In this document: positions 1-34,520 of the stretch, piece after piece | How positions within the stretch are numbered: position 1 is the stretch's first letter | How the letters are laid out: each line of letters opens with the position of its first letter | Source: Verrucomicrobiota bacterium | GTDB lineage: Bacteria; Verrucomicrobiota; Verrucomicrobiia; Verrucomicrobiales; DEV007 | DNA length: 34,520 nt | NCBI GenBank assembly: GCA_024277195.1 | Contig: JAJRVS010000288.1 | Span: 1-34,520 of the forward strand | Direction of reading: 5' to 3' | The notes under the pieces: model-generated | Told to the model about the DNA's origin: nothing | What the model saw: only the letters and a program-made list of their open reading frames with translations | The model's database searches: none | Made by a program: the position numbers and the translations under genes

Positions 1-1055
1 ACAAACATATCCTGATCAGTGCCATGAGTTATGGCGCTCTAGGGAAGAATGCGGTTCAAGCTTTGGCTCGAGGAGCAAAAATGTCAGGTATCCCGATGAA
101 CACGGGCGAAGGAGGCTACCCCAAATATCATCTAATGGAAGACGCCGACCTCATTTTTCAGTTAGGTACGGCTAAATTCGGCGTACGCCATGAAGACTCT
201 TCTCTCAACGACAGCAAACTCGCTGAAATCGCTCAACTCGATCAAGTTCGCATGATTGAGATCAAACTATCCCAAGGTGCCAAGCCCGGCAAAGGGGGCA
301 TGTTGCCCAAAGAAAAAATAAGCGAAGAAATCGCTGAACTTCGTGGCATCCCCCGGGACAGGGATGCCATTTCACCTTCTTCTCACAAAGAGTGCAAGGA
401 CTTGGCCAGCACCGTCGCTTTCTTGCGTCGGGTGCAAGAAGTCTCGCAGTTGCCCGTCGGAATGAAACTCTGCATAGGTTGCCTGGATGAATTCCGAGGA
501 TTAATTCGGGAAATGAAACGCCAAGGCACCTTTCCTGATTATTTTGCCCTCGATGGAGGTGAAGGTGGAACAGGTGCAGCGCCCAAGGCTTTCATGGATC
601 ATGTCGGACTCCCCATCCTACCAGCACTTCATGGGGTGCAAACGATCTTACTGGAAGAAAAAGTCCGCGATCAAACGAAAATTCTATCCGCTGGTAAACT
701 GATCAGCCCAGGCGAGCAACTCGTCGCCATGGCACTGGGGGCGGATGCTGTATACACCGCACGAGGTTTCCTACTCGCCTTGGGATGTATTCAGGCACTG
801 CAGTGCGGCAAAAACACCTGCCCCGCCGGCATCACCACTCATGACCCAACGCTTACCAAAGGACTGGTTATTAATAGCAAAGCCGAACGAGTTTATCATT
901 ACGCCAACGCTTTGGAACGTGAGTTATTAGAATTGTTAGCCGCCTCGGGATGTTCTTCTATTCAAGACCTCACGCCAAAAAACCTTTTCATCCCTGTCGG
1001 CTCCATCCTTGCGCCCCTATCAGTTGCTACCCCACAAGCCCCCGTCATTTCATGA
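1..1055 (+). CDS. FMN-binding glutamate synthase family protein (5' truncated by window edge)
   Basis: The reading frame is open from base 3 with no start, so the N-terminus lies left of the window. The visible first residues, around ISAMSYGALG, match the FMN-barrel region of the glutamate synthase central/FMN domain. Further family marks are GGEGGTGAAP (phosphate-binding loop of the barrel) and CGKNTCPAGITTHD near the C-terminus, which matches the cysteine segment holding the 3Fe-4S cluster in GltB. There is no sign of the amidotransferase or C-terminal beta-helix domains of full GltB. This is therefore probably the single-domain glutamate-synthase-related type, whose substrate is often unknown, and classical GOGAT activity is not shown. 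The stop overlaps the next start by four bases (ATGA), which suggests co-translation with the DoxX-like gene. Confidence 0.88.
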   Translation, partial: KHILISAMSYGALGKNAVQALARGAKMSGIPMNTGEGGYPKYHLMEDADLIFQLGTAKFGVRHEDSSLNDSKLAEIAQLDQVRMIEIKLSQGAKPGKGGMLPKEKISEEIAELRGIPRDRDAISPSSHKECKDLASTVAFLRRVQEVSQLPVGMKLCIGCLDEFRGLIREMKRQGTFPDYFALDGGEGGTGAAPKAFMDHVGLPILPALHGVQTILLEEKVRDQTKILSAGKLISPGEQLVAMALGADAVYTARGFLLALGCIQALQCGKNTCPAGITTHDPTLTKGLVINSKAERVYHYANALERELLELLAASGCSSIQDLTPKNLFIPVGSILAPLSVATPQAPVIS

Positions 1056-1441
1056 AAAAATATATTATTTGGTCATTGCAGCTGATTGCGGCTCTTGCGC
1101 TACTCATCGAAGCTATCCCCAAACTCAGCGGGGCTGAAGAATGCCGAGCCACTTTCATTGCGCTGGATATGGAACCTGCCGGACGAGTGATCACTGGACT
1201 GCTCGAGCTTTGTGCCGCGCTATTGCTGATTCTTCCTAATAGCACCAGCTATGGGGCCATCCTTGCCACCGGCCTGATGAGTGGTGCGCTCATTGCTCAT
1301 ATCACCAAGTTAGGTTTTCATGGGCACCATTTCACCATGGTCATAGAAGCCTTGGTCGTCCTAACTGCCAGCATTGCGATCATCTATCTGCGCCGCCACG
1401 AAATGCCCGTTATCGGCCGCATGTTTGCCAAGGATTCTTGA
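1052..1441 (+). CDS. DoxX-like small integral membrane protein
   Basis: A 129-residue protein with about four hydrophobic segments: the N-terminal [17 protein letters not shown], then two central helices, and a last one around [17 protein letters not shown]. Size, helix count and the early helix followed by a short polar loop resemble the DoxX/DoxD-like family of inner-membrane proteins, sometimes linked to redox or respiratory functions. I chose the ATG at 1052 because it overlaps the upstream stop in an ATGA junction and is followed at once by MKKYII and the first helix. An in-frame ATG at 950 would add a polar proline/histidine-rich stretch that is the upstream gene read in another frame. 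The precise role is unknown. The overlap with the glutamate-synthase-like gene suggests one operon. Confidence 0.7.
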
Positions 1442-1466
1442 TATTCTTATAGAATGTCATAGACGT

Positions 1467-3164
1467 ATGAACTCACTCATGACAGATAAAAGACCACTCT
1501 ACATTCGTTACGCCGGCCCCGTCCTTCTAGAAACCCCCCTATTGAACAAAGGCAGCGCTTTCACCCTGGATGAAAGGCGTGCCTTCAATCTCGAAGGATT
1601 GCTGCCCTTCCAAATAGAGAGCATCGAGCAACAGGTCGAACGCTCCTACCAACAGTTCTCCCAATTTGACAACGATCTAGACAAGCATATTTACCTGCGC
1701 AATATCCAAGACGCCAACGAAACCCTCTACTTGAGATTAGTCAGCGATTATCTGGAGGAAATGCTGCCCATCATCTACACCCCGACAGTAGGCAAAGCTT
1801 GTCAGTTGTTCTCACAGATCTACCGCCGCAAACGCGGCCTGTTCATCTCCTACCCCGATCGCCACCGCATGGATGACATGCTGCAAAACGCCACCAAGCA
1901 GAATGTAAAAGTGATCGTGATGACTGACAGCGGGCGCATTCTAGGTTTGGGAGACCAAGGCATCGGCGGCATGGGCATCCCCATCGGCAAATTAGCGATT
2001 TACTCAGCCTGCGGCGGCATCAGCCCCGCTTACACCTTGCCGATCACGCTCGATGTAGGCACCAACAATCAAGAATTGCTCGATGACCCGATGTATATGG
2101 GCTGGAGAAACCCGCGCATCACCGGTGACGAATATTTTGAATTTGTCGATCATTTTATTGCAGCGATCAAGCGCCGCTGGCCTCATGTGCTGATTCAATT
2201 TGAAGATTTCGCCCAACAAAACGCCACTCCGCTGTTGGAAAAATACCAGGATCAAATGTGCTGTTTCAATGATGACATCCAAGGCACGGCCGCAGTCACC
2301 GTGGGAACTCTATTAGCAGCCTGTCACGCCAAAAAATCCAGCTTAAAAGATCACCGCGTAGTTTTTGTTGGAGCCGGGTCAGCAGGTTGCGGCATCGCCT
2401 CCCAAATCGTTGCCCACATGGTCAAAGAAGGCTTGTCCGAACAACAAGCTCTTGAGCAAGTTCATCTGATCAGCAGTGCAGGACTTTTAACTAAAGACAT
2501 GGATAACCTGATGGCTTTCCAAACCCGATTCAGTAAAAACAAACAACAAGTGGCTGACTGGAATCGCGAAAACGGTGCCATTCGCCTGCTGGAAGTGGTC
2601 AAACAAGTCAAACCCACCATCATTGTCGGCGTGTCCGGGCAACCGGGATTGATCACTGAGGAAGTGGTCAAAATCATCTACGCAAACTGCCCTACCCCGA
2701 TTGTCCTACCTTTGTCCAACCCGACCTCGCGAGTAGAAGCTTTGCCCGAAGATGTGATCCGTTGGACAGACGGCCATGCCATCGTCGCCACCGGCAGCCC
2801 CTTTGATCCGGTGAAGCATAATGGCAAAACCTACCCCATAGCCCAATGCAACAACAGCTACATCTTCCCCGGCATTGGTCTCGGCGTCATCGCCAGCGGA
2901 GCACGCCGCGTGACCACCGAAATGTTCATCACCTCAAGCGAGGCTCTAGCCGCTTGCTCCCCGCTGGTCAAAGGAGAGAGCGACCTGCTTCTGCCCGAAC
3001 TTCACACCATCCGCGACGTGAGCTCCCGCATCGCCTTTGAAGTAGGCAAACAAGCCATGGCAGAGGGCGTTGCCACCCGGGTGGACGAATCCGTATTAAA
3101 AGAATCCATCGAGCGCAACATGTGGTTCCCCGAATACCGGAACTACCGTCGAACTTCTTTTTAA
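1467..3164 (+). CDS. maeA: NAD-dependent malic enzyme (oxaloacetate-decarboxylating)
   Basis: A 565-residue enzyme for oxidative decarboxylation of malate to pyruvate and CO2 in the cytoplasm. From memory it aligns with E. coli MaeA (SfcA) nearly end to end and at the same length. Shared stretches include [62 protein letters not shown] and the C-terminal YRNYRRTS. Divalent-metal ligands lie in FEDFAQ and [10 protein letters not shown]. The Rossmann loop [10 protein letters not shown] binds NAD(P), and LSNPTSR and TGSPF are also present. I chose ATG 1467 because it gives the family length; ATG 1479 (MTDKRP) is an alternative, and neither has a clear Shine-Dalgarno. The closeness to enterobacterial enzymes is greater than I would expect for this genome type. 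NAD rather than NADP use is inferred from that similarity. Confidence 0.95.
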
Positions 3165-3191
3165 AGGAGCTCCTCAAAAATCACCCTACCA

Positions 3192-4046
3192 TCAAAACCA
3201 GAGCCGTAGTCCAGCAACCACGGAAACCGAATCGATCCCATCCCCCTCTTTACGCGCCAGACTGGAGGTCTGTCCAAGCTTGCGCTCCCAATTCACACCC
3301 ACGTAGGGGGCAAATTCGCGGCGGATTTCGTATCGCAGGCGAAGCCCCAACTCGACGTAGTTAAAACCACTGCCCACACCAAATTCAGGAACCGCTTGAG
3401 CAGCCACTTCCGTTTCCACCCGGGCTTGAGCAATCAACCTCTGGGTGAATAGAAAATCCTTGCTTGCCGTCAGCCTCGCTGACACCTCTCCATTTTCACT
3501 GATAAAAATGACCGGAGTCACCTCATAACTATACGGTGCAAAGCCCTGCAATCCCAAGGCAGCAAAATAGCGTGAAGAGGTCTTACCTGATTGCCAGATA
3601 GGGTCGTAACGCAATCCCACTTGAGCATCCCAGAAGGGAGCGATCATACGACTGTAATACCCGTGAATTTCAGCATTTCCGTTAGAATCGTCCTGTAGAC
3701 TTTGCTCACCTTCGGTCTTAAACCAAAAACGATTCACATTCCCTCCATACCGACCCTCAACATCCCAACTGAGCAGATCGCTGCCATCATTCAGCCGATA
3801 TTCCATTTGATCAAACAATAGTAAACCAAAAGATCCCACTCCCATCGACTCCATTTTGTAAGGCAGGTATTCAGCATCTTCTGGAGCGATAGTAGGCTGA
3901 TTCATGAACATTTTTTGCTCCCCCTGTTCAGATTGAGGCATCACCTTATCCTGTGAATAACAAGTCAGCACCGTTATCCAAAACAGCATGATCCCGAGCC
4001 ACGCTCGCAGCACCTTCAGATTCACCATTACGATTCCCTTACTCAT
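3192..4046 (-). CDS. copB: Copper resistance outer-membrane protein CopB/PcoB family
   Basis: A 284-residue exported protein. The start at 4046 overlaps the copA stop by four bases (ATGA). A longer in-frame start at 4127 lies inside copA and would place a polar segment before the signal peptide, so I rejected it. The N-terminus has a signal sequence (around LRAWLGIMLFWITVLTCYSQ). A short Met/Gln-containing linker follows, shorter than the Met/His-rich region of many CopB proteins. The rest is a beta-barrel typical of the family, with the marks DQMEYR, GRYGGNVNRFWFKTEGE, QVGLRYD, FAPYVGVNWERKLG and a terminal RLWF. Family role: copper binding or passage at the outer membrane, working with CopA. 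It is the last gene of the sensor-sigma-copAB operon. Confidence 0.9.
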   Translation of the reverse strand: MSKGIVMVNLKVLRAWLGIMLFWITVLTCYSQDKVMPQSEQGEQKMFMNQPTIAPEDAEYLPYKMESMGVGSFGLLLFDQMEYRLNDGSDLLSWDVEGRYGGNVNRFWFKTEGEQSLQDDSNGNAEIHGYYSRMIAPFWDAQVGLRYDPIWQSGKTSSRYFAALGLQGFAPYSYEVTPVIFISENGEVSARLTASKDFLFTQRLIAQARVETEVAAQAVPEFGVGSGFNYVELGLRLRYEIRREFAPYVGVNWERKLGQTSSLARKEGDGIDSVSVVAGLRLWF

Positions 4047-5893
4047 GCTCCCGCCTTCCCCTTCATCGGCTTCGAAACCGATACTACCCGGAACATTCCC
4101 ATGTCCATGTGAAAAATGAGATGGCAATGAAAGGCCCAGTTACCCGGAGCATCCACGGTAACATCCGCCGAAAGGTGTTCAGCAGGTTTCACATTAATAG
4201 TATGTTTACGAGGATTGTGCTGGCCATTCCCGTTGTTGAGAACCATCCACATCCCATGCAGATGAATAGGGTGATTCATCATCGTATCATTAATAAAAGT
4301 AAGCCTAACCCGTTCACCATATACCAAGCGAATCGGCTCCGTGCGTTTCGAAAAACTTTCACCATCAAAAGACCACATATAACGATCCATATTGCCAGTA
4401 AGATGAAGTTCAATTTCACGGCGAGGTGGCCGCAAATCAACTCCGGGTCTCGGAGACTTTAGGTCGGTGTAAACCAAAACTTTACGCCCATCGTTCCCCA
4501 AACCGATGCCCGGCTCATTCAGACGACTTTTGGAAATAGTCGCCACGGTTGTATTACCCACGCCATGACGATCTGGACCGTGACGATAGGTCTTTGATAA
4601 ATCTGCAGCACTCTTTTTCATCCTAGGCATCCCTCCCCCTTTACCAACAGGCGAGGGAGAATTCTCCTTAACGCTCGCCTTCATCTTCTCATGACTCATC
4701 CCCGCCATCGAAGAGGATCCGCTTGACTCACCACCCGTCTTATTCATTCCCTTCATGCCCCCCATAGCCATCCCCATGTCTTCCATGGTCAGCAAAGGCC
4801 GCTTCCTTCTTTTCGGCACAGCTGCGGACATTCCTGAACGAGGAGCAAGAGTCCCCCTTGCATATCCACTGCGATCTATGCTCTCGGCAAAAATAGTGTA
4901 GGCCCGGTTTTCTTCAGGCTCGACGATGACGTCGTAAGTTTCCGCAACACTGATCCTGAACTCATCCACTGCAACCGGCTGGATATTTTGCCCATCTGCT
5001 TGTACCACCGTGAGCTTCAAACCAGGAATCCTCACATCGAAGTAGGACATCGCCGCCGCATTGATAAATCGCAATCGCACTTTCTCCCCCGGCTTGAACA
5101 AACCCGTCCAATTACTTTCGAGTCCATTCCCATTCATCAAATAAGTATAAGCATAACCCGTGACATCCGAAATATCAGTTGGAGCCATCCGCATCTTACT
5201 CCATGACAACCTGTTTTTCACTGTGGCAAGCAAACCATTCTGCCGAGAGTCGCGAAAAAAATCTGGGACTGTACGCTTTTGATAATTGTAATAATCAGCT
5301 TGTTTTTTCAACCGCTTCAATACCCGGTGAGGATCTCCGAATACCCAATCCGAAAGCACGATGACGTATTCCCGGTCGACAGCCAAAGGATCCGCTGCCA
5401 CCGGATCAATGATCAAAGGCCCGTAAACACCGGTTTGTTCCTGCAATCCTGAATGACTATGATACCAGTAGGTGCCACTTTGAGTAACTGGGAAACGGTA
5501 TTCAAAAGTTTCTCCCGGCTTGATTCCGTCGTAACTAATCCCCGGCACACCATCCATTCGAAAAGGAAGGATCAAACCATGCCAGTGAATCGAACTATCT
5601 TCTCGCAAATGATTAGTCACTCGCAACAGCGCATCGCTGCCTTCTTTTAATCGCACAAGCGGTCCTGGCACAGTCCCGTTGATTGTGGTTGTCTTCACCT
5701 GTTTGCCCGCCACCTCGATCTGAGTCTCGGCTATGTTAAGCTCTATCAGATTGCCCGAAGCATCTGCCGCCAGCTTGGAATCAGCTCCGCGTGCATAAGC
5801 AGGTGAAATCGTTGCTGCTGCAGCGAGCGCCCCGTAATCTCCACTTTTTTTCAAAAAACGACGTCTCGAAATACTATGCGCTACTTGTTCCAT
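4043..5893 (-). CDS. copA: CopA-family multicopper oxidase, Tat-exported
   Basis: A 616-residue periplasmic copper-resistance oxidase thought to oxidise Cu(I) and sequester copper. It begins with a Tat signal (SRRRFLKKSGD then an Ala-rich h-region ending near AYA). The cupredoxin domains carry the four copper motifs: IHWHG, WYHSHSG, HPIHLHG and HCHLIFHMDMGM, so type 1, 2 and 3 copper ligands look complete. Between about residues 370 and 440 is a Met/Gly/Ser/Lys-rich insertion with MEDMGMAMGGMKGMNK and MAGMSHEKMK, the kind of Met-rich copper-binding stretch seen in CopA/CueO. Its start lies nine bases after the sigma-factor stop, with a GGA just upstream. The stop overlaps copB. Position behind a CnrYXH-like module suggests metal-induced expression. 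Confidence 0.95.
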   Translation of the reverse strand: MEQVAHSISRRRFLKKSGDYGALAAAATISPAYARGADSKLAADASGNLIELNIAETQIEVAGKQVKTTTINGTVPGPLVRLKEGSDALLRVTNHLREDSSIHWHGLILPFRMDGVPGISYDGIKPGETFEYRFPVTQSGTYWYHSHSGLQEQTGVYGPLIIDPVAADPLAVDREYVIVLSDWVFGDPHRVLKRLKKQADYYNYQKRTVPDFFRDSRQNGLLATVKNRLSWSKMRMAPTDISDVTGYAYTYLMNGNGLESNWTGLFKPGEKVRLRFINAAAMSYFDVRIPGLKLTVVQADGQNIQPVAVDEFRISVAETYDVIVEPEENRAYTIFAESIDRSGYARGTLAPRSGMSAAVPKRRKRPLLTMEDMGMAMGGMKGMNKTGGESSGSSSMAGMSHEKMKASVKENSPSPVGKGGGMPRMKKSAADLSKTYRHGPDRHGVGNTTVATISKSRLNEPGIGLGNDGRKVLVYTDLKSPRPGVDLRPPRREIELHLTGNMDRYMWSFDGESFSKRTEPIRLVYGERVRLTFINDTMMNHPIHLHGMWMVLNNGNGQHNPRKHTINVKPAEHLSADVTVDAPGNWAFHCHLIFHMDMGMFRVVSVSKPMKGKAGA

Positions 5894-5902
5894 TTTTTCA
5901 TC

Positions 5903-6526
5903 CTAGGGCTCCAAACTTTGCAGATATTTCTTCAACTGCTTTTTAGCTCGATATACACGAGTTTCCACTGCCTTGATACTACATCCCAACAAAATCCCTG
6001 CTTCCTCTTGCGTATTACCCTCCAGGGAAAAAATTACCAGCGCTTGCTTCAAATCGATCGGCAAGCTGTCTATCGCCTGCATAATTTGCGCGTTTTTTTC
6101 TTCAGCCATCACCACCTGCGCCGGATCGGGACTTGCTTTGCGCATTTGATCCAGATCCACATTTCCCGAAAGCTGGGAATCAAAAATTTGCTCCACGTAA
6201 TGCAACGGTCGCCGTTTGCGGGAACGGATCCAGTCGCGACACAAATTACCGGTGAGGGTATAAAGCCAGGTTCGGAACTTCCCCTTGGGTTTATACTTGG
6301 AGCGCTTGAGATAAACCCGCACAAAAGCCTCCTGCACCAGATCTGCCGCTTCATCCGTATCGTGCACAAAACGATAAACGTAGCTGTGTAATGCCTGCTG
6401 GTAACGCGCCATGATCTCGTTCAGAGCCAGATCATCTCCCTGCTGCAAGCGTAAGATTAGCGCTTGATCGACTTCATCACGATCAACTTCACCGTTCACA
6501 TCGAGCGTAGAATCTGCCTCCATCAT
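5903..6526 (-). CDS. ECF RNA polymerase sigma factor, CnrH-like position
   Basis: A 207-residue sigma-70 family ECF factor. Region 2 includes YQQALHSYVYRFVHDTDEAAD, LVQEAFVRVY and the DNA-melting/-10 recognition helix FRTWLYTLTGNLCRDW. After a linker, region 4 has the helix-turn-helix SLEGNTQEEAGILLGCSIKAVETRVYRAKKQL. There is no sigma-1.1 or region 3 domain. The start is ATG at 6526, or the next codon, also ATG, at 6523. It sits between the CnrX-like sensor (17-base gap) and copA (9-base gap). Gene order anti-sigma, sensor, sigma matches cnrYXH of Cupriavidus metallidurans. I infer it is held by the anti-sigma at 6998-7336 and released on periplasmic metal, then transcribes its own operon including copAB. 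The target promoter was not identified. Confidence 0.9.
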   Translation of the reverse strand: MMEADSTLDVNGEVDRDEVDQALILRLQQGDDLALNEIMARYQQALHSYVYRFVHDTDEAADLVQEAFVRVYLKRSKYKPKGKFRTWLYTLTGNLCRDWIRSRKRRPLHYVEQIFDSQLSGNVDLDQMRKASPDPAQVVMAEEKNAQIMQAIDSLPIDLKQALVIFSLEGNTQEEAGILLGCSIKAVETRVYRAKKQLKKYLQSLEP

Positions 6527-6542
6527 CTATGCCAAAGGCTAC

Positions 6543-7001
6543 TCAATGAGAATGAGGCAAAGACTCGCCAGCAAGCTGTAACAATTGATCATATTGCTCC
6601 GACGTGAGAATTCCCTCCATCTCAAACAAATGCTCCAGAGTAGCTTTCTGCAATTTCGCCATCGCTTTATGAATCTTCTCTACAGCCTTTTCCACTTCTG
6701 GTGAGTATGAACGCTCATTAGCCAGCACCCTAGCAAGGTCTGCGTTGGCAGCATTCAGGGAGCTTCGCAACTCATCCTCTCTTTTTTTTGCTTTGGCCTC
6801 AAGAGGAATCAATTTCTCTTCTTGTTGGGGAGTCAGAACAATGGCTTGGTGCAGTTCGGCATGAGTGGCTCCTCCGCTGTGTGTGACAAATTCAGAGGAA
6901 TGTCCCCGGCTCAAGCCAATACCCAAATAACTACCACCCAGACAAGCGACAAACACCACAGCCCCCACCGCCAACAAACCCGCTGCACCCTGTTTTTTCA
7001 T
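6543..7001 (-). CDS. CnrX-like periplasmic heavy-metal sensor
   Basis: A 152-residue protein with an N-terminal membrane anchor (residues about 8-30) and a helical-hairpin periplasmic domain. From memory it resembles CnrX of Cupriavidus metallidurans, for example ATLEHLFEM against ATLVHVFEM and a shared SPEVE turn. CnrX metal ligands H42, H46, E63, H119 and M123 have counterparts H47, H51, E68, H124 and M128 here, with the same spacings (4, 17, 56 and 4). That makes direct metal sensing likely. The C-terminus ends in His-Ser-His. The start overlaps the CnrY-like stop by four bases, so the two are probably co-translated. CnrX senses Ni/Co; because copAB lie downstream I infer copper or a broader specificity here. 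It also belongs to the broader CpxP/ZraP-like helical family, so a chaperone-like role is the alternative. Confidence 0.85.
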   Translation of the reverse strand: MKKQGAAGLLAVGAVVFVACLGGSYLGIGLSRGHSSEFVTHSGGATHAELHQAIVLTPQQEEKLIPLEAKAKKREDELRSSLNAANADLARVLANERSYSPEVEKAVEKIHKAMAKLQKATLEHLFEMEGILTSEQYDQLLQLAGESLPHSH

Positions 7002-7336
7002 CGTGCGCTCCCGTGTGAGGTAGGTAGTGGTAAATAGAGCGAATTGACATCAAACGCATCCGCCCATGCTAAATCAGCACTAGCAGATTTAGAACTCGGA
7101 GCGCCCTCGAAAGTCGAACCATAAACAAAACCAAAGCCTGTTGTCATTCCCAGAAAAAGCAAGGCCATCACCGGTTGCGCCAGCCATAAAGGCCAGGAAA
7201 AAAAGACTGGCGAAGCATTCTCCTCACGTCGCTGAATGGATCGCCAAACTCGGGACGCCATATTGCTCGGCAAATCCGGAACAGGAAGGCGCTGCAGCTG
7301 CATCAGTTCATCTTCTAGCTCTTCATCTTGTATCAT
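6998..7336 (-). CDS. Putative membrane anti-sigma factor, CnrY-like
   Basis: A 112-residue protein with an acidic N-terminal cytoplasmic segment (DEELEDELMQLQRLPVPDLPSNM), a basic helix and one transmembrane helix at about residues 45-72 (WPLWLAQPVMALLFLGMTTG). A short periplasmic tail follows. It has no HxxxCxxC zinc motif. The topology and first position of the operon match CnrY, which wraps the sigma factor with a short N-terminal helix and is bound by CnrX outside the membrane. Sequence similarity alone is too weak to prove this, so the call rests on size, topology and gene order. It is the first gene of the minus-strand operon, so its promoter should lie within 7337-7617. Confidence 0.7.
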   Translation of the reverse strand: MIQDEELEDELMQLQRLPVPDLPSNMASRVWRSIQRREENASPVFFSWPLWLAQPVMALLFLGMTTGFGFVYGSTFEGAPSSKSASADLAWADAFDVNSLYLPLPTSHGSAR

Positions 7337-7617
7337 ACTGGTTAATATAACGACATAATTTCACAAAATCCCTCATATTATTTTAAAAAATTCACCTTCT
7401 AAAAGGCTAATTCCAGCAACCTACCGCTGAGATGCAGCTTAGGGAGAATCAAATCCAGAAAGAGCCGTTACCCTGAGAAAAAAGAGAGAGAGCTTCCAAA
7501 CTCACTATTTTTATCTATTTTTATCTTGCGCGCATCCATTCAGCAGTTAAAAACGTAATGTCTAAAAATGTTCTTTTCTTGTAAGGGACTCATTAAAATC
7601 AGACGTATAACAAAAAA
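7337..7617. promoter_or_regulatory. Divergent intergenic region between anti-sigma operon and cytochrome c gene
   Basis: This 281-base AT-rich gap holds both promoters: leftward for the anti-sigma/copAB operon, rightward for the cytochrome-porin cluster. Visible structure is a perfect 10-bp tandem duplication (CTATTTTTAT twice) at 7505-7524. There is no open frame of note. I looked for an ECF-type GGAAC plus CGT pair at 16-17 bases on both strands and found no convincing one. CGT-containing sequence close to each start (7346-7353 on the minus side, 7601-7604 on the plus side) is only suggestive of -10 elements. Confidence 0.6.
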
Positions 7618-8055
7618 ATGCAAAACCAAACCAAATTAAATCGTAAATCCTCTGCTTTCATCTTAGGAGCGCTTACGCTTTCCATGGCATTTGTCGGAGC
7701 AGTTCACGCCGCCGACAAACCTATGGGCCCCCCTTGGGATGCTCCCAGTTCAGCGTCCTCGAAAAAAAATCCGGTCAGTGCTGACAAGGCTTCTCTCAGA
7801 AAAGGCAAAAAACTCTACAAAGCAGCCTGCCTGCCTTGCCATGGAGCTACCGGCAAAGGCAATGGAGCTGCCGCAGTCGCCCTGCCAATCCACCCGGGCA
7901 ATCTCACCGATTCCAAACGCATGTCAGGTCAAAGTGATGGTGCGATTTTCTGGAAAATGTCTGAAGGTCGTGGCCCCATGCCGCCCTTCAAAGCATCGTT
8001 CAGCGACACTGATCGATGGAACATTCTCAACTACATCCGAACGCTGGCTAAATAA
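7618..8055 (+). CDS. Periplasmic monohaem c-type cytochrome
   Basis: A 145-residue protein with a signal peptide (h-region FILGALTLSMAFVGAVHA, cleavage probably near residue 31). A low-complexity linker is followed by one class I cytochrome c domain. The haem site is C71-LPC-H75. The likely distal Met ligand is M121 in GRGPMPPF, followed by the usual C-terminal helix WNILNYIRTLAK. The domain type is common among diffusible electron carriers and small subunits of periplasmic oxidoreductases. It starts a plus-strand run with the porin (30-base gap) and the cytochrome lipoprotein, and is divergent from the metal-sensor operon. Its electron partner is not visible in the sequence. CopA or an outer-membrane route through the next gene is possible. 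Confidence 0.9.
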   Translation: MQNQTKLNRKSSAFILGALTLSMAFVGAVHAADKPMGPPWDAPSSASSKKNPVSADKASLRKGKKLYKAACLPCHGATGKGNGAAAVALPIHPGNLTDSKRMSGQSDGAIFWKMSEGRGPMPPFKASFSDTDRWNILNYIRTLAK

Positions 8056-8085
8056 GCCAATTTCACCTCACACGCTCAATTATCC

Positions 8086-9606
8086 ATGAAAACGATGAAA
8101 CGAAGCCTACTCACTCTGCTGGCCTTGTCAGCGACAACCTTCAGCGGAAACTTAACCGCGCAGGAAGCCGATAAAAAAGCTGCCGCGCCTAAAGTTGCTC
8201 CTAAAGTTGCTCCTAAAGTTGCTCCTAAAGTTGCTCCTAAAGTTGCTCCTAAAGTTGCTCCTAAAGTTGCTCCTAAAGTTGCTCCTAAAGTTGCTCCTAA
8301 AGTTGCTCCTAAAGCTGCTCCTAAAACAGTCTCCCCTGTTTCCCGCGCTGAATACGACAAACTCAAACAAGAGCTGGATACGCTCAAAGCCCAGATGCAA
8401 AAAGTGCTCGCAGCAAAAGCGCAAGCTCCTGCTGCCGCAGCTCCCGCACCGGCGCCACCAACGCCACCATCTGGTGGCAGCGGCAAAGCTGTAGTCGAAG
8501 CAAGTGCTCCGGCTATTGACTCCGCGCTCGAAGATCGCTTGGTGGCACTTGAAGAGTCTGCTGCTATGGTCATGCCGGGTTCAACCAACTCCCTGCTTAC
8601 TGGCTTTGCTTTTGCTGGCTACGATAACCTGAGCAACCAGGATTCCTCCTTCAATGCAAGTTTCAGCCCCATTTTCCTTTGGAAACTCGGAGACAACGTA
8701 TTTTTCGAAAGCGAAGCGGAAATTGGATTGGAAGGAAATGAGACCACCGTTGATTTAGGTTATGCTCAGATCGCCTACATAGTGAATGATTACCTCACGC
8801 TCGGAGCTGGTAAGTTTCTTAGCCCCAGCAATTACTTTGGCGAAAGAATTCACCCAGCGTGGATCAATAAATTTGCCTCCGCTCCCTTGCCTTTTGGCCA
8901 CGGAGGATTGATGGCAGGAAGCCAACTCGGCATTCAAGCTCGAGGCGGAATTCCCATTGGCACTACCCGCGCCACCTATGCTTTTTACCTCTCTAACGGC
9001 CCCTCGCTCAATGTAGGAGGTGACGACGGAGATGCTGGCCATGACGTGGAAGAGCCGGGATCACTCGATTTCAATAATTTCGGTGACATCAATAACAACA
9101 AGGCCGTTGGCGGACGTGTTGGTTTCAAGCCCATCCCTTCTCTTGATATTGGATACGGCTTTGAATTTGCGAGCGTAGCACCATCAGGCAGTGAATTTGG
9201 CAATGTGGACGCCATCACTCATTCAATTGACGCCAACTACGTGAAAAACTCTTCACTGCTTCTCGGAGTCATTGACGCCCGCACGCAACTCGTCTGGCTC
9301 GACATTGACAACCCTGGCATTGCTCCACTCGATTACGGCAACGGAAGCCGGGGTGGTTACGGGCAAGTTGCCTATCGTCCCATGGAAATCGGCAACGATT
9401 TTGTCAAAAGTTTCGAACCCGTCGCTCGTTATGATTGGATCAACAAACCGGGCGGAGAAGAAACCACTCGAATGAGCTTCGGACTCAATTACTGGATCAA
9501 TGCTAGCACTGTGTTTAAAGCATCCTACGAGTTTGGCACAGAAAAAGATGCCCATGGCAGCGACGACTTCACTGGTGTGCGTATTCAGGCAGCCATTGGA
9601 TTTTAA
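8086..9606 (+). CDS. Outer-membrane porin-like protein with N-terminal lysine-proline repeat and coiled coil
   Basis: A 506-residue exported protein (start 8086, or MKRSLL at 8095). The signal peptide ends around residue 26. Residues 36-79 are eleven four-residue KVAP-type repeats. Next comes a short heptad-like coiled coil (EYDKLKQELDTLKAQMQKVL, about 91-110) and an Ala/Pro-rich linker. From about residue 165 there is a beta-barrel of alternating polar/aromatic strands, ending in ...AAIGF with the terminal Phe typical of outer-membrane barrels. Segments such as LTLGAGKFLSP, HPAWINKFASAPLPFGHGG and LGIQARGGIP fit a porin family in which a short coiled coil precedes the barrel, as in Planctomycete and Proteobacterial porins. 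The basic Lys/Pro repeat could span or bind peptidoglycan. Substrate is unknown. Confidence 0.75.
   Translation: MKTMKRSLLTLLALSATTFSGNLTAQEADKKAAAPKVAPKVAPKVAPKVAPKVAPKVAPKVAPKVAPKVAPKVAPKAAPKTVSPVSRAEYDKLKQELDTLKAQMQKVLAAKAQAPAAAAPAPAPPTPPSGGSGKAVVEASAPAIDSALEDRLVALEESAAMVMPGSTNSLLTGFAFAGYDNLSNQDSSFNASFSPIFLWKLGDNVFFESEAEIGLEGNETTVDLGYAQIAYIVNDYLTLGAGKFLSPSNYFGERIHPAWINKFASAPLPFGHGGLMAGSQLGIQARGGIPIGTTRATYAFYLSNGPSLNVGGDDGDAGHDVEEPGSLDFNNFGDINNNKAVGGRVGFKPIPSLDIGYGFEFASVAPSGSEFGNVDAITHSIDANYVKNSSLLLGVIDARTQLVWLDIDNPGIAPLDYGNGSRGGYGQVAYRPMEIGNDFVKSFEPVARYDWINKPGGEETTRMSFGLNYWINASTVFKASYEFGTEKDAHGSDDFTGVRIQAAIGF
8191..8322 (+). repeat. 12-bp in-frame minisatellite in the porin gene
   Basis: The unit AAAGTTGCTCCT occurs ten times perfectly from 8191 to 8310. 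An eleventh copy with one change (GTT to GCT) occupies 8311-8322. It encodes the KVAP repeats of the porin. The near-zero divergence suggests recent expansion, and a 12-bp unit allows copy-number change without frameshift. It also keeps other frames open on both strands, which produces spurious ORFs. Confidence 0.97.
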
Positions 9607-9651
9607 TCGGCTTAACCCCATCGAGATCAAGCAACTATATTTTTTATCAAC

Positions 9652-9969
9652 ATGAATGCGAAATCAAATCACACTTCTGAAGGACACTCCCCACGTCACA
9701 TCATCGCCATCCTCAGCCTTGGCTTACTGGCTCTCGGATTGAGTGCCTGCTCCAATTTGTCCGAGTCTGACGGCGAAGACAGTGCCGCCATCCAGCAAAG
9801 TGGTGCCGAACTCTGGGCCAACAACTGCTCCAGTTGTCACAATTACCGTGACCCCGGAGCATACACCGATGCGCAATGGGAAGTCGCCAGTTTGCACATG
9901 AGAATCCGTGCCAATCTCACCGGCCCGGACTACCGCGCCATCAAGGACTTCTTGCAAAGCAGCAACTAA
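9652..9969 (+). CDS. Monohaem cytochrome c lipoprotein
   Basis: A 105-residue protein with a lipoprotein signal: the hydrophobic stretch IIAILSLGLLALGL runs into the lipobox LSAC, with the lipidated Cys at residue 33. After an acidic linker there is a minimal cytochrome c domain with haem motif C59-SSC-H63 and a probable distal ligand M83 (within LHMRIRANL). The final helix DYRAIKDFLQSS is typical of small class I cytochromes. The residue after the lipobox Cys is Ser, not Asp, so outer-membrane sorting is plausible by the E. coli rule. It follows the porin by 45 bases and closes the cytochrome-porin-cytochrome run. Function inferred: short-range electron transfer at a membrane surface. Confidence 0.85.
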   Translation: MNAKSNHTSEGHSPRHIIAILSLGLLALGLSACSNLSESDGEDSAAIQQSGAELWANNCSSCHNYRDPGAYTDAQWEVASLHMRIRANLTGPDYRAIKDFLQSSN

Positions 9970-9985
9970 AATCAATCCTCCTTCA

Positions 9986-10016
9986 AGCGCCCTGTCATTT
10001 AACCTGACAGGGCGCT
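9986..10016. terminator. Strong hairpin between convergent genes
   Basis: The arms AGCGCCCTGTCA and TGACAGGGCGCT form a perfect 12-bp stem (9986-9997 with 10005-10016) around a 7-base loop. It lies 16 bases after the cytochrome lipoprotein stop and 24 bases from the convergent isomerase stop. There is no T-tract on either side, so it is not a canonical intrinsic terminator. A bidirectional transcription block or RNA 3'-end protection fits best. A second weaker 7-bp hairpin lies at 10024-10042 across the isomerase stop. Confidence 0.6.
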
Positions 10017-10040
10017 CGATAGAGAGCTATACTTCATAGC

Positions 10041-10979
10041 TCAGACATCACAAATCTCCACACCTTGTTTCAAGGATGCCAGCTTATCTTCTCTGGCAGG
10101 GATAAACTCCTGAGCCACCCAGGCTTTGTAACCGGTGTCCACGATTGCTTTCATAATCGCTGGGTAAAAAAGTTCCTGACTGTCATCAATCTCATGCCTC
10201 CCCGGCACCCCGCCGGTGTGATAATGGGAAATATAGGAATGATGTTTTTTGATGGTAGCGATCACGTCCCCTTCCATGATCTGCATATGATAAATATCGT
10301 ATAACAATTTAAAATTCGGCGAAGCAACCTCCTTGCAAAGATCCACCCCCCACTGGGTATGGTCGCATTGGTAATCCTCGTGATTCACTTTGCTATTCAA
10401 TAACTCCATACTCAAAGTTACTCCCAGTTTTTCCGCCAAGGGCATCAAGCGTTTCAGGCCAGTCGCACAGTTTTTGATCCCCTGCTTGTCATCCAAACCC
10501 TCACGGTTGCCAGAAAAACAAATCACGTTGTTAAAACCAGCTTCAGCAGAAGCTTTGATCAATGGTTGATAAATTTCTACCAGTGTGTCGTGATGCTCCA
10601 AGCGATTAAAAGCCTTGGTGATGCCTCCGACTTTCACCCCCTGGTCCGTTTCCCCCTGAGGAAAACTCACCATAGCACAGTGCATGCCATGTTTTTTCAA
10701 AGTCGCAAAATCCTCAGGCAATAACAATTCGACCGAAGCCAAACCAAATTTTTTGCCCGCCTCACACAAATCATCCAGCGGTATTTTGCTGTAACACCAC
10801 TTACACGCCGAATGTTTGATCCGGCCTTTTAATCCCGCTGAATCAAGCGATTTCTCTGCCGCTTGCAATCGTCCCTGCAAAGCACCCACCCCCGTCGCCG
10901 CTGCGCCAAGACCTAAAGAAAGACCTGCTGATTGCTGAAAAAAATTACGCCGGGAAAAAGTGCTGTCAGATTCATTCAT
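10041..10979 (-). CDS. Tat-exported sugar isomerase/epimerase TIM barrel (hydroxypyruvate isomerase-like)
   Basis: A 312-residue protein with a Tat signal (SRRNFFQQSAG then a Gly/Ala-rich h-region). An AP-endonuclease-2-type TIM barrel follows. Metal and substrate motifs fit the Hyi family: MELLNSKVNHEDYQCDHTQWGVDL, KLLYDIYHMQIMEGD, ISHYHTGGVPGRHEID and a late WVAQEF glutamate. Hyi enzymes interconvert hydroxypyruvate and tartronate semialdehyde. Many paralogues in Planctomycetes and Verrucomicrobia carry Tat signals and have uncharacterised sugar substrates, so the reaction here is unproven. The stop sits inside a small hairpin. The MFS gene upstream is 30 bases away, so they may share a transcript. 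Confidence 0.82.
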   Translation of the reverse strand: MNESDSTFSRRNFFQQSAGLSLGLGAAATGVGALQGRLQAAEKSLDSAGLKGRIKHSACKWCYSKIPLDDLCEAGKKFGLASVELLLPEDFATLKKHGMHCAMVSFPQGETDQGVKVGGITKAFNRLEHHDTLVEIYQPLIKASAEAGFNNVICFSGNREGLDDKQGIKNCATGLKRLMPLAEKLGVTLSMELLNSKVNHEDYQCDHTQWGVDLCKEVASPNFKLLYDIYHMQIMEGDVIATIKKHHSYISHYHTGGVPGRHEIDDSQELFYPAIMKAIVDTGYKAWVAQEFIPAREDKLASLKQGVEICDV

Positions 10980-11009
10980 GATGACACTTTAACTGAATTC
11001 AAGGCGCAA

Positions 11010-12257
11010 TCAAATCACCTTCTCACGAATCAATTTGAGCAGCATCCAGAGCAGCAGCGTCGTGCCCAATAATGCCAAACTGGCACAGATCAAAAACACC
11101 CGATTGGGTGCCAGCCCCAATTGCGAGCGAGCCGACAAATAAATCAGCGAGCCCACCGTACTGGCCATGAAAGACAAAGCATTGGCTGTACCCAGAAAAC
11201 GCCCACGCTCGTCATCCGGTGATAACTTTTGTAACAGAGCTTGCAGCGGAATGATATAAAATCCGGCAAATACCCCTGCCCCGGCGATAAAAAACGCCAC
11301 CATTTTGAATTCAGGCTTCACCAGTCCTAACAAAGCAAAAAACACGGTCATACCCGCCGCGCCCAAAGGTATCAATTTAGGCTGGATTTTGTGCCTCGAT
11401 ATGAATCCGGCCAACACACTGCCAATGCCAATGGCAAGACCCATGATGCCCAGCAAATACCCTGCTTTGGTTGCTGAAATATCCAGTAAAGTTCGATACT
11501 CGGGAAGGATCAACAAAGCCATCATGCCAATCATATAAAAAGAAGCCCAGGCGATGGCCACCGTTAGCAAGCGTGTTTTGCGCATGTCTTTTAATGCACC
11601 AAAATAAATACTGAAAGGGTTCCAACAGAATTTAAGCGCAGGGTTCATCGCTTTCAGCGCCGGCATGAACATGATCGCCACCCACCCCAACACCGCAAGT
11701 CCCAGCAAAGCCATGCCCGGCACCGCAGAGCGTGCAGAACTCGGTGCGCTGCCTTGGAAGGCATCGTAAATAGGCCCAGCCAACAAGGTACCGACAATCA
11801 CCGCGATATTGGTAGACATATTGATAAATCCGTTCGCCTGACACAAATCCTCATCGGTGACCAATTCAGGAATCATGCCATACTTGGCCGGTCCAAAAAA
11901 AGCACTCTGAATCGCCAGCATCAACATCGCACTCAAAGCCAACCACATATTGCCAAGAAAAAATCCCAAAAAAGCAATCAAGGCAATTCCAATTTCCACC
12001 ACCTTGACCCACCTCGATATCCTCTGCTTACTGAAGCGATCCGCCAGTTGCCCGGCATAACCCGATAGTAAAATAAAAGGGATCGTCAGACACAAACCCA
12101 CATAAGCCGGCCCACCGTCCCCAAGAGGCCCATGCCACACACCTCCGCTTGCTACACAAAAGACCAGGATCGTCTTGAGCAAATTGTCATTCGCCGCCCC
12201 GAAAAACTGCGCCACCGTGAGGCTGAGGAATCCGCGTTTGAGAAGTCTGGCATTCAT
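11010..12257 (-). CDS. MFS transporter, LplT-like
   Basis: A 415-residue inner-membrane protein with about 12 hydrophobic helices. The start MNARLLKRGFLSLTVAQFFGAANDNLLK resembles LplT-type lysophospholipid transporters, and the loop QLADRFSKQRISRWVKVVEI is the usual MFS motif-A position between helices 2 and 3. I prefer ATG 12257 over the in-frame ATG 12287, which adds a Cys-rich polar leader (SCLGCCTKK) before the first helix. The acyltransferase that LplT is often fused to or paired with is absent here. The substrate could be a lysophospholipid or another amphiphile. The gene precedes the Tat-exported isomerase on the same strand. Confidence 0.75.
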   Translation of the reverse strand: MNARLLKRGFLSLTVAQFFGAANDNLLKTILVFCVASGGVWHGPLGDGGPAYVGLCLTIPFILLSGYAGQLADRFSKQRISRWVKVVEIGIALIAFLGFFLGNMWLALSAMLMLAIQSAFFGPAKYGMIPELVTDEDLCQANGFINMSTNIAVIVGTLLAGPIYDAFQGSAPSSARSAVPGMALLGLAVLGWVAIMFMPALKAMNPALKFCWNPFSIYFGALKDMRKTRLLTVAIAWASFYMIGMMALLILPEYRTLLDISATKAGYLLGIMGLAIGIGSVLAGFISRHKIQPKLIPLGAAGMTVFFALLGLVKPEFKMVAFFIAGAGVFAGFYIIPLQALLQKLSPDDERGRFLGTANALSFMASTVGSLIYLSARSQLGLAPNRVFLICASLALLGTTLLLWMLLKLIREKVI

Positions 12258-12371
12258 TTTTTTGGTGCAGCACCCTAAACACGACAAGGCTCAGTGTCGA
12301 ACGTAAGTATTTTCAAATCAAAGGGAAAAAGGAGCTAGTCATCGAGCGCTAATAGGTGATAATTTGCATCC

Positions 12372-13994
12372 ATGAACAGGTTTTTAAAAATCTTGATCTT
12401 ATTTTTGCTTGTAGCGGAAACCGTCACGCCTACTAACGCAGCAGATCCTAAGAAATCTGCCAAAGAGGCGATCGAGCGCTACAGCTCTGCTACCAAAAAG
12501 AACCCGAACGATGTCGTTGCCTGGAACGGTCTGAGCACCGCCTTGATATTCCTGGGCAAAACATCTGAAGGGCTCGCGGCTTTTCAAAAAGCCATCCAAC
12601 TCAATCCCAAAAACGCCTCTTTGTTGTCCAATATGGGAAAAGCCTTGCTCGACTCAGGACAACTGGATGAAGCCATTACGGCTTTACATCAAGCAATCGA
12701 AATCAACCCCGAAAGTGCCGCCGCCTGGGCTAATCTTGGCGGATGTCTGCTCAAACAGGGCAAAATGAAAGAAGCCTTCGAAGCCACCCACAAAGCAACC
12801 GGACTAGGCCCGGCTGATGCCACTGCATGGAACAACCACGGAGCCGTATTGCTCTATTTGGAAAAACTGGATGAATCCGTTGAAGCCTCACAACGAGCCA
12901 TCAAACTCGATCCGAAAAACGCCCTGAGTTGGGCTAATCTTGGCGCAGCACTGCTCAAACAAGGCAAAGTAGATGAATCCATCACCGCATCTGAGAAGGC
13001 AACCCAACTGAACCCGCAAGAAAGCATCGCATGGAACAATCTAGCCGGAGCCTTGCTCGAACAAGGCAAAACGGCAGAAGCTGTTATTACCATAAAAAAA
13101 GCCCTTGATATCAATCCGGCAGACGCGGAAGCCTGGAGTAATTTGGGAGTGATCTTGCTCAAACAAGGTAAAGCCGAAGAAGGGATCAACGCCATTCGTA
13201 AGGCTTGTGAAGTGAACCCGCTTCATGTCAATAGCTGGATCAAACTCGGAGAGACGCTGCTGATTCGCGCAGAATATGAAGGCGCGATCAAAGCTTCTCG
13301 CAAAGCCATCGAACTCGATCCCAAAAACATCGCCGCTCTGGGCATTTTGATCAAAGCCAACGGCCAGTTAAAACACCCCGACCGTGTGGGCACATTGATG
13401 GCTCGATGGCTGCTAGTTCAATCGAGTGCAGCTAAAACCAACAATGACAAACCTCTGATACTGGAAATGGCCAAAGGTCTGAAAGTCCTGCAAGTCGAAG
13501 TGCCACTTGAAACACCCTCACCCTCAGCGATTCAGGATTATTACAAAAAACACAAGGATCGTTACAATAACGACCAGGTTCATCTGAAAATGATATCGGC
13601 TCCCATGGTCACCAAAACCATGCAAGCCATGGAAACGTTACGTAAACAATTGGCAAATGGCGGAGACTTCACCGCTCTGGCAAAAGAACATTCAGACGAC
13701 TCGGCAGCGACTAATGGAGGAGATCGCGGATGGATGAAACGAAGCGATTTGCGCAAAGGTCTGGCTGACATTATCTTCTCCTTGAAAGTCGGTATAATCA
13801 GCCCGGTGCTGGAAGATCTGGACCACTACCGGATCCTCACCGTGATCGAAAGAAAAACCGGCGCCCCCACCCCGCTTGTAGAAGTCAAAGAACGAATCAT
13901 TTTCCAATTAAAAGCAGCAGCGATGGAACAGAAAATCCAGCAGTGGATCGTCGATGCACGCAAAGAACTGAACGAAGCCCAGAGCCGATTGTAA
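12372..13994 (+). CDS. Secreted TPR protein fused to a parvulin (PpiC-type) peptidyl-prolyl isomerase
   Basis: A 540-residue exported protein with a signal peptide to about residue 23. Eight tandem 34-residue TPRs follow, from AWNGLSTALIFLGK to SWIKLGETLLIRAEYEGAIKAS, each ending in L/I-(D/N)P-K/A type turns. A linker around residues 375-400 (SAIQDYYKKHKDRYNNDQVHLKMI) resembles the SurA/PpiC segment before the catalytic domain. A parvulin domain spans about 395-500, with the marks GGDFTALAKEHSDDSAATNGG, DRGWM and FSLKVGIISPVLE. Role inferred: periplasmic folding factor that uses the TPR array to bind clients or partners. The sulfatase follows after 26 bases, so it may be co-transcribed. TPR and parvulin domains in one periplasmic protein are not a combination I know well. 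Confidence 0.85.
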   Translation: MNRFLKILILFLLVAETVTPTNAADPKKSAKEAIERYSSATKKNPNDVVAWNGLSTALIFLGKTSEGLAAFQKAIQLNPKNASLLSNMGKALLDSGQLDEAITALHQAIEINPESAAAWANLGGCLLKQGKMKEAFEATHKATGLGPADATAWNNHGAVLLYLEKLDESVEASQRAIKLDPKNALSWANLGAALLKQGKVDESITASEKATQLNPQESIAWNNLAGALLEQGKTAEAVITIKKALDINPADAEAWSNLGVILLKQGKAEEGINAIRKACEVNPLHVNSWIKLGETLLIRAEYEGAIKASRKAIELDPKNIAALGILIKANGQLKHPDRVGTLMARWLLVQSSAAKTNNDKPLILEMAKGLKVLQVEVPLETPSPSAIQDYYKKHKDRYNNDQVHLKMISAPMVTKTMQAMETLRKQLANGGDFTALAKEHSDDSAATNGGDRGWMKRSDLRKGLADIIFSLKVGIISPVLEDLDHYRILTVIERKTGAPTPLVEVKERIIFQLKAAAMEQKIQQWIVDARKELNEAQSRL

Positions 13995-14020
13995 TAAATC
14001 CTCCCATTTTCCCCAATACT

Positions 14021-15412
14021 ATGAAACTCCAAGCCTATTTATTTTACACCCTGTTAGCTGGCTTTTTTCTCCTCAACAGCCAATCGCAAGGTCAAGATAC
14101 CGTCACAACCCCAGCACGCCCCAACATCGTTTTCATCATCGCCGATGACCTTGGCTGGGCGGATGTCGATTTCCACGGGGGCAATGTTCCCACCCCCAAT
14201 CTCAAACAGCTGCTCGACGAGGGCATGGGACTACGACAGCATTATGTAGCTCCCGTTTGCAGCCCTACCCGGGCAGGTTTCATGACCGGGCGCTACTGGA
14301 GTCGCTTTGGCATCACCACCCCGACCAATTCTCTAGCGCTGCCATTCAACACCGTCACGGTTGCCAAAGCTCTCAAAAAATCAGCTTATAACACCTGCAT
14401 CACCGGCAAGTGGCATCTCGGCTCCAAGGCCGAATGGGGTCCTAATCATTTTGGTTTTGACCACAGTTACGGATCGATGGCGGGCGGGGTCACTCCTTGG
14501 TCACATTTTTACAAAAAAGGTCCCTACTCGACCACTTGGCATCGCAATGAAAAACTCTTCAGCGAACAAGGACACGTCACTGACTTGCTCGCAAAGGAAG
14601 CCGTCACTTGGATCGAAAAACAAAAAGATGATACTCCCTTTTTCCTCTACGTCCCTCTCACCGCCGTCCACCTTCCGATTCGCGAACCTCAAACCCTGCT
14701 CGATCGGGTGCCAAAGGAAATCACCGGAGAAGTGGCGCGTCACTACGCCGCCTGCATTCTCCACCTCGACGACGCGGTGGGGCAAATTGTGGCAGCTGTC
14801 GAAAAATCCGGTAAAAAGGACAACACTCTCATCATCTTCACCAGTGACAACGGGGGCTCCACGGCTGAAAACAACGACACCAAATATCCCAACATCAAAG
14901 ACGACTGCCCCAATGGAGCGCTGACCGGCAACAACCTGCCCCTGCGTGGCAAAAAAGGCGACCTCTACGAAGGCGGCACTCGCGTTCCCACGATTGTTCG
15001 TTGGCCTGGAAAAATTGCCGCCGGCAGCTCCAGCGAAACGCCCGTTCACATCGTCGACTGGATGCCGACCTTCTGCTCTCTCGCAGGTTACCCTGCCGAC
15101 CAGTCCAAACTAAAGTGGGACGGCACCAACCTCTGGCCACTGCTGTCGGGCAAAGGCAGCTTACCTGCACGCAGCCTCTACTCCGCCGGCACCAGCTTCC
15201 GCTCTCAAGCCCTGCGCGACGGCGACTGGAAATTGATCCTGTTTTTCGCCAAAAACGGCAACGAAAACAAAGCCGAACTCTTTAACCTCGCCACTGACCT
15301 CAACGAAAAAAATAATCTGACCTCGACTGAACCCAACAAACTTGCCGAACTACGCAAAAAACTCAAAAAGCTCGCCGCCAATGATCGCGACGCCCTTGCC
15401 CCGAAGTCATAA
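14021..15412 (+). CDS. Type I sulfatase (formylglycine-dependent), secreted
   Basis: A 463-residue arylsulfatase-family enzyme with a signal peptide (MKLQAYLFYTLLAGFFLL). Metal site residues are in IIADDLGWAD. The formylglycine motif is C80-SPTR-A, with catalytic Cys80 to be matured by FGE. The second signature is ITGKWHLG. Late metal ligands are in FTSDNGG, and GTRVPTIVRWPG is typical of the N-acetylgalactosamine/arylsulfatase group. I chose ATG 14021 because it starts the signal peptide; an in-frame ATG at 13943 lies inside the TPR-parvulin gene. Natural substrates are probably sulfated polysaccharides. No FGE gene is in the window. It converges with the large helical-repeat gene, with only 12 bases between stops and no visible terminator. 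Confidence 0.95.
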   Translation: MKLQAYLFYTLLAGFFLLNSQSQGQDTVTTPARPNIVFIIADDLGWADVDFHGGNVPTPNLKQLLDEGMGLRQHYVAPVCSPTRAGFMTGRYWSRFGITTPTNSLALPFNTVTVAKALKKSAYNTCITGKWHLGSKAEWGPNHFGFDHSYGSMAGGVTPWSHFYKKGPYSTTWHRNEKLFSEQGHVTDLLAKEAVTWIEKQKDDTPFFLYVPLTAVHLPIREPQTLLDRVPKEITGEVARHYAACILHLDDAVGQIVAAVEKSGKKDNTLIIFTSDNGGSTAENNDTKYPNIKDDCPNGALTGNNLPLRGKKGDLYEGGTRVPTIVRWPGKIAAGSSSETPVHIVDWMPTFCSLAGYPADQSKLKWDGTNLWPLLSGKGSLPARSLYSAGTSFRSQALRDGDWKLILFFAKNGNENKAELFNLATDLNEKNNLTSTEPNKLAELRKKLKKLAANDRDALAPKS

Positions 15413-15424
15413 AAAACTTTATTG

Positions 15425-18400
15425 TTATTTCCCAAGCTCATCCCGCAACCAGGCCGTGTGAAAATACAACGGCTCCATTCCCCAGGTTTTTTTGTCAGTC
15501 GCATCCAAATAACTCCCCAAATAAACCCTCGCCAAGGGGCTCGATTTGATCGCTTGCAGAACAGCCGCGCGATCTTTTTTATCTGCCAATAGGGCAAAAA
15601 TATTACATAAGCGCAAACGTGAATCGCTGTGCAAATCACGGTATTGAGGATTTTTCAAAATAGCCAAAGATGCCGATAAAGCGTTGTCCCAGTCAGCTTC
15701 GCGCACCGCCAAAGCCGCTTGCAAATCAAGCACCTCCCCCATGTATTTGGCTTGCGAGTATTCTTTCAAATAATCTTTTATAGCCTGTTCAACCGGCTTG
15801 GCATCCCAAGGCAACTGATTGACCTGAAGTTTACGAATGTATGAAGCAGCAATGAAAGGGTTCTCAGGAAATGAAACACCCCTGCTATACCACAAAGGAC
15901 GACGGGCTCGATAAGTCGCGCGCAAATACAACAACCACACCGCTTCCCGCTTGTCACTATCTGGGTATTGATCGAGAAATTTTTTCGCTGCTTTTTCGAC
16001 AAATTTATAATCCCTGGTTTCAATGCTCTTTTCACCGGGACGCTCTGCTGCCCCCCTATCTTTAACCGGCAGGCTAATACCGCGATTGGCGACTAAAAAC
16101 AACCGCAAACAATGCAACCGGTCTTCGACGCTTTTCATTCGCGAATCAGCCAACGCGGCATCTAACTCAGCGATCACCACATCGCTGATATTCCGACCTT
16201 TGGAGCCTGGGATTTCTTTGAGATCAATGCCATAATTCCATACCATAACATTGATCGCGTGGCGGCGGATTTCAAAATATCTAGCCCGCACATCCACCGC
16301 AAGCTCCCTGTCTTGCATCACCAAATCAGCAAGATCAGTGATAGCAAAGTGAATACAGGCATCATTCCAGTTGCGATAGAGTTTTTGCGATTCTTTTTGC
16401 AATTGATTCATCTGCAATACCAAGGGAGCCAAAGCCCCCCCTCCATCAACCGCATACAAGCGATTCACCAAGTCTTGATATCCAGGGTGAGTCTGTTTGC
16501 TCGAACGCTCCTGTTCCGTCGGCTCAATCAAAGACCCATATAAAAACTCCCGATGGCGCAGGTATTTTTGCTCAAAACCATACAGGGATTCTTTCCAAGC
16601 AGGTGCAACTTGATCAAAGGGATTGGCTTTAGCTGGGTTCGCCAATTTCTGCTCTTCACGATTCTCCTCATTCGCTGCCGCCCTGAACGACGGACGTGCC
16701 GCATCCCTCGCCTCCGCACTTTCCGCACAATCTGTGATCAGTTGCTGATAGCGCTTTACCGCCCATTCATTCCAACCGTTTTCAGCTGCATAACGTCTGA
16801 AAAAAGGAGTCGCCATTGCAATTTTGGGCAAAGCCTCTAACAAGGATGCCAAGGACTGCGCCTGCTCAGCAGATCCACGCTCAGCTATTTTTGCACACTC
16901 CTCCCATGCTTGAACGGCGTTCCACAATTCGTCCATGCGCAAAATACGCTGCTTGGCCCCCTCGGCAAAACCTATCACACGAGCATTAGCTACCCGCAAA
17001 TTTTCTGGAGTTTCGTTATAGAACTCTAAATAAATCTGTTCTCGATCCTCCCCCAGAACAAGCGAAGTGAGCTTACCACGCGCCTTTTGCCAAGCATTGC
17101 CGAGATCAAGATAAGCCGTAGCCGAGGGGGCTTCTGCAACCGCTTTAACCCGTGTCGCAATCTGCATTGCCAAGTCTGCATCTTTGTGCGCCGTCAACTT
17201 TCCCGCATAATCCGGATGCCCCTCCGACAAAGCACGCCCTAAAAGATAGCTGCGGATTTTTTCCCAATGAATCGGGCTGATTGCCGCTTGAAAAGACTCA
17301 AGTTGAACCAACTCCTCCAAAGGACCGAACTGCAATAAAGTGTCCACATATTGCCTCACCTGAGTATCTTCAGCCACACTCAAGTCGGGGCTGAGGGCAC
17401 TCGCAGCAGGAGGTAAAGCAGCATAATTGAACGGATAAAATTCCATCTCATAATAACCTTGCTGCTGACGACCAGGTTCGCTGCCCGGTTCATTCCGATT
17501 GATCAATGGCAACAATACCATCACCGCATCTCCACTCCTACCCGCATCCTGATAAGCTGTTGCCAATCGAAAATTCGCCCCTTTGGATAAAACACTGGAT
17601 GGAAAATCACTCAGATATTCACGATAAGCCACAATCGCTTCTTGCGCCGCCCCCGAACGCTGCAAAATCACCGCTCTGATAAAAGCCAGATCATCCGAAG
17701 TCCTCAACCACTCCTGCTGAGAATCCACCAACTCAAGCGCTTTTGCTTGATCCCCCGCATCACTGAGCGCATGCGCTTGAATCGCAACAAACCACGGCAT
17801 CGCCTCATGATCTTCCCATCGTTTTTGTTGCGATTGCACCGCCGCAGCCAAACGTGGCAACCAATGGGATCTCCAAGCATTCACTACTTGCGGGTGATCG
17901 TAAAACCCATTGTAAAGGTTAGCTTCAGGCGCATGCAAAACCCAATAAACCGTTCCCATCGCCACCGCCGGGCGAGCGGCAATCTCCTGCAAAGCTTGCT
18001 GATCAGGCCGGGCGAGCAAAAGCGCCAATACACGCTCGACCATTTGCGTGGCACTACGCACATTCTCCGGATGTTCCTTCACTTCCATTTGACGGAAATA
18101 CCAGTCCAGTGCCTCGGCATATTCCCCCCGTTTCACTGCCACCGCCCCCAACCACCCCTGCACATCACCAACAAAACGCCCTTGGGGGTAATGCTTAAGA
18201 TAACTCTGAAACACCGATTCTGCTATTTTCAGTCCTTCCTCGGAAGGATCCTCGCCCCATGCTCCTTTTGCACTCTGCAAAGCACTGCGTCCGATCATGA
18301 ACAAGGCCGTTTCAGCACGGGGATGTTCTGGGTATTTCTCCACCACCGCAGCAAAATATTCCTGACCATGGCTGGACTTTTCATCACCGCTGAAATACCC

Positions 18401-18925
18401 ATCCGCTGCCAACAAATAAAGATAGTGTGCCATCGTGCGACCTCTGTTTGCCGCTAGACGTGCGTCCAATTCTGCCCGCTGGGATTCCTTCAGCTTGCCA
18501 TGGATTCTCCCCAATTGATAGCGCCAACGGCAATACTCCCGCGCTTCATCTAGCGGCGTTTTTTGATCCGCCAAACAATCACGCACATCAATCACTAGAT
18601 TGCTCCAAGCAGGCGGCACCAAGGGACTTTGACGCAAGGCAACCAGCAAGTCATCACAGGTTTTTATCGACTCATCGCGCGAAGATTTACCCATCGACTG
18701 AAACAACCACTGCAAGCGAAGCTCTACCCCATCCACTGAGATAGAACCTGACAACGGATCTCCCCCTTCACCCGATTTTTCCCGTGTTAACTGTGCTAAA
18801 GATTTTCCTGGCAAGCGATCAAGGTAATGATCCAGCCCCTGGGGAGGTCGGGACCAAGCTCCTGTGGCAAAAATATCAATTACTGAAAATGCCAGAAATA
18901 ACAGCGAAAGTGCGATTCGATTCAT
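15425..18925 (-). CDS. Large secreted TPR/helical-repeat protein, function unknown
   Basis: A 1166-residue protein starting MNRIALSLLFLAFSVIDIFA (signal peptide). The start overlaps the upstream stop by four bases, which decides it over the in-frame ATG at 18949. The body is almost all alpha-helical with degenerate TPR-like units, for example YFAAVVEKYPEHPRAETALFMIGRSA, FQSYLKHYPQGRFVGDVQGWLGA, YREYLSDFPSSVLSKGANFRLATAY and AKKFLDQYPDSDKREAVWLLYLRA. The YP-x-S/H pattern recalls BamD/YbgF-like outer-membrane TPRs. No enzymatic domain is visible. Being at the end of an overlapping chain with a lipoprotein, it is probably a periplasmic partner of that lipoprotein. I do not recognise a named family. 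Confidence 0.75.
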   Translation of the reverse strand: MNRIALSLLFLAFSVIDIFATGAWSRPPQGLDHYLDRLPGKSLAQLTREKSGEGGDPLSGSISVDGVELRLQWLFQSMGKSSRDESIKTCDDLLVALRQSPLVPPAWSNLVIDVRDCLADQKTPLDEAREYCRWRYQLGRIHGKLKESQRAELDARLAANRGRTMAHYLYLLAADGYFSGDEKSSHGQEYFAAVVEKYPEHPRAETALFMIGRSALQSAKGAWGEDPSEEGLKIAESVFQSYLKHYPQGRFVGDVQGWLGAVAVKRGEYAEALDWYFRQMEVKEHPENVRSATQMVERVLALLLARPDQQALQEIAARPAVAMGTVYWVLHAPEANLYNGFYDHPQVVNAWRSHWLPRLAAAVQSQQKRWEDHEAMPWFVAIQAHALSDAGDQAKALELVDSQQEWLRTSDDLAFIRAVILQRSGAAQEAIVAYREYLSDFPSSVLSKGANFRLATAYQDAGRSGDAVMVLLPLINRNEPGSEPGRQQQGYYEMEFYPFNYAALPPAASALSPDLSVAEDTQVRQYVDTLLQFGPLEELVQLESFQAAISPIHWEKIRSYLLGRALSEGHPDYAGKLTAHKDADLAMQIATRVKAVAEAPSATAYLDLGNAWQKARGKLTSLVLGEDREQIYLEFYNETPENLRVANARVIGFAEGAKQRILRMDELWNAVQAWEECAKIAERGSAEQAQSLASLLEALPKIAMATPFFRRYAAENGWNEWAVKRYQQLITDCAESAEARDAARPSFRAAANEENREEQKLANPAKANPFDQVAPAWKESLYGFEQKYLRHREFLYGSLIEPTEQERSSKQTHPGYQDLVNRLYAVDGGGALAPLVLQMNQLQKESQKLYRNWNDACIHFAITDLADLVMQDRELAVDVRARYFEIRRHAINVMVWNYGIDLKEIPGSKGRNISDVVIAELDAALADSRMKSVEDRLHCLRLFLVANRGISLPVKDRGAAERPGEKSIETRDYKFVEKAAKKFLDQYPDSDKREAVWLLYLRATYRARRPLWYSRGVSFPENPFIAASYIRKLQVNQLPWDAKPVEQAIKDYLKEYSQAKYMGEVLDLQAALAVREADWDNALSASLAILKNPQYRDLHSDSRLRLCNIFALLADKKDRAAVLQAIKSSPLARVYLGSYLDATDKKTWGMEPLYFHTAWLRDELGK

Positions 18926-20334
18926 TGATCCATCTTTAAGGTTTTCCACTCAGCGTCATCGATTTGATATTCAACTACCAGCTTTTTTTTATTTTGACGA
19001 AAAAGAATCAAACCACTGCTCAGCGATTGCCCCGCTGCCAAGCCTGAAAAGCCTAGTTTTAGTTGTAAAGCGCCCACCGCAGGAACCTGCCTGCCATTTT
19101 GCGAAAATTCAGGCTCAATGAAATCCCCTGCGATGAATTCCCGCAAAATGGGACGTGCCCAAGAAAGCCGCAGCTCGTGACCCTCGGAAAAATCAATCGC
19201 CACATCCGCCGTGCCAGTGTTATTCAGCACCAAACGATCACCTTGCAAACTCGCTTCCAAATCAGGCTTTCCTGAAAAACGGTTTTCTACCTCGCTAAGA
19301 CTCCACCCACTGGAAGCCAAACCCTGACGAGCCATCTGAAACCACACAACTCCAGTAGCTGAGCTGTCTTTCACAGACGCCATCACCTGACGCAATTGCT
19401 CTCGATCACAAATCCGCAAACACAACCAATCCCCCGTTTGCAAAGAAATTTGCCCAATCCTCGTATCCTCCTCCACTTCGAAAAGCGAAATTCCAGATTG
19501 CTCAGATCGCCCGCTGCCCCGATACGTCAAATTTGGATTGACGAGCAGTTCCCCAACTCGCCAGTCTCGGATATGCCCCTTGGCTTTACCTTCACGAAAA
19601 ATCGACAAGCGAGTGAAATTAGGCAAACCCGCCTGCCACGGAATCTTGCTCGTTTTGTTCCATTGATCGATCAAAGAACTCACATACTCAGAATCCACCA
19701 AAACCCTCGCCTGATCCGGGCGCACTGTTTTTTGTTTTACCTCGGGCAAAGCATCGTAAAACATCGGGAAAACCTCATCCAACTCCGCCTCGACTTCCGC
19801 CCACTTCGCAGATCCGCACCAGGACGCCAGGGCTGTGCTCGATAAATGCAATGGGCCAAACTGCTGGCGAAAAGACCTGAGCAACTTCGCATACGATGAT
19901 AACAACCGTTCAGGACAATCATAGTCAAACTGCAAGGCCTCCTCAACCCCTGCATTTTCAACCCACCTGGCTAAGTCTAGCGGATCAATCCTCGACGGAT
20001 CCGAGATGCTGGATTCCAGACGGATCACCGGCACAAAAGATATCCCTTCAGTCGATGATGGCAAAGCCCACCTGGCTTTATCTCTCAAGCGCCCCTCTCT
20101 GACTTCCAACTCTGCAATCTGCCAATAAATGGTCTCGATACCAGAGTGCTTCAACTGGGCCAACTCAAATTCAGTCAATGGCGACTCTCGATTCCATACC
20201 CAAAAAGCCATCGGCAACAGTCGCTGCCGCCCTAACCCAATTTCCTCCCCCTTCTTTTCACAAGCACCCAGAATGAAACAGAACCACAGCACCAAAGCTT
20301 TTGCCACCCCCTGCCTCTGCAACAGCTCAATCAT
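18922..20334 (-). CDS. DUF3142-like lipoprotein
   Basis: A 470-residue lipoprotein with lipobox LGAC (Cys25) after the hydrophobic stretch AKALVLWFCFI. After a short charged linker the domain starts LLPMAFWVWNRESPLTEFELAQLKHSGIETIYWQIAELE. It continues with LQFDYDCPERLLSSYAKLLRSFRQQFGPLHLSSTALASWC, which fits what I remember of DUF3142, a predicted TIM-barrel-like family of unknown function. The C-terminal 120 residues look like an added beta-rich domain. I chose ATG 20334, overlapping the RsmA-Nudix stop by eight bases, because it leads directly into the lipoprotein signal; ATG 20379 is an alternative. Coupling on both sides suggests co-expression with the peroxiredoxin, rRNA methylase and repeat protein. 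Confidence 0.62.
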   Translation of the reverse strand: MIELLQRQGVAKALVLWFCFILGACEKKGEEIGLGRQRLLPMAFWVWNRESPLTEFELAQLKHSGIETIYWQIAELEVREGRLRDKARWALPSSTEGISFVPVIRLESSISDPSRIDPLDLARWVENAGVEEALQFDYDCPERLLSSYAKLLRSFRQQFGPLHLSSTALASWCGSAKWAEVEAELDEVFPMFYDALPEVKQKTVRPDQARVLVDSEYVSSLIDQWNKTSKIPWQAGLPNFTRLSIFREGKAKGHIRDWRVGELLVNPNLTYRGSGRSEQSGISLFEVEEDTRIGQISLQTGDWLCLRICDREQLRQVMASVKDSSATGVVWFQMARQGLASSGWSLSEVENRFSGKPDLEASLQGDRLVLNNTGTADVAIDFSEGHELRLSWARPILREFIAGDFIEPEFSQNGRQVPAVGALQLKLGFSGLAAGQSLSSGLILFRQNKKKLVVEYQIDDAEWKTLKMDQ

Positions 20335-21700
20335 CGCTTGAGTCAAAAAGCCTGAAACACTCGATGAAACCCGGGGCAAAATCCTGCGCTCGTCGTTCGA
20401 TCCATAAGCGCAGCAAGTCCATCGGAAAATAAGCCCCGCACGCTATCTCCCTGCCATGAGTGCGGATCTTCCCACTTATCTGGCACTGATACAATCGCAC
20501 AAACTCCCAACCCGTTTCTTCGCACGCCTCTATCCTCGCCACCTCACTCAACTCCTCCACCCCGTCAACCGCTCGCGCTTTGACGTTCAACTCCTCAAAC
20601 AACTCCCTTCTGGCGGCAGCTTCATAGTCCTCCCCGGCATCCAAATGCCCCGCAGCACTGGAATCCCACTGCCCCGCATGACGGTCTTTTAAGGCTGAGC
20701 GTTTCTGTAAATACAGATCGCCCGACTTGTTACTGACAAAAATATGCACGGCCCGGTGACGCCAATTCTTTTCGTGTACCTCCACGCGAGCGGCCTGCTT
20801 CACCACCTTGTCTTGCTCATCCACCACATCAAACATCTCACCACTGCTATCCTCCGGCAGCTCCAAAACCGGATGATCATCCAAGTCATTGGTCAAATCA
20901 ACCCACTGCTTCAAAGTCAACTCCTCCGCTCGGGCACTTTCACTGACCTGCAATCCAGCCGCCAGCTCCGCCCACTGATCCGTCTTCAACCCCAAATTCT
21001 TTTTCAGCAACTTCCGCCGCTGGGCAAACCCCCGGTTGGTCAACTCATCGAACATGCGTTTGCTGAAATAAGGCAAAGTTCCCGGCGGCCGCACATTCAA
21101 TACAATGATCGACGAATCCACTTTTGGCTGAGGATGAAAAAGTTCGGGGCCAGCTGTCCTCACCAACTCTGCCTCCCACTCCGCCTGCACCCGCAACCCG
21201 AGTTTGCCATAAGCCTTGGTACTCGGCACGGCAACAATCCTCTGCGCCACTTCTTTTTGCAACATCAGCACTGCCCGGCTTACTGGCGTTGGCTGCTCCA
21301 GAAAATTGCGCATGATCGGCGTCGCTGCCGAATAGGGCAAATTTCCAATCCACTTGATCGGCCCCTCGATGAACAAAGGGCGTTTATCAAAATGGATCGC
21401 ATCTTCATTGCAAACATCCACCTCACCCGCAGCAATGCCCTCAGCAAACTCTTTGCGCAAATACCTCGCCAAGCGTGGATCTTTCTCAATCAAAATCAAC
21501 TTGCGGCAGCGACCGACCAAATGGCGGCTAAGAGCCCCTGTGCCCGGCCCCACCTCGACGATCACATCCTCCGGTTGTGGATCCAATTGATCCACGATCC
21601 ATTTGGAAAACGTGACATCGATCAAAAAATTCTGCCCCAACTCCCGACTCGGAACCACATCAATACCGGACAGCAGTTTTTTTATCCCCCCTTCACTCAT
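20327..21700 (-). CDS. rsmA: RsmA (KsgA) 16S rRNA adenine dimethyltransferase fused to a Nudix hydrolase domain
   Basis: A 457-residue cytoplasmic protein. Residues 1-270 are a complete RsmA/KsgA with LGQNFLID (21-28), the SAM site VEVGPGTGAL, acidic IEKDPRLARYL, NED at 98-100, and the catalytic NLPY at 120-123. C-terminal helices include FAQRRKLLKKNL. RsmA dimethylates two adjacent adenines near the 16S 3' end during 30S assembly. Residues about 288-455 form a Nudix domain with the box at 351-373 (G-x5-E-x7-REL-x-EE-L-x-V; the last Gly of the consensus is Asn). It is of the IDI/YfcD-like type, with HRAVHIFV before it. No stop or frameshift separates the halves. The start overlaps the peroxiredoxin stop (ATGA). 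Nudix substrate is unknown. Confidence 0.92.
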   Translation of the reverse strand: MSEGGIKKLLSGIDVVPSRELGQNFLIDVTFSKWIVDQLDPQPEDVIVEVGPGTGALSRHLVGRCRKLILIEKDPRLARYLRKEFAEGIAAGEVDVCNEDAIHFDKRPLFIEGPIKWIGNLPYSAATPIMRNFLEQPTPVSRAVLMLQKEVAQRIVAVPSTKAYGKLGLRVQAEWEAELVRTAGPELFHPQPKVDSSIIVLNVRPPGTLPYFSKRMFDELTNRGFAQRRKLLKKNLGLKTDQWAELAAGLQVSESARAEELTLKQWVDLTNDLDDHPVLELPEDSSGEMFDVVDEQDKVVKQAARVEVHEKNWRHRAVHIFVSNKSGDLYLQKRSALKDRHAGQWDSSAAGHLDAGEDYEAAARRELFEELNVKARAVDGVEELSEVARIEACEETGWEFVRLYQCQISGKIRTHGREIACGAYFPMDLLRLWIERRAQDFAPGFIECFRLFDSSDD

Positions 21701-22173
21701 GACAATGCACTCAATAACTGGTCCAGATGCTCAAGCGGTTTCACTTTCCGAAAAACTTCCACCACCACGCCCTTTTCGTCGATCACAAAAGTCGTGCGCT
21801 CAGTGCCCATGTATTCCCTACCGTAGAGCTTTTTCTTTACCCACACCCCATAGGCCTCCACCACTTCCTTGTTTTCATCACTGATCAAAGGAAACGGCAG
21901 TTCGTATTTATCGATAAATTTACGATGACGCTTCACCGAATCGATGCTCACTCCGAATACCCGTGCCAACTTTGACACCTCGTCCCAGGAATCTCGCAAA
22001 GCACATGCCTGCTTGGTGCAGCCCGGCGTATCGTCCTTGGGATAAAAATACAATACCACCTTCTGACCACGCAAATCCTGTAGAGAAATTTGCGCATCAT
22101 CCCCATATTCTCCACCCACTACAGGCGCCGTGAAATTCGGGGCGACATCGCCCACTTTAGCTTGCTCAGACAT
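21697..22173 (-). CDS. bcp: Thioredoxin-dependent thiol peroxidase, Bcp/PrxQ family
   Basis: A 158-residue cytoplasmic peroxiredoxin. The peroxidatic Cys52 lies in YPKDDTPGCT. The resolving Cys57 follows five residues later (ACALRD), the PrxQ/Bcp alpha-2 arrangement. Pro/Thr of the active site and Arg in the later GREYMGTERTTFVID are present. It reduces H2O2 and organic peroxides with thioredoxin. I chose ATG 22173 (MSEQAKVGDVAPNF), which gives the family length and has GGTG upstream. A longer open frame runs to 22455 but crosses the divergent pgsA gene. It is the first gene of the overlapping minus-strand chain, so the promoter should be in the 87-base gap shared with pgsA. Confidence 0.95.
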   Translation of the reverse strand: MSEQAKVGDVAPNFTAPVVGGEYGDDAQISLQDLRGQKVVLYFYPKDDTPGCTKQACALRDSWDEVSKLARVFGVSIDSVKRHRKFIDKYELPFPLISDENKEVVEAYGVWVKKKLYGREYMGTERTTFVIDEKGVVVEVFRKVKPLEHLDQLLSALS

Positions 22174-22260
22174 TTCATTCACCTTACTCTTATATTGCAA
22201 GGCTTCAGCAATAAAATACATTCTGTAGCCTGAATCCTTTCTCCTGAATTCTTCACCCAC
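22174..22260. promoter_or_regulatory. Divergent intergenic region between bcp and pgsA
   Basis: This 87-base gap must contain the promoters for the bcp-rsmA chain and for pgsA. It is AT-rich on the bcp side. I see no clear palindrome, and no promoter pair strong enough to place. Confidence 0.45.
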
Positions 22261-22869
22261 ATGACCACCGCCAACAAAATCACCATCAGCCGGATCGCCC
22301 TGATTCCGGTGTTTGTGACTTTTGCCTTTTTGTATGGTACAAGCGTGCAATCTGGGAACCCTAATATCAACTGGCGCTACGCCGCCCTGCTCGCTTTTGC
22401 TATCGCAGCCCTCAGCGACGGACTCGATGGTTATGTCGCCCGTCACTATAATCAAGTCAGCCGACTAGGCATCCTGCTCGACCCTCTGGCCGACAAAGCC
22501 CTGATGCTCGCCGCCGTGTTCACCTTGAGCTTTGCTCGCTGGCCGGTCAGTTTCCCCATCTGGTTCACGGTCTTTGTATTCATCCGCGAGTTCATCATTC
22601 TCAACGGCATCGCCATCCTTCATCGCATCAACGGCAAAGTCCCGATCAAACCGCACTGGATCAGCAAATCCTGCACCGTATTGCAATTGACCGCCATCGT
22701 CTGGTTGATGCTCGACTTCCGTAGCGACAGCGACCCGCCGATGATCCTGCTCTACCTCGCCGGATTTTTCACCGCGCTCTCAGCCCTGCACTACATCCTC
22801 GAAGGCGTACGCCAGATCAAAGAACACGGCAAACCCTTGCCCGGCACCAATGCTGATGGTAATTATTAA
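22261..22869 (+). CDS. pgsA: CDP-diacylglycerol--glycerol-3-phosphate 3-phosphatidyltransferase
   Basis: A 202-residue integral membrane enzyme of phospholipid synthesis that makes phosphatidylglycerol phosphate from CDP-diacylglycerol and glycerol 3-phosphate. The CDP-alcohol phosphatidyltransferase signature D-G-x2-A-R-x8-G-x3-D-x3-D is complete in DGYVARHYNQVSRLGILLDPLAD (longer motif at about residues 60-82), with an extra upstream Asp in DGLD. The N-terminus NKITISRIALIPVF is typical of PgsA. Several transmembrane helices follow. Other CDP-alcohol transferases (cardiolipin or PS synthase types) are less likely given the N-terminal pattern. The CE15-like gene follows after 21 bases on the same strand, but a functional link is unlikely. 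Confidence 0.92.
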   Translation: MTTANKITISRIALIPVFVTFAFLYGTSVQSGNPNINWRYAALLAFAIAALSDGLDGYVARHYNQVSRLGILLDPLADKALMLAAVFTLSFARWPVSFPIWFTVFVFIREFIILNGIAILHRINGKVPIKPHWISKSCTVLQLTAIVWLMLDFRSDSDPPMILLYLAGFFTALSALHYILEGVRQIKEHGKPLPGTNADGNY

Positions 22870-22890
22870 GCAAGTCACGCACACCACTCT

Positions 22891-24210
22891 ATGAAAATAC
22901 CACAAAAAACCCTTACCCGCTCTCTACTAAATACTTGCACCCTATTTTTACTGTCATTATTGCATGTAAATCCCCTCTTCGCCATTCCCAAAGACGCCAA
23001 CATCGACGAAACGAAAGTGCCCAAATTCACCCTACCCAACCCACTCGTAATGGGCGACGGCACCCCCGTGACCTCCTCCCATCAGTGGAGCGCTCGGCGT
23101 CGCGGCGAGATCCTCGACCTTTTCAGGGAACACGTTTACGGCCATGCCCCGGACGGTTTGCCCAAAGGATTGACTTACCAGGTTCTGAAAACCGTGCCTG
23201 ACTTTCTCAATGGCAAAGCCAGCATGAAAGAAATCCGTGTGCTGTTCAATGGCAAAAAAGACGGCCCCAAGATGGACATCCTGCTGATTGTCCCCCAAAT
23301 AAAATACAAACCTGTGCCAGCTTTCATCGGACTCAATTTTGGTGGCAATCACACCATCCTCGCGGATCCCCGCATCACCCTTTCCCGATCATGGATGCGC
23401 CCCAAAAAAGACGGCCTGGTGGTAGATCATCAAGCCACAGAAAAATCACGCGGCAGCAGTTCCGGCCGCTGGCCGGTGGAAACTATCATTGATCGCGGAT
23501 ACGCCCTGGCCACCATCTACTACGGCGACATCGATCCTGACTTTGACGATGATTTCAAAAACGGCATCCAACCACTATTTTACCGCGATGGACAGACAAA
23601 ACCCGCACCCAACGAATGGGGATCGATCGGAGCCTGGTCCTGGGGCTTGAGCCGCGCGCTTGACTACTTCGAAACGGATCAGGACATCGACGCCAAAAAA
23701 ATCGCCGTGATCGGGCACTCCCGCCTCGGCAAAACCTCCCTCTGGGCCGGAGCCCAGGATCAACGTTTTGCCATCATCATCTCCAACGACTCCGGTTGCG
23801 GTGGGGCCGCCCTCAGTCGCCGTCGTTTTGGCGAAAAAGTGAAACGTATCAACACCTCCTTCCCCCATTGGTTCAATGACCGCTTTAACGATTACAATGA
23901 CTACGAAAACGCCCTGCCGGTCGATCAACACGAGCTCATCGCCCTGATCGCTCCACGTCCCGTTTACATCGCCAGTGCCGCCGAAGACCAATGGGCGGAC
24001 CCCAAAGGCGAATTTCTATCCGGTAAATACGCCGAACCCGTTTACTCCCTGTTTGGCAAAAAGGGACTCGAAAGCGATCAACAGCCACCCATCGACCACC
24101 CCACCGGCGACTTCATCCGCTACCACATCCGCACTGGAAAACACGACGTCACCGATTTCGACTGGGCCCAATACCTCGACTTCGCCGACCGCCATCTGCC
24201 CAAAAAATAA
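22891..24210 (+). CDS. Glucuronoyl esterase-like (CE15) alpha/beta hydrolase, secreted
   Basis: A 439-residue protein with a signal peptide to about residue 31 and an alpha/beta-hydrolase fold. The nucleophile is S277 in IGHSRLGKTSLW, the bacterial counterpart of the CE15 GCSRxG motif. Other CE15 marks are SIGAWSWGLSRALDYFE, SNDSGCGGAALSRRRFGE, APRPVYIASAAEDQWADPKGEF and a C-terminal catalytic His candidate H418 in RTGKHDVTDFDW. CE15 enzymes cleave ester links between glucuronic acid of xylan and lignin alcohols, or related uronate esters. The position of the canonical Glu (ESG in fungal enzymes) is Asp here (NDSG), while AEDQWADPKGEF could supply another acid. Database annotations often call such proteins acetylxylan esterase. 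It converges with the sialidase-like operon. Confidence 0.85.
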   Translation: MKIPQKTLTRSLLNTCTLFLLSLLHVNPLFAIPKDANIDETKVPKFTLPNPLVMGDGTPVTSSHQWSARRRGEILDLFREHVYGHAPDGLPKGLTYQVLKTVPDFLNGKASMKEIRVLFNGKKDGPKMDILLIVPQIKYKPVPAFIGLNFGGNHTILADPRITLSRSWMRPKKDGLVVDHQATEKSRGSSSGRWPVETIIDRGYALATIYYGDIDPDFDDDFKNGIQPLFYRDGQTKPAPNEWGSIGAWSWGLSRALDYFETDQDIDAKKIAVIGHSRLGKTSLWAGAQDQRFAIIISNDSGCGGAALSRRRFGEKVKRINTSFPHWFNDRFNDYNDYENALPVDQHELIALIAPRPVYIASAAEDQWADPKGEFLSGKYAEPVYSLFGKKGLESDQQPPIDHPTGDFIRYHIRTGKHDVTDFDWAQYLDFADRHLPKK

Positions 24211-24292
24211 CCCCCACCCCCAAATGGGGTCAGGCAACAATTCTTGACAAACTCCGCCTGCTCCCCTTTGCATCACGCTCAACTCAAGCGCT

Positions 24293-25489
24293 TCACTCCA
24301 GCTTCCAGTGAGCCTGACGCAACACCGCATTGGGCGATCCCTTCATCTTTTCATACCAAACGGTCACTAGACTTCCATCCTCCAACTGCACCGTTGAGGG
24401 ATAACCCAAATCTCCCGAAGCCCCATCATCAGAAATGGTGATCGGATCCGACCAGGTTTTGCCATTATCATCGCTCACCCGTGCTTGATTGCCAAAAGGC
24501 TTACGACGATAACCATAAGTCATCAACAAACGATCATCCTTCAGGCGGGTCAAAAATGAAGGTAACCCCCATACTCCAATTGAATGCGGCACCGACCAGG
24601 TTTTGCCCCCGTCTTTAGACTCCGTGTGCAAAGTTTCCCCAGCTCCGTTTTTATTGTGATTGCGGATCTGGGCAACAATGGTGCCATCCGCCGCCTCGAC
24701 CGCGTGCAATTCATGATACGCAGCATTCACCTTGTCACCGGGGCGACTTGGAATATCTGCCAACCACTTCCAGGTTTTACCGTCATCGTTAGATTCCGCC
24801 ACACCGATTTTTTTCTTCTCCGACCAGGAATCCACTGGCCCTTTCCACAACTGCTTACCTACATAGAGCAAACGTCCGTCTGCTAGCTGGGTAGGACCGT
24901 GAGGCGAATTCACAATCGTATCAATAGGCTTGGACCACGACAGCCCTCCGTCAGTCGATCGAATTGCCCACTCCCCGAGCTGCGCTTCGCGAACTTTATC
25001 ATCTTGAATCCGCGCATGAGCTGCCATCCAGGATGCTTTTTTCTTATAAGCATCCCCTCTCAAATATGCCAAAGAAGTGAACGTCGTGACAATCATGGTT
25101 CCCTTTGCCGTCTCCATCACTCCCGAATCCCGGTCATCAATGTCAGTATCCAGCAATACTCTCGGCCAATTCCAAGTTTTGCCATCATCATGGGATGTCA
25201 TCATCTCCACCCTACCAAAAGGACAAACATGGCCCACCCGACCACCCGACCAGGTCACCACCAGTTGTCCGTTTTTCCGCCGGGCCACCGTCGGCCAGCC
25301 ATTATAAAATTCCGGCTGCTTCGAGATCGTTTTGATCTCTAGGATACTTGCCTTCGGAGCAGCAGCCTTCCCTGATTGAATACCAAACAACCATCCGGAA
25401 CCAAGCACTGCGGACTGTCCCAACCAACGACGACGGGAGAGCGCAGGAATATTTTGAATAAGAGGGTTTTTCATGGGTGTGTTTTTCAT
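24293..25489 (-). CDS. BNR-repeat sialidase-like protein, Tat-exported
   Basis: A 398-residue six-bladed-propeller type protein with a Tat signal (LSRRRWLGQSAVLGSGWLFG). Five Asp-boxes (S-x-D-x-G-x-T/S-W) are visible: SHDDGKTWNW, STDGGLSWSK, SNDDGKTWKW, SKDGGKTWSV and SDDNGKTWSD. Near the N-terminus GWPTVARRKNGQL takes the place of the sialidase FRIP region, and GGRVGHVCPFGRVEMM follows. True sialidase activity is uncertain, since many Planctomycete/Verrucomicrobia BNR proteins act on other uronic or deoxy sugars. The start is ATG 25489, with a second in-frame ATG at 25474 in a repeated ATGAAAAAC; either could be used. Third gene of the operon after the two propeller paralogues (32-base gap). 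Confidence 0.85.
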   Translation of the reverse strand: MKNTPMKNPLIQNIPALSRRRWLGQSAVLGSGWLFGIQSGKAAAPKASILEIKTISKQPEFYNGWPTVARRKNGQLVVTWSGGRVGHVCPFGRVEMMTSHDDGKTWNWPRVLLDTDIDDRDSGVMETAKGTMIVTTFTSLAYLRGDAYKKKASWMAAHARIQDDKVREAQLGEWAIRSTDGGLSWSKPIDTIVNSPHGPTQLADGRLLYVGKQLWKGPVDSWSEKKKIGVAESNDDGKTWKWLADIPSRPGDKVNAAYHELHAVEAADGTIVAQIRNHNKNGAGETLHTESKDGGKTWSVPHSIGVWGLPSFLTRLKDDRLLMTYGYRRKPFGNQARVSDDNGKTWSDPITISDDGASGDLGYPSTVQLEDGSLVTVWYEKMKGSPNAVLRQAHWKLE

Positions 25490-25521
25490 TTTGTCTTTGG
25501 GGGTTGAGTTAGAGGTTGAAT

Positions 25522-27006
25522 TTATTTCGAAAACTTCAGCGCAAAAATATCCGTGTCTTTCATCACAAAATGCAAGCGTACCGGTTTACCTGCGAGTGCA
25601 GACACATCACTTCCTGCATTCCACGTCACTGTCCGGTCGATTTCATTGCCAATTTGCTCACGACATTCCATCGCAGAAAAACCAGGAACCGGCTTACCTT
25701 CCGCGGTCTGGATTTCTACACGAACAGAGCCTGCCGCCGAGGTAGCAAAATTGATCGAGAGCATTTTGCCAGTAAAGGTGAATGGCCGAGTGAGCAATTC
25801 CCCTCCGCTATACTCCGCCCGCACCGACGCAAATCCGTCCAAACGCATCGAATAACGCCGCAGGTGCGCGGTCGGTTGTGCGTAGTCCTGATTGACGTAA
25901 ACGGACATCTCAGCGCTCCCGGTCTGCACCACATTCAAAGCCGGATAATTGGTACGCGAAACCCAGTTTTTCGCCCCGATCCCCGGACGGATAAAACTGG
26001 TCAGAAAAGTCCGGTCATAAACACTGCCGCCTCGGGAAGTGATTAACACCGCATCAGAGGTGTCTTTGAAATACTTCGGATTCACATTGATCTCACGAGC
26101 TTGTTCATCAGTCACCACCTGGCGACCAGGCATGAAACGGGCTGCCGTTGACAAGTATAAGTGAGGCGCTCGAAAATAAGGCTGTGTTTGATTAGTATAC
26201 AGATGCTCTGCAGGAGCACCACCAAAAGTCATTTCAACGGGATCCGTCCAGGTGAGCGCATCCTTGCTAGTAGAACGCGAAACCCAACGCACCTTGTTTT
26301 TCCAGGTACGGAAATAACAGACATACTGTTTTTCGGACTCGGACCAGAAGGCACAAGCCTGACTGTCGAAAGCAAATTCTTTGCTGGTGAGAATTTTCTC
26401 TTTCAAAATCTTCCAGCTCAACCCATCCGGGGTAACAAACAAAGCAACCCCCGATGAATGAATACCCGCAAGAGCCTTGTAACGCTGATCCTTCGGCACT
26501 CCTGGCCGGGTATCCAGCCAAGGTGAAAAATTATGACTGTAAGGAGCCTTGCCCGCCAGCACTATGTTATTATCACGGTGACCACCCACCTCATACAGAT
26601 TCAACTTTGGTCGCACCCAAATGATGCCATCTTTGGAATCCGCAACACAAGTCACTTCGCCAGTATCCCCGTCTGTACCCGCGCCAAACTTGCCTCGGTA
26701 ATAAACTCGATACCCAGATTCCGTTTTGATAACCGTGCAGTAGCCACAAAAAGGGCCTTCCCAGGCTTGGTCAAACTTCAGAACCACCCCTGCGTCGTGG
26801 GGACGATTCATCACCAATTGGGCACCTTTCATTTGATCAATCAGGAAGTGATCCACAAACAACTCCCGTCGTGACGCGATGTCCACCACTTCATTGACCT
26901 TCCCTTTTAAGACGCTCGGATTGCCGACCGGATTCCCCTTCTCTCCCGCAGAAGCGAAGCCGAACAAAAACACGAAAAAAAGAATAAATGCCGATTGAAT
27001 TTTCAT
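25522..27006 (-). CDS. Secreted five-bladed-propeller glycosidase-like protein (paralogue 1)
   Basis: A 494-residue exported protein (signal FILFFVFLFGFASA). After a spacer comes RRELFVDHFLIDQMKGAQLVMNRP, then CGYCTVIKTESGYRVYYRGKFG, a pattern I associate with GH32/GH43-like hypothetical glycosidases of Planctomycetes and Verrucomicrobia. Blade-like repeats include YKALAGIHSSGVALFVTPDGLSWKIL and FDSQACAFWSESEKQYVCYFRTW. The C-terminus has a beta domain ending DTDIFALKFSK. It aligns by eye with the next gene over the whole length (DTDIFALKFSK against NADVFSLKFSN), so the two are tandem paralogues. The exact glycosidase family and catalytic carboxylates cannot be assigned from sight. Confidence 0.75.
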   Translation of the reverse strand: MKIQSAFILFFVFLFGFASAGEKGNPVGNPSVLKGKVNEVVDIASRRELFVDHFLIDQMKGAQLVMNRPHDAGVVLKFDQAWEGPFCGYCTVIKTESGYRVYYRGKFGAGTDGDTGEVTCVADSKDGIIWVRPKLNLYEVGGHRDNNIVLAGKAPYSHNFSPWLDTRPGVPKDQRYKALAGIHSSGVALFVTPDGLSWKILKEKILTSKEFAFDSQACAFWSESEKQYVCYFRTWKNKVRWVSRSTSKDALTWTDPVEMTFGGAPAEHLYTNQTQPYFRAPHLYLSTAARFMPGRQVVTDEQAREINVNPKYFKDTSDAVLITSRGGSVYDRTFLTSFIRPGIGAKNWVSRTNYPALNVVQTGSAEMSVYVNQDYAQPTAHLRRYSMRLDGFASVRAEYSGGELLTRPFTFTGKMLSINFATSAAGSVRVEIQTAEGKPVPGFSAMECREQIGNEIDRTVTWNAGSDVSALAGKPVRLHFVMKDTDIFALKFSK

Positions 27007-27037
27007 CTCAATTTTAGGGATTTGATTAAAAACAAGC

Positions 27038-28432
27038 TCAGTTAGAAAACTTCAACGAAAAGACGTCTGCATTTTTGAGTGAAATTCGCAAGCTCACCAC
27101 CCCGTTTTTCAGCTCAGGGTTTTTCTTCCATTCAACCACATCATCAACAGCATCCCCCTGCAAGGCTTCCGATTCCCCAATCACCTTACCGTCTTGATCA
27201 AGCACCTCAACCCTCAGTGCCCCGCCCTCGCGAACCACATAATTCATCAACAGGTTTTTTCCCATATATTGCAAAGGCTTGGTCAAAACTTCGCCCCCCT
27301 GCGCCCCTCCCCGCATAGCTACAAAACCATCAACCCGATAAGCAAAGCGTCTCACCCTGCCCGGAGTCCGTTCATAATAATTTTCCGTGGCATACACCGA
27401 AAGCTCCTTGGGTTTGCCCGGCAGCTGGAACATTCCCCAGGTCATATAATTAGAGCGATTCCCCTTCCGGTCTTTCGGAGCATCCTCACTGATCACCTCT
27501 TCCGCCCATCGATTAAATTTCACCCCATCGCGACTCGACATCAGAACCGGTTCAACCCGCTGACCCTCCTTAGGCAGATAACGCGTAGGAAAACCGATGA
27601 AAATCTGAGGTGCCCTGAAGTATTTCTGGATAGCGTTGGTATAGAGGTGCTGAGCAGGCGTCTCCTCGCCATAGGTCAAATCAGCTTGGTTTCCCCAAGT
27701 CTTAAAGTCCTTGGAAGTCGCCGTGCGAATGGCTCGAAAACCTTCGGGCTTCCAATTCTTTTTCGTCGTAACGCCTTTGGTGAATATTCTCCAGTACGCT
27801 CGGTATTCATTACGGTCAGTATCCCAGAAAGCCAAATTCTGTGAATCGAAGGCTCCATCGGTGATGACCGGTTTGTCCTGAACCAGTTTCCAATTTTTAC
27901 AATCAGGAGACTGGAACATCGCCAAACCTCCGGCCAAACCACCGAGCGCCTTGTAACGCCCCTCTGGTGATGCACCGGGATTATCATCGCGAAAAGCCGT
28001 AAAATTGTGCGTGCCGGGCCCTAGCCAAACAATGTTATTCTCCTTCGATCCCTTCCACTCAAACAAACCCAGGTTCGGCTTACTCCAATGAATGCCACCT
28101 TTGCTTTCAGCATAACAAGTGACCTCCTTATGTTCGGCTTTCATTTTAGCGTCATGCTGCCAACCACGATAAACGACACGAAACATATCGCCATCTTTGA
28201 AAAAACTGTAATAACCACTGGTATTGCCTTCCCAAGGTGAATCCGTCACCAGAACCACCTCCTTCGCCACAGGTTTCATCAGTTGCTGTTTCACATCTCC
28301 TGTCGTCTTCTCAACAAGATAATCATCAACAAACAACTCAAGGTGGTCAGCCACCTTGAGCGGTTCGGCGGCGAACAAGGGAGACGAAATAGAAAGAAAA
28401 ACGACGGCTATTTTAACAATGGAGGTTTTCAT
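27038..28432 (-). CDS. Secreted five-bladed-propeller glycosidase-like protein (paralogue 2)
   Basis: A 464-residue exported protein (signal IAVVFLSISSPLFAAE), first gene of the three-gene minus-strand operon. Marks shared with the following gene are DHLELFVDDYLVEK, WEGNTSGYYSFFKDGDMFRVVYRGW, CYAESKGGIHWSKPNLGLFEW, FDSQNLAFWDTDRNEYRAYWRIF, TSKDFKTW, QHLYTNAIQKYFRAP and the end KNADVFSLKFSN. Its promoter lies in 28433-28514, shared with the IclR gene. On the minus strand TTGACA at 28499-28494 and TATTGT at 28474-28469 could form a promoter with a long 19-base spacer. Likely role: cleavage or binding of a plant or algal polysaccharide, inferred from family and neighbours. Confidence 0.77.
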   Translation of the reverse strand: MKTSIVKIAVVFLSISSPLFAAEPLKVADHLELFVDDYLVEKTTGDVKQQLMKPVAKEVVLVTDSPWEGNTSGYYSFFKDGDMFRVVYRGWQHDAKMKAEHKEVTCYAESKGGIHWSKPNLGLFEWKGSKENNIVWLGPGTHNFTAFRDDNPGASPEGRYKALGGLAGGLAMFQSPDCKNWKLVQDKPVITDGAFDSQNLAFWDTDRNEYRAYWRIFTKGVTTKKNWKPEGFRAIRTATSKDFKTWGNQADLTYGEETPAQHLYTNAIQKYFRAPQIFIGFPTRYLPKEGQRVEPVLMSSRDGVKFNRWAEEVISEDAPKDRKGNRSNYMTWGMFQLPGKPKELSVYATENYYERTPGRVRRFAYRVDGFVAMRGGAQGGEVLTKPLQYMGKNLLMNYVVREGGALRVEVLDQDGKVIGESEALQGDAVDDVVEWKKNPELKNGVVSLRISLKNADVFSLKFSN

Positions 28433-28465
28433 AGGGGGGCACCAAACCTTTATGGCGTTGCGTTA

Positions 28466-28506
28466 TTTACAATAGAGTCTTGCATTTCGCAACTGTCAAT
28501 TGTAAA
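28466..28506. promoter_or_regulatory. Nested palindrome in the IclR/propeller intergenic region, candidate operator
   Basis: TTTACAAT (28466-28473) pairs with ATTGTAAA (28499-28506). Inside, TTGC (28480-28483) pairs with GCAA (28489-28492). Both inverted repeats share the same centre at 28486, with 14 of 20 arm positions symmetric. The element ends eight bases before the IclR start and overlaps the candidate promoter of the opposite operon. That placement fits an autoregulating repressor site. Confidence 0.6.
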
Positions 28507-28514
28507 CTTTTCCC

Positions 28515-29282
28515 ATGAAAGGTCAGGTAGGCACTCTGGTAAAAGCAATGGACGTGCTCGACGCGTTGGGAAATACAGGCCCTCTTGGCGTGATGGAACT
28601 AAGCCGTATGCTGAAGATGGACAAAAGCGGCGTATCCCGTCTATTAAGCACTTTGAAGTCCCGCGAATATGTTCGAGTGCTCTCAGACGGGCGTCACGAT
28701 CTCGGCTTACGACTGTTCGAGCTCGGTCATATTTTGCAAGCCCGTATGCCTGTTCGACAAACGGTTATTCCCCACGTCGAAGCGCTTGGCCGAGAAACTG
28801 GAGAAACCGCATCCGCCGCCCATTATCACCTTGGTCAGGTTTCATACCTACATGATTGCATTTCCGGCAAGGAAATCCGTTTGGGAGGGCGAGTCGGCTT
28901 GCGCTGTCTTCCCTGGCATGATGTTTGTGGCAAAGCTATTCTTGCTTTTTGCAATGAAGACTATGTGCTGGAATGCCTCAAACACGACCAGCAAGCAGGA
29001 ACCCCATCCATTCCTTCTCCAAGTGAGCTGTTAGCTGAATTGGAAAAAATCCGCAAAAGAGGTTATGCTCTGGAAAAAACCGATGAGCGCTGCGTGATTG
29101 CAGCCCCCGTCCCTTGTCATTATCGCCCTATTTCCATAGCCCTGATGGTCGGCGGCCCTTCCTCACGATTAAAAAAATCTGACATCAAACGCCTCGGACT
29201 ATCCGCTACTCAACATGCCCAACAAGCCGCCCGGTCTCTGGGATGGAAAAGCAACCTAGCTAAAAACCCGAAAAGTAACTGA
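28515..29282 (+). CDS. IclR-family transcriptional regulator
   Basis: A 255-residue regulator. The N-terminal winged helix-turn-helix reads VKAMDVLDALGNTGPLGVMELSRMLKMDKSGVSRLLSTLKSREYV. The C-terminal IclR effector-binding domain has the marks LGHILQARMPVRQTVIPHVEALGRETGETASAA, VGLRCLPWHDVCGKAILAF and the late MVGGPSSRLKKSDIKRLG, which fits the usual small-molecule pocket. It is divergent from the propeller/sialidase operon and shares 82 bases with it, including the palindrome centred at 28486. By location it probably represses that operon and itself, with a sugar acid or degradation intermediate as effector; the effector is inferred. Length is normal for the family. Confidence 0.95.
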   Translation: MKGQVGTLVKAMDVLDALGNTGPLGVMELSRMLKMDKSGVSRLLSTLKSREYVRVLSDGRHDLGLRLFELGHILQARMPVRQTVIPHVEALGRETGETASAAHYHLGQVSYLHDCISGKEIRLGGRVGLRCLPWHDVCGKAILAFCNEDYVLECLKHDQQAGTPSIPSPSELLAELEKIRKRGYALEKTDERCVIAAPVPCHYRPISIALMVGGPSSRLKKSDIKRLGLSATQHAQQAARSLGWKSNLAKNPKSN

Positions 29283-29345
29283 CATTTTATCCTTACCCCG
29301 GGAGACTATTCCGTCTATACTATCTGAAATCACTCTCTTTATCTC

Positions 29346-29810
29346 GTGACTCTTATTATCACTCTCATTTTAATTGGCACTGCGGCCCTGTTACTCGAAC
29401 TCTTTATTCCCGGAGGCATCGTAGGGTTTCTAGGGGCATTGTGCCTACTCGGGGCAATCGTCACCACTTTCACCGAATACGGATTTAATGCCGGCATCCT
29501 GACCACTCTGGCCATCCTTGTGATGGCCTGCGTAGCTCTATATTTTTGGATGGAAAATTTTGAGAAACTCCCGGGAATGAAACACTTTATTCTCACCCAA
29601 ACAGCAGAACGCCCACAACCTACGGAAGAGGAATCTCTGTTACTCAACAAAAAGGGCCAAACCCTCACTGATCTCGGGCCGTCAGGCAAAGCGCTGATCG
29701 ACGGTAAAAAATTCGATGTGATCGCCGAATCGGGATTCATCGACCAAGCCACCGCTATCACCGTGGTTGAAGCAAACGGCTCCAAAATTGTGGTTCGATC
29801 ACAAAAATGA
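29346..29810 (+). CDS. NfeD-like membrane protein
   Basis: A 154-residue protein that starts with GTG at 29346. Two to three transmembrane helices (LIITLILIGTAALLLELFIPGG, VGFLGALCLLGAIVTTF and ILTTLAILVMACVALYFW) are followed by a C-terminal soluble OB-fold NfeD domain, with GQTLTDLGPSGKALIDGKKFDVIAESGFI and a closing VVEANGSKIVVRS. Family members pair with stomatin/flotillin (SPFH) proteins or serine proteases and affect membrane organisation. No such partner is next to it here. The usual N-terminal ClpP-like protease part of long NfeD is missing, so it is the short form. The stop overlaps the cyclo-ligase start (ATGA). No clear Shine-Dalgarno precedes the GTG. Confidence 0.85.
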   Translation: MTLIITLILIGTAALLLELFIPGGIVGFLGALCLLGAIVTTFTEYGFNAGILTTLAILVMACVALYFWMENFEKLPGMKHFILTQTAERPQPTEEESLLLNKKGQTLTDLGPSGKALIDGKKFDVIAESGFIDQATAITVVEANGSKIVVRSQK

Positions 29811-30382
29811 AAGCTGGGGCGAAATCCAAGCTTAGATCCGTTACCCGCGAACAATTACGTCTGCTGTCTTCCGAAACTATAAAAGACCTGTCAGAAAAAA
29901 TCTGCCGTCATTTATACCGCTCTTTTTTTTCTAGCTCAACCCATGCCACGCTCAGTTTCGCCGCGCTTGCCAACGAGCCCGACCTGATGCTTTTGTTCGA
30001 AAAAAGAGTGGCCCGGCAAAGTTTTTGTTTCCCTAGAGTGATTGGCGATCAATTGGAGATCCGACAAGTCACAAGCCCTTCACAATTCATCCCGGGTTAC
30101 GCTGATATCAACGAACCATCGCCACAACTCTGCCCGCTTTTTCCTCAGCAGGATTTGGGAATCATCCTCTTGCCCGGACTCGCCTTCGACCCATCAAACG
30201 GTGCCCGCCTAGGAAAAGGCAAAGGCTTTTATGACCGCCTTCTTCATCAGCTTAAGAGCCCCCGCCATCCACTCATCACGATCGGTGTTTGCTTCGACTG
30301 TCAATTAAATCACGTGCCCGAACAAAACCACGACCAACGGGTCGACGCCATCGTTACAGAAAACGGCATGCTTGAATTTTAG
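29807..30382 (+). CDS. 5-formyltetrahydrofolate cyclo-ligase family protein
   Basis: A 191-residue cytoplasmic enzyme that makes 5,10-methenyl-THF from 5-formyl-THF with ATP. The N-terminal basic region (LRSVTREQLRLLSSETIKDLSEKIC) resembles the family start. The signature is GLAFDPSNGARLGKGKGFYDRLL, giving the R-L-G-(Y/K)-G-x-G-(Y/F)-YDR motif. ITIGVCFDCQLNHVPEQNHDQRVDAIVTE follows, containing the conserved P-x-x-x-H-D-x-x-V/D region. All key motifs are present, and length is usual for the family. It overlaps the NfeD-like gene by four bases. It converges with the large FG-GAP gene, with 25 bases between stops and no clear terminator. Confidence 0.92.
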   Translation: MKAGAKSKLRSVTREQLRLLSSETIKDLSEKICRHLYRSFFSSSTHATLSFAALANEPDLMLLFEKRVARQSFCFPRVIGDQLEIRQVTSPSQFIPGYADINEPSPQLCPLFPQQDLGIILLPGLAFDPSNGARLGKGKGFYDRLLHQLKSPRHPLITIGVCFDCQLNHVPEQNHDQRVDAIVTENGMLEF

Positions 30383-30407
30383 AAAACTCAAGCTCCCGCC
30401 CGTGCTC

Positions 30408-33400
30408 CTATTTCCTCTTAATCGACAGTGACTGGGCAGTTGAATCACATTTGGTCGAAGTGATGCCTCCATCCGGCCAACGGATTTCAAGCAAGACATC
30501 CTTTTTTTCTTTTCCCGTTTGAGGAACTGAAAAGATCAAATCATCACTCGACTGAGTCAGATAACTGCCTCCGCCATAGATCTCCGCCATTTGCGGTTTC
30601 ATACCCGGAGCGCGTACCGTCACCCGCGCCCCCAGAGCCTGGGGGTTGCCCTTTGCTCCGATCAACTGAATGCGCAATGGGTGAACCCCCTTCAAAGGAA
30701 TCGCATTAATGAACACCTGAGGATCCGCGTTATTCACTCCAACAACAAAATCTTCACGCCCATCCCTATTCAAGTCAACGACAGCCAGGCTCTTGGCATC
30801 ACCCGGCACCAACAAACCACTCTTGGCCGGCCACACAGCTTCGAACGGCTTTTTGGGATCTCCCGTTCCGCGCAGCAACAAACTCAAACCACTGTCAAAA
30901 GGTCCTGTCTCAACCTGAGGATTAAAAAAGTTCTGCACGATATAACAGTCCACCTTTCCATCCAAATCGACATCACTGAGCACCACTCCAAATCCTGGTG
31001 AAGCTTGGGTCAAATGAGGCAATTTCACCACGGTAAAATGCCCTTCGCCATCATTCATGAATACACTCGATTCAAGTATATTGGCCCGATGCCTGATTCC
31101 CCCTGAGAGTCGGTCAATAGGAATAATCTGTGACAGCGAAGCACTGGCAAAATTGCTATAGGTCTGCATCTTGTCGCCAATCATAGGCATTGCCAAGCTG
31201 GTGCAACTAAAACCTCGACGAGGAAAACACACATCCCCCTCAAAGCTAGCTTCGAGAATATGTGATTTGCCAGTCTTATCAAAATCTCCGTAAAAAATCA
31301 GCTCAGGAGAAGTCAACGATGCTTTATACTGGGTATTCAAGCCGTAATTGGTCGCCACAAAATCCACATCCCCATCATTATCAATATCCCGTGCAGCGAT
31401 CCCATTCCACCAGCCAAACTCCTTGCCTATTCCACTCTGCGCCGTCTCGTCTTTCAAAACCCCTTGCCGATTTCGGTATATTTTAACCAATCCCCAATCG
31501 TGAGTCACCACCAGATCAATCCACCCATCAGAATCCACATCCGACCACAAAGCTCCGGTCACCAGTCCGGTCTTTAACAACTCTGGCGATACCTTGCTCG
31601 TTGCATCCACAAACTTCCCACCTTCATTGATCAATAAAGTGCTGTTTGGAATAACCGGATAAGTGCCAGGAACCGAACGACTGCCCACAAATAGATCCAC
31701 GTCACCGTCTCGATCAACATCAGCCCCCACCACCACACTGCCGCTTTCCCGAATCTCAGGCAGAGTCCCGAGTGGCGCTCTTGAAAAGTCCCCCTTCCCA
31801 TCATTCAAATACAAACGATCCTGCAGGATTTTATCACCAGGCTCACATTCAATGCTGCCGCTCACCACATAAAGATCCAAATCTCCATCACTGTCTGCGT
31901 CAAAAAACAGCATCCCCATATCTTCATAAGCCGCATCTTCCCCAAATACAATCACCGGGCTAGGCACCAACAAGGGCTGATCGGAACCCGGCTCTGTTTG
32001 GTTAATAAACAAACGCCCCGCCTGATCCGTAGAACCTCCGAGATAAAAATCATCATCCCCGTCACCATCCACATCCGCCCAGGCCTGCCCCGGCCCCAAC
32101 TGTGACAGCCCCAAAGGCAACAGCGATTGGCGCGCATAATCATCAAACGGTTTTTCCTCGACTCCAAATCCCTTCAAAGCGCTTGATTCGACAAACATCG
32201 GCGACTTCAAACCCCGTTTCTCAATCGCAGGTTTTTTGCTAGATTCGCCTGTGGTCGGCTCTTGAATCACATAACGCTGGTCAGCTGCCAAATCCTTGAA
32301 TTCCTGCACCCGGCCACTCGGCCAAGCTATTTTCAAACGGACGATATTTTTTTCTTCCCCCAAACCAAAATGCACCCGCGCTTCGTCACCATCCATAAAT
32401 CCTCCGGTCGGCAGCAAATGTCGCACTTGTATTTTTCCTCCTGCAGTTTCCAATGTCACCAGCGCTCCTATGCCTTGACGATTACTCTCACGTCCCTGCA
32501 AATCGATCACCACCCGGCTACCTTCTCCCCCTTTATTCAAATACAAGCTCAGCGGATCTTCCAAATTGGCCACAATCAAATCCTGCCAGCCATCGCCATT
32601 CAAATCACCAATAGACGCCCCGTAACTCATGCTCACATGATCAAGCCCCCACTTTTTACTTACATTGGTGAACTGTAGCCCCCCTTGATTCTGATAGGCC
32701 ATGTTCTGCTCCCGTCGCTCCGCAGTTTTTTCGTAATAATCCCACTTATTTTTCCCCACCAACATCGCGTGGTTAAAAGACGGCGCGACATCGGAGTGGT
32801 TGAACTGACGCGGAATCCCATTGGTGAAAAACAAATCAGCATCTCCGTCATTATCAAAATCCGCACTGCGGATCGCCCAGGTCCATTCCGTTTGCGCCAC
32901 CCCGGACAAATAACCCGCCTCCATCATGTAATCCGTTCCGGTATTCAAATGCAAGGCATTGCGCATCAGTTGCCGCGCCCCCGGCACCGCCAATAATCTT
33001 TTCAAGCGAGATCCCATCGAAGCCATCGAAGCCTTCTGCATGAAATGAGTGGACGGCATCATATCAGCCACCAAAAAATCAATCAGACCATCATTATTCA
33101 AATCCGTCTGAGCCGCTCCCATACTGAACCAAGTGGTGTGCCGCAACGTAGGGCGGGCACTTTCCGTAAAAGTGCCATCACCGTTGTTTCTATAAAGATA
33201 GTCTGGATCCGAAAAATCGTTACCCACATAGATATCCGGCCAGCCATCTTGATTGTAGTCCCACCAGGTTACCGAGTTCCCCCAGCGAGGGCCGGTTGAA
33301 ATACCCGCCTCCTCAGTGATTTCAACAAACTTACCGCCGTCATTGCGATACAAACGGTCAGGCCGCCCCCTTTCGGTGTACATCACTTCACCTTTTGGCC

Positions 33401-34157
33401 CTTTTTCCTGATGATCCACCCGAAACCAACGCTGCCATTCTTCGGTCACTTCAGGTTTGCCATTTGGCAATTTGATCAACGGCACCGGATCTTTCGGACG
33501 CCCTCCATCGCGATACACCTGATGGGTTAATAAATACATATCCAAATCCCCGTCACGATCAAAGTCACAAAAAGCCCCTTCGATACTGCCATCCACCGCA
33601 TCCAAACCAAACTCTTTAGCCTGCTCGATAAAACTCAGCCCTCCCTTCGACCGCTTGCCGTCCTTGCCTATCAACTGATTGATAAATAGCTGATTCGGAT
33701 GATCGTAGTTAGCCACATAAATATCCAAGTCGCCGTCATTATCAATATCGATCATCGACACCCCTACCCCCCAAGCATCATCACCCCCTGCCAAGCCCTG
33801 AGCCTCCGCCACATTATCGAACACCATCTCCCCTGTCTGCAAATACAATGAATTGGATCGTGGGCCATTGGATGCAAAAAAATCAGTTTTCCCGTCCAGA
33901 TCCACATCCCCGATAGCCACCCCACCACAAGCCGAACTCGAGTGATAAACCCGTTTCATCGGATGTTTGATATCGATCAAATTAACATGGGACACCCCGG
34001 TTTTTTCAGCAGGCAGCAGCTCAAAACGGGTTCCTTTGAATTCTGCGGAGGCAGCCTTCAAGGGAAGTGCTTTGATTAAGTTTTCCTCGGCAGAAATCGT
34101 GTGTGCTAAAAAACAACACACTACCGAAGTGGATAAAAAATATTTCAACGTCTTCAT
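30408..34157 (-). CDS. Double-length secreted FG-GAP/VCBS repeat protein with two ASPIC/UnbV domains (CRTAC1-like)
   Basis: A 1249-residue exported protein with a signal peptide (MKTLKYFLSTSVVCCFLAHTISA), starting at 34157; the in-frame ATG at 34187 is an alternative. It contains many FG-GAP/VCBS calcium-binding units, recognisable by D-x-D/N-x-D-G-x-x-D loops such as DIDNDGDLDIYVANYD, DFDRDGDLDMYLLTH, DADSDGDLDLYVVSG and DVDLDGKVDCYIVQN. Two ASPIC/UnbV-type domains are visible: GIGALVTLETAGGKIQV to LKIAWPSGRVQEF (middle), and ALGARVTVRAPGMK to LEIRWPDGGIT (C-terminus). The protein therefore looks like two CRTAC1-like modules joined in tandem. Such proteins are abundant in Planctomycetes and Verrucomicrobia, with propellers thought to bind glycans or other proteins. 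The function is unknown. Confidence 0.88.
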   Translation of the reverse strand: MKTLKYFLSTSVVCCFLAHTISAEENLIKALPLKAASAEFKGTRFELLPAEKTGVSHVNLIDIKHPMKRVYHSSSACGGVAIGDVDLDGKTDFFASNGPRSNSLYLQTGEMVFDNVAEAQGLAGGDDAWGVGVSMIDIDNDGDLDIYVANYDHPNQLFINQLIGKDGKRSKGGLSFIEQAKEFGLDAVDGSIEGAFCDFDRDGDLDMYLLTHQVYRDGGRPKDPVPLIKLPNGKPEVTEEWQRWFRVDHQEKGPKGEVMYTERGRPDRLYRNDGGKFVEITEEAGISTGPRWGNSVTWWDYNQDGWPDIYVGNDFSDPDYLYRNNGDGTFTESARPTLRHTTWFSMGAAQTDLNNDGLIDFLVADMMPSTHFMQKASMASMGSRLKRLLAVPGARQLMRNALHLNTGTDYMMEAGYLSGVAQTEWTWAIRSADFDNDGDADLFFTNGIPRQFNHSDVAPSFNHAMLVGKNKWDYYEKTAERREQNMAYQNQGGLQFTNVSKKWGLDHVSMSYGASIGDLNGDGWQDLIVANLEDPLSLYLNKGGEGSRVVIDLQGRESNRQGIGALVTLETAGGKIQVRHLLPTGGFMDGDEARVHFGLGEEKNIVRLKIAWPSGRVQEFKDLAADQRYVIQEPTTGESSKKPAIEKRGLKSPMFVESSALKGFGVEEKPFDDYARQSLLPLGLSQLGPGQAWADVDGDGDDDFYLGGSTDQAGRLFINQTEPGSDQPLLVPSPVIVFGEDAAYEDMGMLFFDADSDGDLDLYVVSGSIECEPGDKILQDRLYLNDGKGDFSRAPLGTLPEIRESGSVVVGADVDRDGDVDLFVGSRSVPGTYPVIPNSTLLINEGGKFVDATSKVSPELLKTGLVTGALWSDVDSDGWIDLVVTHDWGLVKIYRNRQGVLKDETAQSGIGKEFGWWNGIAARDIDNDGDVDFVATNYGLNTQYKASLTSPELIFYGDFDKTGKSHILEASFEGDVCFPRRGFSCTSLAMPMIGDKMQTYSNFASASLSQIIPIDRLSGGIRHRANILESSVFMNDGEGHFTVVKLPHLTQASPGFGVVLSDVDLDGKVDCYIVQNFFNPQVETGPFDSGLSLLLRGTGDPKKPFEAVWPAKSGLLVPGDAKSLAVVDLNRDGREDFVVGVNNADPQVFINAIPLKGVHPLRIQLIGAKGNPQALGARVTVRAPGMKPQMAEIYGGGSYLTQSSDDLIFSVPQTGKEKKDVLLEIRWPDGGITSTKCDSTAQSLSIKRK

Positions 34158-34267
34158 CTTTCTAGATGAATAAACATATACCGTCAAAACACTAAATCAA
34201 CGCCCCAAAAACGAATAGAAAACTTGAACCAACACAGGTCTTGTTAAATCGACAAATTGTTCTGCCA

Positions 34268-34520
34268 TCACTCCCCGCCACGCAACTCAGCTAGTTCAGC
34301 TTCCAGGTTCTCCAACATCCGGCGCAATTCGTCATCCATCCTGGGAGCATTGTTGATCCCGTCAAAACTACGGCCATATCCACCTGATTGATGCCTTCCG
34401 TCTCCAAATTCTCCAAAACTGCTCCAAGCCTCTCCATCTTCCACTGTAGAGAAAATCGTATCAAAACTGGAAACCCATGGCCCACTTCCTTCCGTCCAAC
34501 CGTTTTTATCTCCCGCATCA
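34268..34520 (-). CDS. 3' end of an unidentified gene running in from the right edge
   Basis: On the minus strand the frame beginning at 34519 is open to a TGA at 34270-34268, giving 83 residues. It reads as DAGDKNGWTEGSGPWVSSFD, then a Gly/Ser/Phe-rich part, and ends MDDELRRMLENLEAELAELRGGE (three pieces of one frame), a likely short coiled coil. No start codon occurs before the MDD methionine, which is why a start-to-stop scan would miss it. The balanced composition and sensible C-terminal helix favour coding over the alternative ORF at 34291-34518, whose product is less natural. The gene is on the same strand as the FG-GAP gene, with a gap of 110 bases. No family is recognised. Confidence 0.5.
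   Translation of the reverse strand, partial: DAGDKNGWTEGSGPWVSSFDTIFSTVEDGEAWSSFGEFGDGRHQSGGYGRSFDGINNAPRMDDELRRMLENLEAELAELRGGE

Follow-up and report, generated by a model that had tools for sequence, protein, structure and literature searches.

A CnrYXH-type sigma-factor module upstream of copAB in a Verrucomicrobiota bacterium and its probable role as a copper-responsive switch

The model system for metal sensing by a pair of ECF sigma and anti-sigma factors is CnrYXH, and work on its specificity has mainly concerned nickel, cobalt and zinc. What does a module of this kind sense when copper resistance genes follow it? The question is raised by a locus of a Verrucomicrobiota bacterium (assembly GCA_024277195.1, contig JAJRVS010000288.1), found in the stretch of 34,520 nucleotides analysed here as a whole and called the window. 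On the minus strand from 7336 to 3192, five abutting genes encode a single-TM anti-sigma factor (Y), a CnrX-like sensor (X), an ECF sigma factor, CopA and CopB. All five ORFs agree with the initial annotation, whose order of anti-sigma, CnrX-like sensor and ECF sigma upstream of copAB is confirmed by the reading frames and by family and profile matches. The features are as follows.

7349..7375, minus strand: predicted CnrH-type ECF promoter, TGAGGG (-35) N17 CGTT (-10), the only match to the motif in the window
6998..7336, minus strand: CnrY-type anti-sigma factor, 112 aa, assigned from its single hydrophobic segment, gene position and profile match
6543..7001, minus strand: CnrX-type periplasmic metal sensor, 152 aa, assigned from homology, ligands and predicted fold
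5903..6526, minus strand: ECF sigma factor, 207 aa, CnrH counterpart, assigned from Sigma70_r2, r4_2, the CnrH match and the sigma tree
4043..5893, minus strand: CopA, periplasmic multicopper oxidase with a Tat signal and a Met-rich stretch, 616 aa, assigned from TIGR01480
3192..4046, minus strand: CopB, outer-membrane copper resistance protein, assigned from PF05275 and from reading of the sequence

The genes for Y and X overlap by 4 nt, gaps of 16 nt and 9 nt separate X from the sigma gene and the sigma gene from copA, and copA and copB again overlap by 4 nt. Because of this tight spacing, the five genes likely form a single transcription unit. A CopB start at TTG 4127 was replaced by the ATG at 4046, which is the likely start and overlaps the CopA stop as ATGA. 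The claimed copA-copB cargo holds, with both products passing curated family cut-offs: CopA matches TIGR01480 at E 6e-255 (847 bits, cut-off 479), and CopB matches PF05275 at E 7e-76. copCD does not adjoin copAB here, and no RND gene was matched in window 1-15000.

The sensor matches the Pfam family Metal_resist (PF13801, E 5e-11) and, in phmmer searches against the PDB, NccX (4clv, E 3e-15) and CnrX (3zg1, E 5e-14); an alignment profile that contains both the window sensor and CnrX itself recovers CnrX at E 1e-40. Its AlphaFold model (pLDDT 86.7) consists of a TM helix (6-32) and four sensor helices (44-53, 58-95, 101-129 and 134-150), and the top Foldseek matches of this model are all CnrX or NccX; among the structures matched, 3epv is CnrX in apo and copper-bound forms. 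The initial annotation had placed all five CnrX metal ligands in this protein with identical spacing, and alignment of the 152 residues with CnrX bears this out, with H47, H51, E68, H124 and M128 falling on H42, H46, E63, H119 and M123 and no gap in between. Judged by its sequence, the protein is a true CnrX homologue. The window sensor alone found nothing as query in the genome-contig scan, and its relatives there were retrieved with a four-sequence alignment profile. The five ligands are among just ten invariant columns of a 21-member sensor alignment and are intact in 162 of 168 homologues, far beyond chance. Sensors linked to copAB, to cnr, to Cus-like RND genes and to TonB genes all share this set, which for this reason does not tell the cargo apart.

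A second pair of residues does vary with cargo. The window sensor carries a class-specific His-x-x-Met pair, H111/M114, where CnrX has Glu and Ala, and the M114 column is the most informative on cargo in the sensor alignment. In raw counts, His-Met sensors are copper-linked in 106 of 106 cases and Glu-Ala sensors RND-linked in 5 of 5, and the tree reduces this correlation to 3 independent pairs on supported branches. For that reason, H111/M114 is best read as a probable clade signature of copper-linked sensors and a lead on specificity rather than proof of it.

The remaining regulatory proteins are of the expected kinds. The anti-sigma factor has an N-terminal cytoplasmic, putatively sigma-binding stretch, one TM segment at about 44-62 and a short periplasmic tail. 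A profile of seven Y sequences, the window's included, matches sphingomonad Y at E 2e-10, and a reversed control gives no match; by profile, then, the window Y is apparently homologous to the Y of copAB operons elsewhere. The sphingomonad Y profile in turn matches the CnrY group weakly (E 1e-4, prob 53), and direct profile comparison of window-type Y with the CnrY group gives no match. The sigma factor contains Sigma70_r2 (E 9e-20) and r4_2 (E 7.5e-11) and matches CnrH (4cxf) at E 4e-19 among PDB sequences, yet RpoE-type sigmas score higher. In the sigma tree, CnrH falls with Pseudomonadota copper-linked sigmas, and the window sigma with sigmas of its own class.

The predicted promoter ends 12 nt before the anti-sigma ATG, which would place the transcription start at about 7340 and leave a leader of about 4 nt. 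The motif TGAGGG-N15-17-CGT[A/T] emerged from a de novo search of the sequences ahead of anti-sigma genes in relatives. It precedes Y in 68 of 102 Pseudomonadota loci and in 13 of the 17 copper/RND-linked loci of the window's own phylum (permuted-box controls, 0-1 loci), 67 further sites lie before copA in Pseudomonadota, and TonB-type loci have it in 0 of 43. A match within the last 50 nt arose by chance in 3 of 20000 shuffles. Transcription from the two mapped CnrH promoters starts 24 nt before cnrY and 25 nt before cnrC (PMC9045368); in each, CGTA occupies -12..-9 and the -35 box is rich in G (GAGGG/AGGGG), and the window motif resembles both. Over the whole genome, 33 matches to the motif compare with 46 to its reversed control, so that it is placement that carries the evidence. 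Five of the 33 matches precede a plausible gene start, namely that of Y, a Cu-ATPase, an HMBD lipoprotein, a DUF3347 protein and a GDSL lipase. The Cu-ATPase, the HMBD lipoprotein and the DUF3347 protein, together with the operon, make up a predicted copper regulon, whose promoters are presumably used by this sigma factor. The Cu-ATPase frame has an in-frame TAG near its end in this genome.

We consider it highly probable that the locus encodes a full sigma-factor switch of CnrYXH type, which responds to copper and is co-transcribed with its main output, copAB. By analogy with CnrYXH, single-pass Y would at rest keep the sigma factor at the inner membrane, with X docked alongside in the periplasm. 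Excess periplasmic copper, the presumed inducer, would bind the clamp of X, and recruitment of its Met would shift the last helices of X, so that Y lets the sigma factor go. The freed sigma would guide RNA polymerase to its promoters; because one of these precedes Y, the whole operon would be amplified, and others would switch on the Cu-ATPase, the HMBD-cytochrome lipoprotein and the DUF3347 protein. CopA and CopB would then detoxify copper. In Cupriavidus metallidurans, the cnr cluster as a whole is induced on acute exposure to copper (PMC7563307), and a CnrX-type clamp may therefore report copper in vivo.

The strongest alternative is that the sensor retains the nickel/cobalt specificity of CnrX, or senses several divalent metals, with the copper genes providing collateral protection. 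The identity of the five ligands agrees with it, as do the overlapping copper, nickel and cobalt responses of C. metallidurans (PMC7563307) and the rise of copA, copB and copC in Sphingobium sp. ba1 under 10 mM nickel (PMC5557971), on account of which the metal specificity may not be narrow. However, the cargo within 20 kb of the module in Pseudomonadota and in part of the window's class (Cu-ATPases, copAB or copCD) is specific to copper and not to nickel/cobalt, a Cu-ATPase and HMBD proteins join the predicted regulon of this genome, and H111/M114 is common to copper-linked sensors and absent from CnrX, all of which make this alternative unlikely. Still less credit can be given to control of the operon by an ordinary copper regulator (CopRS/CusRS or CueR), with Y, X and sigma as inconsequential neighbours. 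Two-component systems do classically control CopABCD, but the genes here abut or overlap in one direction, a sigma-type promoter precedes Y, the same Y-X-sigma/copper linkage occurs in two phyla, and the ORFs of window 1-12000 include no recognisable CopRS or CueR gene. A CorE-type system, in which the sigma factor itself binds copper, would likewise combine an ECF sigma with copper output, but is hardly conceivable for a protein that ends at 207, about 9 residues after region 4 (matched to 198), without a Cys-rich C-terminal extension, and that is accompanied by a separate membrane sensor and anti-sigma factor.

The favoured reading, a copper-responsive switch, leaves the question of its history. 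The sensor-sigma-copA-copB order is the standard arrangement in sphingomonads and their relatives, being kept in sphingomonads, caulobacters and plasmids. After sigma, copA is the next scored copper gene in 69 of 78 scorable sphingomonad/caulobacter loci, and copAB is present at 17 of the 20 loci of a separate sample from Pseudomonadota. In the sensor tree as in the sigma tree, CnrX and CnrH fall with copper-linked modules, and the nickel/cobalt cnr/ncc clusters form a minority branch there. An origin of the operon by transfer from sphingomonads was weighed; its CopA and its sigma factor group instead with those of the window's own class, and its GC content is ordinary, although of 59 genomes of the window's family no other has a CopA above the cut-off. 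In one same-genus genome compared for an empty site, the operon's flanking gene is absent. The initial annotation's pairing of a CnrX clamp with copper output thus keeps its footing in homology, ligands, CopAB cargo and a promoter in common with a Cu-ATPase, while its suggestion of a re-targeted nickel/cobalt module gives way to the commoner copper-linked form. The counts and trees suggest that copper is the usual job of the CnrYXH-type family and nickel/cobalt the exception, and make derivation of nickel/cobalt from copper sensing likelier than re-targeting from nickel to copper. It is possible, though on balance doubtful, that copper sensing is the primary function of the family, which spans two phyla or more and has a promoter and regulon that are conserved, and that the nickel/cobalt system arose from it secondarily, keeping the five-ligand clamp and losing a His-x-x-Met/His pair (H111/M114 in the window) that contributes to copper specificity and may be a second Cu(I) site.

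A literature search, with subscription titles largely outside its reach, returned no paper on CnrX-type control of copAB, and a prior description is possible. Among known systems, CnrYXH of C. metallidurans pMOL28 and NccYXH have in common with the locus the anti-sigma/sensor/sigma order, the sensor fold with its TM anchor and all five ligands, and the promoter class (GAGGG/AGGGG, spacer, CGTA). The window differs from CnrYXH in its cargo (copAB instead of the CnrCBA Ni/Co RND pump), its -10 box (CGTT instead of CGTA), its H111/M114 pair, and its Y, which lacks a direct sequence match to CnrY and has a near-leaderless gene. Clusters of sphingomonads (Blastomonas pBSY18_1, Novosphingobium pLA3, Sphingomonas pISP0), annotated as 'periplasmic heavy metal sensor', sigma, copper resistance multicopper oxidase and CopB, have the same Y-X-sigma-copA-copB order, ligands, HxxM pair and promoter boxes, and matching Y profiles; unlike the window, they often carry copC/copD alongside or in divergent orientation, with a further promoter ahead of copA, and in their copA and sigma sequences they branch apart from it. 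CorE of Myxococcus xanthus is also an ECF sigma that turns on copper genes, but copper is sensed by its own Cys-rich C-terminal domain, without an anti-sigma factor or a CnrX-like sensor (PMC3107203, PMC10141476). CopABCD/PcoABCD have the same CopA and CopB output under CopRS/PcoRS, whereas copAB of the window lies beside an ECF/anti-sigma/sensor module. If copper is what the family mainly senses, the CnrYXH model would be the unusual case, and with one and the same five-ligand clamp used for several metals, what sets specificity outside the first shell could be tested directly. Copper regulons of little-studied phyla could be predicted from the conserved promoter, and the module, if carried by the Sphingobium strain, would offer an explanation for the induction of copAB by nickel there.

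All five genes of the module proposed in the initial annotation, encoding an anti-sigma factor (Y), a CnrX-like sensor (X), an ECF sigma factor, CopA and CopB, were located where it had placed them:

7336-6998, minus strand, anti-sigma factor Y
7001-6543, minus strand, CnrX-like sensor X
6526-5903, minus strand, ECF sigma factor
5893-4043, minus strand, CopA
probable ATG start at 4046, minus strand, CopB

Since adjacent genes overlap or are separated by 9-16 nt, they likely form one transcript. Elsewhere in the window, a predicted outer-membrane protein (8086-9606) harbors about ten tandem KVAP repeats behind a signal peptide and has small c-type cytochrome genes on either side (7618-8055 and 9652-9969). 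A pattern scan of the window found no CnrH-type promoter at these genes (7618-9969).

The sensor has matches to PF13801 and to the solved structures of NccX and CnrX. In its AlphaFold model, four sensor helices accompany a membrane helix, and the 15 best fold matches all belong to CnrX or NccX, one of them being the copper-bound CnrX entry 3epv. As proposed earlier, the five putative ligands (H47, H51, E68, H124, and M128) align with those of CnrX with identical spacing, and in an alignment of 21 members all five belong to the ten columns that are invariant. Because sensors share these five whether their cargo is copper, Ni/Co, or TonB, the ligands cannot determine metal specificity by themselves. 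The most cargo-informative column is position 114: sensors with His111/Met114 are all copper-linked (106/106), and cnr-type sensors carry Glu/Ala at positions 111/114. With only three independent pairs on the sensor tree, this apparent link to copper cargo is not statistically established. HX2M motifs of SilE bind Ag(I) (PMC10080550). In a few relatives the clamp is no longer intact (TSDHM, DHEHI, HHEHK, HYEHM, and LQHHV; loci L042:9835-10302, L204, L223, L044, and L046). Locus L042 keeps the promoter and the Y-X-sigma trio, so its sensor may be unresponsive or may detect a different signal.

A paired-box search upstream of relatives' Y genes recovered GAGGG-N16-CGTA in 74 of 88 Pseudomonadota regions and GAGGG-N16-CGTT in 8 of 10 from one group of the window's phylum. 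The strict pattern, TGAGGG-N15-17-CGT[A/T], precedes Y in 68/102 Pseudomonadota loci and in 13/17 copper/RND-linked loci of the window's phylum, compared with 0-1 sites for permuted boxes; 67 further sites lie ahead of copA in Pseudomonadota. Transcription from the known CnrH promoters starts 24 nt (cnrY) and 25 nt (cnrC) upstream of the gene (PMC9045368; PMC11647585 gives the cnrY start as well), and CGTA lies at exactly -12 to -9 in both. The window harbors a single strict site (7375-7349), and a site falls in the last 50 nt in only 3 of 20000 shuffles of its Y upstream region. By analogy, the transcription start is predicted near 7340, four bases ahead of the Y ATG. In copper/RND-linked relatives from this phylum, the predicted -10 mostly lies just 9-10 nt ahead of the Y start codon (L028, L034, L036-L038, and L041-L043), and such short distances would therefore imply a nearly leaderless anti-sigma mRNA. 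Directly behind the same promoter, copper loci also encode small PII-like proteins (L043:10932-11312 and L040:17702-18103; Pfam identity tested on the L043 protein only), hinting at a possible PII-type partner of metal efflux.

Across the window's own genome, the strict pattern is no commoner than its reversed control (33 versus 46 sites), so that site position is what counts. In a placement analysis of the 33 strict-pattern sites, five precede a plausible gene start: those of Y, a Cu-ATPase, a lipoprotein carrying cytochrome c as well as heavy-metal-binding domains, a DUF3347 protein and a GDSL lipase. Two others sit ahead of short, doubtful reading frames. Excluding Y, metal genes lie behind 3 of the 4 credible sites. 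The Cu-ATPase, whose site is 29 nt ahead of the ATG, is the genome's only one over the family cut-off; for one named gene, the rough probability that any correctly oriented site falls in the 60 nt ahead of it is 32 x 60 / 11 million (about 2 in 10000). This placement before metal genes is the strongest computed argument for copper as the signal. The Cu-ATPase frame (L297:7095-9446, contig C255) is ended near the C-terminus by an in-frame TAG, so that either the gene is broken or the assembly is in error. The GDSL lipase-like gene (L300:1131-2717, contig C118) has a perfect intergenic match 28 nt ahead of its start, which is either chance or an unexpected regulon member.

Of 80 loci retrieved from other, named genomes, almost all of them sphingomonads or caulobacters, 78 could be scored, and in 69 of these the first scored copper gene behind sigma is copA; many relatives are plasmid-borne. 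A separate Pseudomonadota sample contained CnrX-type sensors in 17/398 genomes, with copAB in 17 and cnr/ncc-like RND genes in 3 of 20 loci examined. In a sample of the window's phylum, which from gene content and kinship looks like Verrucomicrobiota, 24 of 288 genomes harbor a relative (E 1e-3), with neighbors including Cu-ATPases, copAB, and CusB/CusA-like efflux genes, and the exact Y-X-sigma-copA-copB order was seen in the window alone. Among sphingomonads this order is ordinary; for the window's own family it is unusual. Recent operon transfer from sphingomonads is nevertheless not indicated, since the window's CopA and sigma cluster with sequences from its own class. Three family genomes (G751 contig C211, G837 C458, and G707 C124) carry divergent CnrX-like matches a few kb away from multicopper oxidases that are likewise divergent, and may represent a second copper-linked type.

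Most CnrX-like sensor/sigma pairs in the window's order and family lack copper or RND genes. In most of 43 loci examined, one family of TonB-dependent receptors (~700 aa) is encoded downstream of sigma, often within 150 nt (L035:9760-13032, L208-L221, L225-L228, L230, L231, L236, L240, L242, L243, and L246). Their sensors keep the five ligands, but positions 111/114 are usually occupied by Asn/Gln or by other residues; the TGAGGG promoter was found upstream of Y in 0/43. These loci pair a metal sensor with an uptake receptor.

In CnrYXH, Ni or Co binding recruits Met123 and Y then releases sigma, whereas zinc leaves Met123 out and gives no signal (PMC7689651). The whole cnr cluster of C. metallidurans is induced by copper (PMC7563307). 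Given both, it is plausible by analogy that copper bound to X would drive the same Met-recruiting, Y-releasing chemistry. In the sensor tree, CnrX, NccX, and their kin (the Ni/Co branch) group with copper-linked Pseudomonadota sensors (support 92), as do CnrH and kin with copper-linked sigmas in the sigma tree (support 93). 'Copper first, nickel later' is the favored order of evolution but is not proven, as both trees are midpoint-rooted with many open forks.

CnrYXH itself is already known, and its copper-linked relatives are abundant in databases, where they are labeled 'periplasmic heavy metal sensor' and have copper genes as neighbors. A literature search of limited coverage found no paper on them. 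In Sphingobium sp. ba1, nickel induces CopA, CopB, and CopC, reported as not previously known (PMC5557971). The window module is a real, well-preserved relative of CnrYXH, and a copper-dedicated variant of it.
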